A stretch of DNA of 64,000 bases. Source: Sphaerisporangium siamense (lineage in GTDB: Bacteria > Actinomycetota > Actinomycetes > Streptosporangiales > Streptosporangiaceae). Location of the stretch: assembly GCF_014205275.1 (NCBI RefSeq), contig NZ_JACHND010000001.1:7440001-7504000 (forward strand), given 5' to 3'. The notes under the pieces were generated by a model that ran no database searches, was not told the origin of the DNA, and saw only the letters and a program-made list of their open reading frames with translations. Numbering within the stretch: position 1 is the stretch's first letter; each line of letters opens with the position of its first letter. Position numbers and translations under genes: made by a program. Positions 1-64,000 of the stretch are shown piece by piece.

Positions 1-856
1 GATCCCACCGGTGCTCGATCGGCAGCGCGTAGTGGGGGCGCAGCACCGGCGGGGTGTCGCCGTCGGTGATCAGCGCGGTGAGCTCCGGGGCCCAGCCGTC
101 GAACTCCCGCGCGATCCGCGCGGCGGCCGCGGCTGCGTCGGTGAAGTCGATGGCGGCGAACCAGTCCAGCGGCTTGGTGAGCACCACGTACGTGTGCAGG
201 GTGTCGCCGCTCTCCCGGTGCGCGTGGATCTCCTTGTCCTGCGCGGGCGCCATGAGCGACCCGCCGCCGACCGCTTTCGCGGCGGCGGGGTGCCGGGTGT
301 CGGCGTCGAACAGGTAGGTCTCGACGAACGACGCGCCGGTGTACTCGGGTGTGGCGGTGGACAGCAGCGGCCGGACCCGTGACCACGCGCCGTCCGCGCC
401 GACCAGCAGGCTCGTAGTGACGGTGGCGCCGTCGGCGAAGATCACCTCGTGGCGGCCGTCGCCGAGGGCACGGGCGCCACCGGCCTTGCGCCCCCACCGG
501 ACGGTGCCGGCCGGGAGCGATTCGAGCAGGATCCGTCGCAGCTCGGCACGCTGGACCTCGGGGCGTCCGCCCGTGCCGTCGTCGGCTTTCTCGAACAGGA
601 CGGTCCCGTCCGGGTTCAGGATGCGCATCGCCTGGCGGCCCTCCAGGACGAGGCCACGGAACTCGTCCATCAGGCCGGCCGCCTCGACGGCGAGTTGCCC
701 GTTGTAGTCGTGGATGTCGAGCATCCCGCCCTGCGTGCGCGCCGCCGGGGACGGCTCCGCCTCATAGACCGTGGACGGGATGCCGTGGACGTGCAGCACG
801 CGGGCCAGCGTGAGCCCGCCCAGTCCGGCGCCGATGATCGTGACGGGAGTGCGCAT
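1..856 (-). CDS. TetX-like FAD-dependent monooxygenase (partial, C-terminus beyond window)
   Basis: Class A flavoprotein monooxygenase, expected to hydroxylate a small aromatic or polycyclic compound using FAD and NAD(P)H. Translating the minus strand from ATG 856 gives MRTPVTIIGAGLGGLTLARV, a Rossmann GxGxxG dinucleotide fold. It is followed by E32 for ribose binding, the TetX-type segment GGMLDIHDYNGQLAVEAAGL, an arginine-containing EVQRAELR motif and the second FAD motif LLVGADGAWSRVRPLL. About 285 residues are visible; family members have about 370-390, so the C-terminal third lies outside. The start is set by the ribosome binding site GGAG about 6 bases upstream. It diverges from a TetR gene with three operator palindromes between them, so it is probably repressed by that regulator and induced by its substrate. 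The true substrate cannot be read from the sequence; similarity to tetracycline or rifampicin monooxygenases is at family level only. Confidence 0.88.
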   Translation of the reverse strand, partial: MRTPVTIIGAGLGGLTLARVLHVHGIPSTVYEAEPSPAARTQGGMLDIHDYNGQLAVEAAGLMDEFRGLVLEGRQAMRILNPDGTVLFEKADDGTGGRPEVQRAELRRILLESLPAGTVRWGRKAGGARALGDGRHEVIFADGATVTTSLLVGADGAWSRVRPLLSTATPEYTGASFVETYLFDADTRHPAAAKAVGGGSLMAPAQDKEIHAHRESGDTLHTYVVLTKPLDWFAAIDFTDAAAAAARIAREFDGWAPELTALITDGDTPPVLRPHYALPIEHRWD

Positions 857-925
857 GGTGGCTCCTTCGCGATCGAGGCCGCCCGGCGAGATCCGGCACG
901 GCCTGTCTGGGCGTCGTTCCCCCGT

Positions 926-976
926 TGGAACAGCGCTCCACTATGGAACAGTGCTCCATGTTGGAACGACGCTCCA
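926..976. promoter_or_regulatory. Three phased TetR-type operators
   Basis: Three 15-bp imperfect palindromes start at 926, 944 and 962, exactly 18 bp apart: TGGAACAGCGCTCCA, TGGAACAGTGCTCCA and TGGAACGACGCTCCA. The half-site is TGGARC. They fill the gap between the divergent monooxygenase start (856) and tetR start (996), the expected place for an autoregulating TetR operator. That the neighbouring TetR protein binds here is inferred from position. Confidence 0.75.
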
Positions 977-995
977 GATATGTCAAGATGGCGGC

Positions 996-1796
996 ATGGC
1001 CACGCGAACGCGCCAGTCACAGCGGCGCACAGACGCGCTCTCCCGTGAGCGCATCGTCGAGGCCGCCGTCGAGCTGCTCGACGCGGCCGGCGAGACCGGG
1101 CTGACGGTCCGGGCGCTGACCGAGCGCCTCGCCACCGGACCCGGGACGATCTACTGGCATGTGGGGAACAGGGGCGGGCTGCTCGACGCCGCGACCGACG
1201 CCGTCGTCGCCGCCGCTCTGGCCACCGAGCCCGCGGGAGCTCCGGACACGCCCCAGGACGAGATCCGCGCCGTCGCGCTCGGCCTGTTCGACGCGATCGC
1301 CGCACACCCGTGGCTCGCCACGCAGCTCGCCACGCAACTCTCCCGCAGCCCCTGGGGAGCGGTGACGCCGCGGATCTTCGAAAGCATCGGCCGGCGGGTC
1401 CAGGCCCTGGGCGTGCCCGAGGGCCACTGGTTCACGGCGACCTCGGCGCTGGTGCACTACATCCTCGGCGCCGCCGGCCAGAACGCCGCCAACGCCCGCG
1501 TCCTCGGGTCCGAAGCGGACCGCGCCGAGTTCCTCGACGCCGCGTCGAAGGCATGGGAAGAGCTCGATCCCGACGACTACCCGTTCATCCGGGCCGTCGC
1601 GGACCAGGTGCGCGAGCACGACGACCGCGAGCAGTTCCTCGGCGGGATCGATCTCATCCTGACCGGCGTCACCACCCTCCACCTGCCCGCCCACGACCCC
1701 GGCGAGCCAGGGCGCCGGCCGTCCCCGGAGATCAGGCCCGGCGCAGCCGGCGGATCGGGGACGTCAGCAGCAGGGCCGCGCAGACCGCGAAGCTGA
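996..1796 (+). CDS. TetR/AcrR family transcriptional regulator with TetR-type C-terminal domain
   Basis: A 266-residue one-component repressor. The N-terminal helix-turn-helix spans about residues 14-60 (ERIVEAAVELLDAAG, LTVRALTERLATGPGTIYWH), the classic TetR recognition segment. The C-terminal helical ligand domain resembles the TetR_C class found with drug-inactivating or efflux genes. ATG 996 is chosen because it starts directly before the conserved N-terminus; the open frame continues upstream but would cover the operators. The gene diverges from a TetX-like monooxygenase and converges with an MFS exporter, overlapping that gene's 3' end by 65 bp. Context suggests it senses a compound handled by one or both. 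The inducer is unknown. Confidence 0.9.
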   Translation: MATRTRQSQRRTDALSRERIVEAAVELLDAAGETGLTVRALTERLATGPGTIYWHVGNRGGLLDAATDAVVAAALATEPAGAPDTPQDEIRAVALGLFDAIAAHPWLATQLATQLSRSPWGAVTPRIFESIGRRVQALGVPEGHWFTATSALVHYILGAAGQNAANARVLGSEADRAEFLDAASKAWEELDPDDYPFIRAVADQVREHDDREQFLGGIDLILTGVTTLHLPAHDPGEPGRRPSPEIRPGAAGGSGTSAAGPRRPRS

Positions 1797-2955
1797 CGCC
1801 GGCGGAGACCAGCAACAGGTCCCGGGGGGCGACAATCTCCGAGACCGGTCCCACCAGTGCCTGCCCGACGGCTATCCCGGACACCGATCCGGCGACCTCG
1901 TAGGCGGTGACCCGGTTGAGGACGTCGGGGGCGACCTGGGTCTGGACGCTCGTCGCCCACATCACCGACCAGAACGCCACGGCCATCCCGCCCAGCACGT
2001 GACCCGCCATCAGCACCGGCAGCGGCAGTTCCAGCGCCACCGTCAGCGGCATGAACCCGAACCCGAAGATGGCCGCGCCACCGGCGGCGAGCGGCCGTGA
2101 CGGCCGGAGCCTGATCGCGATCAGCCCGCCGATGACCGTGCCGGAGCCGAGGCCGGCCATCACCCAGCCGTAGGCGGCGTCGCCGAGGCGGTCGCCGATC
2201 AGGCGCGAGCCCAGCGGGATGTAGGGGCCGAAGACCAGGACGCCGAAGAACACCCAGATGAGGATCACCGACCACATCCAGCTCCGGGAGCGGAACTCCA
2301 GCCAGCCGCGGCGCAGGTCCACCAAGACCGTCGAGCGCATTTTGGCCCCGGCGGCCGGAGCCAGCCGGATGAGGGCCAGGCACAGGCCGCTGAGCAGGAA
2401 CGTTCCCGCGTCGACCGCGTAAACCGCGCCCGCGCCGGTCAGCGTCATCAGTACGCCCGCGAGGACGGGCCCGCCGAGCTGGGTGGCCGCGTCGGCGATC
2501 TTCAACGTGCCGTTGGCGCCCTGCGGGTCCTTGGCGACGAGGGGGACCATGCCGTTCACGCCGGGCTGGAACATCGCGGTCGCCGTACCGGCCAGGAACG
2601 AGGCGGACAGCAGCAGCCACAGCGGCGGGGCGCCGGTGAAGAAGGCGATCGCCACCGCGGTCTGGGTGACGATCCGGACGATGTCCGCGCCGACCATCAT
2701 GGTCCGGGCGCCCAACCGGTCGGCGAACACTCCGCCGAACGGGATGAAGAGCACGACCGGCGCGGTGTAGATGGCCAGCACGTAGCCGACGCCGGCCACC
2801 CCGTGAATCGCGCCGACGGCCAGCGCGGTCGCGACGGGCATCATCGCGTCACCGAGCAACGACACCGCTCTGGCGCCGAAATACAGGACGAAGTCCCTGG
2901 TCCAGAGCCTGGCCGGTGCGGTGAGGGGTCGTTCGCACTCGGAAAGTGCGGTCAT
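1732..2955 (-). CDS. MFS transporter (drug/proton antiporter type)
   Basis: A 407-residue integral membrane protein with about twelve hydrophobic segments and the MFS loop 2-3 signature (GGVFADRLGARTMM). It resembles actinobacterial MFS_3 / enterobactin-exporter-like efflux proteins and would act in the cytoplasmic membrane. The start is placed at ATG 2955 (MTALSECERPL), preceded by GGAGTTCAGGAA; the frame extends to 2988 but without a better ribosome binding site. The C-terminal coding end overlaps the end of tetR on the other strand by 65 bp. The gene diverges from a GlxA-type AraC regulator, so either regulator could control it. The substrate cannot be deduced. Confidence 0.88.
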   Translation of the reverse strand: MTALSECERPLTAPARLWTRDFVLYFGARAVSLLGDAMMPVATALAVGAIHGVAGVGYVLAIYTAPVVLFIPFGGVFADRLGARTMMVGADIVRIVTQTAVAIAFFTGAPPLWLLLSASFLAGTATAMFQPGVNGMVPLVAKDPQGANGTLKIADAATQLGGPVLAGVLMTLTGAGAVYAVDAGTFLLSGLCLALIRLAPAAGAKMRSTVLVDLRRGWLEFRSRSWMWSVILIWVFFGVLVFGPYIPLGSRLIGDRLGDAAYGWVMAGLGSGTVIGGLIAIRLRPSRPLAAGGAAIFGFGFMPLTVALELPLPVLMAGHVLGGMAVAFWSVMWATSVQTQVAPDVLNRVTAYEVAGSVSGIAVGQALVGPVSEIVAPRDLLLVSAGVSFAVCAALLLTSPIRRLRRA

Positions 2956-2981
2956 TTCCTGAACTCCATGACCATCTACTC

Positions 2982-3013
2982 TGGACATCCGATAAGCCCG
3001 GCACAGGTGTCCA
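2982..3013. promoter_or_regulatory. Inverted repeat TGGACA-N20-TGTCCA between divergent MFS and AraC genes
   Basis: Half-sites TGGACA (2982-2987) and TGTCCA (3008-3013) lie in the 86-bp gap between the MFS start and the araC-family start. The arms are short and could arise by chance; an operator role is inferred from position only. Confidence 0.3.
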
Positions 3014-3041
3014 CAATGACATCATTAGGTACATTCATGCC

Positions 3042-3980
3042 ATGAAGCACCGCGTGGTCGCCCTGCTCAGTTCACTCCAGGAGATGTATCCGGTGACCAG
3101 CGCCTCCGCGGTCTTCGGCTACCACGGCCCGGACATCCCCGAGCACTACGACTTCACGCTCTGCGCCGAACACCCGGGGCCGATCCGGACCACCATGGGC
3201 GTCGACATCATCGTCGAGCGCGGGCTGGAGGCCCTCGCCGAGGCCGACACCCTTCTCATCGCCGGCTGGAGCTCGCCGGTCACGGTCTCCCCCGGCCTCG
3301 GCGCCGAGGTCGCCGCGGCCCACGCCCGCGGCATGCGGATCATGGCCATCGCCTGCGGGATCTACGTCCCGGCGAGCCTCGGCCTCCTGGACGGCCGTAC
3401 CGCCGCCGCCCACTGGGAACTGACCGCCGATCTCGCCGTACGCTTCCCCCGCATCCGGCCCGACGCGTCCGTGCTCTACGTGGACCACGGCGACGTGGCG
3501 ACGGCCGGCGCCACCGCCACGACCATCGACCTCTGCCTCAACCAGGTCAGGCGCGAGCACGGCGCCGCCCTGGCGATGCGCATCGGCCGCCAGTTGTCGG
3601 CCGCCCCGCACCGCGAAGGCTGCCAGCGCCAGTACCCCGAACTGCCCACCACCGGCCCCGTGCCCGACTCGCTCGCCCCGCTGCTGGACTGGATCACCGC
3701 CAACCTGGACCGGCCGCTGACGGTCGAGGACATGGCGACCCGTTCCGGGCTGTCCTGCCGTACCTTCAGCCGTCACTTCACCGACCAGCTCGGCATCTCC
3801 CCCGGCCGCTGGCTACTCGACCGCCGCCTGGCCCGCGCCCGCGCCCTCCTGGAGGAGACCGACCTCTCCGTAGAGACCATCGCCCAACGCGTCGGCCTGT
3901 CCTCCGCGGTGAACCTCCGCCGCCGCTTCCACAACGCCCTGAACACCACCCCCGCCGCCTACCGCCGCTCCTTCCGCTGA
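3042..3980 (+). CDS. GlxA family transcriptional regulator (DJ-1/PfpI-like domain plus AraC helix-turn-helix)
   Basis: A 312-residue regulator of the GlxA type. Residues about 1-180 form a class I glutamine amidotransferase-like (DJ-1/PfpI) sensor domain, including GMRIMAIACGIYVPASLGLL around the nucleophile elbow. The C-terminal 100 residues are a double helix-turn-helix AraC domain (LTVEDMATRSGLSCRTFSRHF and VETIAQRVGLSSAVNLRRRF). ATG 3042 (MKHRVVALL) matches the usual start of the sensor domain. It is divergent from the MFS gene, so it may activate that exporter. The ligand is unknown. Confidence 0.9.
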   Translation: MKHRVVALLSSLQEMYPVTSASAVFGYHGPDIPEHYDFTLCAEHPGPIRTTMGVDIIVERGLEALAEADTLLIAGWSSPVTVSPGLGAEVAAAHARGMRIMAIACGIYVPASLGLLDGRTAAAHWELTADLAVRFPRIRPDASVLYVDHGDVATAGATATTIDLCLNQVRREHGAALAMRIGRQLSAAPHREGCQRQYPELPTTGPVPDSLAPLLDWITANLDRPLTVEDMATRSGLSCRTFSRHFTDQLGISPGRWLLDRRLARARALLEETDLSVETIAQRVGLSSAVNLRRRFHNALNTTPAAYRRSFR

Positions 3981-4047
3981 ACGGCACCCCCATTGCGTCT
4001 CCCCACCTTTGAGGGGCGAACCCCGTCGGTCCGGGAATGCATACAGG

Positions 4048-4806
4048 GTGACGAATCGAAGTGAGGAGCGGTTCCAGCTGGTGGCGTACGGACAGAACGC
4101 CGAGGACGTCGTACTGATGCGGGCGTTCGCGCACCGACGGAACGGATTCTTCGTGGATGTCGGGGCCGGTGAGCCGGTCCGTGGGTCATTGACGAAGAAC
4201 CTGGTCGACCGGCTGGGGTGGCAGGGGGTCAACATCGAACCGCTGCCCGAACGGTTCGAACGGCTGCGACGCGAGCGGCCGACCCAGGTGAACCTCCAGG
4301 TCGCGATCGACAGCGAGCCGGGAACTGCGACGTTCTACCGCATCCTCCCCGAAGGGCAACCCGTGGACATGCTGGGGTTGAGCACACTCCAAGCGGCGAT
4401 CGCCGAACAACACGCCCGACGCGGCGCCCGTGTGGAAGAACTGGAGGTCAGCGTGGAGACACTGGAGTCGGTGCTGGCCACGCACGCGACCCCAGGGTTC
4501 GATCTCCTGAAGGTGGATGTGGAAGGCCGGGAGGCGGCGGTGCTGGCGTCAGCGGATCTCGCCTTCTGGCGGCCCCGGGTAGTGGTGGCCGAAGCGACCG
4601 TACCGGGATCGCCGGAGCCGAACCACCAGGAATGGGAACCGTGGCTACTCGCGGCTGGATACGTGCTCGCGCTGTTCGACGGGCTGAACCGCTTCTACAC
4701 GCGTGCCGACGAGCCCGAGTTGCTGGCCCGGCTATCGGTACCGGCGAACGTATGGGACCGATGGATCCCCTGGGCCTGTGCGCGGCGCGGGGGACTGGAA
4801 CCCTGA
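4048..4806 (+). CDS. FkbM family SAM-dependent methyltransferase
   Basis: About 252 residues. The FkbM pattern is clear: GFFVDVGAGEP (SAM-binding motif I), NIEPLPERFERLRRERP (acidic residue after the second strand), FDLLKVDVEGREAAVLASAD (motif with the conserved D-E-G) and a C-terminal VVVAEATVPG strand. Such enzymes O-methylate sugars, polyketides or cell-surface glycans. A GTG at 4048 (VTNRSEERFQ) with CAGG just upstream is the most likely start; a TTG at 4009 is an alternative. Its stop codon abuts that of the convergent phosphotransferase, the two stops sharing the palindrome TGATCA. No glycan or polyketide genes are nearby, so the substrate is not deducible. Confidence 0.82.
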   Translation: MTNRSEERFQLVAYGQNAEDVVLMRAFAHRRNGFFVDVGAGEPVRGSLTKNLVDRLGWQGVNIEPLPERFERLRRERPTQVNLQVAIDSEPGTATFYRILPEGQPVDMLGLSTLQAAIAEQHARRGARVEELEVSVETLESVLATHATPGFDLLKVDVEGREAAVLASADLAFWRPRVVVAEATVPGSPEPNHQEWEPWLLAAGYVLALFDGLNRFYTRADEPELLARLSVPANVWDRWIPWACARRGGLEP

Positions 4807-5730
4807 TCAGCCTGGGCCCGCCACTGGTGCGATCAGAGACAGCAGGTCAGGAGCGTTCATGGACAGCCAATTCGCGAGCCATCGCGCATCCTTGATCTGC
4901 CCCTCGGCCCGGACGTCGATCAGCCTGCGCAGGACCATGAGAGGCAACAGAGCGTCCAGCGCCTCCTGCTCGACCGCGGCGGTACCGTACCCCTCCAGCA
5001 GCCACTGTGGATGAGCGCCGTGTGGCAAGTCGACGGCAAGGCACCAGGCCAGGTCGAGCATGGGCGGCCCGACCTCCACCGCACCGGGGTCGAAGAAGGC
5101 CCGCAGTTCGTCGCCTTCGAACAGGGCGTTGTGGCCGAGGGCCACGTCTCCATGGATGGCCGTCATCGGCTGCCCCGTGCACACCTGGTCGAATAGTCGG
5201 GAGAGGCTCGGGTAGGCATGCGGAACAAGGGTTCGTGCAGAGCCGAGCATCACCCCGAGGGCGCCGGGGTCGTCCAGGCGTAACCCTCCCTGATCCCCGG
5301 CGTCGTGCCAGCGGCGGATCTGCTCACCCATCTGACGCTGCCGAGCAGGTGTGGGATGGTCACCAGGGAAGCCATCGACCCGTTCCAGGACGAGCCACCA
5401 GACGGCCCCGGACGCGGTCTCGAGCGTGCCCGCGTCCAGCAGCGCGGGAACCGAAACTCCCGCATATTCCCGCATCGACTCCATCCGCAGGGCGGTCTCG
5501 AACCGTTCATGGAGCCGATGCTGCACTTTGACGATCGTCCGGTGGCCGTAGACCACTGTCGCCTCGAGGTCGTGCCGGTCGCCGAAACCGTCGAATGCCG
5601 GACTCTTCAGCGCTGTGGCTCTGGCTTCGGCGACCTCGTTCGGTGGGACCCTGCCGGTGGAGACGATGCCTCGTCTATCGCCAACGTCCAACCGGCCACA
5701 TGTGGAAGGCGAACTCCGCACCACGTTCAT
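4807..5730 (-). CDS. Aminoglycoside-phosphotransferase-like kinase (APH fold), coupled to STAND NTPase
   Basis: A 307-residue protein of the APH/choline kinase fold. It has the catalytic loop IHGDVALGHNALF (Brenner HGDxxxxN motif), the metal-binding segment FFDPGAVEVGPPMLDLAW (DPG in place of the usual D-x-E/D) and the nucleotide-lobe ERVDGFPG hinge. It phosphorylates an unknown acceptor or may be a protein or small-molecule kinase. The start is fixed by an ATGA overlap with the upstream STAND gene (start 5730, stop of that gene 5727-5729), which indicates translational coupling and a shared job. The composition is less GC-rich than the flanking core genes. Antibiotic resistance is possible from the fold alone, but the coupling to a STAND NTPase argues for a different role. 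Confidence 0.8.
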   Translation of the reverse strand: MNVVRSSPSTCGRLDVGDRRGIVSTGRVPPNEVAEARATALKSPAFDGFGDRHDLEATVVYGHRTIVKVQHRLHERFETALRMESMREYAGVSVPALLDAGTLETASGAVWWLVLERVDGFPGDHPTPARQRQMGEQIRRWHDAGDQGGLRLDDPGALGVMLGSARTLVPHAYPSLSRLFDQVCTGQPMTAIHGDVALGHNALFEGDELRAFFDPGAVEVGPPMLDLAWCLAVDLPHGAHPQWLLEGYGTAAVEQEALDALLPLMVLRRLIDVRAEGQIKDARWLANWLSMNAPDLLSLIAPVAGPG

Positions 5731-8384
5731 GCTTCGTCTCCCGGCCGCAACCGACGCAGTGGCCGCAACCACCTTTCCTGGGTTGTTCCAGGAAGATCCA
5801 GCCATCCTATGCCTGTGAAGTCGTACAGTTCCGGCTGTTCGGTCCAGAGGGCGGTGACGGCTGCCCACGCGGGCAGGAAGGGTTCCTCGACACTCGCCGC
5901 CTCGGCGAGGCGGCGAGTGAGATCCCGCGCCTGCTCGTCGCGGCCTCGCGCGATGAGCTGGATGACCTCGACCACGTCGATGGGTAGGAGTTCGGCGGTG
6001 GCGCCAACGGTTTCGAAGGTACGGCGGGCCGCGCCGAGGAGGTATTCGGCGCTGTCCCACTCACCCCGCATGGCGTGGGCCATGGACGCGGCCATGTCGC
6101 ACTGGGCCAGTCCCACGACCTCGCCAAGCGACTGGTTGAGTTCACGGGCCTCCGGAACGATCTGCAGAGTGCGGTCGGGGGCGAACCACATGGAAGCGAG
6201 GGCCAGGTGGCGCGCGGCTCGCGCGGCCCAGAGCGGCGCGTCCGCCTGCCGGGCTTGGGCCAGCACCTCCGTGAAGAGTTCCGCAGCCTCCGGGAAACGG
6301 GCATTGTGGAGATGCACGTGCCCCAGCAGGTCTTGGGCACCGATACTTTGCAGCCGCGTTGCCGCCGACCAGCCCTCGATCCGCTTCACGACGTCGGTGT
6401 AGCGACTGCGGCGGAAGGCATTGCCCGCCAGATCGAACCGGGCTGCGACACCGATCGGCGTGCGCGCCTCGGCGACCACCGTGAAGTGACGGTCAGAGTC
6501 CGGCAACGCTCCAGTGAACTGGGCGAGGTCACCGAGCGCGAAGTGAAAGTAGTCGGCGTACGGGCTGGCGTCGATGTCCTCGACTGCGGCTCTCATCGCC
6601 GCGTAGCGTTGCGTGGCCTCCTGTCCTGCCTGGGCGCTCAGCCTGGCCACTGCGGTGAGTTCAGCCAGCACGGGTGACGTGCCCTCCGTCAGTTCCGGCA
6701 GGGACGCCAGTACCTGCCAGTGCCCCAGGTAGCGGAGTGTGTAGGCCATCTGGCCCAGGCTGGGAGGCAGGACACCGTGCTCGGCCGCGCCGTACAGGGC
6801 TAAAAGGAAGGCGGCGACGGTACGGCGGCTGTGGTCGGCGGGGCTAAGATCGGCCGGCGAGTCGTCGCTCCAGATGGAGAGCGTGAAACCGGTCAGATAC
6901 TCGATGGCCTGAGACACCCGGGCCTGCCGTTCCCGGACGGTCCACCCGTCCAAGGTGTGCGCGTCACAGGCGGTGACACCGCGGCGAAAATTCCCATGCA
7001 GGCGGCAAGGCGGCCACACGGTCGGGTCGTAGCGCACGAACCTTCGGGTGAGGAAGTCCTCGATGCGCCTACCGCGTGCCTCGGGCAGGATCGCGGCCAG
7101 CAACCGGTCGTCGAATGCTTCCAGCAACGCCGCCGCACGCAGCAGATCTCTGTCCTCCGGCGACAGGTCTCGCATCATCCGCAGGACCAACTCCGGGAAC
7201 GGCTCGCCGAACACTTCCGGAGCAGGCGTCTCCCCTCGGACCATGTAGCGCTCGAACAACCCCGCCGACAGTTCAAGGTACAGCGGGGAGCCTCCCGAAC
7301 CGGCGACGATGCGCTCTCGCAGAGGACGTCCGATGGCAGGTGCGTCGTCAACGGTCAGCCGCTCGCGCAGGAAACGGTCGGCATCCTGCGACTCGAGACC
7401 GTCGACAGGGAACTGATCAGGCTGATCGTCGGTGTCGGCCATGCCCGGCCACCGGCGTGCCCCTCCGTAGGTCAGTCCGACGCTACGCACCGGATCATGC
7501 CATTGCAACGGGCGTCGGCTTCCGACGAGGAAGAACACGTTCGGCATCAAATAGGCCATCCGGGCAACCAGGTCCTCCAGGCCGCCCCGCTCGGATGGCA
7601 GCGATTGCACGTTCTCGAACGTGTCCAGGACGCAGAGCGCCAGTACCGGCCTCCTCTGGCGTATCCGTTCAAGGTCCGCACCAAGCAGAATCGGCAGGTA
7701 GCCGAGCATCTTGTCCGGGTCGGCTTCCCGGAGGATCGGATCGAACGCCGGCAGGCCGCGGCGAAGTCGCTTGAGGGTGACCGACTGCCGTGCGGAGGTG
7801 CCGACCACATCGAGAACCCTGTAGGCCACCGAGACGGCGCCAAGACCGGCGAACAGGCCGTCGACGCTGGAGGCGACCTGCTCTGATAGGCGCAGCGAGT
7901 CGGCGACCGCGCCAATCGACGATGACCTGTCCAGGAAGCGGACCAGGGACTCACCGGGGTGCTTACGCTCCCAGTACGCCGAGAGCGCGATGTCGAACGC
8001 CGGCCACGGTTTGCCCAGCCGTCCGAGCGCAGCACGTACCCGCAACATGACGGTCTCGAAGCTCTGGCTCGACAGGTCGGCAAAGTCGATCACAGCGACC
8101 GCGCAGTCCTCCGGCATACCATCGAGATCGCGGTTCTGCGCGAGCCCCGCGAGGTGGCGGATCAGCGTGGACTTTCCGATCCCGCCTTCCCCGCTCAACA
8201 CCATCACGTTGTGGGCAGGACGCTGGAAGTTCATCACTTCCGTGGTGGGCCACTCCATGGCCAGATGACCAACAACCCGTTCCTGAAATGCCCGAATGTA
8301 CCCCTCACGGTTAGTAAAAACCCTATTCGCCTTAAACGGAACCTCAGGCCCGAGTGCGAAGAAATTGTCAAGGTCCACCCACAC
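5727..8384 (-). CDS. STAND-class NTPase with helical-repeat C-terminus
   Basis: An 885-residue signal-transduction NTPase. Walker A is GEGGIGKST (residues 65-73), followed by a Walker B-like AVIDFADLS and a later hydrophobic LALCVLDTFENVQ, then the arginine-bearing FFLVGSRRP (sensor-like). A winged-helix-like segment follows, and from about residue 540 the C-terminal half is alanine/leucine-rich helical pairs resembling TPR repeats. Only about 60 residues precede the P-loop, so there is no N-terminal effector domain such as TIR, protease or nuclease. The effector may be the kinase encoded by the coupled downstream gene. The frame opens at GTG 8384, but no clear Shine-Dalgarno is present and a start slightly downstream is possible. 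STAND proteins act as regulators or in anti-phage defence; which applies here cannot be decided from sequence. Confidence 0.8.
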   Translation of the reverse strand: MWVDLDNFFALGPEVPFKANRVFTNREGYIRAFQERVVGHLAMEWPTTEVMNFQRPAHNVMVLSGEGGIGKSTLIRHLAGLAQNRDLDGMPEDCAVAVIDFADLSSQSFETVMLRVRAALGRLGKPWPAFDIALSAYWERKHPGESLVRFLDRSSSIGAVADSLRLSEQVASSVDGLFAGLGAVSVAYRVLDVVGTSARQSVTLKRLRRGLPAFDPILREADPDKMLGYLPILLGADLERIRQRRPVLALCVLDTFENVQSLPSERGGLEDLVARMAYLMPNVFFLVGSRRPLQWHDPVRSVGLTYGGARRWPGMADTDDQPDQFPVDGLESQDADRFLRERLTVDDAPAIGRPLRERIVAGSGGSPLYLELSAGLFERYMVRGETPAPEVFGEPFPELVLRMMRDLSPEDRDLLRAAALLEAFDDRLLAAILPEARGRRIEDFLTRRFVRYDPTVWPPCRLHGNFRRGVTACDAHTLDGWTVRERQARVSQAIEYLTGFTLSIWSDDSPADLSPADHSRRTVAAFLLALYGAAEHGVLPPSLGQMAYTLRYLGHWQVLASLPELTEGTSPVLAELTAVARLSAQAGQEATQRYAAMRAAVEDIDASPYADYFHFALGDLAQFTGALPDSDRHFTVVAEARTPIGVAARFDLAGNAFRRSRYTDVVKRIEGWSAATRLQSIGAQDLLGHVHLHNARFPEAAELFTEVLAQARQADAPLWAARAARHLALASMWFAPDRTLQIVPEARELNQSLGEVVGLAQCDMAASMAHAMRGEWDSAEYLLGAARRTFETVGATAELLPIDVVEVIQLIARGRDEQARDLTRRLAEAASVEEPFLPAWAAVTALWTEQPELYDFTGIGWLDLPGTTQERWLRPLRRLRPGDEA

Positions 8385-8726
8385 AGGGGATCATTCGAAA
8401 GGCGAGAAAGTAAAGGTAGGTCGCAAAAGACCAGGCTCCTTCAAGGCCGAGCAAGCGCATGGCTAGATGGGCATGGTGACCCGTGACATCGCCTATCGCC
8501 CTAATGCTGCTGAGTTGCGATACGAGCCAAGGTCTTCGTAGCTTGTCATGCTTCGACCTGCGCCCGCCTCGGGGTCGAAGGGGCGGAGCCCCTGGGAAAA
8601 ACAGCCCGGAGCGGAGCGGAGGACCATTTCGGGGATGACCTCCGTCCGCTCCACAAGAGCGGCCTTCGCTGTACAGCCGTGTGCTGAGGGGGGCGGGTGG
8701 CCCCCCTCAGCGGGAGTGACGAGAGG
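8385..8726. other. Intergenic region upstream of STAND operon, downstream of leuA
   Basis: This 342-bp gap lies between the STAND start and the leuA stop. The first 150 bases are AT-rich for this genome (about 53-55% GC in the two lines counted) and probably hold the STAND operon promoter. No convincing gene, tRNA or strong hairpin was seen. Confidence 0.5.
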
Positions 8727-10672
<1,946 letters not shown>

Positions 10673-10783
10673 GACCGTACCAGACGGCGGCCGTCCGGCG
10701 TGACGGCGGGGCCCGATCAAGGGTCACCCCTGTGCGGGCGCCCACGCCGTAAGCTCCGGGAGGGACATCGAGGAGGTTGGGAC

Positions 10784-11029
10784 ATGCAGGACGGCCAGAT
10801 ACTCGCGAAGATCAAGGACCTCATCGCCGAGGAGCACGATCTCCGGGACCGTACCGCGACGGGGGAGGTCTCCTCGCAGGAGGAGCGGGCGCGGATCAAG
10901 GAGCTGGAGGATGCGCTCGACCAGTGCTGGGACCTCCTCCGGCAGCGTAAGGCCCGCAGGGAGTTCGGCGAGGACCCGGACTTCGCGAGCCCCCGCCCGG
11001 TCAACGAGGTGGAGGGCTACCAGCAGTAG
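10784..11029 (+). CDS. DUF2630 family small protein
   Basis: An 81-residue, highly charged alpha-helical protein, [20 protein letters not shown]..., ending in [17 protein letters not shown]. It matches the actinobacterial DUF2630 family by its HDLRD and WDLLRQRRA-type segments. No function is established. ATG 10784 is chosen for its strong AGGAGG site 7 bases upstream. It diverges from the leuA leader and is closed by a strong hairpin terminator at 11047. Confidence 0.9.
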
Positions 11030-11046
11030 CCCGCATGGCGGACGCC

Positions 11047-11086
11047 GGCGACGGCCAGGGTTGTCAAAGAAACCCTGGCCGTCGCC
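11047..11086 (+). terminator. Rho-independent-type terminator after DUF2630 gene
   Basis: Near-perfect stem of about 16 bp, GGCGACGGCCAGGGTT paired with AACCCTGGCCGTCGCC, with a short loop (TGTCAAAG plus A), followed by ATTTGTGTCTTTG. It separates the DUF2630 gene from ctaD. Confidence 0.85.
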
Positions 11087-11331
11087 ATTTGTGTCTTTGC
11101 TCGTCGTTTCTCCGTTATAGGCGTTTTGCGCGTTGTAATCGGATTAAACGGAGTAAGCGAGCGGCTCGACGTCGGCGGGGGTGGCATGCGAACGGTACGC
11201 GCCCAAGGGCGCCCGCGAACCGGCCCCGCCGAAACCGGGGAAAGCGGCGGGACATCCCGCGTTGTACCGTGGCGATCGGGCCGTACGGCCGGCGCCGCAC
11301 GACGGCCCGGCCGTACGGTTGGGGGCGCCTC
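11087..11331 (+). other. ctaD upstream region
   Basis: Together with the terminator this 302-bp interval has no gene. Positions about 11088-11155 are T- and A-rich for this genome and probably hold the ctaD promoter. The rest is GC-rich leader sequence with a repeated CCGTACGG palindrome at 11281-11287 and 11311-11317. Confidence 0.45.
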
Positions 11332-13023
11332 GTGATCTACACGAAGGAGCCCGAGGCTCCCACCGCCAAGCAGGCCAATCTGGGCCGGCTGCTGCTCCGA
11401 TGGGCGAGCACGACCGACCACAAGGTGATCGGCAACCTCTACCTGGTCACCTCGTTCGTCTTCTTCCTCATCGCGGGCGCCATGGCGATGCTCATCCGCG
11501 CCGAACTGCTGCAGCCCGGCATGCAGCTCATGACGAACAAGCAGTACAACGAGCTCTTCACCAACCACGGCGCGCTGATGCTCCTGCTGTTCGCCACCCC
11601 CCTGTTCGCCGGCTTCGCCAACGCGATCATGCCCCTGCAGATCGGCGCGCCCGACGTGGCCTTCCCCCGGCTGAACATGATGGGCTACTGGCTGTTCCTG
11701 TTCGGCGGCCTGATCGTGCTCTCCGGGTACCTCACCGCGGGCGGGCCCGCCGACTTCGGCTGGACGGCCTACGCCCCCATGTCAGAGGCGACGTACACCT
11801 CCGGGGTCGGCCCGAGCCTGTTCATCATGGGTCTCGTCCTGTCGGGCCTCGGCACGATCCTCGGCTCGGTCAACTTCATCACCACGATCATCTGCATGCG
11901 CGCGCCCGGCATGACCATGTTCCGCATGCCGCTGTTCACGTGGAACACCCTGTTCACCAGCATGCTCGTGCTGATGGCGTTCCCGGTGCTGGCCGCCGCG
12001 CTGCTCGTGCTGGAGATCGACCGCCAACTCGGCTCGCAGATCTTCCGGGCGTCGAGCGGCGGGCCGATCCTGTGGCAGCACCTGTTCTGGTTCTTCGGCC
12101 ACCCGGAGGTCTACATCGTCGCGCTGCCCTTCTTCGGCATCATCACCGAGATCCTGCCGGTCTTCAGCCGCAAACCCGTGTTCGGCTACATCGGGCTGGT
12201 CGGCGCGACGATCGCCATCACGGGCCTGTCGATGACGGTGTGGGCGCACCACATGTTCGTGACGGGAGTGGTGCTGCTGCCGTTCTTCTCGTTCATGTCG
12301 TTCCTCATCGCCGTTCCCACCGGGGTGAAGTTCTTCAACTGGGTCGGCACGATATGGCGGGGCCAGCTCACCTTCCCCACCCCGATGATGTTCGCCATCG
12401 GGTTCCTGGTGACCTTCCTGTTCGGCGGGCTGACCGGCGTCATCCTGGCCTCGCCGCCGCTGGACTTCCAGGCCAGCGACACCTACTTCGTGGTGGCCCA
12501 CTTCCACTACGTGCTGTTCGGCACCGTGGTGTTCGCGATGTTCGCGGGCTTCTACTTCTGGTGGCCGAAGTTCACCGGCAGGATGCTGAACGACCGGCTC
12601 GGCAAGGTGCAGTTCTGGATGCTGTTCGTCGGCTTCCACACCACCTTCCTGGTGCAGCACTGGCTGGGCGTGCAGGGCATGCCCCGCCGGTACGCCGACT
12701 ACGCGGCCACGGACGGCTTCAGCACCGGGAACCTGGTCTCGTCGATCGGCGCGTTCCTGCTCGGCGCCTCGACCTTGCCGTTCCTGTTCAACATCTGGTG
12801 GACGTGGCGGCACGGCGCCAAGGTGACCGTCGACGACCCCTGGGGGTTCACCAACTCCCTGGAGTGGGCGACCTCCTGCCCGCCGCCCCGGCACAACTTC
12901 ATCTCCATCCCTCCGATCCACTCCGAGCGGCCCGCGTTCGACCTCCACCACTCGCACCTGCCCATCAACGCCGTACACCCGGCACACCGCGAACGCCCCT
13001 CCGACACCGGGAAGGACCGGTGA
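11332..13023 (+). CDS. ctaD: Cytochrome c oxidase subunit I (aa3 type)
   Basis: Catalytic heme-copper subunit of the terminal oxidase; reduces oxygen to water and pumps protons in the cytoplasmic membrane. The 563-residue protein contains twelve hydrophobic helices and all key ligands: [15 protein letters not shown] (heme a His), [19 protein letters not shown] (CuB His and cross-linked Tyr), [10 protein letters not shown] (His-His for CuB) and [10 protein letters not shown] (heme a3 and a His). The start is GTG 11332 after GGGGGCGCC. No ctaC, ctaE or qcr genes lie nearby, so it is a lone copy, perhaps a paralogue used with subunits encoded elsewhere. Confidence 0.95.
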
Positions 13024-13050
13024 CGGCGCACGTCTGCAGCCTTTGACGCC

Positions 13051-13713
13051 TCACCGGCCGGGGCCGACCAGGCCGCTCTCGTAGGCCAGGATGACCAACT
13101 GGACCCGGTCGCGGACGTTCAGCTTGGCGATGGCCCTGGTGATGTGCGTCTTGGCGGTGAACGGGCTGATGACCAGGCGCGCCGCGATCTCGTCGTTCGA
13201 AAGGCCGAGCGCCACGAGCTTGACCGCCTCCCGTTCCCGGGACGTGAGGCCGGCGAGGCGCCGCCCCGCGCCGGGCGAGAGGTCCTGCCGGTGGGCGAAG
13301 TGCTCGACGACGCGGCGGGTCACGCCCGGGGACAGCAGCGCGTCCCCGGCGGCGACCGCGGCGACCGCCCGGCGCAGTTCCGCGGGTTCGACCTCCTTGG
13401 TGAGGAAACCGCTGGCTCCGGCGCGCAGCGCGGCGAACACGTGGTCGTCGGTGTCGAACGTGGTGAGGATGATGACGCGGCAGCCGGGGCCGGCCGGGTC
13501 AACGATGCGGCGCGTGGCGGTGATGCCGTCGGCGCCCGGCATGCGGATGTCCATGAGGACCACGTCGGGACGGGCGCTCACGGCCAGCCGTACGGCCTCG
13601 TCGCCGTCCTGGGCCTCGCCGACGACCGTGATGTCCCGGGAGCGAGCCAGCAGGCTGCGGAAGCCCGCCCGGACGAGCGCCTGGTCGTCGGCGATGAGCA
13701 CCCTGATCGTCAT
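13051..13713 (-). CDS. NarL/FixJ-type response regulator
   Basis: A 220-residue two-component regulator. The receiver domain (residues 1-120) has the acidic pair D9-D10, phosphoacceptor D55 in VVLMDIRMPG and the TKEVEP lysine. The C-terminal LuxR helix-turn-helix runs from about residue 150 (LTSREREAVKLVALGLSNDEIAARLVISPFTAKTHI). Its ATG overlaps the stop codon of the upstream sensor kinase by 4 bp (ATGA), so the pair is translationally coupled. Its target genes are not evident from the sequence. Confidence 0.95.
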   Translation of the reverse strand: MTIRVLIADDQALVRAGFRSLLARSRDITVVGEAQDGDEAVRLAVSARPDVVLMDIRMPGADGITATRRIVDPAGPGCRVIILTTFDTDDHVFAALRAGASGFLTKEVEPAELRRAVAAVAAGDALLSPGVTRRVVEHFAHRQDLSPGAGRRLAGLTSREREAVKLVALGLSNDEIAARLVISPFTAKTHITRAIAKLNVRDRVQLVILAYESGLVGPGR

Positions 13714-14855
13714 GGGGTCGAGCGTGCCACAGGGATGTCGGCCCGCACGGCGAAGCCGCCGGGGACCGGCCCCGCGGTGAGCGTGCCCCCCAGCGCCTCC
13801 ACCCGCTCGCGCATGCCGGCCAGGCCATGGCCTTCGACGACAGGCGCGCCGCCGGGGGTGACGCGGCCGTCGTCGGCGACCTCGACGGTGATCGCGCGCG
13901 GCCCGTAGCCGATGGTGATTCCGGCCGTGCCCGCCTCCGCGTGCTTGAGCGTGTTGGCGAGGGACTCCTGGACGACGCGGTAGACGGCGATGGCGGACGC
14001 GGCCGGGACGGACGCGGGGTCGCCGTGCTCGTCGAGGGTCACCCGCAGGCCGGCGGCGCGCGCGTCGGCGATGAGGGCGCCCAGGGAGGCCAGGTCAGGC
14101 TGGGGCGCGGTGTCGCCGGGGGCGTCGCGCAGCACCGCGATGAGGGAGCGGAGGTCGGTCATCGCCCGGTTCCTGACGTCCTTCGCCAGCTGTAGCGCGG
14201 CGGCGGCCGCGGCCGGGTCCTCCTGCAGGGTGTCGGCGGCGACGTTGAGCTGGACGCCGACGACGGCCAGCGTGTGGGCGATGATGTCGTGCACCTCGTG
14301 CGAGACCCGCAGCCGTTCCTCGGCGGCGCGCGCACGGCTGTCGGTCTCGCGCAGCCGCTCCCGCCAGCGCATCACGGCGGCGTACGTGAGGCCCGCGGCG
14401 ATGAGGACCGCCAGGAGCAGCCCCTCCCCCGCGACGTGGATCACGTAGCGGGGCACGTTCGTGTCCAGGACCCGGCGGAAGTCGACCGCCGAGTAGACGA
14501 GCTGCGCCAGGCCGATGGCGGCGACCCAGCGCACCCGCGGCGTGGTGGCGGCGGTGAAGTAGGCGACCGCGGCCGGCCAGATCCAGCCGGCGGGAGACAC
14601 GCCTCCGGTGAGGCGGTAGGCGAAGATCCCGGCGATCGACAGCAGGAGCACGGTCATCGGCCGGCGCCGTCTGAACAGCAGGAGCGCTCCGAGAAGCAGA
14701 GCGAGGGGGTTCGCGCCGGCCCATGGATTGTGTATGCCGGTGGCCTGGGCGACCGCGACGAAGAAGGCCGTGGTGACGACGGCGAGCGCGACGTCGATGA
14801 TCCGGGTGAAGTGCCGGACGGGAGCGGGTTCGCGTCGCGGGGGCGATTCGGACAT
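13710..14855 (-). CDS. Two-component sensor histidine kinase (HisKA_3 type)
   Basis: A 381-residue membrane kinase. The N-terminal half has about five hydrophobic segments with no large external loop, so it probably senses the membrane or a small hydrophobic signal. The dimerisation/phosphoacceptor motif is RVSHEVHDIIAHTLAVVGVQLN. The ATP-binding domain includes VVQESLANTLKHAEAG (N-box) and GLAGMRERVEALGGTL (G-box). ATG 14855 (MSESPPRREPAP) with AAGGA seven bases upstream is preferred to longer in-frame starts. It is coupled to the response regulator through ATGA. Confidence 0.93.
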   Translation of the reverse strand: MSESPPRREPAPVRHFTRIIDVALAVVTTAFFVAVAQATGIHNPWAGANPLALLLGALLLFRRRRPMTVLLLSIAGIFAYRLTGGVSPAGWIWPAAVAYFTAATTPRVRWVAAIGLAQLVYSAVDFRRVLDTNVPRYVIHVAGEGLLLAVLIAAGLTYAAVMRWRERLRETDSRARAAEERLRVSHEVHDIIAHTLAVVGVQLNVAADTLQEDPAAAAAALQLAKDVRNRAMTDLRSLIAVLRDAPGDTAPQPDLASLGALIADARAAGLRVTLDEHGDPASVPAASAIAVYRVVQESLANTLKHAEAGTAGITIGYGPRAITVEVADDGRVTPGGAPVVEGHGLAGMRERVEALGGTLTAGPVPGGFAVRADIPVARSTP

Positions 14856-15068
14856 GCGGACGTCCTTCTTGGGGGGTGACGGCGTGACGCCGGGGCCTGG
14901 TCGTGCCGAGAAGCTCTGGTCAGACATGGGTGACCATCGGGACGAGGAAACGCTAGGCCGGGCGGCGGGGGGAGCGCGTCGTCCGCCGGCCGTCACTTGG
15001 CCGTGCGCGATTCGCGGTACGGACTACACCGAAGGAAGTACAGGACAGGAGGCGCCGACCAGGGCCGG

Positions 15069-15127
15069 CATGACCATGACCACGGTCATGGTCATGGTCA
15101 CGGTCACGGTCACGGTCACGGTCACGG
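15069..15127. repeat. Hexanucleotide tandem repeat with hairpin
   Basis: The motif GGTCAY is repeated about eight times in tandem (15083-15126). The 5' part also forms a perfect 13-bp hairpin, CATGACCATGACC paired with GGTCATGGTCATG across a 2-nt loop (15069-15096). It lies just after the stop codon of the minus-strand hydrolase gene, where the hairpin could act in mRNA 3'-end formation. Copy number is likely to vary by slippage. Confidence 0.75.
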
Positions 15128-16516
15128 AATGATTTTCACGTCGGGGTGGCGCGGCGTGGGGCCGGTGAACAGGGGCGTCGATCGTCCCTTCAGGTGCAGC
15201 TCGAAGAACGCGGTGACGTAGGCGCGCTGGGCCGCCACCGAGCGGGCCGGGGCGATCGTCCCGATCAGGTCGCCGGAGGGGATCTTCCCCGACTTCGCGG
15301 CGAGCTGGGGCAGGATCACCTGCAGGTCGGTGAACGAACCGTGGCCGGCGCCCGCGAACCGCAGCTCGCGCTTCCAGCCGCGTGAGGCGGTCCAGAACGA
15401 TCTCCAGGTGGGGTCGGACCGCCGGGTGTGCGCGCCGGCCGCCAGGGCCAGGAAGGGCTTGGACACCCCGGTGCGGGCGACCGGGCCGACGTAGCTGCCG
15501 TCGAGGTTCACCGCCGCGTCCACCCGGCGGTCGTCGTGGGCGAGCTGCGCGGCCACCGACCCGCCCAGAGACTGCCCGACCATTCCTACGCGGGACAGGT
15601 CCGGCGCGCCGGTCAGCCCGGCGGGCAGCGGAGACGCGTCGGGGCCGCGTCCCCGGCCGAGGTCGGCGAGCCGGTCGAGCACGAACCGCATGTCCGCCAG
15701 GCGCACCCGTGCGTGCTTCCTCAGAAGCTTGTCGATCGCCTTCGGGGTGAGCTTGCCGGGGAGAGGCGCGGCCCGTTCGACGCGCCCGCCGGGGAATTCG
15801 ACCTGGTCGGCCTCGAAGGTGTGGTCCACCGTCACCACCAGGTATCCCCGGGCGGCCAGTTCCTCGACCAGGACGGTGCCGAGGCTGCGCGGGCCGCCGT
15901 CCCCTGAGGCGAACAGCACCACCGGCAGCGCCCCCGCCCGCCGGTCGACCGGCGCGCCCAGGCGGGCGTGGGTCCTGGTCGCGGCCCAGTTCACCGTGCC
16001 CGGCGGTATCTCCAGTCCCGGCGCGGAGTGAACGTCCCAGTCGGCCGCGGCCCGAGGCGCCATGTGCGGCGCCAGGGGAAAGCGGGCGGAGGGGTGGGCG
16101 GCCGGGTACCAGAGGCTCACCATGAGCTCGCGGTAGGGCCGTGACGTCACCAAGGGGTCCCGCCGCGACCGATCCACCAGACGCAGCGCCACCGTCCCGA
16201 TCGACCGCCGCACACTCGGCGCGGGCAAGACCAACCTGACCGGCCCCTCCCCCGCCGCGTTGAACGTGCCGGTCGAGCCCGACGTGCCTGACGTGTCGGA
16301 AGTGTCGGAAGTGCCTGACGAACCAGACGTGCCGGACGTGCCCGGCCTGCCGACGGTGCCCGACGTGCCCGAGCTGCCGGACGTGCCGGTGATGGTGGCG
16401 ATTTCCGGCGTGCCCGTGGTCGCGGCGGCCGAAGCGGTGGTGAGGGGAGTCGCCAGGGCGGTGGCCAGCCCCAGTCCGGCGGCGACCGAGATGGACGTCA
16501 TGAAGGCTCTTGGCAT
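15122..16516 (-). CDS. Secreted alpha/beta hydrolase, PAF-acetylhydrolase-like
   Basis: A 464-residue exported esterase/lipase. Residues 1-31 are a signal peptide (MPRAFMTSISVAAGLGLATA..., ending near ASA-A). Residues about 42-85 are a low-complexity Gly/Thr/Ser linker (repeated GTSGSSGTSD). The catalytic domain follows: nucleophile elbow VGMVGQSLGGSVAAQL (GxSxG), an acidic residue near DAAVNLDGSYVG and histidine in GAGHGSFTDL, the layout of the platelet-activating-factor acetylhydrolase isoform II family. ATG 16516 is preceded by AGGAG at 6 bases. It would hydrolyse short-chain or phospholipid esters outside the cell. The neighbouring kinase genes are not obviously related. Confidence 0.87.
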   Translation of the reverse strand: MPRAFMTSISVAAGLGLATALATPLTTASAAATTGTPEIATITGTSGSSGTSGTVGRPGTSGTSGSSGTSDTSDTSGTSGSTGTFNAAGEGPVRLVLPAPSVRRSIGTVALRLVDRSRRDPLVTSRPYRELMVSLWYPAAHPSARFPLAPHMAPRAAADWDVHSAPGLEIPPGTVNWAATRTHARLGAPVDRRAGALPVVLFASGDGGPRSLGTVLVEELAARGYLVVTVDHTFEADQVEFPGGRVERAAPLPGKLTPKAIDKLLRKHARVRLADMRFVLDRLADLGRGRGPDASPLPAGLTGAPDLSRVGMVGQSLGGSVAAQLAHDDRRVDAAVNLDGSYVGPVARTGVSKPFLALAAGAHTRRSDPTWRSFWTASRGWKRELRFAGAGHGSFTDLQVILPQLAAKSGKIPSGDLIGTIAPARSVAAQRAYVTAFFELHLKGRSTPLFTGPTPRHPDVKIIP

Positions 16517-16689
16517 GGGTGCTCCTGAAGGTCGTGGTCGGGGGACGTGGTTCAGGAGCCTTTCAGCGGCCTGCGGGCGCGACGAGCGTCCGAGGGATGA
16601 TCCTTCCGATACAACCCCAGGTTGACCTGCCAGAATGTTCATCCTGCGGGATGACGGCACGCGCGGGGACGGCCACTATGGTGAGCGGC

Positions 16690-17859
16690 ATGAACCGGCC
16701 TGACCGCCTCTTGGCCGCGCTCGCCGGCAGGCCGTGGGCGCTCGACGCGCTGGTGGCCGCCGTGCTGTTCCTGGCCACCCTCGGCCCCGGCCGGGTGCCG
16801 GACGGCCCTCCATGGCTTCTCGCCTTCCAGGCCGCCCTGGTGCTGCCGCTGGTGTGGCGGCGGCGCGCGCCGCTCACGGTGTTCGCGGTGATCGCCGCGG
16901 TGGCCGGGGCGCAGTGGCTGGCCGGTGTCCAGCTCCCCGCCGACGTGGCGTTGCTGGTGGCCCTGTACACCGTCGGCGCGCACTCGTCCTGGCGGCGCAC
17001 GCTGGCGGCCTGGGTGGTGCTGGAAGGCGGCGCCGTGCTCGCCTCCGTCCGGTGGGCTCCGGAGGGGCGCCTCCTGCCGTCGGTCGCGGCGATGACGGCC
17101 TTCACCGTCGCGGCGGCCGTCATCGGCACGAACATGCGCACCCGGCGTGTGTACGTCGCCGGGCTGGAGCGCGACCGGGACCGGCGGGCGCGCCTGGCCG
17201 TCGCCGAGGACCGTGCCCGCATGGCCCGCGACATGCACGACATCGTCACCCACAACCTCTCGGTCATGGTCGCGCTCGCCGACAGCGCCCGGTACGTGCG
17301 CGACAGCTCGCCGGACAAGGCGGCCACGGCCATGGAGCAGATCTCCGCCACCGGGCGGCAGGCGCTGGCCGACATGCGGCGCTGCCTGGGGGTGCTCCGC
17401 CCGGACGAACCGGACGCCGAGCGGCATCCGATGCCCGGCATCGCCCAGCTCACCGCCCTGGCCGACCAGCTCCGCGCGGCCGGGCTGCCGACCCGCGTCC
17501 GACTGGACGGCGACGCCGACGGGATCCCGGCCACGGCTCAGCTCACCGTGTACCGCCTGGCCCAGGAGGCCCTGACCAACGCCCTCAAGCACACGACGCC
17601 CGGCACCCGCGCCGAGGTCAGCCTGCGGATGTCCCCCGAGGGCGTCACCCTGGAGATCACCGACGACGGCCGCCCCGCCCCGGCCCCCGGCCACGCGCCC
17701 AGGCACAGGCCTGGGGACGGGCCGGGGCACGGGATTCCCGGGATGCGGGAGCGGGTGGCCGCGTTCGGCGGGACGTTGCGGGCCGGGCCGCTGCCTGGGG
17801 GCGGCTGGCGCGTGGTGGCGCGGCTGAACCTGGAGACGGCCCGGACGGGGGCGCCGTGA
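16690..17859 (+). CDS. Two-component sensor histidine kinase (HisKA_3 type)
   Basis: A 389-residue membrane kinase. Four to five hydrophobic segments fill residues 15-150. The phosphoacceptor motif is RMARDMHDIVTHNLSVMV. The ATPase domain has LAQEALTNALKHTTPGT and GHGIPGMRERVAAFGGTL. A short Pro/His-rich loop sits between the last two strands. ATG 16690 has no good ribosome binding site; an in-frame GTG at 16681 is an alternative. The stop overlaps the response regulator start by 4 bp (GTGA). It belongs to the same family as the kinase at 13710 but is a separate system on the other strand. Confidence 0.93.
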   Translation: MNRPDRLLAALAGRPWALDALVAAVLFLATLGPGRVPDGPPWLLAFQAALVLPLVWRRRAPLTVFAVIAAVAGAQWLAGVQLPADVALLVALYTVGAHSSWRRTLAAWVVLEGGAVLASVRWAPEGRLLPSVAAMTAFTVAAAVIGTNMRTRRVYVAGLERDRDRRARLAVAEDRARMARDMHDIVTHNLSVMVALADSARYVRDSSPDKAATAMEQISATGRQALADMRRCLGVLRPDEPDAERHPMPGIAQLTALADQLRAAGLPTRVRLDGDADGIPATAQLTVYRLAQEALTNALKHTTPGTRAEVSLRMSPEGVTLEITDDGRPAPAPGHAPRHRPGDGPGHGIPGMRERVAAFGGTLRAGPLPGGGWRVVARLNLETARTGAP

Positions 17860-18557
17860 CCGTCCGCGTCCTGCTCGCCGACGACGAGTCGCTGCTGCGC
17901 ATGGCCTTCACCATGATCCTGGACGCCCAGCCGGACATGACGGTCGTCGGCGAGGCCGGGGACGGCGCCGAGGCCGTGCGGCTGGCGTCGCGACTGCGCC
18001 CGGACGTCGTGCTGATGGACGTCCGCATGCCCGGCATCGACGGCATCGAGGCCACCCGCCGCGTCGTCAGGGAGTCCCCGGCGTCGCGGGTGCTCATCCT
18101 GACGACGTTCGACCTGGACGAGTACGCCTTCGCCGGGCTCAAGGCCGGGGCGTCCGGCTTCCTGCTGAAGAACGCGCGACCGGAGGAGCTGCTCGCGGCC
18201 ATCCGCAGCATCGCCTCGGGTGACGCGGTGGTGTCGCCGCGGATCACCCGTCGCCTGCTGGAGACGTTCGCGCCCCAGTTGATGAACGGCGGCGGCCCGG
18301 GGGACGACACGCGCCTCGGCCGGCTCACCGCCCGCGAGCGTGAGGTGCTCGTCCAGGTGGCCCGCGGGCTGTCCAACACCGAGATCGCCGCCGCCCTGCA
18401 CCTCGCCGAGGCCACGGTGAAGACCCACCTCAGCCGCGTCCTGGACAAACTGGAGCTGCGCGACCGGGTGCAGGCCGTGGTGTTCGCCTACGAGGCGCGG
18501 CTCGTCCGGCCGGGCCATGTCCGTGACGAGGGCGGGGCCGGGCGGGGTCAGTCGTAG
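17856..18557 (+). CDS. NarL/FixJ-type response regulator
   Basis: A 233-residue regulator starting at GTG 17856 inside the kinase stop (GTGA). The receiver has D9-D10, phosphoacceptor D55 (VVLMDVRMPGIDGIEATRR) and the LKNARPEE lysine. The LuxR helix-turn-helix is LTAREREVLVQVARGLSNTEIAAALHLAEATVKTHLSRVL in outline. The last 10 bases overlap the 3' end of era on the other strand. It pairs with the upstream kinase; no adjacent target gene is apparent. Confidence 0.95.
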   Translation: MTVRVLLADDESLLRMAFTMILDAQPDMTVVGEAGDGAEAVRLASRLRPDVVLMDVRMPGIDGIEATRRVVRESPASRVLILTTFDLDEYAFAGLKAGASGFLLKNARPEELLAAIRSIASGDAVVSPRITRRLLETFAPQLMNGGGPGDDTRLGRLTAREREVLVQVARGLSNTEIAAALHLAEATVKTHLSRVLDKLELRDRVQAVVFAYEARLVRPGHVRDEGGAGRGQS

Positions 18558-19459
18558 AAGCCGAGGCGGCGCAGCTGTTTCGGGTCGCGCTGCCAGTCTT
18601 TGGCGACCTTGATGCGGAGGTCCAGGTAGACGTGGGTGCCGAGCAGGGCCTCGATGTGCCCTCGCGCCCGGGTGCCGACCTCTTTGAGCCGCGCGCCCTT
18701 GGGGCCGATGACGATGGCCTTCTGCGAGGGGCGCTCGACGTACATCTGGGCGTACACGTCGAGCAGGTCGTCACGGCCCTCGCGCGGCACCATCTCTTCG
18801 ACGACGACGGCGATGGAGTGCGGCAGCTCGTCGCGAACCCCTTCGAGAGCGGCCTCGCGGATCAGCTCGGCGACGAGCACCTGCTCGGGTTCGTCGGTGA
18901 GCTCGCCCCCCGCGTACAGCGGAGGGGACTCCGGCAGGCGCGCGGCGAGCAGGTCGCCGAGCAGACCGAGCTGTTCCCCCGACTCCGCCGACACCGGGAT
19001 GATCTCCGCGAACTCGCCGAGCTTGGAGACGTCGAGGAGCTGTTTGGCGATCTGCTCGCGGCTCGCCAGGTCGCACTTGGTGACCACGGCGATCACCGGG
19101 GTCTTCTTCACGGCCGCGAGCTTCTCGGCGATGAAACGGTCGCCCTTGCCCACGGGCTCGTTGGCCGGGAGGCAGAAACCGATGACGTCCACCTCGGTCA
19201 AGGTGGACAGCACCAGGCTGTCGAGCCGCTCGCCGAGCAGCGTGCGCGGGCGGTGGAGGCCGGGCGTGTCGACGATGACGAGCTGCGCGTCGGGCCGTGT
19301 GACGATGCCCCTGATCGCGCGGCGGGTCGTCTGCGGCTTGGAGGAGGTGATCGCCACCTTCGCCCCCACAAGCGCATTCATCAGCGTCGACTTGCCGACG
19401 TTGGGCCTGCCGACGAAGCAGGCGAACCCGGCGCGGAACTCAGCGGCTGAGGAACTCAC
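18548..19459 (-). CDS. era: GTPase Era
   Basis: Essential ribosome-assembly GTPase that binds the 3' end of 16S rRNA. The 303-residue protein has G1 GRPNVGKST (about residues 17-25), G3 DTPG, G4 TKCD, G5 VSAESG, and a C-terminal KH RNA-binding domain (KAIVIGPKGARLKEVGTRAR). GTG 19459 is the start. The gene is followed by nothing on its own strand and overlaps the response regulator tail by 10 bp. The degenerate cytidine-deaminase-like gene directly upstream (gap 17 bp) is a common era neighbour in actinobacteria and may be co-transcribed. Confidence 0.97.
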   Translation of the reverse strand: MSSSAAEFRAGFACFVGRPNVGKSTLMNALVGAKVAITSSKPQTTRRAIRGIVTRPDAQLVIVDTPGLHRPRTLLGERLDSLVLSTLTEVDVIGFCLPANEPVGKGDRFIAEKLAAVKKTPVIAVVTKCDLASREQIAKQLLDVSKLGEFAEIIPVSAESGEQLGLLGDLLAARLPESPPLYAGGELTDEPEQVLVAELIREAALEGVRDELPHSIAVVVEEMVPREGRDDLLDVYAQMYVERPSQKAIVIGPKGARLKEVGTRARGHIEALLGTHVYLDLRIKVAKDWQRDPKQLRRLGFYD

Positions 19460-19476
19460 GCCCCCATTGTCCCCGA

Positions 19477-19821
19477 TCAGATGTAGCGGCCTTTCACGGC
19501 GCCGTCGGGGGCCGCGAGGAACAGGACGGCCTCCCCCAGGTCTTCGACGGCGGCGAGGTCGGGCCGCCCGGGCTCGTCCGCGTCGGTGACGAGCGCGGCG
19601 GCCTCCAGCGAGACGGCCCCGCTGGACACGGCCATGGCGACCGCGACCTGCACCGCGGACAGCTTCAGGGAGGGCAGGTCCACGTTGGTCGCGGTGTAGG
19701 TGCGCCCGGTCTCGTCGCGGACGGCGGCGCCCTCGGCCGTGCCGTTGCGCGCGCGGGCGGCGCGGGCCAACGTGATGATCTTGCTGTCCTCGGGGGCGAG
19801 GGAGGTCTCGGTCACGGGCAC
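19477..19821 (-). CDS. Cytidine-deaminase-like protein lacking zinc ligands
   Basis: A 114-residue protein with the core of the cytidine deaminase fold: GAAVRDETGRTYTATNVDL aligns with the GAALxTxxGxxFxGxNVE region of Cdd. The following catalytic segment reads LSAVQVAVAMAVSSG where the enzyme has C-A-E, so the zinc Cys and the catalytic Glu are Ser and Val. No later PCxxC pair exists. It should therefore not bind zinc or deaminate, although homologues are often annotated as cytidine deaminase. GTG 19821 or the in-frame GTG 19815 could start it. It sits 17 bp upstream of era on the same strand and may assist RNA or ribosome work, but that is inference. Confidence 0.75.
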   Translation of the reverse strand: MPVTETSLAPEDSKIITLARAARARNGTAEGAAVRDETGRTYTATNVDLPSLKLSAVQVAVAMAVSSGAVSLEAAALVTDADEPGRPDLAAVEDLGEAVLFLAAPDGAVKGRYI

Positions 19822-19825
19822 CAGG

Positions 19826-20476
19826 CTACTCGGCCGCCTGCCCGACCTTCGCTGCGAGCGCGGCGGCCAGGCGCTCGGTCCGCGCCGGGTCCAGCTTGGC
19901 CAGGCCCGTGTGCACGAGCGAGATCAGGACGCCGCCCGAACGCACCACGACCAGGTGCATCTCGTACGGGTAGCCGCCGACCCTGCCCTTGTAGCGTCGC
20001 GCCTCCACACCGTCGCCGAGGGCGCGCATGGGCAGCGGCGAGCCGACCAGCCGGTCGCCGGCCCCCGCCGTCCGGACCGAGGCCACCCGGCAGTCGCGCA
20101 TCAGTCCGCCGACGTTCCGCAGCGCGTCGCGGGCGCCGCCCGGGGCGTACGACGACAGGACGACGCCGGCGGTCTCGCCGAGCAGGTCCCCGCGGAACGT
20201 CACCGCCTCCGCCTCGCCCCGCCCGTCCTCGTGCCTGCCCTCGGCCAGGTCGAACAGCTTGCCGCACTGTTCGCTCGCCGGGCGGAACGGGCGCTGCCAC
20301 GCGGCGGCGGCGCGGTCGGTGAAGCCGTACGAGGGGTCGTCCACCGCGTTCAGCGCCTGGCGTGCCCGCGACATCTCCTCGCGGGCCCGGTATCCGCCGA
20401 AGAGGCCGCCCGGCCCGCACGCCGCGGTCGCTCCGGCGATCAGGGCGCAGGCCAGGAGCACGCCGGTGCCGCGCAT
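19826..20476 (-). CDS. Putative lipoprotein of unknown function
   Basis: A 216-residue predicted lipoprotein. The N-terminus MRGTGVLLACALIAGATAAC is a signal sequence ending in a lipobox-like TAAC, giving lipid attachment at C20. The mature part is mixed alpha/beta without a recognised domain; it contains two later cysteines (QCGKL and RDCRV) that could pair. ATG 20476 follows GGGGGTGGACG. It lies 4 bp before the deaminase-like gene on the same strand and may form an operon with it and era. It also borders the ESX locus, diverging from mycP, but nothing ties it functionally to secretion. Confidence 0.75.
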   Translation of the reverse strand: MRGTGVLLACALIAGATAACGPGGLFGGYRAREEMSRARQALNAVDDPSYGFTDRAAAAWQRPFRPASEQCGKLFDLAEGRHEDGRGEAEAVTFRGDLLGETAGVVLSSYAPGGARDALRNVGGLMRDCRVASVRTAGAGDRLVGSPLPMRALGDGVEARRYKGRVGGYPYEMHLVVVRSGGVLISLVHTGLAKLDPARTERLAAALAAKVGQAAE

Positions 20477-20718
20477 CGTCCACCCCCGATTCCCCGATAT
20501 CCCCCGCCTTGACCTGCGGGTTTTCTGCCCGATCACGCAAAGGCGCAATCTCCTGACAAGGCGTGAAGAAGGTGAGGGAACGGAGAACGGCTCGGCGGAG
20601 GACGGGAACAGGCGGACGCGAACCGGCACCGTATGATCCGATATTCGCCGAAATATGCGACGGCACAGTGACTAGGCTTCTCGCGCGCGCAACGAATGAG
20701 CAGGACGGGGCTGAGCGA

Positions 20719-21876
20719 ATGGCAGGACGGGGTGTCGTCGCCGTCGCGCTGGCGTTCGCGCTCGCCGCGGGCCCGAGCACGGCCGCGGCGGCCGCCGCCG
20801 AACCCCAGAGGTGTGCTCCCCCGCGCGGCGGCGTGGAGGTGGGCGAGTCCTGGGCGCAGCGGCGGCTGGCCTTCACCCGCGTCTGGCCGCTCACGCGCGG
20901 CGAGGGCGTGACGGTCGCGTTCGTGGACAGCGGGGTCGACACCCGTCACCCGCAGGTGCGGGTCGCCAAGTCCGTCGACCTGACCTCCACCGGCCCCCTG
21001 GACTGCGTCGGCCACGGGACGGCGGTGGCCGGGATCATCGGCGGCGCGGACATGAAGGACATCCCCTTCGCCGGCGTCGCGCCCAAGGCGCGGCTCATCT
21101 CGATCAAGCAGTCCAACGCCGAGAACGGGGACGTGGCGCTGCTCGCCGAGGGCATCCGCCGGGCCGCCGACCTCGGCGCCCAGGTGCTCAACATCTCCAT
21201 CCAGACCGGCGACCAGCCCGTCCTGAAGAGCGCCGTCGAGTACGCGCTCGCCGGCGACGTGGTGATCGTCGCCGCGGCCGGCAACATCCGCAAGGAGGAC
21301 GGCACGCCTGCCCCGTCCTACCCCGCCGCCTATGAGGGCGTGCTCGCGGTCGGGTCCGCCGGGCCGGACGGCAAGCGGACGGACTTCTCCAACGCGGCCA
21401 CCCCCGTCTCGGTCCTCGCGCCGGGGGCGGCGATCACCAGCACCTGGCCGGGCGGCGCCTACCGCCAGGACCTGGACGGCACCAGCTACGCCGCGCCGTA
21501 CGTCGCCGGGGTCGCCGCGCTGGTGCGGGCGCGCCATCCCGAGCTGGACAACGTCCGCGTGCGGCGGCGCATCGAGCTGACCGCGGACGGCGCGTCGGGC
21601 GCGGGCACCGGGGCCGGCATGGTGAACCCGCTGCTTGCGGTGTCGCAGATCCTCCCCTCGGAGGTCGTGGCCCTCGCGCCGGCGCGGCCCGCGCCGCTGC
21701 CGTCCGGGGTCGTCGCCCGGCCGAAGCCGCCGGACACCGAGACGATGACGCGGGCGGGCGGGATCGCGCTGGCCGCGCTGCTGGCCGCCGGGCTGGTGAC
21801 GGCGGTGAGCGTCGTGATCCCTTTGGGGCGGCGGCGCGGCTGGCGGCCGGGGCGTGCCGCCGTTCCCGGCGATTGA
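20719..21876 (+). CDS. mycP: Type VII secretion-associated serine protease (mycosin)
   Basis: A 385-residue membrane-anchored subtilisin-like protease that processes substrates and stabilises the ESX complex. A signal peptide (residues 1-27) is followed by the S8 catalytic triad: Asp in VTVAFVDSGVDTRHP, His in DCVGHGTAVAGIIGG and Ser in LDGTSYAAPYVAGVAAL. A C-terminal membrane helix (about residues 345-367) ends in a basic tail (GRRRGWRPGR). Length and layout match mycosins, and the early cysteine (QRCAPP) plus DC before GHG suggest the conserved disulfide. ATG 20719 is chosen as the start of the signal peptide; no strong ribosome site is visible. It is the left-hand gene of the ESX locus. 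Confidence 0.93.
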   Translation: MAGRGVVAVALAFALAAGPSTAAAAAAEPQRCAPPRGGVEVGESWAQRRLAFTRVWPLTRGEGVTVAFVDSGVDTRHPQVRVAKSVDLTSTGPLDCVGHGTAVAGIIGGADMKDIPFAGVAPKARLISIKQSNAENGDVALLAEGIRRAADLGAQVLNISIQTGDQPVLKSAVEYALAGDVVIVAAAGNIRKEDGTPAPSYPAAYEGVLAVGSAGPDGKRTDFSNAATPVSVLAPGAAITSTWPGGAYRQDLDGTSYAAPYVAGVAALVRARHPELDNVRVRRRIELTADGASGAGTGAGMVNPLLAVSQILPSEVVALAPARPAPLPSGVVARPKPPDTETMTRAGGIALAALLAAGLVTAVSVVIPLGRRRGWRPGRAAVPGD

Positions 21877-22028
21877 GGTTTGTCCGGGTTTGCAGGGATA
21901 AAGCGGGAAATAGCCGTTTCTGGTTACGCGGCGATTCTTCGCGCCTACCGCCCGCGTTCGCCGATGAATGAACTTCTTCCCCATTCATTCGGACATGATT
22001 CACGGAAACGTAACAAGTGATGCACGCG

Positions 22029-22043
22029 TGACAAATTATGTCA
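22029..22043. promoter_or_regulatory. Palindrome in AT-rich region upstream of pseudokinase gene
   Basis: TGACA-AATTA-TGTCA is a perfect inverted repeat 58 bp before the pseudokinase start, in a 224-bp gap (21877-22100) that is unusually AT-rich and also holds a near-palindrome around the repeated ATGAATGA/ATTCATTC (21963-22000). These look like operator or promoter elements; the binding protein is unknown. Confidence 0.4.
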
Positions 22044-22100
22044 TGTGGTTCGTGATCATGTGGTGTCATGATGCGCGATGGCGAGCCGTAGGGGAAGGCG

Positions 22101-24473
22101 ATGAGACGAATGCAGCCATTGCTTCCGGGGGATCCCGAGCGAATCGGCGAATACACACTTGTCGGACGCCTGGGCGAAAGCCCACGCGGAACCGCCTACC
22201 TAGCCCATCCAACCGCGGCAGGCGCCGCCTCCCCGCCCGGAGAGGAGCCCGCGCCCTCCTCCGAAGCGACCGCTGAGGCCGGCGCGCCCTCGCCGGGCGT
22301 TTCCGAGCCCGGCGGCGCCGAGACGGCCGGGGGGCGGTTCGTCGTCAAGCTGCTCCCCCGCCGGCCGGAGGCCGACGAGGAGGCCCGGTCCCGGGTCCTC
22401 GACGACCTGTCCGCCGCGCGGCGGGTGTCCAGCGCGTACGCGGTGCGCGCCGTCGACGCCGGATGGGTGGACGACCGCGCCTACGTCGTCCGCGAGTACG
22501 TCGAGGGCCGGTCGCTGCGCGAGGCCGTCGAGGCCGACGGCGCGCTGACCGGCGACGCGCTGGAGCGGATCGCCGTCGGCACGCTGACCGCGCTCACCGC
22601 CGTCCATCTGGCCGGCATCTCCCACCGCGGCCTCACCGCGGACAACGTCCTCCTCGGCGCGGACGGGCCGCGCGTCGCCGACTTCGGGCTCGGCGAGACC
22701 GGCTACCGCTCCCCCGAACAGGTGCGCGGCGAGCCGGCCGGCCCGGCGGCCGACGTCTTCGCGTGGGCGCGCGCCATGGTCTACGCCGCGACGGGCGCCG
22801 AGCCGTTCGCCGACGACCCGCGGGCCATCGCCACCACCGCCCCGGACCTCGGCGCGCTTCCCGCGCCGCTGCGCGACGTGGTCGGCGCCTGCCTGTCCAA
22901 GGCCCCCGCCAAGCGCCCGACGGCCCAGGGCGCGATGCTGTGGCTCCTCGGCGACGACAAGACCGCCTCGCCTCCGCCCGCGCTCCCCGCCGCCCCGCTG
23001 CCGGCTCCCGAGGCCGTCGTGCCCGGGCAGGTCGTCGTTCCGGGACCGGCCGTGGGAGGCCCGGTCATCTCCGGCAGCGTGGAACCCGTCGTCCCTGAGG
23101 CCGTCGTCCCCGAGGCGCCGGACGGGCCGGGGCGGGACGTCGCGGCGTCTCAGGCCGGGCCCGCAGCGGTGTGGGAGGTTCCCGCCCAGGCGCAGGCGCC
23201 CGCCGAGCAGGTCTGGAGCGCGCCCGCGCTGCCGTCCGAGCCCGGCGCCGCCGCTCCGCCGCGCACGCCCGCCGCCGGGGAGTCCGAGGCGCCCGCCGCC
23301 GCCCCGCGCAGGAAGGCGCACTTCCCGGTCGGTCTCGCGGCCGGTGTGGGCGTCGTCGTGGGGCTGGCCGGGCTCGGGCTCTGGGGCGCGGGACACTACT
23401 CGGCCACGCAGCAGATCGGCCGGGTCGCCGCCGAGGGCCAGGCGCCGGAGCCGGAGCCGTCCGACGGTCCGGTCGCCCCCGCCGAGGTCGGCGGCACGAC
23501 CGCGCCGCGCCCGAAGGTCACGGCGCCGTGGGCGACCTCGCCGGCCCCGCAGGACACCGGCGTCTACCCGATGGAGATCACGACGGCCACGCCGTCGGCC
23601 GTCGTGCCGACGCTGTCCCCCCCGCCGTTCACCCCGCCGCCCATCCCCACCCAGACGGGTTCGCCCACGCAGGGCTCGCCCACGCCGCGGGCGACGGTCA
23701 CGGTCACGCAGACCCCGACGCCCACGCCGACCCCGACGGTCGCCCCGTCCGGCGAGCCCTCTCCGAGCCCCTCCGGCCCGTCGCAGACGCCCGACCCCTC
23801 GGCGTCGCCCACCGGCTCTCCCACCGGGTCTCCGACGGGATCGCCCACCGGCTCGCCCAGCACCACGGCCGTCCCCAGCGCGACCGCGAGCCCCACCTCC
23901 TCCGGCACGGCGCGGCCGACCGCCTCCGGCCCGGTCTACCCCAGGCCCACGGCCTCCCGGAGCGTCACGCCGCCCCCGACCGTCACCCGTCCCCGGCTGA
24001 CCGTGACCCCGCGCCCCACCACGACCCGGCCCGCGCCCACCGTGACCAGGACCGTCACGCCGCGCCCGATCGTGACCGGCACCGTCGCGCCGCGGCCCAC
24101 CGGCGCGCCGCTGACCCGCACCACCCCGACGGCCACGACGCGGCCTCCCGCCGCCAACCCCTACACCCCGCAGCAGGTCTGCGGCGCCGGGTTCGCGGTC
24201 CAGCGTTCGACCGCCTTCAACGGCGGCGTCGTCCACCAGCTCCGTAACGCGTCGACGGGCGCGGTGTGCGTGGTGACGATGAAGACCGCGCGGCTCGGCA
24301 CCGCCTCGCCGGTGTCGGCGACCCTGGAGGTTCAGGGCGTGGGCGCCCGCACCGACAGCGGCTCCTACGCGTACTACGCCGGGCCGGTCATCATGCAGGC
24401 CAAGGGCAAGTGTGTCCGCTTCTCCGGCACCACCGGCGACGGCTCGGGCGCCGCGCCGCTCGCCTGCGGGTAG
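22101..24473 (+). CDS. Membrane-anchored serine/threonine pseudokinase in ESX locus
   Basis: A 790-residue protein with a kinase-like domain (residues 15-290), one membrane helix (about 414-434), a long Pro/Thr/Ser-rich external stalk (440-690) and a C-terminal external domain with three cysteines. The kinase fold is visible: a P-loop-like GRLGESPRGTAYLA, K83 (FVVKLL), N182 and D194-F-G. However, the catalytic HRD is H175-R-G177, the activation segment from DFG to SPE is only 13 residues, and about 35 extra Ala/Pro-rich residues separate the P-loop from K83. Phosphotransfer is therefore unlikely. The topology resembles PknB-type sensor kinases, so it may bind ATP or a partner and relay an external signal. 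It begins an ESX-locus run of plus-strand genes and is followed 12 bp later by the SseB-domain gene. Confidence 0.8.
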   Translation: MRRMQPLLPGDPERIGEYTLVGRLGESPRGTAYLAHPTAAGAASPPGEEPAPSSEATAEAGAPSPGVSEPGGAETAGGRFVVKLLPRRPEADEEARSRVLDDLSAARRVSSAYAVRAVDAGWVDDRAYVVREYVEGRSLREAVEADGALTGDALERIAVGTLTALTAVHLAGISHRGLTADNVLLGADGPRVADFGLGETGYRSPEQVRGEPAGPAADVFAWARAMVYAATGAEPFADDPRAIATTAPDLGALPAPLRDVVGACLSKAPAKRPTAQGAMLWLLGDDKTASPPPALPAAPLPAPEAVVPGQVVVPGPAVGGPVISGSVEPVVPEAVVPEAPDGPGRDVAASQAGPAAVWEVPAQAQAPAEQVWSAPALPSEPGAAAPPRTPAAGESEAPAAAPRRKAHFPVGLAAGVGVVVGLAGLGLWGAGHYSATQQIGRVAAEGQAPEPEPSDGPVAPAEVGGTTAPRPKVTAPWATSPAPQDTGVYPMEITTATPSAVVPTLSPPPFTPPPIPTQTGSPTQGSPTPRATVTVTQTPTPTPTPTVAPSGEPSPSPSGPSQTPDPSASPTGSPTGSPTGSPTGSPSTTAVPSATASPTSSGTARPTASGPVYPRPTASRSVTPPPTVTRPRLTVTPRPTTTRPAPTVTRTVTPRPIVTGTVAPRPTGAPLTRTTPTATTRPPAANPYTPQQVCGAGFAVQRSTAFNGGVVHQLRNASTGAVCVVTMKTARLGTASPVSATLEVQGVGARTDSGSYAYYAGPVIMQAKGKCVRFSGTTGDGSGAAPLACG

Positions 24474-24485
24474 GCGTCCCGCGCC

Positions 24486-25847
24486 ATGGCGGACTGGCGG
24501 CCCGAGGGGGCGTTCGAGGAGGCGCTCGGCGCCGCGTACGCCGCGGGCGACCTGGCCGCGTGCCTGGCCCTGCTGCGCGAGGCCGAGCTCGCGCTCCCGA
24601 TCGGGCCGGGCGCGGCGGCGGGGCACGAGCCGGTCGCCTGGCCCACGGTGACCGGCGAGGCGCGCACGTGGATCGTCGCCTGCACCTCCGCCGGGGCCGT
24701 ACGGGCGGTCGCCGGCGACGCCACCCGGAGCTTCCGCGTCGTCTCCCTGCCCGAGCTGGCCGCGGGATGGCCGGACGCGCGCTGGGGGCTGGCCGTCAAT
24801 CCCGGGCTGGCCGTGAGCCTCTACCTGGAGCCGGGGACGGTCGCGCGGCTGGCCGCGCCGTCGCCGTCCGAGGACCGCCGCGCCGTGCCGGAGTCCGGCC
24901 CGCCGATCATGCAGAAGGCGCTGGGAGCGGCCGGCCTGCGCGATCTGCTGACGGCCGGCGTGTCCCGGGTCTCGGGGTACTGCCACCAGGCGGTGGACGT
25001 GGCGCACATCGCGACCCCCGCCGTGCTGGCGGACGCGCTCGGCGCCGAGGGGACGGCCGGCGCGGACGGCTCGGTGAACCTGCTGCGGTGGCGCGCGGCC
25101 GGGCTGAACCTGTACCGGCCCCCGTACGGCGGCGCCGACGAGGAGTCCATGGCCGCCGTGGCGGGCTGGGTGATCGAGGAGCCACCGTTCACCGGCATGG
25201 GGTACGCCCCGAACGTCGATCAGGTGATCCGCGAGTACAAGATCAGCGGGGTCGGGCTGCCGCACGGCGCGGAGGTGTGGGAGCTGACGGCGTCCGGCGT
25301 CGAGCACCGGCGGGCCGTGTTCGACGGGGACCTGGGGCGGTGGCTGCTGGTCCACGTCGTCCCCGCCGGCTCTCCGCCCCCTGGCACGGATGAGCAGCAC
25401 GGCACGGAGCCCCCGGTCCCCGATCTCGCCCCCGCGGAGCCGTCCCAGGACGCGCCGGCGGCGTGGCATTCGTACCGCGCCCGCCTGGGCGGCGTGGAGT
25501 ACGAGGCGAGCCCCGAGCCGCGCGCGGACCGGCTGTGGATGCGTCTGAGGAGCGACCGGCCCGCGGCGGGCTTCGTCCAGGTCTCCCCGCGACGGTTCGT
25601 GCGCCCGGTGCCCGCGGAGGAGTGCGAGGCGGTGCGCTTCGTGACGACGGTCGCCGAGTGGCGCGGCGCCCCGTGCCAGGTGCACGGCGAGCACGATGGT
25701 GAGCTGCTGCTGGAGTACACGGGCGGCCTGCTGCCGGTCGCGCGGCGGCTCGGGCTGGAGCGGGTCGAGCGGGGCGTCCACCGGAGGTGGGTTCCCCGGG
25801 ACGAGGCAGGCGACCTGCGGGACCAGGCCGTCGACCTCGATTTCTGA
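24486..25847 (+). CDS. SseB-like domain protein, ESX-associated
   Basis: A 453-residue cytoplasmic protein with no signal or membrane helix. The N-terminal 120 residues (EEALGAAYAAGDLAACLALLREAELALPIG...WGLAVNPGLAVSLYLEPG) match the SseB N-terminal domain pattern common beside actinobacterial type VII genes. The middle (140-290) and a C-terminal domain (about 330-453, beginning WHSYRARLGGVEYEASP) are not recognised; a Pro-rich linker separates them. ATG 24486 starts 12 bp after the pseudokinase stop, implying an operon. The role is unknown; a chaperone or regulatory part in effector export is an inference from position. Confidence 0.7.
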   Translation: MADWRPEGAFEEALGAAYAAGDLAACLALLREAELALPIGPGAAAGHEPVAWPTVTGEARTWIVACTSAGAVRAVAGDATRSFRVVSLPELAAGWPDARWGLAVNPGLAVSLYLEPGTVARLAAPSPSEDRRAVPESGPPIMQKALGAAGLRDLLTAGVSRVSGYCHQAVDVAHIATPAVLADALGAEGTAGADGSVNLLRWRAAGLNLYRPPYGGADEESMAAVAGWVIEEPPFTGMGYAPNVDQVIREYKISGVGLPHGAEVWELTASGVEHRRAVFDGDLGRWLLVHVVPAGSPPPGTDEQHGTEPPVPDLAPAEPSQDAPAAWHSYRARLGGVEYEASPEPRADRLWMRLRSDRPAAGFVQVSPRRFVRPVPAEECEAVRFVTTVAEWRGAPCQVHGEHDGELLLEYTGGLLPVARRLGLERVERGVHRRWVPRDEAGDLRDQAVDLDF

Positions 25848-26029
25848 CCACGGCGTGCCGCACGCGACGAACCGGGCGATTCACCTGCTTGTGACCATCT
25901 TGCTTGCCCGCCATGAACGACGGATGCCACACTGATCACTCAAGTACGACTGTTTCCCTGAAGTTGGACCATGGTCGTGGCGCGGTTCAGCGCCGCGACC
26001 CTCGTGGGCAGGTACTCGGGGGAGGGTAC

Positions 26030-26434
26030 GTGGAGCCTTTCGGGCGTCCGGACGCGGCCGAACTGCGCGCCTACGCCGACGAACTGCGGGCGACGTTCAC
26101 ACGCCTGCACGAGGAGGCGCCCGCGCTGCACGAGAAGGCGCGCGCCGTCCAGGTCACGGAGAAGTCCCGGGACGGCCTGATCTCCGCGACCGTCGGCCCG
26201 CGGGGAGACCTCATCCGGCTCGACATCGACCCCCGCGTCTACCGGCGGCCGGACTCACGGGAACTGGCCGACTCGATCACCGAGACCGTCCACCGGGCCG
26301 CCGAGAAGGCCCGGGCGAAGGTCGTCGAGCTGTTCGAGCCGCTCATCCCGGCGGACCAGATGGCGGCGCACCTCGACGGGGACCTCGAACGCGTGCTGGA
26401 CCAGATGGCCGGCCGGATGCTCGGGAAGGGGTGA
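26030..26434 (+). CDS. YbaB/EbfC family protein, ESX-associated
   Basis: A 134-residue protein resembling the YbaB/EbfC nucleoid-associated fold: a long first helix, then VGPRGDLIRLDIDPRVYRRPDSRELADSITETVHRAAEKA, the strand-strand-helix unit. GTG 26030 is chosen because GGAGG lies 5 bases upstream; the frame continues upstream without a good start. It is followed 6 bp later by a WXG100-like gene and then the giant protein gene, so it is likely the first gene of that operon. YbaB-like proteins are frequent in ESX-type loci of actinobacteria; a DNA-binding or chaperone role is not established. Confidence 0.75.
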   Translation: MEPFGRPDAAELRAYADELRATFTRLHEEAPALHEKARAVQVTEKSRDGLISATVGPRGDLIRLDIDPRVYRRPDSRELADSITETVHRAAEKARAKVVELFEPLIPADQMAAHLDGDLERVLDQMAGRMLGKG

Positions 26435-26440
26435 CCCGCC

Positions 26441-26764
26441 ATGTCCGAACATGTCGACATCCACGCGCCGGCGGCGCACAGGGGGCTCACGCAGTGGGAC
26501 ACCGCGACGAGGGGACTCGCGGCGGTCTGGAAGGACGGGACCGCACGCATCAAGCGGCTCACCGAGGCGGCGCCGTGGGGCGGCGACTCGGCCGGGGCGG
26601 CGTTCCTGGCCGCGTACCAGAAGGACGGCGGCACGGAACGCATGATCACCGAGGGCGACAAGGTCATCAAGGGCGTGGACGAGCTCGGCGGCAAGGTGCG
26701 CCTCGCCGTCACCAGGACCCGCGGGACCGACGCCGGACAGGCCAGGACCATACAGAGCATCTGA
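26441..26764 (+). CDS. WXG100-like protein upstream of giant effector
   Basis: A 107-residue helical protein with a central APWGGDSAGAAFLAAYQKDG turn, matching the WXG100 helix-turn-helix hairpin (W-G-G here). It lacks a clear YxxxD/E export motif at its C-terminus, so it may be exported as a partner of another protein. ATG 26441 has GGGAAGGGG upstream. It lies 6 bp after the YbaB-like gene and 57 bp before the giant protein gene, so it is the natural candidate for that protein's secretion partner. Confidence 0.75.
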   Translation: MSEHVDIHAPAAHRGLTQWDTATRGLAAVWKDGTARIKRLTEAAPWGGDSAGAAFLAAYQKDGGTERMITEGDKVIKGVDELGGKVRLAVTRTRGTDAGQARTIQSI

Positions 26765-26821
26765 CGGTGGCGTCCGCGCGCTCCTGCCGCGCCCCGGCGG
26801 TGGCGAACGGGGTGCGGTGAC

Positions 26822-29800
26822 GTGACGATCGACGTGAATCCGAACACCTCGCCCGGCGGATCGACCGCCGGCGGGGGAAGCTCCACCACCGACATCACGC
26901 CCGCGTGGGGCGAGAGCCTCCCCGGCTGGGTGGACACGCTCATCGCGCTGATCGTCTCCGGGCAGAGCTGGCCGGAGGCCAGCGAGCGCCTGCTGTGGGA
27001 GCTCGCCAAGGAGCACCAGGCGCTCGGCGAAAGCCTCTACGGGGCCGTCGAGCCCGGCGTCACCGCGGTCAGGACCGTCCTCAGCGGGTGGGACGTCCCC
27101 GCGACACCGGGCTTCGTCACCGAGGCCGACCGGCTGTTCGCCGAACGGACCGGCGTGGCCGGGCTCGGGGTCCAGAACCTCACCAAGGCGTTACAGGCCG
27201 ACAACTTCGCACGCGAGACGCAGTACTCGAAGATCTCCATCAATGTCGCGTTCTGGGTGGCGGTGACCGCCGCGTTCATCGCCCTGGTCTCGGCGTTCTT
27301 CACCGCGGGCGCGAGCACCCCGATGATCGGGCCCATCGCCGCCTCCGCCCGCGCCACCATCGGGCGCATCCTGCAAAGGCTCGCCGCCGTCGCCGGACGC
27401 GACTTCGGCTCCACCATGGTGACCCGGCTCGCCGCGACGAGGGCCGCCCAGGCCGGCGGCGCCGGCCTGTTCCGTACGGCGCTGAGCGGCCACCTCGGCA
27501 GGGAGATCATCGAAGAGGTCGGCGAGGAGGTGTTCATCGACGCGTGGACCCAGCGGGAGCAGATGAAGCTGGGGACGCGCGACGACTGGGACTGGAAGAA
27601 GACCGCGGCCTCGGCGGTCGGCGGGGCCGGAGGCGCGGTCATCGGCATGAAGGCCGCCGGGCCGATGTCCCGGTTCGGCGACCGGATCCCGCTGCTCAGG
27701 GCCCTGAACAACGCGGGGGCAGGGCCGGGCGTCGCCAACGCCTTCGCGCGGTACCCGGGGCGGGCCATCCAGACCGGGCTCAACAACATGGCCGCGTCAC
27801 CGGGCGGCAGCATCCTGGCCAACGGGCTGGTCTACGGCCAGTGGGAGCTGCCCAACGCGGAATCCCTGCTGGGCGCCGCCATGGGCGGTGCGGGCCGCAC
27901 CAACACGATCAGCCCCTTCAGCCCCGACGTCCTCAGCGCCGTGACCCACCCGTACACCACCCTCTCCACGGCCACCGCCACGGTCGCCGCGAACGACGCC
28001 GCCGCCGCCGCGGACCCCGCTGCCGCCACCGCAACGGCGGGCGTGAACACCACTTCCGCCGCCGACCCCGCTGCCGCCGCTCAGGCCCAGCAGTCCTACC
28101 AAGACCCCCGCGACGGCAGCCATCCCGGCATCCCGTCCGCGCAGCCCGCCCAGTCCGTCCCTTCGTCGGACCCCTCGCGCTCCCAGAACCCGTCCGTGCC
28201 GACGGGATCCCCCAACGCATCGCAACCCGCTGGATCCCAGCACACCTCCACCCCAAGGGGATCCACCGGACCGCTGCCGCTCTCCCAGCCCACCGGCTCC
28301 GGAGGAACAACGGCCGGCCTCGGGGAAACGACCACGACCTCCCCAGCCCCTCACGACCCGCCCCGCTCCTCCATCTCCACGCCGCCCCCTACGGCGGCCA
28401 ACCCCGGCGCACCTCCCAACGCGAACCCCACGACCCCCGACTCCGGTGCCACGAGCACGAACAACGCCCCCGGCGCGACGACCACGACCGGTGCAAACGG
28501 CGCGACGGGCCCCGCCACCACAAGCACCACGGGAGCAACCGGCTCAGGGACGAACAGCACGGGTCCGAACAGCACAGGACCCGCCGGCACAGGTCCGAAC
28601 AGCCCAGAGCCGAGCACGGGAACAAGCGCCACGGGCACGAGCAGCACGGGTACTACGTCGATGTCGCCCGCCCCGGCGAACGCCGACTCATCCCACAACC
28701 CGTCGAGCAACGCGTCGCCCGGTCCGGGCGCGACCACCCCGACCCTGACGCCTCACACCGTCCCGACCACCTCCCAGCCGCACCCGATCGTGACCGGCGC
28801 GCTTCCGGCGGCTTCGGTACCGGCTCCGGCGAACTCAGGCCCGGCGCAGGTCTCCGGCCCGGACACACGGGCCGGGGCGGACACGCGGGCCGGGGCGGCG
28901 TTGGTCCGGGTGGTTCGTGTCACGGCTCCGGACGCGCTGCCGTTGCAGGACGGCGGCCTGCGGCTCAGCGCGCACGACGGCACGACCGTCCATCTGCCCG
29001 GGGAGCGCCTCACCGCGATCCACGAGCACCTGACGGTACGCGCGGGCGACGGCGCGACGTCCCCGCGCCTGGAGGCGGAGGCCGCCGCGCTGCTCGGCAT
29101 GGAACTCGCCCGCCTCAGCGGCCGGCCTCCGGTCGAGGGAGCCCTCAACACCCTCGCCCAGATATCCGAGGGATCACCCGATCACAGTGATGCCGTCGTC
29201 GCGGTGACCCGTGAAGTGCTGGCCGACAACACGACAAGCCGGCCCAATGATCGCCTCACCCCCGCGGCAACCCACCTTCTCACCCTGTCCGCCGCATCCC
29301 CGGCACCCGCCCTCTCCGCCCCCGCCCCCGACCACGTTCTGTCGCTGAGTCCTGAAGCTTTGGGCAGGAGGGCCGGGGCGATCGTCCAGGAGGCCGACGC
29401 CCTCCCCCTGGCCCTGCGCCTCGACGCCGTGTCGCCGACGGGCAAGCCTCCAACGGGTGGCGAAGATCCGAGCCTTGTCTCGACCAATGCCTCCCAGCCT
29501 TCCGGCACGGAGGGTGGGACGGTGCCCGCGCGGCCCATCCGGCGGACGGCCTTCGTCGCCGACGGTCGTCCCGCCCGCGTCGCGGACCTCGACGTGGACG
29601 AGACCCGCGCCGCCACGGCCGACCTGCGGGCCACCGATCTGGGACGAGGAGTCAGGGACATCACCTGGCCGCCCGAAAGCGCGACGCTTCGGGTGGAGAC
29701 CGTGGACCACGGCGTTCAGCACTTCACCTCACGCGTTCGGAACGTGCCCCGCGGACGGCTGGCACGGACCGAGTTGCACACCGGGACCGCCGACGACCCG

Positions 29801-32800
29801 CACGTCGTCTCGTTCCCTCCGAGAGTGGCGGCCGACCAGGTGCCCAGGGTCTGGGTGCATGAGATCAGCCACACGATGCGGCGGCTGGCGGCGCGCGAGG
29901 TGGGCGCGGAACCTCAGGGCGTCGTACGGCGGTATCTGTCCGCGATGAACCCGGCCGCGCCCGTGCGTGCCTCCCGCGACGAGTGCGTGGCGGCGCGGTA
30001 CGACGAGCACCGGTGGCTCGCCCGGAAATGGGAGTCGGCCCCGACCGAGGAAGAGCGCCTCACCCACCGGGCCGAGATCGAAGGCGTCGCCCGCGAGATC
30101 GCCCGCCGCGGCCACGTCCCCCCCACGCCGCCCTGGTCTCCGACCCTCTTCAGCGCCCACGCGACGCCGCCGACGTCCGTGACGGCTCAGACGTCCGCGA
30201 ACGTGGCCCCCTCCCATGGCTCGACTCCGCGGGCACCGGGGTCGGCGGGCACGGCCGAGCCGGCAGGCGCGCCGTCGTCCCGTACGCCCGATGAAGCGCC
30301 CGTGCCGATCACCTCGCTGGCGACGCAGGTACGGCGGCTCGCCGAGTCCCTCGAACAGGCCGAGACGGCGTCGAAGGAAGCAGAAGCGGCGAAAAGGAAG
30401 AACGCCGCGGAGGCGCTGGAGCACGCCACCGCCGCCGAGGAGAAGGCCAGAAAGGCGGCAGGTCAGCGTGACCAGGGCGCGGGCGAGCGCCGCCGCAAGG
30501 CGCTGGCCGAAGCCGAAGCGGAGAGAGAAGCCGCGGCCCGCTACACGGACGTCGCGGAGGCGTTCCGGCGCGCGGGCGAACGCGCCGCCGAAGCCCGCAC
30601 CGCCTACGAGAAGACCCTGAACGCCCTCGACGACCTGGCAACGCACACCTCCTCCCGTGCAACCCCCGATCCGGCCGCCCGCACCCCGCAGGAAGGCAAG
30701 GGGAGCGCGCCCGAGGCGGAGCAGGTCGCGCGGACTGTGCGGGAAGCCGAGGAGACCGCGCGGGCGGTGGAGAAGGTCGTGCGGGCCGCGCGGGACGCGG
30801 AGGGGCTGCTGGAGGCGTATCGAAGGGCGCTCAAGGAGACGCTCCCGCCGGAGATCGCCTTGTCCAGTGGCGTCCCGACGGGACGGCTTCCGCACCTGGG
30901 CAGGCTGACCGAGGCGATCAACGCGGAGGTCGGCCCCGATCACCGCTTCACCGAGGACGAGCTGAACTTCCTCCTCCGCGCCGAGTACCGCAGGATCGTC
31001 TCGGAGGACGGCCTGGTGCTGCGCCGGGGCCCGCACGAGATCAACATCAGGCTGCGGCCCGGGGATCCCGTCGAGGTCCTGGACCCCGCGGTGAAGGTGT
31101 CCGAGCTGATGGTGGGCACGCTGCCGCAGGGCGGCGCGTCCGTGGCGGCCACCTTCGCACGGGCCGTCGGCCTGTCACGCGAGGTGGACGTGGCGTCGCT
31201 GGCCAAGCTGGTCGGCGCGGACCATGGTGTCTGGGCGTTCATCAAGGCGGTCGCGCCGTTCGCCATCCTCAAGGGCGGGTACGCCCGCGGCCGCCAGGCG
31301 TCCACGACGGGGAGCGCCGCCGAGTACGCCCTGGCCGGCGCGGTCGAGGACAACCGCGGCGAATCCTCCTTGTTCGTCGCCCCCGCGAGCTGGAACCTCC
31401 GCGTCCGCGCGACCCCACCCGCCCAGACCACGAGCACCACCCCGTCCGTGGAGAGCACCCCCGAACCACGCGCCCTCCCCGCGAGCGCCCCTGCCCCCAG
31501 CCCCACCGGCCACGAGAGCGCTTCCCAGCCGGCCCCCGGCGGACGCGAGAACGTGCGCCGGTGGGAGGGGTTGCCGGTGTGGAGGGACGTCGCTTCCATC
31601 TCGTCCGGTACGGCGGAGGATGCGGGGATCCTGCGGCTCTGGGTGTCGCACGCCTACACCCGGCACACTCCCGAGAGCGTCGACCGGCTCCCTCCCGGGC
31701 AGCGCGGCAAGACGCCGTTCCCCGAGCATGTCGTCACCGGCCTGACCGGGCTCGAATCACTGGCCGACCGTGTCGCCGCCGCCCTCGGGCGCGCGCCGAT
31801 CGGCGGTGACACCCGCGACCAGCTCCGCGTGATGCTGACCGACGAGCTGCCGTCCAGGCTCGGCGAGGCGATCAACGACCCGCACGGCTTCCAGCGCGTC
31901 GTCACTGGGAACGGCCGCCCGCTGGCGAACATCCGGGTCCGCACCGAGGTCGTCCTGGAACCGGCCCGCGCCACCCCCGACCACCCCGCGCAGGACGGCC
32001 CCGAGGCGGTCGGGACGGCGAGCGTCAAGCACCACCAGGAGCGGCTGCGCGTCGGATTCTCCGGCGCGTCCGGAGCCGAGTCGGCCGGCCGTTCGACGAG
32101 CGTCAGCGTGAACGCCGGGGCGAAGGCCAAGGCGAACCTGCTCCTGGACGCGACGGGCGCGGACGAACTGCTGGACGCCGCCGGGGTGGACGATTCGGGC
32201 GCGGACGGCTGGACGCCGAGGCTCGCCGGGAGCGTCGGCCGGGCGGCTTCGCGGTCCGAGGGGCAGAGCGCGGGCGGCATGGCCATCCACCCGAGCGTAC
32301 AGCGGTGGTCGGGGCACACGCAGGGGTACCGGATCGCGCTGCGGCACACGATGACCGTCCGCGTGCTCGGCGACCGCGCCGCGCTGCCGCCCGTGCACGG
32401 CGCGAGCGAGGGCCTGTTCCGGATCCCGGAGCCGGACGCCTACCGGTACGGCCTGCCGGTGGACGCGGCGGCGGTGGTCCGTGACGAGGCGGGCGACCCG
32501 CTCACGAACCCGGACGGTTCGGTGCGGCTGCGCGACGACCCGTCCTTCGACCCGCCGCCGGGGCGCAGGCCCGTGCTGCCGCAGTGGCTCGGCGCGGGTC
32601 CGGGCCAGGCACGCGGGGCGGGGCCGGCGTTGGTGCAGCGGGTCACGGGCGTCGACGCCGTCCGCGCCCAGGTCGAGGAGCGGCTGCGCGCGATCGGTGT
32701 GCTGCCCGCGCTGGACGCGGACGGCGTCCCCAGGCCGTCCCGTGACCGGCTCGCCGCGGCGGCGCAGTCGCGCAACCTGCGGGAGGTGGCCGAGCAGTTC

Positions 32801-35800
32801 TCGGCGGCGCGGCTGGAGACGGGCTACGACCAGGCGACGCAGGACGGCATCCTGCTGGACCTGGTGCGCCACAGGACCGGCCAGGCGCCCCGGCACATCA
32901 CGCTGCGGATCCGCCTGGAGCAGCACACCGAGGCCGCCCGGTACGCCGGGGTGACACCGGCCGAGACGGTGGTCAACCTGGACATCGGCTCGGACACCTC
33001 GGCGCGGTCGTCCGGCAGGACGGTGACATGGTCGGGGCGGGGCGAGGTGGGGACCGGCCACGATCCCGCCGGGCCCGGCGACTCCGGCTGGATGTTCACG
33101 GGCGGCGCCGCCGGCCGGCAGGTGGCGCACGGGCGCAGCACGGGATGGTCGGCAGGAAACACGGTCAACCAGGTGCGGCTGGCGGAGGCCACGGTCCCGG
33201 CGGCGGCCTTCGAGGTCCCGCACACCGTGCACGTCGACCGCCTGCTCACCGGCGGACGGACCAGCCCCTTCCTCGACGAGGACCCGGCCACCCGCCGGAT
33301 CTCGGCCCGCGTCCTCCTGGCGAGCGACCTGCTCCCCGAAACGACCCCCCATCCGGCGGCGCAGGAGCGGCCGACGTCTGAGGCGGTGCTGGCGCGGGCC
33401 ACGTTCCTGCACCTGGACGCGGGGGACATGCCGGCGGCCGTCCGGTCCGTCCTGCCGCGGGGGGCGCGGCCGGACTCGGCGGCGCTGCAGCATCTCGCGG
33501 CGTTCTCCAACGTCCGTGGCCTCATCTCGCACCCGTGGTGGACCCACACCCCGTACGAGACCGAGCTCGCCGTACGGCCCGGGGGCGTCCGCCCGGTCCG
33601 CTCGACGTTGTCGATCCGCGGCGAGCCGGGGACCTCGCGGTTCGTGGGCGCGGTGGACGCGGTGAACGGCCACATCAACCTCACGCTCGCCGGCAGCACC
33701 ACCTCGGCGGGCCGCCAGCGCACCGTGGCCTGGGACGGCTCGGCGGGGGCGGGCGTGAACCAGGCCGGGGACCCGAAGGGCGGCCTCGGGCCGGGCGGCT
33801 CGGCGTCGCGGACGGACGGCTCCTCGCGGTCCGACACCGCCATCTGGGGCAGGGAACGGCTGACGATCGAGGTCGGCAAGCAGTACGTCTTCCAGATGGA
33901 CGTCGGCTTCACGGTCACCGGCTCCGAGCGCGGCACCCGGGGCGCGCACACCGTCACCCCGGAGAAGCCCGGCGGCGGCACGGTCGTCTACATGCTCCCC
34001 GAGCGCGACGCCCTGCTGCTGTACGCGGACGGCACGATGCCGTTGCCGCTCCGCCAGGTGTCCGACGCGGTGGAGCGGTTCGTGGACGGCACGCTGACCC
34101 TCGACCCGGTGCTCGCTCCCCTGCTGATCCGCCGCTATCTGACCGACCTGCACGCCGCCCGCACCTCGGGGGAGCCGCTGAGCCCTCTCGCCGGACGGCA
34201 CACGGCGCGGCTGCTGCTGGCGAAGCTGACCCCGATGTTCGGCACGGACGCGGTCGTGCAGAAGGGTAAGCCGCGGAACAAGCTGTCCCGTCTGCTCACG
34301 CACGCCTCCGCCCTGGAACGGACACAGGTCGCGCTGCCCGACCACTACCGGCGCGCGATGGGGCAGACCACGTTCGAGAGCGTCACGCTCCTGGACGGCG
34401 AGGGGAGGAAGGTGGAACTGGCCGCCGCCGTGATGGACGCCGTGCGGGCCGTCTCACGGAAGGCGCTGGACGCCGACCCCGCGCTGCGCCGCGCCCTCAT
34501 GGGCCAGTTCGGCGGGCAGAACTGGTGGGGCTCCGTCGACAACATGATCGACAACGTGACCGGTGACACGGCCCCGGACACCTGGTTCGCCACCGAGTAC
34601 ACCGCGCGGATCGGCGCGCAACGGTCCGAGAAGATCGTCGTACGGGTGCGGGCGCGCATCGACGAGGGCACGCCGGTCCTGGAGGGCCGCAGCGACGAGG
34701 TCGGGCAGATCATCCAGAACTACGACTACGCGCAGACCGAGACGTCCCGTTCGACCGGCCGCTCGTTCGCGGGCGACACGGGCGGGGACGGCGTGGTGGG
34801 CGACGAGTCCGGGAACGGCAGGGTCGCCACGCACCGGAGCCACGCCTCCACGGGGTCCACCGGCGAGCAGCTCACCCACCTGCAGCGGGTGTCGTCGTTC
34901 GACGGCGCCGACCGGGTCCGCCACCCGATCAGGATCAGCGTCGAGGCCGAGCGCATGCCCCTGGCCGGCGGGAGCCCGCGAATCCTCGCCGCACGGGCGG
35001 GGACGCTCGTGCGGGGCCCCCGCGTGCACCGGGCGCCCGACCTGCGCGGCGAGGCGGTCCGGCTGGTCCCGGACGGGCTGACGGCGCGCGCCGACCTCGT
35101 GTCCGCCCCTTCCCCCGCGGCCCCCGACCCGCGGCCGGCGCCGCGGCCGGACATGTTCCACGTCGACTCCACCGAGGCTCCCACGCTGCTCACCGAGGTG
35201 GCCGGCCGCCTCTCGGCGCGGGACATGCTCGGCCGGGCCGGGATGCGGGAGCACCGCACGCATCTGGCCCACCAGCTCTCCGCGATCGCCCGCATGGCGT
35301 CCTTCACCTGGATGACCGGGCAGGACGGGCATCGCATGGCGCGCCTTCCCGTCCCGGGCACCCGGGGCGAGGTCGTGGACGTGTGGGTGCGGGCCGTGCT
35401 GTCCGAGCCGCACGTCGTCGTCGGCGACCGGGAGAACGTCGAGATCGGCGAGGTGTTCCGCCGCCAGGAGACCACGACCGTCGCCACGAGCCGGAGCCGC
35501 GTCACCCCGCTCGGCGGCTCCGTGGGCGGCGGGCACGGTCCCGCGGGCGTCGGCGGGGGTCTGTCGGCCGGCGACCAGGCGTCCGAGCGCGACTCGGCGT
35601 CCGGGGGGAACCGCAACGAGACCAGCAACTTCGAGAAGGGGACCGCGGTGACCACGCGGTGGCGGGTGGACTACCACGTCCGCCTCGTCCGCACGACGCT
35701 GGACCCCGGCGGCGGCGAGCGCCCCGGACGGACGGTCGCGCTGCCGTCCTCCATCGTCGGCAGCGCCCACCTCCAGCTCATGCGGGACAACCTCGCGGAC

Positions 35801-37504
35801 GTGCTCACCCGTATGGAAACCCCGTCCCCGGCCGGATCCGGCTGGCACGTCCCCGGCCATACGGCGACCACACCCGCCCCCCTGGGGCCGGTCGCGGTTT
35901 CTCTGGACGAACTGCTGGCCGAGGCGCAGGGGCGGCCCTCCTTCGCCTCCGACCCCGGCGGGGCGATGGCGGACGCGCTCGGCGATGCCCGAGGCCGCCC
36001 AGGGACGCCTGTCCGGCTGCACACGGCCGACGCGGGCGCCTCTCCTGGGGTGGAGGCGGTCACCCACGCGCAGTTGCTGGCACGCGCGCTGCGCGCCGAG
36101 GTCCACCTGGACGTGTACGAGACCGACCGTGACCTCCACCGGAGGTACATCGCCTCCCCGGACGGCGCCCTCACCGGCGACCGCCCGGACGGCGGCTTCG
36201 CCCCGGCCCTCGCCACGCTCTCCCCGGCCCTGCGCACGGCGGCACGCGACGCCGGCCTCGACCTGCGCGCCCTCCACGCGACCCCGGACGGCCCGGGCAC
36301 GTTCGCCGACGCGGTGCGGGACGCGCTGGGGACGGGCAACGTGCCTCAGCCGGAGAAGCCGTTCTGGCCGACCAAACTGTGGGGTCCGGGACCGGAGGCG
36401 AGCACGGGCTCCTACCTGGGCGGCGCGGGACCGATGACCGCTCCCCCGATCCCGGGGACGGCGTTCACGGCGGACGGGCGGGCCGCGGACCTCTCCGACG
36501 TCAGCCCGAACGAGCTGAAGTCCGCGCTCACCGGCGTCACCGGCGCGGACATGCCACGAGGTGTCGGAGCGCCGGTCCTCTCCCCCGACGGCACGACGGT
36601 GTCCGTCACCGTGCCGGGCCGGGGCGAACAGCACTTCGGCTGGGAGGTCGGCCACGTGCGGGGCGGCCGGCTCGCCAGGACGATCAAGGGCGACGGCACT
36701 CCCGGGAAACCGCATGTCATCCGCGTCGCCCCGAGGGTCGCCCCCCAGCAGCTCCCCCGCGTCTGGGTCCACGAACTCGCCGAGATGACCTACCACCTCG
36801 CCACGACACCCCCCGAAGCGCTCGCCACGACACCCCCTGAAGCGCCCGACGCCCCCACGCCCGAGTCCTCGTCCGCAGCCGGAACCCCCGAGACCCAGGG
36901 CGCAGGGACGCGAGGCCCCGGGAGCACCGGGAATCGTCCCGAGCAGGGCGTGGTCCGGTTCGTCGGCCAGAGTGCGTCGCCGGACCCGGAAGGCGGCACG
37001 GCGGCACACCCGGCGAAGAGCACGTCAGCGAGCACGACGGAGAGCACGGCGGCGACGTGGGACGCGTGCCTCGTGGCGCGTTACGCCGAGCATCGGTGGC
37101 TGGTCCGCAAGCTGGGCTCCGCGCGCGGCGACACCGAGCGCGCCGTCTGGACGCACGAGATCGAGGGCGTGGGCCGCGACATCGAGGCACGCGGCGCGGT
37201 GCCGCCCGCCCCCTCGTCACGGTCCGGGGAAGCGTCCGTCCCCCCGTCGCCGCCGCCAGGTCCCGCGGGGCCGCCCCCGCCGCCCGGTGCGCCGCCGCCG
37301 GGCTCGGGAGACGTTCCCTCCCCCGATGGCGGCCGCGACACGGATGAGGAGTTCTGGGCACGTATGCGGAAGTTGAGCAACTCCACCGGCTGGATTCCCC
37401 CAGAAGAGTGGCGCAGGGGCGGGCGGCACGACACCGGCCCGCAGCCGGGGGCAGAGGCTCGTGACGGAGCGGACGGAGCGGTTCGCCGTGGGGCGGAGGG
37501 ATGA
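26822..37504 (+). CDS. Giant ESX-linked protein with WXG/CpnT-like N-terminus and duplicated metalloprotease-like domain
   Basis: A 3560-residue protein, GTG start at 26822. In order: a CpnT-like WXG100-type helical domain (about 25-140, PGWVDTLIALIVSGQSWPEA); hydrophobic helices (140-166); helical region to 370; Ser/Thr/Pro/Asn-rich linker (377-687); a mixed region; a domain (about 905-1100) with a zinc-type motif H1013-E-I-S-H1017 and E1054 in DECVAARYDEHRW; two coiled coils (1173-1270, 1297-1340); five strand-Gly/Ser loop-strand modules (about 1730-1852, 2025-2140, 2240-2368, 2590-2715, 2850-2960); and a second copy of the metalloprotease-like domain (about 3210-3460) in which the motif is HELAE (3317-3321) and the downstream acid is A3415 (DAC). 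No signal peptide is present, fitting ESX export. The last 4 bp overlap an immunity-like gene. Overall it resembles a polymorphic toxin or cell-surface delivery protein; no known toxin family was recognised. Confidence 0.85.
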   Translation: MTIDVNPNTSPGGSTAGGGSSTTDITPAWGESLPGWVDTLIALIVSGQSWPEASERLLWELAKEHQALGESLYGAVEPGVTAVRTVLSGWDVPATPGFVTEADRLFAERTGVAGLGVQNLTKALQADNFARETQYSKISINVAFWVAVTAAFIALVSAFFTAGASTPMIGPIAASARATIGRILQRLAAVAGRDFGSTMVTRLAATRAAQAGGAGLFRTALSGHLGREIIEEVGEEVFIDAWTQREQMKLGTRDDWDWKKTAASAVGGAGGAVIGMKAAGPMSRFGDRIPLLRALNNAGAGPGVANAFARYPGRAIQTGLNNMAASPGGSILANGLVYGQWELPNAESLLGAAMGGAGRTNTISPFSPDVLSAVTHPYTTLSTATATVAANDAAAAADPAAATATAGVNTTSAADPAAAAQAQQSYQDPRDGSHPGIPSAQPAQSVPSSDPSRSQNPSVPTGSPNASQPAGSQHTSTPRGSTGPLPLSQPTGSGGTTAGLGETTTTSPAPHDPPRSSISTPPPTAANPGAPPNANPTTPDSGATSTNNAPGATTTTGANGATGPATTSTTGATGSGTNSTGPNSTGPAGTGPNSPEPSTGTSATGTSSTGTTSMSPAPANADSSHNPSSNASPGPGATTPTLTPHTVPTTSQPHPIVTGALPAASVPAPANSGPAQVSGPDTRAGADTRAGAALVRVVRVTAPDALPLQDGGLRLSAHDGTTVHLPGERLTAIHEHLTVRAGDGATSPRLEAEAAALLGMELARLSGRPPVEGALNTLAQISEGSPDHSDAVVAVTREVLADNTTSRPNDRLTPAATHLLTLSAASPAPALSAPAPDHVLSLSPEALGRRAGAIVQEADALPLALRLDAVSPTGKPPTGGEDPSLVSTNASQPSGTEGGTVPARPIRRTAFVADGRPARVADLDVDETRAATADLRATDLGRGVRDITWPPESATLRVETVDHGVQHFTSRVRNVPRGRLARTELHTGTADDPHVVSFPPRVAADQVPRVWVHEISHTMRRLAAREVGAEPQGVVRRYLSAMNPAAPVRASRDECVAARYDEHRWLARKWESAPTEEERLTHRAEIEGVAREIARRGHVPPTPPWSPTLFSAHATPPTSVTAQTSANVAPSHGSTPRAPGSAGTAEPAGAPSSRTPDEAPVPITSLATQVRRLAESLEQAETASKEAEAAKRKNAAEALEHATAAEEKARKAAGQRDQGAGERRRKALAEAEAEREAAARYTDVAEAFRRAGERAAEARTAYEKTLNALDDLATHTSSRATPDPAARTPQEGKGSAPEAEQVARTVREAEETARAVEKVVRAARDAEGLLEAYRRALKETLPPEIALSSGVPTGRLPHLGRLTEAINAEVGPDHRFTEDELNFLLRAEYRRIVSEDGLVLRRGPHEINIRLRPGDPVEVLDPAVKVSELMVGTLPQGGASVAATFARAVGLSREVDVASLAKLVGADHGVWAFIKAVAPFAILKGGYARGRQASTTGSAAEYALAGAVEDNRGESSLFVAPASWNLRVRATPPAQTTSTTPSVESTPEPRALPASAPAPSPTGHESASQPAPGGRENVRRWEGLPVWRDVASISSGTAEDAGILRLWVSHAYTRHTPESVDRLPPGQRGKTPFPEHVVTGLTGLESLADRVAAALGRAPIGGDTRDQLRVMLTDELPSRLGEAINDPHGFQRVVTGNGRPLANIRVRTEVVLEPARATPDHPAQDGPEAVGTASVKHHQERLRVGFSGASGAESAGRSTSVSVNAGAKAKANLLLDATGADELLDAAGVDDSGADGWTPRLAGSVGRAASRSEGQSAGGMAIHPSVQRWSGHTQGYRIALRHTMTVRVLGDRAALPPVHGASEGLFRIPEPDAYRYGLPVDAAAVVRDEAGDPLTNPDGSVRLRDDPSFDPPPGRRPVLPQWLGAGPGQARGAGPALVQRVTGVDAVRAQVEERLRAIGVLPALDADGVPRPSRDRLAAAAQSRNLREVAEQFSAARLETGYDQATQDGILLDLVRHRTGQAPRHITLRIRLEQHTEAARYAGVTPAETVVNLDIGSDTSARSSGRTVTWSGRGEVGTGHDPAGPGDSGWMFTGGAAGRQVAHGRSTGWSAGNTVNQVRLAEATVPAAAFEVPHTVHVDRLLTGGRTSPFLDEDPATRRISARVLLASDLLPETTPHPAAQERPTSEAVLARATFLHLDAGDMPAAVRSVLPRGARPDSAALQHLAAFSNVRGLISHPWWTHTPYETELAVRPGGVRPVRSTLSIRGEPGTSRFVGAVDAVNGHINLTLAGSTTSAGRQRTVAWDGSAGAGVNQAGDPKGGLGPGGSASRTDGSSRSDTAIWGRERLTIEVGKQYVFQMDVGFTVTGSERGTRGAHTVTPEKPGGGTVVYMLPERDALLLYADGTMPLPLRQVSDAVERFVDGTLTLDPVLAPLLIRRYLTDLHAARTSGEPLSPLAGRHTARLLLAKLTPMFGTDAVVQKGKPRNKLSRLLTHASALERTQVALPDHYRRAMGQTTFESVTLLDGEGRKVELAAAVMDAVRAVSRKALDADPALRRALMGQFGGQNWWGSVDNMIDNVTGDTAPDTWFATEYTARIGAQRSEKIVVRVRARIDEGTPVLEGRSDEVGQIIQNYDYAQTETSRSTGRSFAGDTGGDGVVGDESGNGRVATHRSHASTGSTGEQLTHLQRVSSFDGADRVRHPIRISVEAERMPLAGGSPRILAARAGTLVRGPRVHRAPDLRGEAVRLVPDGLTARADLVSAPSPAAPDPRPAPRPDMFHVDSTEAPTLLTEVAGRLSARDMLGRAGMREHRTHLAHQLSAIARMASFTWMTGQDGHRMARLPVPGTRGEVVDVWVRAVLSEPHVVVGDRENVEIGEVFRRQETTTVATSRSRVTPLGGSVGGGHGPAGVGGGLSAGDQASERDSASGGNRNETSNFEKGTAVTTRWRVDYHVRLVRTTLDPGGGERPGRTVALPSSIVGSAHLQLMRDNLADVLTRMETPSPAGSGWHVPGHTATTPAPLGPVAVSLDELLAEAQGRPSFASDPGGAMADALGDARGRPGTPVRLHTADAGASPGVEAVTHAQLLARALRAEVHLDVYETDRDLHRRYIASPDGALTGDRPDGGFAPALATLSPALRTAARDAGLDLRALHATPDGPGTFADAVRDALGTGNVPQPEKPFWPTKLWGPGPEASTGSYLGGAGPMTAPPIPGTAFTADGRAADLSDVSPNELKSALTGVTGADMPRGVGAPVLSPDGTTVSVTVPGRGEQHFGWEVGHVRGGRLARTIKGDGTPGKPHVIRVAPRVAPQQLPRVWVHELAEMTYHLATTPPEALATTPPEAPDAPTPESSSAAGTPETQGAGTRGPGSTGNRPEQGVVRFVGQSASPDPEGGTAAHPAKSTSASTTESTAATWDACLVARYAEHRWLVRKLGSARGDTERAVWTHEIEGVGRDIEARGAVPPAPSSRSGEASVPPSPPPGPAGPPPPPGAPPPGSGDVPSPDGGRDTDEEFWARMRKLSNSTGWIPPEEWRRGGRHDTGPQPGAEARDGADGAVRRGAEG

Positions 37505-38046
37505 GGATGGCGATCTCTGTGGCGCGGACCAGGGACGAGGCGCACCTGTATCTGGACCTTCATCCCTGCGGGTCCTGCGGCTCGGTGGACACCGAATGGG
37601 ACGACGGGCTCGTCAGCCTGGACGGGGAGCCGGTCTGCCATTACGCGGGCACGTGCGCGGGCTGCGGCGGGGAGCGGGAGTTCCTCTTCGGTCTCCCGGA
37701 GCGGGAGACGGCCGCCGCGCGGTTCCCGTCCTTCGGCGGCCCGGAGCCGTCCGAGCTGCTCGACCCGGGCGAGTGGCTGTGGGTCGCCGACCTGACCGCG
37801 GGGAACGTGCCCGCCGACGACCCGCCCGCGGCGCGGCGGGCCCTGACGATCGCCATGGCGGCGGTCGAGGAGGTCGTCAAGTTCATTCCTCCGGGCCGGG
37901 AGGAGGTGCCCGAAGAGGCGTTCTGGTCGGACACGGGCCGCCGGGTCCACCACGAGGAGCCGGGGCGTTTCCGCCTCGACCGGCTGCTGGTCGTCCGCGA
38001 CACCTACCGCTCACTCGCCGCCCGGGAGGAGGAGCGGCTTCCCTGA
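37501..38046 (+). CDS. Immunity/chaperone candidate 1 with zinc ribbon, coupled to giant protein
   Basis: A 181-residue acidic cytoplasmic protein. Two CxxC pairs, C23-GS-C26 and C52-AG-C55, form a probable zinc ribbon. The C-terminal part, LLDPGEW...AVEEVVKFIPPGREEVPEEAFWSDTG, is clearly paralogous to the next gene. Its ATG overlaps the giant gene's TGA (ATGA), indicating translational coupling and matched expression. Small acidic proteins coupled downstream of a toxin-like gene are typically immunity proteins; a dedicated chaperone is the alternative. The family was not recognised and the function is inferred. Confidence 0.75.
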   Translation: MRMAISVARTRDEAHLYLDLHPCGSCGSVDTEWDDGLVSLDGEPVCHYAGTCAGCGGEREFLFGLPERETAAARFPSFGGPEPSELLDPGEWLWVADLTAGNVPADDPPAARRALTIAMAAVEEVVKFIPPGREEVPEEAFWSDTGRRVHHEEPGRFRLDRLLVVRDTYRSLAAREEERLP

Positions 38047-38139
38047 TCGCTTTCCGTGACCGATAGGCTCGAAGGGACCCGCGTGGGACGTGCCGGCTCC
38101 GCCGGGACACGCGCACCCAGGCACCAGGAGGCGGCTGAG

Positions 38140-38811
38140 ATGACGGGCGACGTGCCGGTCCTTCGCGCGCGGACGCTGGTGGAGGCGTACCTCTACATCA
38201 ACCTCACCGTCGCGGCCGACGCCGTGGCCCCGCCCGACGACGAAGAGGCCGTAGAGGGCTCCGAGGGCGAGGAGGCGGCGCGGGGGCGGGCCGCTCGCCG
38301 TGCGATCGACTACGAGCGCTGGACGACGTTGACCGAGGGCCGCACCGCCTGGTCGCTGCTCTTCGACGGCCCGGACACCGGCCCCCGCCACAAGATCATC
38401 CTCGTGATCCCGTACGACACCGAGTTCGCCGCGCGTCGCGAGGAACTGCGCTTCGGCCCTGGGCGCTCCGAGATCATCGACCCGGGGCAGTGGCAGCTCG
38501 TCGGCGCGGGGTACGCGCGCCGCGCCATGCGCGACGACCTGCTGTACGCCGAGAACCCCGGCGACCGGCAGCATTTCCACGAGGTGATCGTGAACTGGAC
38601 GTACGCCAGGGACGCGGTCGCCGAGGCCGCCAAGTTCCTCCCCGAGGACGGCGACGAGATCCCCGAGAGCGCCTTCTGGTCGGAAGAGGGCGCCGCGACC
38701 CGCCGCGACGAACCGGAGCGCTTCACCCGCGAGGGCCTGGAAAGCGACATCGCCCTCTACCAGCGCAACCTCGACCATTTCCTCTCTCTCCACGGCCCGC
38801 ACACTCCCTGA
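38140..38811 (+). CDS. Immunity/chaperone candidate 2 (paralogue of the preceding gene)
   Basis: A 223-residue acidic protein from ATG 38140, with AGGAGG eight bases upstream. It shares with its neighbour the start (EAYLYINL versus EAHLYLDL), the segment IIDPGQW versus LLDPGEW, and the C-terminal AVAEAAKFLPEDGDEIPESAFWSEEG versus AVEEVVKFIPPGREEVPEEAFWSDTG. The zinc ribbon of the first copy is replaced by an acidic insert (DDEEAVEGSEGEEA) and a strand pair. Two diverged copies after an effector with one active-looking and one degenerate domain suggest a duplicated immunity function; this is inference. Confidence 0.72.
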   Translation: MTGDVPVLRARTLVEAYLYINLTVAADAVAPPDDEEAVEGSEGEEAARGRAARRAIDYERWTTLTEGRTAWSLLFDGPDTGPRHKIILVIPYDTEFAARREELRFGPGRSEIIDPGQWQLVGAGYARRAMRDDLLYAENPGDRQHFHEVIVNWTYARDAVAEAAKFLPEDGDEIPESAFWSEEGAATRRDEPERFTREGLESDIALYQRNLDHFLSLHGPHTP

Positions 38812-38826
38812 ACGCCCCGCGATTCC

Positions 38827-38846
38827 CCGTCCATACGCGATGATGT
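38827..38846. repeat. Imperfect 20-bp direct repeat, copy 1 of 2
   Basis: CCGTCCATACGCGATGATGT here and CCGCCCATACGCGATCATTT at 40472-40491 agree at 17 of 20 positions. They flank the minus-strand transglycosylase and WXG genes on either side. They may be a regulatory motif or traces of an insertion boundary; chance similarity is not excluded. Confidence 0.35.
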
Positions 38847-39012
38847 GCGGCGAAGGCGACGGCGGGACTGGGGCTCCTCCCCGGCCTGCTGCCCCCGAAA
38901 GGAACCCAGAGCCCCCCGGAGTGGGAGATCTCCGCCTGGCGGAGGCGCGGCCGAGGTCGCGTTCGACGCTGGCGGTGACGCACACGGACCAGCGCGTCCC
39001 GCCCGGGGCGCG

Positions 39013-40098
39013 TCAGTAGCCGACGTAGCCGGAGCCGTTCTTCCTGCCGACGACGCCGGGGACGTTGGACACCGAGCCGTAGCGCTCGATGGCGTAGCGG
39101 ACGCCGGCGATGATGTTGTCGATCGGGTCGTAGATGTTCTTGTGGCCGGGCAGCGACCAGCGGGAGAAGGTCGGGTCGATGGTCTGCATGAGCCCCTTGG
39201 AGGGGTGACCGGCGGCGGCGTTGGAGTCCCAGTTGTTGATGGCGTGCGGGTTGCCGCCGGACTCGTGCTGGATGATCATCCAGATGTCGTTCATGTTCAT
39301 CTTCTCGACCGGGTAGCCGTGGGCCCTGAGTATCTCCACGGCCTGGCGTATCCACTCGGCGACCTCCCCCTTGGGGGCGGGCCCACCGCCCGGGGGCGGC
39401 GGGCCGCTCGGGCCGTACCCGCCGAAACCACCGCCCGAGGAGGGCCCCCCGCCGCCACCGCGCAGTGCCGGGTCGATCTCGCCGGCGGGGACCGGTGTCC
39501 ACTCGGTGTCGTTCCCGGGGAGGGGGACGAACGTCTGGTCCCCTGCGGCGGGAATGGACGCGAAGGTGGGCGAGGCGCCCTTGAGGTGCTCGCCGATCTC
39601 GCCGGACGCCGTGGACAGCGCGGTCTCGGCGCTCCGGACGTACCCCTTGGCGAGCGACACGGCCTTGCCGACCTGCTCGGAGATGCCGGCCTTGAGCTGC
39701 TCCTCGGTGGCGTGCGGGTTGCGCCGCCGGTAGTCGGCCACCCAGGCGAGCAGGTCGTCGCAGACGTCCACGACGTCGCCCCGGGCCCGCTCGACCGCTC
39801 CCGCGACGGTGTCGAGGGAGTTGGCGCAGGCGCCGAGCGCGTCGTGCAGCGCGTCGCCGGCCCGCACGTACCGCCGCATGTAGGTGACGAAGGCGTCGGC
39901 CGAGGCGCCCTTCCACGCCGCGTCCACCCGGGTGACGGCCGCGCCGAGCGTCTCGAACGGTTCGGCGCAGCCGCCCGCGGCCTTGCGCCAGCGTGCCGCG
40001 ATGCCTCGGATGGCGGCCGGGTCGCCTTTGGTCTTGTCGGCCAGGGCGACGAGTTCCTGACCGCCGGGGAGCGCCGCTACGGCCCCCATGTCGGTCAT
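39013..40098 (-). CDS. WXG100-type domain fused to lytic transglycosylase (SLT) domain
   Basis: A 361-residue protein. The N-terminal about 150 residues are helical with VDAAWKGASADAFVTYMRRY, a W-x-G turn typical of WXG100/ESX proteins. A Gly/Pro-rich linker (residues 210-240) follows. The C-terminal domain (about 250-361) has IIQHESGGNPHAINNWDSN with the catalytic Glu near 279, then GHPSKGLMQTIDPTF, the SLT signature. It would cleave peptidoglycan to open a path for the secretion machine or effector. No classical signal peptide is present, so it is probably itself an ESX substrate. It is coupled to the upstream WXG gene by ATGA overlap at 40095-40098. ATG 40098 is the start; ATG 40089 is possible. 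Confidence 0.88.
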   Translation of the reverse strand: MTDMGAVAALPGGQELVALADKTKGDPAAIRGIAARWRKAAGGCAEPFETLGAAVTRVDAAWKGASADAFVTYMRRYVRAGDALHDALGACANSLDTVAGAVERARGDVVDVCDDLLAWVADYRRRNPHATEEQLKAGISEQVGKAVSLAKGYVRSAETALSTASGEIGEHLKGASPTFASIPAAGDQTFVPLPGNDTEWTPVPAGEIDPALRGGGGGPSSGGGFGGYGPSGPPPPGGGPAPKGEVAEWIRQAVEILRAHGYPVEKMNMNDIWMIIQHESGGNPHAINNWDSNAAAGHPSKGLMQTIDPTFSRWSLPGHKNIYDPIDNIIAGVRYAIERYGSVSNVPGVVGRKNGSGYVGY

Positions 40099-40403
40099 AG
40101 CGCTGGAAGTCCCTTCTTGGTGGCGTGGTGCGCCTTACGGACGTTCTCCTCGATGAGGTCCAAGGCCCGCTCCACGCCGTCGAACCTGCTCGCGACCGTG
40201 CCCAGCTCGCCGTCGGCGTGCCCGTCGACCCGTCCGACGGCGCCGACGAGGGCCTCGGCCCCGGCCAGCGTGCCGAACAGGGACGCGGACGGGGCGTCCT
40301 TGGGCGGGAAGCCGTCGCCCACGGCGGCGAGCCGGCCTCTCTGGGTGCGCACGGCGCCGCGCAACTTCGCGAGCGCCTCGCGGTTGAGCTCGATACCCGA
40401 CAC
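40095..40403 (-). CDS. Small helical ESX-like protein, partner of WXG-transglycosylase
   Basis: A 102-residue protein read from GTG 40403 (VSGIELNREALAKLRGAV) with GGGAGG upstream. It is predicted to be two helices joined by a loop (PPKDAPSASLFGTLAGAEAL), lacking a clear WxG but of WXG100 size. The stop codon overlaps the transglycosylase start by 4 bp, so the two proteins are made together and may be secreted as a heterodimer. The family assignment rests on size, helicity and context. Confidence 0.65.
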   Translation of the reverse strand: MSGIELNREALAKLRGAVRTQRGRLAAVGDGFPPKDAPSASLFGTLAGAEALVGAVGRVDGHADGELGTVASRFDGVERALDLIEENVRKAHHATKKGLPAL

Positions 40404-40471
40404 CGGAACGGCCCCCTCCCGATGCGACCGGACCCCGTACCATCCGACCCACCGCCACCTTACCCACCACA

Positions 40472-40491
40472 CCGCCCATACGCGATCATTT
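40472..40491. repeat. Imperfect 20-bp direct repeat, copy 2 of 2
   Basis: Partner of the repeat at 38827-38846. It lies in the divergent gap between the small ESX-like gene (minus) and the DUF574 methyltransferase (plus), where promoters of both are expected. Confidence 0.35.
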
Positions 40492-40574
40492 CCCGCCGTC
40501 CCCGCACACGGGGCGTATGCCGATCTCTGCGACGGTGATTGACGGGTTTCGGACGGCAGAAGAGGATGATTTTC

Positions 40575-41375
40575 GTGACAGAGGGCACTTCCCCCAAGCT
40601 TGATCAGAGTCGTCCGAATTCCGCGCGGATGTGGAACTACTGGGTGGGCGGCAAGGACTACTACCCGGTCGACCAAGAGGTCGGCGACAAGATCATCGAG
40701 GTGTTCCCGAACATCCTCGACGTCGCCCGGCATTCCCGGGCCTTCCTCGGCCGCGCGGTGCGCCACCTGGCCGGCGAGGCGGGCATCCGGCAGTTCCTGG
40801 ACGTCGGCACGGGGCTTCCCACGCACGACAACACGCACGAGGTCGCCCAGCGGATCGCGCCCGAGAGCCGCATCGTCTACGTGGACAACGACCCTCTGGT
40901 CCTGGTGCACGCGCAGGCGCTGCTGACCAGCAGCCCGCAGGGCAGGTGCGCCTACATCGACGCCGACGTGCGCGACCCCGCCAAGATCCTCGCCGGGGCG
41001 GCGGAGACGCTGGACCTCGGCCGCCCGGTGGCGCTGATGATGCTGGGCATCATGGGCAACGTCACCGACGATGAGGAGGCGTACCGGATCGTGCGCCACC
41101 TGCTGAACGCGCTCGCGCCGGGCAGTTACCTGGCGCTCAACGACGGCACCAGCGTCGTCCACGGCTCGGCCCGCGACGACGCGATCGAGATCTCCAACGA
41201 CGAGGGCGGCGAGCCGTACGTGTCCCGCACCCCCGAGCAGATCGCGCGGTTCTTCGACGGCCTCGAACTCCTGGACCCGGGCGTGGTCCCGACCTCCCGG
41301 TGGCGCCCGGAGAACACCCCGTTCGGCGTCCCCGACGCCGTGGACGCCTTCTGCGGCCTCGCCAGGAAGCCCTAG
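40575..41375 (+). CDS. DUF574-type SAM-dependent methyltransferase
   Basis: A 266-residue member of the S-adenosylmethionine methyltransferase family (DUF574, Methyltransf_19) that is greatly expanded in actinobacteria. Visible are the family N-terminus RPNSARMWNYWVGGKDYYPVD, SAM motif I FLDVGTGLPTHDNTHEVAQ, RIVYVDNDPLVLVHAQAL and LALNDGTSVVHG. The acceptor is unknown for most members. GTG 40575 is preferred since AGAAGAGG ends 9 bases upstream; an ATG at 40566 is too close to it. It is divergent from the small ESX-like gene and lies inside the ESX locus, but such genes occur in many contexts. Confidence 0.92.
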   Translation: MTEGTSPKLDQSRPNSARMWNYWVGGKDYYPVDQEVGDKIIEVFPNILDVARHSRAFLGRAVRHLAGEAGIRQFLDVGTGLPTHDNTHEVAQRIAPESRIVYVDNDPLVLVHAQALLTSSPQGRCAYIDADVRDPAKILAGAAETLDLGRPVALMMLGIMGNVTDDEEAYRIVRHLLNALAPGSYLALNDGTSVVHGSARDDAIEISNDEGGEPYVSRTPEQIARFFDGLELLDPGVVPTSRWRPENTPFGVPDAVDAFCGLARKP

Positions 41376-41392
41376 ACCCCGGAGACGCGAAG

Positions 41393-41433
41393 GCGCGCCC
41401 GGCCCGGCGGAAAAGGTCGCCGGGCGGGCACGC
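41393..41433. terminator. Bidirectional hairpin between convergent genes
   Basis: GCGCGCCCGGCCCGGCG pairs with CGCCGGGCGGGCACGC around a GAAAAGGT loop. It separates the methyltransferase stop (41375) from the stop of the minus-strand gene at 41448, serving both directions. Confidence 0.6.
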
Positions 41434-41447
41434 CCGAGGTGCGAGGA

Positions 41448-41927
41448 TTACTGCTTTCTTTGCAGAGCGCGGTGCAGCTTGAGCAGGTTCGAGATCAGCT
41501 TGGCGACGTCGTTGTTCTCGGCGTCGGCGGAGTACTGACGGGACGAGTTGATGTCCTCGGTGCGGAGACCCCACTCCTTGGCATGTGCCGGACCAGCCAG
41601 AGGCGAGTACGTCTTGCCCTGCCACGTGTGGCCGTATTGCGCGAAGAACTGGTCCATCAATTGTGGTATGACCCCGGCGACCGCCGCGGCCGAGGGAATG
41701 GCCGTCCCGAGAACCGCTTCCACGTCGGTGGTCTCAAGGCGGCCCGCGCCGAACCTGGCGATGCCCGCGTCCCCGATGAGCTGCCTGAGCAGCGCGAGGA
41801 CCAGCTCGGCCAGTCTCGCCCGGGGTACGGTCACCGGCTCCTTCGTCTTCTTCTCGGGAGGAGGCGGCGGCTTGTCTCCGCCGCCCGCCCCCGAAGCCGC
41901 CCCACCTTCTGGCAGTATTTCCGTCAT
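41448..41927 (-). CDS. Hypothetical protein downstream of eccC
   Basis: A 159-residue soluble protein from ATG 41927 with AAGGGG upstream. After a Pro/Lys-rich stretch (KPPPPPEKKTKEPVTVP) comes a helical domain, then IPQLMDQFFAQYGHTWQGKTYSPLAGPAHAKEWGLRTEDINSSRQYSAD in part. No family was recognised. It follows eccC on the same strand after 235 bp, a gap that is AT-rich and contains the inverted repeat GGGGTATG (42073-42080) / CATACCCC (42109-42116), so it probably has its own promoter. Its role in secretion is unproven. Confidence 0.7.
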   Translation of the reverse strand: MTEILPEGGAASGAGGGDKPPPPPEKKTKEPVTVPRARLAELVLALLRQLIGDAGIARFGAGRLETTDVEAVLGTAIPSAAAVAGVIPQLMDQFFAQYGHTWQGKTYSPLAGPAHAKEWGLRTEDINSSRQYSADAENNDVAKLISNLLKLHRALQRKQ

Positions 41928-42162
41928 GTGACCCCTTCTCGGCTTTTTGGCATTCCCCTGAAGTCCCACAAGTAAACAGGCCCTCAATAAAGAGCGCCAA
42001 CTTACCTTTGAGTCACATGTAGCATACTTCAAGATACGATATGTTAATAATGCGGCATTAAAGAGCTTTAGAGGGGTATGCCGGATTTACTCAAGGGAAA
42101 TTCACCCCCATACCCCCCGAAAAGCCCGCACAGCTGAATCCCGGGCATGCCAGGCGAATGGG

Positions 42163-45100
42163 TCAGCTCTGGGGAGCCGACGGGGCCAGGAAGGCGGTCT
42201 GGATCAGGCGGCTGCCGGAGCGGCGGTCCACGTAGTACCCGCGGCCGGGCGGCAGCGCGTGCGGGCGGACGCCGAACAGCACGCCCTCGTCACGGTCGCC
42301 GGACAGGATGACGGCCGGGCTGGCCATGTCCTTGAGGCGCTGCATGACCGGGTCGTACATCGCCCGCCCCGCGCCGCCCATCGCGCGGGCGAGCACCAGG
42401 TGCAGGCCGATGTCGCGCGCCTGCGGCAGCAGGTCCAGCAGCGGCGCGATGGGGTTGGCCCCGGTGGCGACCAGGTCGTAGTCGTCCACGACGAAGTACA
42501 GGTCGGCGCCCTTCCACCAGGTGCGCGAACGGAGTTGGTCGGGGGTGAGGTCCGGCGGCGGAAGCCGCTTGGTCAGCGCCTCGCGCGCCTCCAGGACCAT
42601 CTCGGCCGCCGTGGTGCTGGAGGCGGCGTAGCCTATGCGGTGCTCGGTATAGGCGGCGTCCAGCAGCGAGCGCCGGTAGTCGATGACGATGAGCCGCGCC
42701 TGCGCGGGAGTGTGCCGGGCGACGATCCCTTCCGCGACCAGCCGCAGCAGGTTGGACTTGCCGCTCTCGGTGTCGCCGATAACGGTCAGGTGCGGGTCGG
42801 TCTCGAAGTCGGCCGAGACCGGGGACAGGGTGGCCTCGTCGATGCCGATGGGGACGCGCGCCCCGGTCTGCTCCGGCCCCGGCAGCGCGTCGGCGGGCAG
42901 GACGGCGGGCAGCAGCCGGACGCGCGGCGCGGGCGGCCCCTGCCACGCCTCGCGGACGGCGTCGACGAGCGCGCGGACGCCCACGGTGAGGTCGTCGGTC
43001 TGCCGGACGCCGTCGATGCGGGGCAGCGCGCCGAGGAAGTGGAACCCCTCGCGGGTGAGTCCCCGCCCCGGCATGCCCTCGGGCACGGCCAGCGCCGTCT
43101 TGCGGTTCACCTCGGACTCGTAGGCGTCGCCGAGCCGCAGCTCCAGCCGGGAGCCGAACAGGTCGCGGATGCCGGGCCGGAACTCCGACCACTTGTTGGT
43201 CGCGGCGACGACGTGGACGCCGTAGCCCAGGCCGCGGGCGGCCAGGTCGGTGATGGTGGGCTCCAGCGCGTCGAACTCCTGGCGGACGGTCAGCCAGCCG
43301 TCCACGACCAGGAAGACGTCGCCGAACTCGTTGCCGGTGATCGCGCCCTCGGCGACCATGCGCCGGTAGGTGGCGAAGGAGTCGATGCCCCGTTCGGCGA
43401 ACTCGCGCTCGCGCCGCTGCATCAGCGCGGTGACCTCGGCGACGGTGCGGCGGACGCGGTCGCCGTCCAGGCGGTTGGCCACGCCGCCCACGTGCGGCAG
43501 CCCTTCGAGGGAGGACAGCGTGCCGCCGCCGAAGTCCAGGCAGTAGAACTGCGCCTCGCGCGGGGTGTGGGTGAGCGCGAGCCCGGCGATGAGCGTGCGC
43601 AGCAGCGTGCTCTTGCCGCTCTGCGGCGCGCCGACGACGGCGAGGTGGCCGGCCGCGCCGGACAGGTCGACGCCGAGCGGGTCCCGGCGCTGCTCGAAGG
43701 GCCGGTCCACGATGCCGAGGACCGCGCGCAGCTTGCCGCGCCCGGCCCAGCCGGTGGTGGACAGGCCGTGCTCGCGGGTGATGCTGAGCGGCGGCAGCAG
43801 GTGGCTGAGCGTGAGCGGCTCGGCCAGCGGCGGCAGCCAGATGCGGTGTGCGGGCGGGCCGTGCCCCTGGAACTGGCGGACCATGATGTCGAGCAGGCTG
43901 TCCCTGCCCACCGCCGGGGGCCGCGGCTCGGGCTCGGGCCGCCGCACGGGCGTGGGCACGGGGATGTGGGAGGTGCCGTAGACGACGACCTGGCGGCGGT
44001 CGGCGGGGGCGCGGCGCTCCTGGCGGCTCTCGGGGGCGAACGCGCCGGAGACGTAGGCGGCCTTGAAGCGGGTCATGCCGCTGTTGTCGAACTTCAGGTA
44101 GCCGTTGCCGGGCGCGGGGGGCAGCTCGTAGGCGTCGGCGACGCCGAGCACGACGCGGCTCTCCATGGCCGAGAAGGTACGCAGGCCGATCCGGTAGGAC
44201 AGGTGGGTGTCCAGGCCGCGCAGCCTGCCCTCCTCCAGGCGCTGCGAGGCGAGCAGCAGGTGGACGCCGAGCGAGCGGCCGAGGCGGCCGATCATGACGA
44301 ACAGGTCGATGAACTCGGGCTTGGCCGACAGCAGCTCGCTGAACTCGTCCAGGACGACGAACAGCGTGGGCATGGCCCGCAGGTCGGCGCCCTGTTCCCT
44401 GGCGCGCTCGTAGTCGCGCAGCGAGGCGTAGTTGCCGGCGGCGCGCAGCAGCTCCTGGCGGCGCACCATCTCGCCGTTGAGCGCGTCGTACATGCGGTCG
44501 ACGAGGGGTAGCTCGTCCTCCAGGTTGGTGATGACCGCCGAGACGTGCGGGAGCGTGTCCAGGCCGAGGAAGGTCGCGCCGCCCTTGAAGTCGACGAGCA
44601 CGAAGTTGAGGATCTCGGAGGAGTGGGTGGCGGCGAGGCCGAGCACGAGCGTGCGCAGCAGCTCGCTCTTGCCGGAGCCGGTCGCGCCGATGATCAGCCC
44701 GTGCGGTCCCATGCCGCCCTGGGCGGACTCCTTGATGTCCAGCTCGACCACGCGGCCGTCGGCGCCGAGGCCGATCGGCACCCGCAGCCGGTTGCGCGCC
44801 GCCCGCGGACGCCACAGCCCGGGGATGTCCAGGCGCAGCGGGTCGGCGACGCCGAGCAGGTCGGTGAGCGTCATGTCGGCGCCGAGGACGTCCTGGCCGT
44901 CGCCGCTCTTGGCCGGGGAGGCGCGCAGCGGGGCGAGCTGGCGGGCCAGCGCGTCGGCCTGCAGGTACGTCAGCCGGTCGGGGCGGCCGAGGCCGTTGAC
45001 GATCTCCTTGCCCGCGTGGTCGAGGACGACGCGGTTGAACCGGTCGGACAGGACCTCCAGCCGCAGCGTGGCGCCCTCCTCCACCGGCGCGGCGGCGCCG

Positions 45101-46134
45101 CCGAGGTCGATGACGGTGACGCCCTGGATGGCGTCCGCGCCGAGCTGGGAGTCCTGCGGGACGTACCCGCCGTCCAGGATCACCACGTGGTAGGGCAGCG
45201 ACTCGGCGGAGGCGCCGGGCCGGAACCGGCCGCGGTCCTTCAGCTCGCCGCCGAGCAGCCGGTCGAGGTCGCGCAGGTCTTCGGCGATGAGCCGGACGGG
45301 GCCGGCGGCGTCGATCTCCTCGGAGTGCAGGGCGTGCGGCAGCCATTTGACCCACTCCCACTGGGCCAGCCATTCCTTGCCGGCGCACACGGCGATCCGC
45401 ATGTCCTCCGGGGAGTGGAAGACGGCGAGCTGCCCGATCAGCGCCCTGACCAGGTCGCGCGCGGCGGCGGGGTCGCCGGTGGGCAGGATGCGGGCGAAGG
45501 AGTGCAGGGCCAGCGCGATCGGCAGGTCGTCCACGGAGGAGTGGGCGCGGACGAAGCGGCGCAGCGCGCCGGCGGCCATGGCGTCGAGGTCCTCGACGGG
45601 CTTGGAGTCGGGCGGGATGAGCTGGACGGCGAGCCGCTGGGTGCCGGTGCCGGCCCGCACGGTGGCGAAGTCGCCGTCGCGGGGGCGCCGCTCCCACAGG
45701 CGGGGGCCCATGACGAACGACCAGAGCGCGTCGGGGTCGGGGCCGTTCCACTGGAGCGCCTCGCGCTGCTGCCGCGCCGCCCTGCGCACCTTCCTGCGGG
45801 TCTGGGACAGGTAGCGGAAGTAGTCGCGGCGCAGGCCGTTGAGGCGGGACTTGCGCTCGCCGGAGGCCCGGCCGAGCTGGCTCAGGCTCATGCCGACCAT
45901 GGACAGCGCGAACATGCCGCTGGCGACGTACATGATGGGGCTGCCGCCCGCGCCGGCGGTGAACATCAGGCCCATGGCGGCGCCGCCGGCGACCATCGGC
46001 ATGAAGGTGAGGATCTGCCCGAACCCACCGGAGGTGGTCTCGGGGATCTCCGGCGGGGACTCCAGCAGGATCTCGCCGCGGGGCGGCGCCGGAGGCGGCC
46101 GGCGCTCGGGACGCCGGACGACGACAGTTCCCAC
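42163..46134 (-). CDS. eccC: Type VII secretion motor ATPase EccC
   Basis: FtsK/SpoIIIE-family hexameric ATPase that recognises WXG substrates and drives export; cytoplasmic with an N-terminal membrane anchor. The 1323-residue single chain has two hydrophobic helices (about residues 40-85) and three ATPase domains with Walker A motifs GATGSGKSE (about 481), GAPQSGKST (about 833) and GDTESGKSN (about 1118). Only domain 1 has a complete Walker B with catalytic Glu (FVVLDEFSELL); domain 2 reads VFLVVDGW and domain 3 YFVVDDYD, the usual pattern where domains 2 and 3 act in regulation and signal binding. GTG 46134 (VGTVVVRRPERR) follows GGGGGAG. It diverges from eccD across 221 bp holding both promoters. 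Confidence 0.97.
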   Translation of the reverse strand: MGTVVVRRPERRPPPAPPRGEILLESPPEIPETTSGGFGQILTFMPMVAGGAAMGLMFTAGAGGSPIMYVASGMFALSMVGMSLSQLGRASGERKSRLNGLRRDYFRYLSQTRRKVRRAARQQREALQWNGPDPDALWSFVMGPRLWERRPRDGDFATVRAGTGTQRLAVQLIPPDSKPVEDLDAMAAGALRRFVRAHSSVDDLPIALALHSFARILPTGDPAAARDLVRALIGQLAVFHSPEDMRIAVCAGKEWLAQWEWVKWLPHALHSEEIDAAGPVRLIAEDLRDLDRLLGGELKDRGRFRPGASAESLPYHVVILDGGYVPQDSQLGADAIQGVTVIDLGGAAAPVEEGATLRLEVLSDRFNRVVLDHAGKEIVNGLGRPDRLTYLQADALARQLAPLRASPAKSGDGQDVLGADMTLTDLLGVADPLRLDIPGLWRPRAARNRLRVPIGLGADGRVVELDIKESAQGGMGPHGLIIGATGSGKSELLRTLVLGLAATHSSEILNFVLVDFKGGATFLGLDTLPHVSAVITNLEDELPLVDRMYDALNGEMVRRQELLRAAGNYASLRDYERAREQGADLRAMPTLFVVLDEFSELLSAKPEFIDLFVMIGRLGRSLGVHLLLASQRLEEGRLRGLDTHLSYRIGLRTFSAMESRVVLGVADAYELPPAPGNGYLKFDNSGMTRFKAAYVSGAFAPESRQERRAPADRRQVVVYGTSHIPVPTPVRRPEPEPRPPAVGRDSLLDIMVRQFQGHGPPAHRIWLPPLAEPLTLSHLLPPLSITREHGLSTTGWAGRGKLRAVLGIVDRPFEQRRDPLGVDLSGAAGHLAVVGAPQSGKSTLLRTLIAGLALTHTPREAQFYCLDFGGGTLSSLEGLPHVGGVANRLDGDRVRRTVAEVTALMQRREREFAERGIDSFATYRRMVAEGAITGNEFGDVFLVVDGWLTVRQEFDALEPTITDLAARGLGYGVHVVAATNKWSEFRPGIRDLFGSRLELRLGDAYESEVNRKTALAVPEGMPGRGLTREGFHFLGALPRIDGVRQTDDLTVGVRALVDAVREAWQGPPAPRVRLLPAVLPADALPGPEQTGARVPIGIDEATLSPVSADFETDPHLTVIGDTESGKSNLLRLVAEGIVARHTPAQARLIVIDYRRSLLDAAYTEHRIGYAASSTTAAEMVLEAREALTKRLPPPDLTPDQLRSRTWWKGADLYFVVDDYDLVATGANPIAPLLDLLPQARDIGLHLVLARAMGGAGRAMYDPVMQRLKDMASPAVILSGDRDEGVLFGVRPHALPPGRGYYVDRRSGSRLIQTAFLAPSAPQS

Positions 46135-46355
46135 GTCGCTCCCCCTGTGTCGCGGACCTGGTCCTCCGCGGCCTCCGTGCCGCGGCCCGGCCGCGGGCCT
46201 TCCGGAGACCTCGTGTCTGGGCCAACCGTAGCGAATCCAGATCTTCGTCCCCGCCCGATCTCCAAGAAAGCGCGCATCACTCCCAAAGATGGAAATGTCG
46301 GCCATCGCCGAGCCGGTGGGGCCGCTACGGTATTGCGCGTGATGAAGGAGTCGGC

Positions 46356-47843
46356 GTGACGCTGAACCCCACGGCGGGACCACCCCCCATACCGGGACCG
46401 CCGGCCGGACCGCCCGCGCCGGACGGGGCGCCCCGCGCGGCCGTCCTGCATCCGCCCGGCCCGGCCGTGGCGATGAGCCGGGTCACGATCGTCACCCCCC
46501 GCAAGCGGGTCGACCTGGCGATCCCCTCCGACCTCCCGCTCGCCCACCTGCTGCCGAACCTCCTGGCCGCCGCGGGCGAGAGCCCCGACCAGGCCGCGTT
46601 CACCACGACCGGCTGGGCGCTCCAGCGCGTGGGCGGCAGGCCGCTCAGCCTGGACGCGGGCCTGTCGGCGCTCGGCGTGCGCGACGGCGAGGTGCTGTAC
46701 CTGCTGCCCCGCCCGTCCGAGCTGCCCGAGGCCGTCTTCGACGACGTCGCCGACACCATCGCCACCGGCATCAAGGAGAGGTCCGGCCGCTGGCAGCCCC
46801 GCCACACCCGGGCCACCGGTCTCGGCGCCACCGCGGCCTGCCTGGTCGCGGGCGCGCTCGCCCTCACCGTCGCCGTCGCCGGTCCGCCGTGGCGGCTCGC
46901 CACGATCGTCGCGGGCGCGCTCGCCCTGCTGCTGGTGGGCGCGGGGGCCGCGCTGTCGCGGGCGCTCGGCGACGCGGGGGCCGGAGCCGTCGCCGGGTAC
47001 GCCGCCCTGCCGTACGCCTTCCTGGCCGGGCTCTTCGCCACGGGCGGGGACGCGGGCCTGACGTGGTTCGGCGCGCCCGGCCTGCTCGCGGCGTTCGCCG
47101 TCACCGCGCTCGCCGCCACGATCGCCGGCTGGGCCGTCGCCGAAGGGCTCCCCGCCTTCTTCGGCGTCGCGCTCGCCTCGATCACCGGGGCCGCGGGCGC
47201 CGCCGCCGTCATGGTGTGGGGCGTGCCCGCCCCGGGCGTCGCCGCGCTGACCGCCGCCCTCGTGCTGGCCTGCACGCCGCTGATCCCCACGCTGTCGTTC
47301 CGGCTGGCACGGCTGCCGCTGCCGTCCGCCCCCAGGAACGCCGACGAACTGCGCGCCGACGACCAGGAGCTCGACGGGCCCGACGTCAAGAGGCGCGCCG
47401 TGGACGCCGAGCGGTTCGCCACCGGCCTCGCCGCGGGCGTCGCCCTGGTCGCGGTCGCCGCCGAGCTGCTCCTGCTCGGCTCGCCCGGGTGGACCGGCGT
47501 GGCCATGCGGGTCACGCTGGCCTTCGCCCTGCTGATGCGCGCCCGGGTCTTCCTCGGCGTCGGCCAGCGCCTGTGGCTGATCGGAGCCGGGCTCGCGGGC
47601 CTGGTGCTCCTGCTGGTCGCGGTGGCGCTGACCGGGACCACGGCCGCGCTGCTCGTCCTGCCGGGGCTGCTCGTCATGGCGGCGATCGCGGCGGGCATGG
47701 GGCTGTTCCTCCCCCAGCGCCGCCCCACGCCGTTCTGGGGACGCGCCGGGGACATCGTGGAGTTCGTGCTGATCGCCGGGATGTTCCCGCTGGCCCTCGG
47801 CGTGCTGGACGTCTACTCCTGGGTGCGCGGCCTGGCCGGGTGA
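46356..47843 (+). CDS. eccD: Type VII secretion membrane channel protein EccD
   Basis: Core channel subunit of the ESX membrane complex. The 495-residue protein has a Pro-rich start, a ubiquitin-like cytoplasmic domain (about residues 40-120: SRVTIVTPRKRVDLAIPSDL...VLYLLP) and about eleven transmembrane helices from residue 150 to the end. GTG 46356 is preceded by AAGGAG at 7 bases. It diverges from eccC and is followed by a YbaB-like gene on the same strand after 169 bp. No eccE was recognised beside it, although eccD and eccE are often adjacent in other systems. Confidence 0.95.
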   Translation: MTLNPTAGPPPIPGPPAGPPAPDGAPRAAVLHPPGPAVAMSRVTIVTPRKRVDLAIPSDLPLAHLLPNLLAAAGESPDQAAFTTTGWALQRVGGRPLSLDAGLSALGVRDGEVLYLLPRPSELPEAVFDDVADTIATGIKERSGRWQPRHTRATGLGATAACLVAGALALTVAVAGPPWRLATIVAGALALLLVGAGAALSRALGDAGAGAVAGYAALPYAFLAGLFATGGDAGLTWFGAPGLLAAFAVTALAATIAGWAVAEGLPAFFGVALASITGAAGAAAVMVWGVPAPGVAALTAALVLACTPLIPTLSFRLARLPLPSAPRNADELRADDQELDGPDVKRRAVDAERFATGLAAGVALVAVAAELLLLGSPGWTGVAMRVTLAFALLMRARVFLGVGQRLWLIGAGLAGLVLLLVAVALTGTTAALLVLPGLLVMAAIAAGMGLFLPQRRPTPFWGRAGDIVEFVLIAGMFPLALGVLDVYSWVRGLAG

Positions 47844-48012
47844 CCCGGCGGCCCGCGGCCTCAGCCCGGCCGGTGGTCGTCCATCACGCGGGCGGCCTCC
47901 TCCAGCCACGCCCGCACCCGCCGATCATCGTTCACGCACGGGCACGCGGGGTGATCCATCGCTGTAGGGTCCTCGATGTCGGCTTTGCCGCGGCGGCGAA
48001 GGAGAGTGGCGC

Positions 48013-48456
48013 ATGACCGAGTTCGGCGACTTCGCCGGCATCGACCTGGAGAAGCTGCTCAACCAGGCCCAGGAGCAGTTCGCCCGCGTCGAAGGGCTGC
48101 AACGGCGGCTCGCCGAGCTAGTGGGCCGTGCCCAGGACAAGGACCACCTGGTCACCGTCGAGTACGGCGCCGAGGGGCTGCGCGAGCTGGAGCTGAACCC
48201 GCGCGCCATGCGGCTGGCCTCCAACGACCTGGCCGCGCTGATCAAGACGGTGTCCGGGGACGCGGCCCGCGACCTGCGCGAGAAGACGGACGAGGCCATG
48301 GCGGAGGTCTTCGGCGCCGAGGACGACCCCATGCGCCTGCTGGAGGACCCCGAGGCCGCGATCGCCCGCGCCAAGGAGGCCGAGGACGCCTACAACCGCG
48401 TCTTCGACGACGTCATGTCCGAGCTGGACCGCGTCCGCCGCCGCCTCGACCTCTGA
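48013..48456 (+). CDS. YbaB/EbfC family protein, ESX-associated
   Basis: A 147-residue protein with AAGGAG upstream of ATG 48013. It has the YbaB layout: a first helix (LEKLLNQAQEQFARVEGLQRRLAELVGRA), two strands (HLVTVEYGAEGLRELELNP), and a C-terminal helix, plus an extra acidic helical tail (DDPMRLLEDPEAAIARAKEAED). It is the second such protein in the locus (the other starts at 26030). It lies between eccD and convergent WXG-linked genes. A role in DNA binding or as an ESX chaperone is not settled. Confidence 0.8.
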   Translation: MTEFGDFAGIDLEKLLNQAQEQFARVEGLQRRLAELVGRAQDKDHLVTVEYGAEGLRELELNPRAMRLASNDLAALIKTVSGDAARDLREKTDEAMAEVFGAEDDPMRLLEDPEAAIARAKEAEDAYNRVFDDVMSELDRVRRRLDL

Positions 48457-48472
48457 CGGACCCGGCGCGGCC

Positions 48473-49234
48473 CTAGCTCACCCGGGGAGCGCCGGGGAGG
48501 GTGCCGTCGGCGGGCAGCCCGGGGACGCCGGGGAGGGTTCCCGTGCCGGGGAGGGCGCTGTCGCCGGTGGTCAGGTTCAGCGTGGCGACCTGGGTGAACA
48601 TCGGCTGGCCGCCGCCGCTGGGGTTCATCCCCTTCTGCTGGAGCTCCCCCTGCTTGCTCTGGTTCCACATGTAGACGGCGTACATCAGGCCCGACGCGAC
48701 ACCCAGCGCGAGCAGCTTCTTCTTCTGGGCCGCGGCGACCACCCTCTGGAGCCCCGTGGCGATGGCACCCGCGGCGGCCTGCGCCGGGGCCGCGCCGACC
48801 CCGGTGGCCATCGCGGCGGCGACCGCGCCGACCAGGGCCAGCAGGATGCCGCCCACGGAGAACACCACCAGCGAGAAAGCGTAGTACAGCTTGGCCAGGT
48901 TGTCCATGCTGTCGCCGACGCCCCCGTGGACGTTGCCGCTCTTCTTCAGCTCCTGCTTGAAGGCCGCGACGCTCGCCTCGAACGCCTTGCGGTCCTCGGC
49001 GGTCCACTTCTCGTCCGGCACACCGTTGGTGAGGTTGGTCAGCTCGGTGACCAGGCCGTCGAAGTCGGCGGCGACGCTGTGCCAGTCGCGCGCGGCCTTG
49101 TCCATGCCGCCGGGGTTGGCGAGCGACGCGCCGGCCATGAGGAAGATGGGCCATCCGCGCGGGTTGAGCGCCGAGAACGCCGCCATGCCCGCGAGCCCGA
49201 TGGTGTGCAGCGTGACGCCGTTCTCGTAGCTCAT
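48473..49234 (-). CDS. Membrane protein with WXG-like helical domain, ESX-associated
   Basis: A 253-residue protein. The N-terminal region is a short hydrophobic stretch then a helical hairpin (ARDWHSVAADFDGLVTELTNLTNGVPDEKWTAEDRKAFEASVAAF in outline) resembling ESX-family substrates with a W-x-A turn. Two hydrophobic helices follow (about 130-165 and 185-205), then a Gly/Pro-rich tail. It starts 12 bp after the stop of the 394-residue WXG-like gene on the same strand, so the two form an operon. The protein is probably an ESX substrate or membrane partner; no named family was recognised. Confidence 0.65.
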   Translation of the reverse strand: MSYENGVTLHTIGLAGMAAFSALNPRGWPIFLMAGASLANPGGMDKAARDWHSVAADFDGLVTELTNLTNGVPDEKWTAEDRKAFEASVAAFKQELKKSGNVHGGVGDSMDNLAKLYYAFSLVVFSVGGILLALVGAVAAAMATGVGAAPAQAAAGAIATGLQRVVAAAQKKKLLALGVASGLMYAVYMWNQSKQGELQQKGMNPSGGGQPMFTQVATLNLTTGDSALPGTGTLPGVPGLPADGTLPGAPRVS

Positions 49235-49246
49235 GGGGGCCTTTCG

Positions 49247-50431
49247 CTAGGTGCCCTTGGTGGTGCTGGCCTCCTCGGCCAGCGTCCAGTACCGGGCCGA
49301 GGTGTGCAGCATGTCCTTCCACTGGGTGAGGGTCTCCCGCCCCTCCCGCAGGTGGCCGGCCGCGCTGTCGCGGACCTGCGTGTGCGCGCCGGCGATGCCC
49401 ATGCCGATCACCCCGAACGCGGGGAAGCCGACGTGGATCTGGCTCGTCTTCTGCCGCGAGCCGTCCATCTTGCCGCCGGCCTGGGTGTCGATGGTGTCGC
49501 CGAGCCCGCGCAGCGCGGCGGGGTCCGCCTTGCGGGTCTTCCCCGCGTCGGCGGGCAGCGCGGGCCCCTGCGAGGTCCCCGGCTGCTGACCGGGACCGGC
49601 CGGCGCCGCGGGGATCGACGGGAAGCCGCCTCCCCCGCCCGACGGGCCCCCGCCTCCGGGCCCTCCTCCCCCGCCGGGCAGGTCCGGCACCGCGGGACCC
49701 GAGCCGACGGGGTTCGCGCCGCCCGGCAGGTTCGGGTCCGGGATGGACGGAACCTTCGGATCCGTGCCGGGCACGCTGGGGTCGGGCAGCTTCGGATCCG
49801 GGACGGTCGGACCGGGGACGTTGGGGTCGGGAACGTTCGGGCCGGGGATGTTCGGATCCGGGACGGTCGGACTCGGCACGTTGGGGTCGGGGATGATCGG
49901 ATCCGGTGACGTGGGCCCGGGAACGTTGGGGTCAGGGATGTCCGGGTCAGGGACGTACGGACCCGGATCGCCCGGTTGCCCAGGCTCATCTGGCTGCCCG
50001 GGGTCGCCGGGCTGTCCCGGATCACCCGGTTGACCCGGATCACCGGGGTCGCCGGTCACCTCGAACGCGTGCGGCCACCGCGGCTCCAGCGGGTCGATCG
50101 GCCCCCCGTCGTCGGGGTCGCCGCCGTTCTGATAGATCAGGTCACGCGTCTCGGGCCGTGACGGCCCCGTCACCTGGAAGAGTGGCCCGCCGCCGTCACC
50201 GGGCGGGCCGGACCCGACGGGATCGCCCACCCCGAACGGCATGCCAGAGCCGACCGGCGCCTCGTCTCCGTAGGCGAATCCCTGACCGCCGGGTGTCGCC
50301 GGACCGTCGGGCGAGTAGGGGCCACCCTGGAGCCCGCCCTCGGTGGCGGGCCCCCCGTGCACTGGTGCGGAGGCCGCCATACCGGGGTCGTCCCCGTTGA
50401 GCAGCGCCTCTATGCGTCGTTCCCCGCTCAC
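49247..50431 (-). CDS. Collagen-like Gly/Pro-repeat protein with C-terminal ESX-like helical domain
   Basis: A 394-residue protein from GTG 50431 (VSGERRIEALLNGDD). Residues about 125-155 are Gly-X-Y repeats of the type GDPGQP; residues 155-235 are Pro-rich repeats of the type VPDPNVPGPT; more Gly/Pro follows to about 310. The C-terminal 85 residues (RGLGDTIDTQAGGKMDG...GRETLTQWKDMLHTSARYW) look like an ESX/WXG-type substrate domain. The order is reversed relative to the usual WXG-then-tail layout. It would form an extended rod and is probably exported by this ESX system. It is co-transcribed with the membrane protein gene downstream and diverges from eccB. Confidence 0.7.
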   Translation of the reverse strand: MSGERRIEALLNGDDPGMAASAPVHGGPATEGGLQGGPYSPDGPATPGGQGFAYGDEAPVGSGMPFGVGDPVGSGPPGDGGGPLFQVTGPSRPETRDLIYQNGGDPDDGGPIDPLEPRWPHAFEVTGDPGDPGQPGDPGQPGDPGQPDEPGQPGDPGPYVPDPDIPDPNVPGPTSPDPIIPDPNVPSPTVPDPNIPGPNVPDPNVPGPTVPDPKLPDPSVPGTDPKVPSIPDPNLPGGANPVGSGPAVPDLPGGGGGPGGGGPSGGGGGFPSIPAAPAGPGQQPGTSQGPALPADAGKTRKADPAALRGLGDTIDTQAGGKMDGSRQKTSQIHVGFPAFGVIGMGIAGAHTQVRDSAAGHLREGRETLTQWKDMLHTSARYWTLAEEASTTKGT

Positions 50432-50554
50432 TCGCGCCCCCCGTGTCCGCAGGCCCGGTCTTGATCGGTGGATTCGCAGACTAGTCGACGCCCCCGCGCG
50501 CCGCACGCGCTTCTATGCTGGCGGCCATGATCCGCCAGGCAAGGCTGGGGTGAC

Positions 50555-52003
50555 ATGCAGACCCGTCGCGATCTCTACCAGGCGCACCGGCTGATGATGC
50601 AGCGGCTCGGGACGGCGCTGCTCCAGGGCGAGCCCGACGTCCCCGAGTCGCCCATGCGCCGGCACAACGTCGCCATGTTCTGCGGCGTCCTGCTGGCGGT
50701 GCTGGTGACGGCCGCGTTCGGCATCTGGGGGCTGATCAGGCCGGGCGGCGCCACCGCGCTCACCGAGCCCGGCACGCTGATCGTCGAGGAGGAGACCGGC
50801 GCGACGTACGTGTACAGCGAACGCGAGGCCAGGCTGCTGCCGGTGGCCAACTACGTCTCGGCGCGCCTGCTGCTGGACGCCCCGCAGGTCACGGTGCGCA
50901 CGGTGTCGTCGGCGTCGCTGCAGGGGTTCTCGCGCGGGGCGCTGGTGGGCATCCCGGGCGCGCCGGACTCGCTGCCCCGGCCCGAGCGGCTGGTCCACGG
51001 CCCGTGGTCGGCGTGCGTCGCCGAGGCCGTGGAGCCGGACGGCACGCGCAGGCCGTACAGCACGCTGGTGGGCGGCATGGACGTCGGCGGCAGGCCGTTC
51101 GGGCCGGAGGCGATGATCGCCGACGACGGGCAGCAGTCCTGGGTGGTGCTGGCCGACCGCCGCATGCGCGTGCCGGACTCGGTCGTGCGCGCGCTGGCCG
51201 AGGGCCGGGACCGCCTGGTGCCGGCGAGCTGGCTGAACGCGCTGCCCATCGGCCCGGACTTCCGGGCGCCCAAGATCCCCGGGCTCGGGCGCGCGACCCG
51301 GGGCCCCGACGGCCGGGCGTCGGCGGCCGGGCGGGTGTACAAGGTGCCGGGCGTGACCGGCGGCGGGGACCGCTGGTACGTGCTGCTGCGCGACGGCCTC
51401 GCGACGCTGACCCAGACGCAGGCCACCCTCCTGCTGGAGGACCCGGCCACCAAGGCGGCGTACGGCCGCGCTCCCGTGGAGCCGGTCGAGGTGGACGCCG
51501 CGCACGCCAACGCGGCGCCCCGGTCGGCCACCTCTCTGGCCGCCGAGGGCCTGCCCGCGACGATGCCGGTGATCGGCGTCCCGGACCGGTCGGCCCCGCT
51601 GTGCGCGGTGTACTCCGACACGCGGAAGGGGTCCACGCGGGCGCGGCTGACGATCGGCGGGCGGCTGCGGATGCCGGCGCCGGCCGCGGCGGGCTCCGAC
51701 CAGGACCATTTCGACCAGGTGCTGCTGCCGCCGGGGGGCGCGGTGCTCGCGGGGCTGCTCCCGGGCGACGGGCAGCTCGACGCGGTGCGGGACTACTCGC
51801 TGGTCACCGACCAGGGCCGCAGGTTCCCGCTGGTCTCGGCCGACCTGGTGGCCAAGCTGGGGTACGGCGACACCGACGTCGCGCCGGTGCCCGCCCACCT
51901 GCTGCACCTGATCCCCGAGGGCCCCGTCCTGGACCCGGCCGCCGCGCGCACGCCCGTGCCGATCACCGCGACGGACGTCTCGACGGGCACCGTCAGGCCG
52001 TGA
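50555..52003 (+). CDS. eccB: Type VII secretion protein EccB
   Basis: Periplasm-facing subunit of the ESX membrane complex. The 482-residue protein starts MQTRRDLYQAHRLMMQRLGTALL, the EccB family N-terminus, followed by one membrane helix (about residues 41-63, AMFCGVLLAVLVTAAFGIWG). The large external domain contains the repeat units, with conserved cysteines in SACVAEAV and PLCAVYSD that can form the family disulfide. Length is normal. It is followed after 187 bp by the esx genes on the same strand; the AT-rich gap (for example 52015-52060) suggests a separate promoter for those. Confidence 0.95.
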   Translation: MQTRRDLYQAHRLMMQRLGTALLQGEPDVPESPMRRHNVAMFCGVLLAVLVTAAFGIWGLIRPGGATALTEPGTLIVEEETGATYVYSEREARLLPVANYVSARLLLDAPQVTVRTVSSASLQGFSRGALVGIPGAPDSLPRPERLVHGPWSACVAEAVEPDGTRRPYSTLVGGMDVGGRPFGPEAMIADDGQQSWVVLADRRMRVPDSVVRALAEGRDRLVPASWLNALPIGPDFRAPKIPGLGRATRGPDGRASAAGRVYKVPGVTGGGDRWYVLLRDGLATLTQTQATLLLEDPATKAAYGRAPVEPVEVDAAHANAAPRSATSLAAEGLPATMPVIGVPDRSAPLCAVYSDTRKGSTRARLTIGGRLRMPAPAAAGSDQDHFDQVLLPPGGAVLAGLLPGDGQLDAVRDYSLVTDQGRRFPLVSADLVAKLGYGDTDVAPVPAHLLHLIPEGPVLDPAAARTPVPITATDVSTGTVRP

Positions 52004-52190
52004 GACAGGCGAGATAGTTTTTAGTCAGATGTACGGAAAACCGTTATTGACTCGCAATACGACAGATGGCCACCCTGTGGTGATTGATCCTAGTGTTTCA
52101 GGCGATCAGCATCGCGGGGGCACGACGATGCGTTATCCGCATTGCGGGCCGCCGTGGGCATGGCCAGGCCGTACTCCATGGAGGTAACCC

Positions 52191-52505
52191 GTGGGCCAGC
52201 AGACCGCTGCGAATCTCCCTCAGATCGTCGAGGCCGCCAAGAAGACCGACACCGCGCACTCCCTGATCGGCGGCATCCAGACCCAGCTCCAGGGCCACGT
52301 GACCGACCTGCGCGCGGGCTGGGGCGGCCAGTCGGGAATGGCGTTCGAGTCGGTGTACGACCAGTGGAACACCGAGCTCGGCATCGTGCTGCGTGAGCTG
52401 CAGGAACTCGCGAGGAAGCTGCACGCCACCGAGTCCCAGTACCGCAGGACCGAGGACGCGCAGGCCGCCACGGCCCAGCGGCTCACCGCCGACATCAACG
52501 GCTGA
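52191..52505 (+). CDS. WXG100 family secreted protein (EsxA/EsxB-like)
   Basis: A 104-residue helical hairpin with W44-G-G46 at the turn and a C-terminal Y84-xxx-E88 (YRRTE), the general export signal of ESX substrates. GTG 52191 follows GGAGGTAACC. It is the first of four consecutive plus-strand WXG-type genes and is 51 bp before the next, so the two probably form a heterodimer as EsxA-EsxB do. Confidence 0.92.
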   Translation: MGQQTAANLPQIVEAAKKTDTAHSLIGGIQTQLQGHVTDLRAGWGGQSGMAFESVYDQWNTELGIVLRELQELARKLHATESQYRRTEDAQAATAQRLTADING

Positions 52506-52556
52506 CCCGCCGGCGCGACCGCGACCTGAACCGGAACTCCACGAACGGAGAGCATC

Positions 52557-52871
52557 ATGGCTGGCATCAACAACGACGTCGACCGCACGCTGGTCAATTT
52601 CGGCACGATGGCCACCGGGCGCCAGGACTTCGCCCGCCAGTGGCAGGCGATGGAGGGCACGCTCCAGCAGCTCGAAACCGACCTCGACCGCCTGCTCGGC
52701 GAGTGGGACGGCGACGCGCGCAACGCCTACTGGTCCGCGCGGGCGCAGTGGGACGCCGCCTCCGGGCGCATGGCCGCCCTGCTCCAGCGGCTCGGCGCGG
52801 TGATCGAGCAGGGGCACGAGAACTTCTCGCTCGCCGAGAAGGCCAACGTCGCCATGTTCGACGGCAAGTGA
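52557..52871 (+). CDS. WXG100 family secreted protein (partner)
   Basis: A 104-residue protein with W50-D-G52 in the central turn (LLGEWDGDARNAYW) and helices on both sides. A C-terminal FSLAE (FxxxE) replaces the YxxxD/E motif, so export may depend on its partner at 52191. ATG 52557 follows a GGAGAGC site. Length and fold match EsxB-type proteins. Confidence 0.92.
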   Translation: MAGINNDVDRTLVNFGTMATGRQDFARQWQAMEGTLQQLETDLDRLLGEWDGDARNAYWSARAQWDAASGRMAALLQRLGAVIEQGHENFSLAEKANVAMFDGK

Positions 52872-52933
52872 CGGGAACGCGCGCTCCCCGGCCGTCCCGG
52901 ACGGGGCGGTCGCCGAGAACCTAGGGGACAAAT

Positions 52934-53323
52934 ATGGGCGAGTACGGAGAGAGCGGCTTCGTCTACAACGGCTTCAAGCTGGACGACAAGTGGCCGGGCC
53001 TGGAGCCGCCCAAGGATGGCGTCGACATCCACCATCCCACCGTGAAGAACCTGATCAAGGCGCTGGAGAAGGACATCGAGCGGCTCAAGGGCTACGCCTC
53101 CGGCACCTCGGCGCACCTCAAGGGGCACGGGCAGGTGACGTCGGGCCACCTCGGCGAGTGGGACGCGGCCCAGCAGCTCGCCGTGGTCTTCGGCAAGGGG
53201 CACACGGCGATCACGGTCAGCTACGACAAGCTGATCGCCCAGTACGAGGCCGCGGTGGTGGCGGCGAAGGCGGCGTTCGCCAACATCGGCAAGGCGGAGA
53301 CCGCGAGCACGACCGACACGTGA
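52934..53323 (+). CDS. WXG100-like protein
   Basis: A 129-residue protein with an extra 30-residue N-terminal segment (MGEYGESGFVYNGFKLDDKW) ahead of the helical hairpin, whose turn is HLGEWDAAQQLAVVFG (W-D-A). It has no clear YxxxD/E motif. It sits 62 bp after the second WXG100 gene and 65 bp before the 438-residue WXG-type gene on the same strand. It is a probable member of the substrate operon; the family is assigned by hairpin pattern and context. Confidence 0.75.
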   Translation: MGEYGESGFVYNGFKLDDKWPGLEPPKDGVDIHHPTVKNLIKALEKDIERLKGYASGTSAHLKGHGQVTSGHLGEWDAAQQLAVVFGKGHTAITVSYDKLIAQYEAAVVAAKAAFANIGKAETASTTDT

Positions 53324-53388
53324 CGAGGTCGTGGCCGGCGGCGTGTGAGCGACGCGGCATGTGATCGACAACGAGGCGATGGGTTGGC

Positions 53389-54705
53389 ATGAACCGGATC
53401 AGCGACATTCAGCCGATCAAGGCGGGGACGGCGGCGCCGCACGGGGACTCCGGCTCCTACGGGAGCGTCGAGAGCGTGCGGAACAAGCTCCAGAACACCG
53501 ACCCCGACGGCGTGGCCACGGCGGGCGCCGCCTACATCCGCGCGGCGGAGGTGCTCCACGACACCATGTCGCTGCTGGAGTCGGTCGCCGGCACGATGGC
53601 CGGGGACTGGAAGGACAAGTCGTCCGCGCAGGCCCAGCAGGCTCTGCGGATGCTGCACGCGTCCGCCCGCGAGCTCTCGGAGCGGGCCAGGCAGGTCGGC
53701 GCGGCGCACAACCTCTACGCCGACGAGCTGCGCAAGGCCAGGGCGAACCTGCCAGAGAGCGGCTGGTTCACCTGGGACGACGACATCGGCGCGAACTGGA
53801 AGACCATCTCGCCGATCACCATCGTCTCGGACGCCATCGCCGGGGACACCGACTCCGACAACGACAAGGCCCGCAAGCACCTCGAAGAGCTGAACAAGCA
53901 GATCACCGCGGTCTACAACAAGCTTCCCCCAGACGTGACGACCGTCCTGCCCGCGCCGGGGCCGCCGATCACCGTGCCGGTGACCCCGGTGGTCGACCCG
54001 TACACGGGCTCGCCGTACACGGGTTCGCCCTACACCGGCGGCGCCGGCATGCCGAAGTTCTCGGGCACGGGCCTCGACGGCGCGCTGCTGAACCCGGACG
54101 GCTCCACCGGCGGGCCGAAGGTGCCCGGGCCGGACGTGACCGGTCCCGGCACCGGCGGCCCGGGCGGTCCCGGCACCGGTGCCCCGCCCTCGACCGGCGG
54201 CCCCGGCGACCCGGGTACCGGCCTTCCCGGCGGCACGCCGCCCGGCTCGGTTCCGAACGGCGGCCAGCCGCCCGTGCTGGACCCCAACGACCCCAGGTCC
54301 ACCAACCTGGCGGGCACGAACCCGACGACCATGCCGCCGGGCACGACCCAGCTCAACACGCCTCCGGGGCTCAACCCCAACGCCGTCCCCACCCTCACCA
54401 ACCCGACGGGCACGATCCCGCCGGGCGGCTACACCGGTCCCCTCGGCACGGTCCCGTACGGCGGCGGCCCGCTCGGCGCGGGCGGCGGGACGTCGTACGG
54501 CGCGCCGGGCGGCGGCGGGGCCGGGGCGGCGGGGGTGAACGGCCGCGCGGCGGCGGCGAACGGCGCCATGGGCGGCATGCCGTTCATGCCGATGGGCGGC
54601 GCCGGCGGCGAGGCGAACCAGGAGCGCGAACGCTCCACCTGGCTCACCGAGGACGAAAGCGTCTGGGGCGGCGACGGCCCCGTGGCCCCCACCGTCATCT
54701 CCTGA
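53389..54705 (+). CDS. WXG-type protein with long Gly/Pro-rich tail (PPE-like layout)
   Basis: A 438-residue protein. The N-terminal about 170 residues are helical with the turn MAGDWKDKSSAQAQQALRML and later helices up to KLPPDVTTVLP. From about residue 185 to 405 it is Gly/Pro/Thr-rich, with a YTGSP triple repeat, GGPGGPGTG runs and GGGGAGAAG. It ends in an acidic ERERSTWLTEDESVWGGDG. The layout resembles PPE or EspB-like ESX substrates that carry extended tails at the cell surface. It ends the four-gene substrate run and is followed by repeated sequence and a strong terminator. Confidence 0.8.
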   Translation: MNRISDIQPIKAGTAAPHGDSGSYGSVESVRNKLQNTDPDGVATAGAAYIRAAEVLHDTMSLLESVAGTMAGDWKDKSSAQAQQALRMLHASARELSERARQVGAAHNLYADELRKARANLPESGWFTWDDDIGANWKTISPITIVSDAIAGDTDSDNDKARKHLEELNKQITAVYNKLPPDVTTVLPAPGPPITVPVTPVVDPYTGSPYTGSPYTGGAGMPKFSGTGLDGALLNPDGSTGGPKVPGPDVTGPGTGGPGGPGTGAPPSTGGPGDPGTGLPGGTPPGSVPNGGQPPVLDPNDPRSTNLAGTNPTTMPPGTTQLNTPPGLNPNAVPTLTNPTGTIPPGGYTGPLGTVPYGGGPLGAGGGTSYGAPGGGGAGAAGVNGRAAAANGAMGGMPFMPMGGAGGEANQERERSTWLTEDESVWGGDGPVAPTVIS

Positions 54706-54775
54706 CCGGCTCCGTGACCACCAGCGTCGTCTGCTGACCGGCTCCGACGCCGAGCGTCGTCTGCTGACCGGTTTC
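54694..54775 (+). repeat. Triplicated stop-codon region at end of ESX substrate operon
   Basis: Three copies of a unit of about 23 bases around CTGACCGGCTCCG begin near 54694, 54725 and 54755 (TGA at 54703, 54735 and 54765). The first contains the real stop of the preceding gene. The copies are 30-32 bp apart and look like recent tandem duplication of the gene's 3' end. Confidence 0.6.
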
Positions 54776-54788
54776 GAACGGAAAGCCC

Positions 54789-54831
54789 AAAAGGGCGCCC
54801 CACCCACCCAGCCCGGGTGGGGCGCCCTTTT
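54789..54831. terminator. Strong bidirectional terminator
   Basis: A stem of about 17 bp, AAAAGGGCGCCCCACCC paired with GGGTGGGGCGCCCTTTT, around a short loop. It is flanked by A and T runs, so it can stop transcription from either side. It closes the ESX substrate operon and the minus-strand corC operon. Confidence 0.85.
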
Positions 54832-55187
54832 GGCGTGGCGCGCCCCGGCCGGTCTCCCGGCCGAGGCCGTCACGCCATCCCCCCGGCTCTGACCGGCCTG
54901 CCGCGAACCCCTCCCCGGCACACCGGCCCTCCCCCTTACCGGCGCCCCGAGCCGTTGAGCGCCTGAGAAAAAGATCCCACGCCCCACTTGCAAGCCACTT
55001 AAAGGATGCTTGCCGCCAACCACCACATAAGCCGCAACCCACCCGCGTCTCGGGGGGACACCAGCCCTCTGAACAGCACGAATAGGCCCGGGAGGCCCGG
55101 CGGACGACGGAAGCCCGGCGAGCGGAACAGGTGACGGTCGTGGACGCGCGGAAGCCGGGCGGCGCCCGGCCCGCCCCTCGGGCGCGG
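54832..55187. other. Intergenic region between ESX locus and corC
   Basis: This 356-bp gap follows the terminator and contains no open frame with coding features, tRNA or insertion-sequence ends that I can support. It marks the right boundary of the ESX locus next to conserved housekeeping genes. Confidence 0.5.
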
Positions 55188-56510
55188 TCAGGTGCCGGAC
55201 TTCTCCGGGACCTCTTCGGTGGGCTCGGCCGGGTCCTCGGGTGGGGGGACGCGGTGGACGACGACCGTGCTGATGCGGTTGCGGCGGCCGGCGGTGCTCT
55301 CGGCGGTGAGGGTGAGGCCGTCCACGGTGGCGCGGGAGCCGGCGATGGGGACGCGGCCGAGGGCGTGCGCGAGCAGGCCGCCGACCGTGTCGACGTCCTC
55401 GACGTCCAGCTCGACGTCGAACAGCTCGCCGAGCTCGTCCACCGGCAGCCGGGCGGTGACGCGGGCGCCGCCGTCCTCCAGCCACTCCACGCGCGGGGCC
55501 TCCTGGTCGTACTCGTCGGTGATCTCCCCGACGATCTCCTCCAGGACGTCCTCGATCGTGACCAGGCCGGCCGTGCCGCCGTACTCGTCGATGACGATCG
55601 CCAGGTGGATCTGGCGCGCCTGCATCTCGCGCATCAGCTCGTCGATCGGCTTGCTCTCGGGCACGTAGGTGGCGGGGCGCATGAGGGAGGAGACCTTCTC
55701 GCCCTCCGCCTCGCCGTCGCCGCCGGCCTCGTGGACGCGCCGCACGATGTCCTTGAGGTAGGCGATGCCGACGACGTCGTCCTCGTTCTCGCCGACCACG
55801 GGGATGCGTGAGAAGCCGCTGCGCAGCGCCAGGGAAAGGGCCTGGGACAGGGTCTTGCCGCGCTCGATGAACACCATGTCCGTGCGGGGCACCATGACCT
55901 CGCGGACCAGCGTGTCCCCCAGCTCGAACACCGAGTGGATCATCTGGCGCTCGTCGGGCTCGATGACCCGGCGTTCCTCGGCCAGGTCCACCAGCTCGCG
56001 CAGCTCGGCCTCGGAGGTGAACGGGCCCTCGCGGAAGCCCTTGCCGGGCGTCAGCGCGTTGCCGAGGAGGATCAGCAGCTTGGGCAGCGGCCCGAAGATG
56101 CGGGTGAGCCCGTAGACGATGGGGGCGCTGGCCAGCGCGATCGGCTCGGCGTGCTGGCGGCCGAGCGTCCGGGGCGAGACGCCGACGATGACGTAGCTGA
56201 TCACGATCATCACGCCGGCGGCCACGGCGTACGCCTGGCCCTCGTCGCCCAGCCAGTCGATGAACAGCAGCGTGGCGACCACCGTGGCGACCAGCTCGCA
56301 GCTCAGCCTGAGCAGCAGCACGAGGTTCAGGTAGCGGGGCGGGTCGGCGACGATCGCCTGGAGGCGCTCGGCGCCGCGCCTGCCCTTGCGGACGAACTCC
56401 TCGGCGCGCACGCGCGAGATGCGCGTCAGCGCCGTCTCCGCGCCGGCCAGCAGGCCACCGACGACGATCAGAAGGGCGGCGGAGATCAGCCACCCACCGG
56501 GGGAACTCAC
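55188..56510 (-). CDS. CorC/HlyC-family membrane protein (CNNM plus CBS domains)
   Basis: A 440-residue membrane protein related to magnesium/cobalt efflux proteins. The N-terminal CNNM domain has about four hydrophobic segments; paired CBS domains span about residues 210-330 ([22 protein letters not shown] and [20 protein letters not shown]) followed by the C-terminal CorC_HlyC domain ([22 protein letters not shown]). GTG 56510 is chosen because it overlaps the ybeY stop (GTGA), fixing the start and showing coupling. It belongs to the phoH-ybeY-corC operon typical of actinobacteria. It is probably in Mg2+/Co2+ homeostasis, as in the family. Confidence 0.92.
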
Positions 56511-56986
56511 GGCTCCCGCCGCACCTCCCGCCACGCGTCCAGCAACTCACCCTGGATGCCGAACATCTCCGCGTGCTCCTCGGGCTCGGCGTGGTCATAG
56601 CCGAGGAGGTGCAGGATGCCGTGGGTGCAGAGAAGCTCCAGCTCGTCGGCGGTGCTGTGGCCGGCCTCCGCGGCCTGCCTGGCCGCGACCTGCGGGCACA
56701 GCACCACGTCGCCGAGGAGCGCCGGGTCGAGCGGGGCGTCGCCCTCCTGGCGGGATCCGCCGGGGCTCGGCCGCAGCTCGTCCATGGGGAAGGCGAGCAC
56801 GTCCGTCGGGCCGGGCTCGCCCATCCACTTCTCGTGCAACTGGGACATCGCCGGCTCGTCCACGACGAGGATGGAGAGCTCGGCGAGAGGATGGATGCCC
56901 ATGCGCCCCAGCACATGACCGGCCAGCTTCGCGAGCGCGGTCTCGTCGACCTCGACGCCCGACTCGTTGGCCACCTCGATACTCAT
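56507..56986 (-). CDS. ybeY: Endoribonuclease YbeY (rRNA maturation factor)
   Basis: Single-strand endoribonuclease for 16S rRNA 3'-end maturation and ribosome quality control. The 159-residue protein contains the zinc motif [11 protein letters not shown] (H3xH5xH type) and the conserved [10 protein letters not shown] strand. ATG 56986 follows AGAGAACG. The start is 8 bp after the phoH stop and the stop overlaps the corC start, so the three genes form one operon. Confidence 0.96.
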
Positions 56987-56994
56987 CGCGTTCT

Positions 56995-58071
56995 CTATCT
57001 CTCCCGCGGGCGCTTGCCGCCCTTGATGGCGTGGGGCTCGGCGGTCGCGAGGTCGTGACGGCTGTAGGCGTCGATGATGTCGCTCACCAGCTTGTGCCGC
57101 ACGACGTCCGCGCTCGTCAGCCTGCTGAAATGGATGTCCGGAATGCCATCCAGGATATCCTGGACGACCTTGAGGCCGCTCTGCTGCCCGCCCGGAAGGT
57201 CGATCTGGGTGACGTCGCCGGTGACGACGATCTTGGCTCCGAAGCCCAGGCGCGTGAGGAACATCTTCATCTGCTCGGGCGAGGTGTTCTGCGCCTCGTC
57301 CAGGATGATGAAGGCGTCGTTGAGCGTGCGCCCGCGCATGTACGCGAGCGGGGCGACCTCGATCGTGCCAGCGGCCATCAGGCGCGGGATCGAGTCGGGG
57401 TCGAGCATGTCGTGCAGGGCGTCGTAGAGCGGGCGCAGGTAGGGGTCGATCTTCTCGTAGAGGGTGCCGGGCAGGAAGCCGAGCCGCTCGCCGGCCTCGA
57501 CCGCGGGACGGGTGAGGATGATGCGGTTGACCTCTTTGGCCTGCAGGGCCTTCACGGCCTTGGCCATGGCCAGGTAGGTCTTGCCCGTGCCGGCGGGGCC
57601 GATGCCGAAGACGATGGTGTGCTTGTCGATCGCGTCGACGTAGCGCTTCTGGTTCACCGTCTTGGGGCGGATCGTGCGGCCGCGGGAGGACAGGATGTCC
57701 AGGGAGAGCACGTCGGCGGGGCGGCCGGAGCTCATGCGGAGCATGGCGATGCTGCGCTCGACGGCGTCGGTGGTGAGCTGGGCCCCGGACCTGACGAGCT
57801 CGACCATCTCTTCGAACAGCCGCACGACGAGGCTGCTCTCCTCGGGGCTGCCGCTGATGGTGATCTCGTTGCCGCGCACGTGGACGTCGGCGCGGAAGGC
57901 GCCTTCGATGACCCGCAGGAGCTCGTCACGGGAGCCCAGGATGGTCACCATGGAGTGATCGTCCGGGATCACCACTTTGGCCTGGGTGCGGGACGGGCCC
58001 TTGGCGCGTGGAGGTTCGGTGGCGGGTGCGCCGTTCCTGGCGGCACCGCGGGGTTCTTGTGACTCGGACAT
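56995..58071 (-). CDS. phoH: PhoH-like ATPase
   Basis: A 358-residue RNA-linked ATPase, always close to ybeY. An N-terminal KH-like region ([21 protein letters not shown]) precedes Walker [17 protein letters not shown] and Walker [18 protein letters not shown], with [16 protein letters not shown] and GDVTQIDLP typical of the PhoH family. ATG 58071 ([13 protein letters not shown]) is preceded by AAGGG. It heads the phoH-ybeY-corC operon. Its physiological role with YbeY is in RNA processing or stress; precise function is not settled for the family. Confidence 0.95.
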
Positions 58072-58296
58072 GGGCGGCCCTTGCGGCCTGCTCGCCTCCC
58101 GGTCTGGATGTGCTGCTGTCTGCGGGTTCGAAGTGGATGCCTGGTCGCGCTCGCCCGGATGACCGAGATGTCCGTCGATGACGCCCTTCGGTGACGTCTC
58201 GCACCCGGCCCGGCCGCGCCGCTGACCAAGGCCCATCGTATCCGGGACGCGCCCTTCCCGCAGGCCAGGTGCGCGCCCCTCGGAGCCCCGGGAGGA

Positions 58297-58641
58297 TCAG
58301 CCGGGAGGCCAGTGCATCGTCCGGCCGCCCAGCACGTGTCCGTGCACGTGGAACACCGTCTGACCCGCGGCGGGGCCGGTGTTGAACACGAAGCGGTAGC
58401 CGTCCTCGGCCACGCCTTCCTGGACGGCGATCGCGTGGGCGGCCGTCAGGACCTCGTCGGCGAGGCCGTCGTCGGCCGCCGCGAGCGCCGCGGCGTTCTC
58501 GTAGTGGCCCTTGGGGATGACCAGCACGTGCGTGGGCGCCTGCGGGTTGACGTCCCGGAAGGCGACCGTGCGCGCGGTCTCGTGGACGATCGTGGCGGGG
58601 ACGTCCCCGCTGACGATCTTGCAGAACAGGCAGTCTGTCAC
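58297..58641 (-). CDS. HIT family nucleotide-binding protein
   Basis: A 114-residue histidine-triad protein (HINT type), a purine nucleoside phosphoramidase. The catalytic motif is TVFHVHGHVLGG (H-x-H-x-H), with the N-terminal zinc-type CLFCKI segment and ALVIPK-like VLVIPKGHYEN. GTG 58641 is the start; a good ribosome site is not visible. It lies 225 bp upstream of phoH on the same strand, a gap without recognised features. Confidence 0.95.
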   Translation of the reverse strand: MTDCLFCKIVSGDVPATIVHETARTVAFRDVNPQAPTHVLVIPKGHYENAAALAAADDGLADEVLTAAHAIAVQEGVAEDGYRFVFNTGPAAGQTVFHVHGHVLGGRTMHWPPG

Positions 58642-58788
58642 GGCGGAATGGTAGTCACCTCCGTTGCCAATCGGTAATCCCGCGGTGGTCCCGCCGAAAG
58701 ATCCTCCCGGCTAGGGTTGATGTGCGACACTTCAGCGGCAGACAACGTTCAGTGTCGGCGAGGCCACCGTCGAGGACACAACTGGGTC

Positions 58789-59394
58789 ATGCCCCCTAAA
58801 GAACCGGCAGAGCGTAAACCCTCTGGGAAGGCCGCGCGTCCAACAGATGTGACCACCGAGACCCTCGTGGCCGAAAGGTCGATGGGGGCGGTGCCCGTCG
58901 GGTGGGACGCCGACACGGCCGTTACGGCGCTTTACAGCGCCCACTATCGGTCGCTCGTGCGTCTCGCCGTGCTGTTGGTACGCGACACCGCGACCGCGGA
59001 GGAAGTCGTCCAGGACGCCTTCGTCGCCCTCCACGGAGCGTGGCGCCGCCTGCGCGACCCCGACAAGGCACTCGCCTACCTGCGCCAATCGGTCGTGAAC
59101 CGATCCCGCTCCGTGCTGCGCCATCGCGCCGTCGTGGAGAAGTACGCTCCCAAGGGCCTGCCCGACGCGCCGAGCGCGGAGAACGGGGCCATCGGCGAGC
59201 TTGAGCGGTCGGCCGTCATCGAGGCGCTGCGCGGCCTGCCCACCAGACAGCGCGAAGCCTTGGTGCTGCGGTATTACGGCGACCTTTCGGAAGCGGAGAT
59301 CGCTGATGCCATGGGCATCAGCAAGGGTGCGGTGAAGAGCCACACAGCCCGCGGAATGGCCGCACTACGCACTGTACTGGAGCAATTGTCATGA
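58789..59394 (+). CDS. SigE-family ECF RNA polymerase sigma factor
   Basis: A 201-residue sigma factor. Region 2 (YSAHYRSLVRLAVLLVRDTATAEEVVQDAFVALHGAW) and region 4 (EALRGLPTRQREALVLRYYGDLSEAEIADAMGISKGAVKSHTARGMAAL) are complete, with a spacer typical of the SigE-like family. About 35 residues of Lys/Pro-rich N-terminus precede region 2. ATG 58789 (MPPKEPAERK) is the likeliest start; the frame extends to 58717. Its stop overlaps the next gene's ATG by 4 bp, so it is coupled to a membrane protein that may act as its anti-sigma factor or sensor. Confidence 0.92.
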   Translation: MPPKEPAERKPSGKAARPTDVTTETLVAERSMGAVPVGWDADTAVTALYSAHYRSLVRLAVLLVRDTATAEEVVQDAFVALHGAWRRLRDPDKALAYLRQSVVNRSRSVLRHRAVVEKYAPKGLPDAPSAENGAIGELERSAVIEALRGLPTRQREALVLRYYGDLSEAEIADAMGISKGAVKSHTARGMAALRTVLEQLS

Positions 59395-60128
59395 CCGAGG
59401 CCCCCGACGAGTCCGGCGAGATCTTGCGCCGTGTCTTGCGCGCGGAGGCGGAGTCTGTCGTCCCGTCCGCGGACGGACTGGAGATCATTCGCACCCGCAT
59501 CGAGCAGCGCGGCACGCGCGGCCTGCGAGGCGTCTTCTGGTGGCGTGCCGGCGCGTCGGCGCTGGGCGCGGTCCTGGTGGCCGCCACCGTGGTGATGCTC
59601 GTGCCCAACCTGCGCGAGCAGTTCACCCCCGACCAGCACCCCATCGTGCAGGTCGAGTTCACCACCGACCCGCCCGACGAGTCGAGCACGCGCAGGCCCT
59701 GGGTCGATCCCAACCGCCGGCCCGTGACCGGCACGCAGCCCGCGGTGCCGGGCGCGACGACCTCGGCGGCGCCGACTCCGACGATCAAGCCGACGCCGTC
59801 GCCCACGCCGGGCTCGGACTGCCCGACGGCGGTCCCGCCCCCGGCGGAGCCGGGCGCCCTGGAGTCGGTGGGGCCCTGCGCCTCGCCCTCGCCGACCGGT
59901 GGGTCTCCCGAGGAGACCACCCGGCCAGGGCCGTCGCGGAAGCCCACGCCGACTCCGACGCCGACCACGACCAAGGTGCCGCCGCCCACGCCGACGGCGA
60001 CCACGACCCCGGAGCCCTGCCACAGCTGCACGCCGACCCCGACGGCGAGCACGCCTCCCTCCGCCACCCCGCAGATGACGGCGGAAGGCTCCACGGGGAC
60101 GCTCACGTCGGAGACCCTGCAGAGCTGA
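59391..60128 (+). CDS. Membrane protein with Thr/Pro-rich external stalk, coupled to sigma factor
   Basis: A 245-residue single-pass protein. Residues 1-46 are cytoplasmic (MTEAPDESGEILRRVLRAEAESVVPSADGLEIIRTRIEQRG) and could bind the sigma factor, a membrane helix spans about 51-71, and the outer part is almost wholly Thr/Pro/Ser-rich (TPTPTPTTTKVPPPTPT) with four cysteines. It lacks the zinc-binding HxxxCxxC anti-sigma signature. The ATGA overlap with the sigma gene and topology suggest an anti-sigma or signal-linked partner; this is inferred. Confidence 0.75.
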   Translation: MTEAPDESGEILRRVLRAEAESVVPSADGLEIIRTRIEQRGTRGLRGVFWWRAGASALGAVLVAATVVMLVPNLREQFTPDQHPIVQVEFTTDPPDESSTRRPWVDPNRRPVTGTQPAVPGATTSAAPTPTIKPTPSPTPGSDCPTAVPPPAEPGALESVGPCASPSPTGGSPEETTRPGPSRKPTPTPTPTTTKVPPPTPTATTTPEPCHSCTPTPTASTPPSATPQMTAEGSTGTLTSETLQS

Positions 60129-60129
60129 C

Positions 60130-60198
60130 GCGAAAGGCCCGCAGGCGCGCTCCCATCGCCCCCAGGGGGCGTGGAGCGGCGCGTGCGGGCCCTTTCGC
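60130..60198. terminator. Long hairpin terminator between convergent genes
   Basis: GCGAAAGGCCCGC and GCGGGCCCTTTCGC form the base of a long interrupted stem that continues inward (GCGCGCTCC paired with GGAGCGGCGC). It lies between the stop at 60128 and the rsmE stop at 60220 and can serve both strands. Confidence 0.75.
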
Positions 60199-60219
60199 GC
60201 TTCGGTGGCGTCCTTGTGC

Positions 60220-60954
60220 CTACCAGCGGCCGGTGCGGGCGAGCAGCACCGCCGCCGCGGCCACGCCCGCCGTCGAGGTGCGCAGGACGGTGGGCCCGAG
60301 CAGCGCCGCGGTGGCCCCGGCCTCCTGGAACGCGGCGATCTCGTCGTCGGTGACGCCGCCCTCGGGCCCGACGACGATCACGATGTCGCCGCCGTCCTCC
60401 GCCGACGGCACCGGCAGCCGGGACAAGGGCTCGGCGGCCTCCTCGTGCAGCACCGCGGCGGCCGAGGCGTCCTCGATCAGCCGCGCGACCTCGGCGGTCG
60501 TGGCCTGCTCGGCGACCTCCGGCAGGTGGAAGCGCCTGGCCTGCTTGCCCGCCTCCCTGGCCGCCGACCTCCAGCGGGCCAGCGCCTTGCCCGCGCGCTC
60601 GCCCTTCCACTGCGTCACGCAGCGCGCCGCGGCCCACGGCACGATGACGTCCACCCCGGCCTCGGTCATCATCTCGACGGCCAGCTCGCCCCGGTCGCCC
60701 TTGGGCAGGCCCTGCACGACGACCAGGCGCGGCGCGGGCGCGGGGACCTCGTACCGGCCGAGCACCCGCAGCCGCAGCGCGTCCTTGCCGGCGGACTCCA
60801 CGGCGCACTCGGCGACCGCGCCCCTGCCGTCGGTGAGGTCGACGCGCTCCCCGGCGCGCAGCCTGCGGACGGTGGCGGCGTGCCGCCCCTCGGGGCCGGA
60901 CAGGAGGATCTCGTCGCCGGACAGGTCGCCGACGAGGAACACGGGGACGCTCAC
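60220..60954 (-). CDS. rsmE: 16S rRNA (uracil-1498-N3)-methyltransferase
   Basis: SPOUT-class methyltransferase that modifies U1498 of 16S rRNA. The 244-residue protein has the N-terminal PUA-like domain (LSGPEGRHAATVRRLRAGERVDLTDGRG) and the knotted C-terminal domain with VIVVGPEGGVTDDEIAAF and LGPTVLRTSTAG. GTG 60954 is preferred (AAGG seven bases upstream) to the upstream TTG 60960. It follows dnaJ on the same strand after 67 bp, the usual actinobacterial order hrcA-dnaJ-rsmE. Confidence 0.95.
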   Translation of the reverse strand: MSVPVFLVGDLSGDEILLSGPEGRHAATVRRLRAGERVDLTDGRGAVAECAVESAGKDALRLRVLGRYEVPAPAPRLVVVQGLPKGDRGELAVEMMTEAGVDVIVPWAAARCVTQWKGERAGKALARWRSAAREAGKQARRFHLPEVAEQATTAEVARLIEDASAAAVLHEEAAEPLSRLPVPSAEDGGDIVIVVGPEGGVTDDEIAAFQEAGATAALLGPTVLRTSTAGVAAAAVLLARTGRW

Positions 60955-61021
60955 CCGCAAACCTTAGCCGCGCTCCTGCGCCTCCCGGGCGCCACGGGGG
61001 CCCGGAAGGACCGGGCCCGCG

Positions 61022-62158
61022 TCAGCGGCCGTTGAAGGCGTCCCTGAGCCGGGAGAAGAAGCCCTGCTGCCCGGGCGCGAACTTGCCGGGCGGGCGTTCC
61101 TCGCCGCGCAGCTTGGCCAGCTCTTTGAGCAGTTCCTCCTGCGCGGGGTCGAGCCGGTGCGGGGTCTCGACGTTGACGTGGATCAGCAGGTCACCCCTGC
61201 CGGTCTCGTTGAGCCGCTGCACACCCCGGCTGTAGAGGGGGATGACCTGCCCGGACTGGGTGCCGGGGCGCACGTCGATCTCCTCGGCGCCGTCCAGGGT
61301 CTCCACCGTGAGGATGGTGCCAAGGGCGGCGGCGGTCATGGGGATCTGGACGGTGCAGTGCAGGTCGTCGCCGCGGCGCTCGAAGGTGGAGTGCGGACGC
61401 TCGACGATCTCCAGGAAGAGGTCGCCGGGGGGGCCACCGCCGGGGCCGACCTCGCCCTCGCCGGCGAGCTGGATGTGGGTGCCGTCCTCGACGCCGGCGG
61501 GGATGCGCACCTTGATGGTGCGGCGGGTGCGCACGCGGCCGTCGCCGGAGCACTCCTGGCAGGGGTGGGAGATGATCGAGCCGAAGCCGCCGCACTGCGG
61601 GCACGGCCGCGACGTCATCACCTGGCCGAGGAACGACCGGGTGACCTGCGAAACCTCGCCACGGCCGTGGCACATGTCGCAGGTGTCGGGGTGGGTGCCC
61701 GGCGCGGCGCCGGACCCCGAGCAGACCCCGCACAGCACGGCGGTGTCGACGACCAGCTCGCGCGTGGTGCCGAACGCGGACTCCGACAGGTCCAGCTCGA
61801 CGCGGATGGTCGCGTTGCGCCCGCGCCTGGCCCGGGACCGCGGCCCGCCGCGCGTGGCGCCGGCCCCGCCGAAGAAGGCGTCCATGATGTCGCTGAACGG
61901 GAAGCCCGCGCCGAAGCCCGCGGCGCCCGCGCCCGCTCCCCCGCCCATCGGGTCGGCGCCGAGATCGAACATCTGGCGCTTGTTCGGGTCCGACAGGACC
62001 TCGTACGCCTGGTTGATCTCCTTGAAACGCTCCTGCGTCTCGGGGTCGGGGTTGACGTCGGGGTGCAGCTCGCGGGCGAGCCGGCGGTACGCCTTCTTGA
62101 TCTCGTCCTGACTGGCGTCACGGCGGACCCCGAGGATGCCGTAATAGTCGCGGGCCAC
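61022..62158 (-). CDS. dnaJ: Molecular chaperone DnaJ
   Basis: A 378-residue Hsp40 co-chaperone that stimulates DnaK. The J domain has the HPD tripeptide (ARELHPDVNPDPE), then a Gly-rich linker (AGAGAAGFGAGFPF), the zinc domain with four CxxCxGxG-type repeats (CGVCSGSG, CDMCHGRG, CPQCGGFG, CQECSGDG) and the C-terminal substrate domain. GTG 62158 follows directly after the hrcA stop TAG, so the two are translationally coupled. It is the second DnaJ type (dnaJ2) of actinobacteria, co-regulated with hrcA by CIRCE. Confidence 0.96.
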   Translation of the reverse strand: MARDYYGILGVRRDASQDEIKKAYRRLARELHPDVNPDPETQERFKEINQAYEVLSDPNKRQMFDLGADPMGGGAGAGAAGFGAGFPFSDIMDAFFGGAGATRGGPRSRARRGRNATIRVELDLSESAFGTTRELVVDTAVLCGVCSGSGAAPGTHPDTCDMCHGRGEVSQVTRSFLGQVMTSRPCPQCGGFGSIISHPCQECSGDGRVRTRRTIKVRIPAGVEDGTHIQLAGEGEVGPGGGPPGDLFLEIVERPHSTFERRGDDLHCTVQIPMTAAALGTILTVETLDGAEEIDVRPGTQSGQVIPLYSRGVQRLNETGRGDLLIHVNVETPHRLDPAQEELLKELAKLRGEERPPGKFAPGQQGFFSRLRDAFNGR

Positions 62159-63169
62159 CTAGGACCCCGCCAGGATCTGGCCGACATAGCGCGCCACCGC
62201 GCGCACCGCTCCCATAGTCACCGGGTAGTCCATTCGCGTCGGGCCCAGCACTCCGAGCCGAGCCAGTTCGTTGTCGCCCGAACCGTATCCTGCGGCGACG
62301 ATCGAGGTGCCGTGAAGACCCGAGTACGGGTTCTCCGAACCGATGCGCACCATGAGCGCGGAATGTTCGTCCGCCTCGCCGAGCAGCCGCATGAGCACGA
62401 CCTGCTCTTCCAGGGCTTCGAGAACATCGCGCAGGCCGACGGTGAAGTCGCCCGCGAGGTTGGCCGCCCCGGCGAAGATGATCTTCTCCTCGTGGCGGTC
62501 GACCAGAGTCTCCAGCAACACCGACAGGATAGTGGCCGCCACCGGGCGCTCTTCCTCGGGAAGCCGCTCGGGCAGATCGGCGATCGTGTCGGGCACGCGG
62601 TTGAGCCCGCACCCGTCCAGCGAGGCGTTCAGCAGCGCCCGCAGATGCGCGATGCGATCGTCGCCCACCACCTCGGGAAGGTCGACGACACGCTGCTCCA
62701 CCCGGCCGGTGTTGGTGATCAGCACCAGCATGATGCGCCGCTCGGCGAGCGGCACCAGCTCGACATGGCGCACCGTCGAGCGGGTCAGCGAGGGGTACTG
62801 GACCACCGCGACCTGACGGGTGAGCTGGGCGAGCAGCCGGACCGTGCGCGTGACGACGTCGTCGAGATCGACGGCGCCGGCGAGGAACGTCTCGATCGCC
62901 CGGCGTTCCGCGGCCGACAGCGGCTTGATCTGGGACAGCCTGTCGACGAACAGCCGGTAACCCTTGTCGGTCGGCACGCGGCCCGCGCTGGTGTGCGGCT
63001 GCGTGATGTACCCCTGCTCCTCGAGCACGGCCATGTCGTTGCGGACGGTGGCCGGGGAGACGCCCAGATTGTGGCGCTCGGCCAACGCCTTGGACCCGAC
63101 CGGCTCGTTGGTGGACACGTAATCTTCGACAACGGCGCGCAGGACGGCCAGCTTACGGTCGTCGAGCAA
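62159..63169 (-). CDS. hrcA: Heat-inducible transcriptional repressor HrcA
   Basis: Winged-helix repressor of heat-shock genes that binds the CIRCE element. The 336-residue protein opens [64 protein letters not shown] in outline, the HrcA DNA-binding domain, followed by the GAF-like dimerisation part. TTG 63169 with AGGAGG eight bases upstream is the best start; a GTG overlapping that site is an alternative. A CIRCE copy lies 45 bp upstream, so the operon is autoregulated. Confidence 0.95.
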
Positions 63170-63214
63170 CGTGCTCACCTCCTGCCTCGCGATCGTGCCT
63201 GCGTGCACAGCTGG

Positions 63215-63241
63215 CTGGCACTCTGTGTTCCTGAGTGCCAA
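63215..63241. promoter_or_regulatory. CIRCE operator
   Basis: CTGGCACTC, nine bases, GAGTGCCAA: a 9-N9-9 inverted repeat matching the CIRCE consensus TTAGCACTC-N9-GAGTGCTAA at most positions. It lies upstream of hrcA and is the expected HrcA binding site for the hrcA-dnaJ operon. Confidence 0.93.
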
Positions 63242-63350
63242 GTGTACGGCCCCGGCCGCCGGCGTGCGATAAGACGATGGCACGACCTCACCCGGTCAGT
63301 GACAAGCCACTTGCTATCTGATGACAAGGCCCGTCGTCCACACTGGGATC

Positions 63351-64000
63351 ATGACCGAGAAAGAGCCAGGTCCGGGCGGCCCGGCACCCCGGATCCCCCA
63401 CCAGGGCCCCCCGGAACACCACGGCCGGCCCCCTGTTCCCCCGCCCGGCGGCCCCCGCCCGCACGGCGGTCCCCTCCCCGGCGGCCCCGCGTACGGCCCT
63501 CCCCCGGCGGGCGGCCCCACCGCCCCGCCCCCCGGCGGCCCGCCGCGGGGTCCCGTGCCGCCCCCGGGCGGCCCCGTCTCCGGACCACCGCCCGGCGGCC
63601 CGGCGTACGGCGTCCCGGGCGTCCCGCAGCCGGCGGCCCCGCTGCGTCCCCGCAGGCGGTGGATCCCGCTCGCCTGGCTCGTCTTCGCCCTCAGCGTCGT
63701 CGTGGGCGTCTGGGCGGGTTTCAGCGGCTTCGTGGGCGCCGTCGAGCAGATCGCCCCGACCCATGTCTTCCAGAGCGGCGGCAAGGTGTCCGCCCCCCTG
63801 AACCCGCTGGACCAGCCCGTCCTGTACGCCTCGGCGTCCGGGCCGACCAACGTGACCTGCCTCGCCCAGGACCTCACGGGGCAGCCCGTGAAGCTCACCC
63901 CGACGACCATCCGTCAGACGATCACGGCGAACGGGCGCACCTGGGAGGGCATGTTCGACATCACCGTGCCCGCGGCCGGCACCTACCAGATCAGCTGTGA
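63351..64000 (+). CDS. Pro/Gly-rich single-pass membrane protein (partial, runs off right edge)
   Basis: The frame opens at ATG 63351 (MTEKEPGPGGPAPRIPHQG) and continues to the window end (216 codons visible). Residues 1-100 are Pro/Gly-rich; a basic stretch (RPRRRW) precedes one membrane helix (about 104-130, WIPLAWLVFALSVVVGVWAG), then an external domain with a cysteine pair beginning. Function is unknown. It is divergent from hrcA; no ribosome site of quality is visible. Confidence 0.7.
   Translation, partial: MTEKEPGPGGPAPRIPHQGPPEHHGRPPVPPPGGPRPHGGPLPGGPAYGPPPAGGPTAPPPGGPPRGPVPPPGGPVSGPPPGGPAYGVPGVPQPAAPLRPRRRWIPLAWLVFALSVVVGVWAGFSGFVGAVEQIAPTHVFQSGGKVSAPLNPLDQPVLYASASGPTNVTCLAQDLTGQPVKLTPTTIRQTITANGRTWEGMFDITVPAAGTYQISC

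What the first reader, a model, noticed from the sequence alone, without database searches (positions are those of the whole stretch)
26822..37504. 3560-residue ESX-linked protein carrying one intact-looking and one degenerate copy of an uncharacterised metalloprotease-like domain
Copy 1 (about residues 905-1100) has HEISH (1013-1017), a canonical HExxH, and E1054 in DECVAARYDEHRW about 40 residues later, the spacing of a third zinc ligand in gluzincins. Copy 2 (about 3210-3460) is homologous (PRVWVHE, VARYxEHRW, EIEGVxRxIxxRG) but has HELAE and DAC, losing the second His and the proposed Glu together. Coupled loss at two distant positions argues that these really are metal ligands. The flanking N-terminal WXG/CpnT-like domain points to export by this ESX system.
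Basis: partly seen in the sequence, partly recalled or inferred. Interest (0 to 1): 0.82.

Follow-up and report, generated by a model that had tools for sequence, protein, structure and literature searches.

The report
Giant secreted protein with paired zincin-like domains
A 3560-residue protein next to an ESX secretion system in an actinobacterium carries two related metalloprotease-like domains on either side of a large conserved core of unknown function; it belongs to a family of giant proteins that the searches made here found undescribed, and the supposedly broken second copy looks like a maintained variant rather than wreckage.

Summary
In detail: the ORF, HEISH at 1013-1017 and the homologous second copy with HELAE are there. 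The domain is probably a zincin: copy 1 models well and its best structural matches include several HExxH enzymes, though none is significant by Foldseek. But E1054 is not the third ligand: that position is Glu in 6 of 48 HExxH copies, while E1062 is Glu in 48 of 48. "Intact versus degenerate" is also wrong. The fifth motif residue is H, D or E by lineage, and which end is canonical flips: N-side copies are HExxH in 11 of 67, C-side in 42 of 70. Copy 2 keeps HE[LF]AE in the three species of the window lineage seen and evolves only somewhat faster than the core. What tends to be lost with the motif is an unmentioned Cys (C1055). The larger find is the context: a family of proteins of mostly 3000-3900 residues with a WXG100-like N-terminus, a core of about 1850 residues with five related repeats and long Gly/Ser hairpins, zincin-like domains on one or both sides, and one or two neighbour genes, one of which also accompanies the domain without the core. 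I favour processing (release) peptidases of a giant ESX effector; catalysis is untested.

The parts
26822..37504 (+). 3560-residue giant protein gene
   Evidence: homologues of similar length
26954..27316 (+). WXG100_2 domain (residues 45-165), inside an N-terminal region (about residues 41-360) covered in 52 of 58 proteins by BLAST
29519..30157 (+). zincin-like domain, copy 1 (residues 900-1112)
   Evidence: model
29858..29872 (+). HEISH motif, residues 1013-1017
29978..30007 (+). D1053, E1054, C1055 and E1062: E1062 is the likelier third ligand; C1055 is near-invariant wherever the motif is present; E1054 is not conserved
30809..36361 (+). conserved core, residues about 1330-3180
31799..32407 (+). 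core repeat R1 (residues 1660-1862)
   Evidence: (tested there as 1580-1860)
32633..33421 (+). core repeat R2 (residues 1938-2200); modelled
33434..34009 (+). core repeat R3 (residues 2205-2396)
34319..35056 (+). core repeat R4 (residues 2500-2745)
   Evidence: (tested there as 2400-2740)
35159..35746 (+). core repeat R5 (residues 2780-2975)
36434..37237 (+). zincin-like domain, copy 2 (residues 3205-3472), with an insert after HELAE
36770..36784 (+). HELAE, residues 3317-3321
37352..37417 (+). C-terminal tail FWARMRKLSNSTGWIPPEEWRR, by eye like tails of L063, L064, L086 and L087
   Evidence: a pattern for such tails matched 17 of 77 rows but not the window's own tail
37501..38046 (+). partner A gene (181 aa, four Cys invariant in 19 aligned relatives), overlaps the end of the giant gene
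   Evidence: no Pfam match
38056..38811 (+). partner B gene (251 aa as called), paralogue of partner A (E=4e-13)
25904..26434 (+). YbaB/EbfC-family gene, upstream neighbour (56 of 70 loci)
24486..25847 (+). SseB-like gene, upstream neighbour (50 of 70 loci)
   Evidence: SseB 20.5 bits, cutoff 21
42163..46383 (-). EccC-type FtsK/SpoIIIE ATPase of the ESX locus
   Evidence: FtsK_SpoIIIE, three stretches; the name EccC is mine
46356..47843 (+). EccD of the ESX locus

Best explanation
The gene encodes a giant ESX-associated effector. Its two repeated domains are zincin-fold metallopeptidase modules that most likely act as processing (release) peptidases on the protein itself, one on each side of the conserved core. 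Proposed metal site: H1013, residue 1017 (His here; Asp or Glu in other copies) and E1062, with E1014 as the catalytic base and C1055 close to the site. Copy 2 is a maintained HExxE variant, possibly weaker or regulatory. The five-repeat core is the conserved working part; in some relatives further effector-like segments follow the C-side copy. Partner A, and partner B where an N-side copy exists, are dedicated proteins that recognise the zincin-like domain, more likely as chaperones or adaptors than as simple inhibitors. Shown: homology, conservation, gene context, partner linkage. Inferred: metal binding, proteolysis, self-cleavage, export, partner binding.
Confidence: 0.4

Rival explanations
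1. The domain is mainly a docking module for partner A/B (secretion chaperones or adaptors). The zincin fold is inherited and catalysis is optional or lost.
For: Partner A persists beside copies that lost the motif (L089, L098, L102-L104) and beside a motif-less copy (REISE) in a 1485-residue WXG100 protein without the core (L163). Partner B is present in 55 of 59 rows with an N-side copy and 2 of 10 without (counted; the 2 are L083 and one of the two pieces of the split gene L075, whose pieces are separate rows).
Against: HExx[HDE] is kept in 127 of 145 copies found, though the search model favours such copies, and it travels with the Cys, which pure docking would not require. dN/dS is lower for copy 1 (0.25-0.33) than for the core (0.36-0.40).
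Confidence: 0.23
2. The domains are toxin (effector) domains and the partner genes are their immunity proteins, as in polymorphic toxins.
For: Partner gene directly downstream, and a paralogous gene pair next to a domain pair. Tox-MPTase families are predicted toxins (passages of PMC3482391).
Against: Partner A stays next to motif-less copies. Partner A is very conserved (mean column identity 73% over 19 sequences), unlike fast-changing immunity proteins (general knowledge). The domains are internal as well as near-terminal.
Confidence: 0.13
3. The domain is a HExxH-type iron/2-oxoglutarate oxygenase rather than a peptidase.
Confidence: 0.1
4. One reading: copy 1 an active gluzincin with E1054 as third ligand, copy 2 a decayed pseudo-peptidase.
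For: Canonical HExxH plus a Glu 37 residues after its last His in the window and two near relatives.
Against: Position 1054 is not conserved or coupled. HExxE is kept in three species and copy 2 is under purifying selection.
Confidence: 0.05

Closest known systems
Zincin (gluzincin-like) metallopeptidases, e.g. IrrE/PprI, BepA, anthrax lethal factor
   Different: second His replaced by Asp or Glu in more than half of the copies; near-invariant Cys seven residues before the Glu; no significant Foldseek match and no Pfam match over a cutoff seen; lies inside giant WXG100-like proteins
HExxH-type 2-oxoglutarate oxygenases (ChlB HExxH domain; SjiH probably)
   Different: no such family among the NCBIfam hits; context is a giant WXG100-like protein, not peptide natural-product biosynthesis
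PVC-metallopeptidase / eCIS core domain (PF13699)
   Same: HExxHxxQ...E signature in many relatives (Q in 30 of 48 HExxH copies); lies ahead of extra segments in some members
   Different: one of 70 copies matches, at 13.7 bits against a cutoff of 22; the window copy has R at the Q position
Pfam DUF6782 (putative metallopeptidase)
   Same: 13 of 70 copies match weakly, best E 5.1e-5
   Different: window copy 1 does not match; in the three hits seen in detail only 29-37 residues around HExxH align, at 11.1-16.7 bits against a cutoff of 27; the best-scoring member was not seen in detail
CpnT-like and other WXG100-like polymorphic effectors of ESX systems (CpnT named from memory)
   Same: WXG100_2 N-terminus, YbaB/EbfC neighbour, ESX core nearby in the window, C-termini that differ between members
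   Different: repeat core of about 1850 residues and paired zincin-like domains; window protein has no known terminal toxin
Beta-pore-forming toxins with membrane hairpins (Vip1, monalysin, aerolysin)
   Same: long Gly/Ser/Thr hairpin per core repeat; a 12-row repeat profile hits Vip1 at E 0.003

Membership tests
Zincin / gluzincin metallopeptidase | HExxH in a helix | tested here: met
   copy 1 HEISH in helix 105-127 of the model; copy 2 has HELAE instead
Zincin / gluzincin metallopeptidase | conserved Glu on a following helix as third ligand | tested here: met
   E1062: 48 of 48 HExxH copies, 126 of 127 copies with HExx[HDE]; conservation and helix position only, distance to the site not measured
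Zincin / gluzincin metallopeptidase | zincin fold | tested here: inconclusive
Zincin / gluzincin metallopeptidase | zinc binding and peptidase activity | not testable with these tools
   needs purified protein
PVC-metallopeptidase / eCIS core (PF13699) | match over the Pfam gathering score | tested here: not met
   one of 70 copies at 13.7 bits, cutoff 22; window copy 1 none
PVC-metallopeptidase / eCIS core (PF13699) | HExxHxxQ-E signature | tested here: not met
   window copy 1 is HEISHTMR; 30 of 48 HExxH relatives do have Q
DUF6782 (PF20573) | match over the Pfam gathering score | tested here: not met
   window copy 1 has no match; three of 10 relatives seen in detail reach 11.1-16.7 bits, cutoff 27
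HExxH 2-oxoglutarate oxygenases | match to a curated family model | tested here: inconclusive
   no such family among 20 NCBIfam families listed for 70 copies; whether the library holds one was not checked
HExxH 2-oxoglutarate oxygenases | shared fold | tested here: inconclusive
ESX (type VII) WXG100-like substrate | WXG100-like N-terminal domain | tested here: met
   PF25547 38 bits, cutoff 27
ESX (type VII) WXG100-like substrate | ESX core genes at the locus | tested here: met
   EccC-type ATPase, EccD and WXG100 genes in the window; adjacency in other genomes not tested
ESX (type VII) WXG100-like substrate | ESX-dependent secretion | not testable with these tools
   needs a secretion assay
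Beta-pore-forming toxins (Vip1/aerolysin type), for the core | homologous membrane-inserting hairpin | tested here: inconclusive
   Vip1 E 0.003; reversed control hits monalysin E 0.054; hairpin zone alone forward only E 9.5; beta amphipathicity in 4 of 10 strands

The most novel reading that the evidence does not exclude
A single-chain pore or conduit exported by an ESX system: five tandem hairpin modules in one polypeptide supply the strands of one beta-barrel, and the two flanking zincin-like domains, one canonical and one HExxD/E variant, cut the export module and the cargo away from it. That would be a beta-barrel pore former in which one chain, not a ring of subunits, carries all the hairpins, with built-in processing enzymes and dedicated partner proteins.
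Probability: 0.12. Interest if true: 0.88.

Novelty: new variant of a known kind. Interest (0 to 1): 0.58.

Why it matters
ESX substrates outside mycobacteria are poorly known (general knowledge). Here is a locus type (SseB-like, YbaB, giant protein, partner A, partner B) whose zincin-like domain was found in 75 of 345 genomes examined of the order. Its core gave no Pfam or NCBIfam family, and its domain swaps the second metal-ligand position between His, Asp and Glu in a lineage- and side-specific way. That makes two questions testable: what a metallopeptidase-like site does with HExxD or HExxE, and what a five-repeat ESX-associated protein core of about 1850 residues does.

Tried and rejected
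E1054 as third ligand: rejected by conservation and by the tree-based pairs. Copy 2 as decayed: rejected for this lineage, although motif-less copies exist elsewhere.

Membership in DUF6782, eCIS core or M48: only short weak matches. NCBIfam: nothing for the whole protein and nothing convincing for 70 copies. I recalled a 'lonely Cys' domain name for giant Streptomyces proteins, but no such model appeared and the paper search returned nothing, so I do not use it.

Partner genes matching domain copies one for one: first looked neat but fails overall (3 copies with 1 partner in L037; 2 copies with 1 partner in L144. L142 and L143 also show one partner, but their loci end under 900 bases downstream, so a second could be missed). 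Only the association of partner B with the N-side copy stands, and those loci cluster by lineage, so it is not independent evidence.

Pore-former homology of the core: the Vip1 match at E 0.003 (an antibody fragment with a Gly/Ser linker came third at 1.9) did not survive as homology, because a reversed control hit another pore toxin at 0.054 and the forward hairpin zone alone scored Vip1 at 9.5. R2 and R3 profiles hit a lectin (0.0012, four weak repeats) and low-complexity SUZ12 (0.022). The R5 profile hit Vip1 at 0.6, third in its list. Foldseek of the R2 model gave nothing significant (best E 0.15; alphavirus glycoproteins and pore toxins mixed). Amphipathicity was significant in 4 of 10 strands, not in 6. 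Pfam on 32 members each of R2 and R5 gave only families matched by one member each. R1 and R4 were not searched alone against PDB.

Repeat relatedness in the core: the segment before R1 (residues 1330-1530) also scored 91.3 against R5 and 75.2 against R2 in hhalign, so either it is a sixth relative or these scores are inflated by composition.

Some early HMM matches were coiled coil or linker, not the domain (for example the N-side matches of L070, L089, L090, L094, L098, L102-L104), and dropped out with a stricter model. In one search the printed motif is the first HE/HA pattern in the stretch and is wrong in some rows (for example HAGTE); the motif counts I use are those. One search has 125 rows because copy 2 of the window genome came out as two rows. 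In one search, 4 of 149 copies were left out for gaps. L036 and L040 are the same contig, so L036 was dropped from the counts. The 70-row alignment A2 is the window plus 69 of the 106 references, all chosen for carrying an H[EA]xx[HDE] pattern, so its invariant His is partly by choice. Partner-A hits L165 and L166, weaker, had no domain neighbour.

Literature: 'lonely Cys', T7SS + metallopeptidase + polymorphic toxin + Streptomyces, DUF6782, HExxH oxygenases, T7SS + Streptosporangiales + toxin, WXG100/CpnT/metalloprotease. No listed title describes this family; two papers were seen as passages only; subscription papers are not held. Anthrax lethal factor having a Tyr seven residues before its Glu ligand is recalled, from no call, and not used.

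Full report
What was checked. The ORF at 26822-37504 reads through as 3560 residues. HEISH at 1013-1017 is the only HExxH. The second copy has HELAE at 3317-3321. The copies are homologous (35% over 262 residues, E 1e-36). For the whole protein Pfam finds only WXG100_2 at residues 45-165 and NCBIfam finds nothing. The window lies in an 8.5 Mb genome. A contig titled Sphaerisporangium sp. (MAG) has the same length, 15,119 bases, and a matching hit as a contig of G148, a genome of the window's genus, so a Streptosporangiaceae host is likely. A named relative with both copies is Nonomuraea gerenzanensis, Streptosporangiaceae.

A family of giant proteins. Copy 1 as query matched 65 of 297 genomes of the family. 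A profile of 70 copies (A2) matched 75 of 345 genomes of the order and 3 of 396 in a phylum sample, one of them the window's own. The listed matches lie mostly in ORFs of 3000-3900 residues and up to 5849, usually two copies about 7 kb apart. I fetched 69 regions picked from the matches. In 58 proteins complete in their locus (one the window's own), BLAST from the window protein covered positions of the core (about 1360-3150) in 48 to 56, and the N-terminal region in 52. The core also occurs in another family's genome (G411, f18/g85) inside a 12,384-residue ORF (E 7.6e-118 for a fetched part); the pieces examined held no copy of the domain and the three pieces scanned had no Pfam or NCBIfam hit.

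Which residues matter. Over the 125 rows, residue five of the motif is His in 48, Asp in 54 and Glu in 3. In the 48 HExxH copies the Asp, the Cys and the E1062 positions are 48 of 48, while position 1054 is Glu in 6 (His 18, Ala 7, Leu 7 and others). Over the 145 copies usable, HExx[HDE] and Cys go together (126 both, 16 neither, 2 Cys only, 1 motif only; Fisher p 3e-18, which ignores descent); position 1054 does not (p 0.13). In 11 of the 18 motif-less copies the whole motif helix is unaligned. On a tree without these columns there are 6 well-supported independent contrasts: Cys follows the motif in 3.9 and never opposes it; position 1054 follows in 0.4 and opposes in 1.7; E1062 hardly changes. 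The Cys result is suggestive only (median p 0.125).

Canonical and variant copies. Of 75 core-bearing ORFs, the commonest pattern is N-side HExxD with C-side HExxH (27), then D/D (13), lost/H (6), none/H (5), none/lost (5), H/H (4), H/E (3, the window lineage), D/none (3), lost/none (3), D/lost (2) and four single patterns. N-side copies have canonical HExxH in 11 of 67, C-side in 42 of 70; many are close relatives, so these are not independent counts. One canonical copy with one variant or lost copy is thus common, and the window lineage has it the other way round. The Glu variant is kept in all three species of that lineage seen, and dN/dS is 0.45 for copy 2 against 0.36-0.40 for the core and 0.25-0.33 for copy 1 (the N-terminal region, one comparison, is 0.17). 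Copy 2 evolves somewhat faster, not freely.

Neighbours. By tblastn at E 1e-4 in 70 loci (the window's own included), relatives of the upstream SseB-like gene occur in 50, of YbaB/EbfC in 56, of partner A in 64 and of partner B in 58 (A and B can cross-match). Partner A and B are paralogues without a Pfam family. Partner A has four invariant Cys in 19 aligned sequences. Among 69 core-bearing ORF rows with at least 2 kb downstream, partner A is present in 68; partner B in 55 of 59 with an N-side copy and 2 of 10 without. Partner A searched in 296 class genomes matched 8; the three strong hits outside the family (E 1e-30 or better) all sit beside a protein with the domain but without the core (L138, L163, L164), while two weaker hits (L165, L166) do not. 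In L163 the copy reads REISE, so the catalytic His is gone, and the protein has a WXG100_2 N-terminus. Partner A therefore follows the domain, active or not.

Mechanism. Putting these together, I favour export through ESX by the WXG100-like end, folding or delivery helped by partner A/B binding the zincin-like domains, and cleavage by the canonical copy in the Pro/Ser-rich linkers around the core. The first two steps rest on context and the third on the fold and motif. The position of the C-side copy before extra segments in longer members (L058 kinase-like, Pfam 1.3e-7; L141-L144 unclassified) fits the releasing-peptidase layout described for polymorphic toxins (passages of PMC3482391). Against it: motif-less members that keep everything else, and no cargo after copy 2 in the window protein.

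Novelty. Zincins and WXG100-like effectors are known kinds. The domain family, its H/D/E variation, the five-repeat core and the partner pair got no family match over a cutoff in the scans made here and no describing title in the paper searches. I therefore call it a new variant of a known kind, with a core that may deserve more. On recheck I lowered the main confidence from 0.42 to 0.40, because of the unaligned motif helices and the model's bias to motif-bearing copies, and raised the docking rival from 0.22 to 0.23.

Noticed in passing
L118 with L112, L117, L140 (genome G411): A 12,384-residue ORF in a genome of another family (perhaps Streptomyces) contains the same core repeats, without the zincin-like domain in the pieces examined; a YbaB relative lies in L140.
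   Followed up: partly
L113, L119, L120 (genome G630): A 14,720-residue open frame gave only a weak match to the core (E 4e-4); my models found nothing in the fetched pieces.
   Followed up: partly
L058, C-terminal 543 residues: A member of the family ends in a PI3/PI4-kinase-like domain (Pfam 1.3e-7, above the cutoff).
   Followed up: partly
L141, L142, L143 C-termini: Second giant proteins of 4800-5850 residues in some g4 genomes carry about 1600 extra residues that by eye resemble kinase and amidoligase segments; Pfam found nothing.
   Followed up: partly
L163, C-terminal 400 residues: The 1485-residue WXG100 protein with a motif-less copy ends in a stretch that by eye resembles a nuclease; Pfam did not confirm it.
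   Followed up: partly
L075: The giant gene is split into a 2568- and a 1124-residue frame, and its N-side copy has lost the motif and the Cys (RQITD, NEN): a probably broken member.
   Followed up: no
L037 (Kribbella antibiotica): Three HEISH copies before the core, none after it, and only partner A downstream.
   Followed up: partly
L042, L045-L048 (about residues 730-1000): A weak extra match to the domain just ahead of copy 1, without the motif, may be a relic third copy or compositional.
   Followed up: no
window 39013-40098 (-): A WXG100 protein with a C-terminal SLT transglycosylase domain lies between the giant locus and the ESX core; a possible wall-opening ESX substrate.
   Followed up: no
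window 26431-26820 (+): The 129-residue ORF before the giant gene matched only 2 of 70 loci and is probably not a real gene in that frame.
   Followed up: no
window, residues about 1160-1320 of the giant protein: An Ala/Glu/Lys-rich, probably coiled-coil stretch between copy 1 and the core is covered in few homologues by BLAST (2-8 of 58).
   Followed up: no
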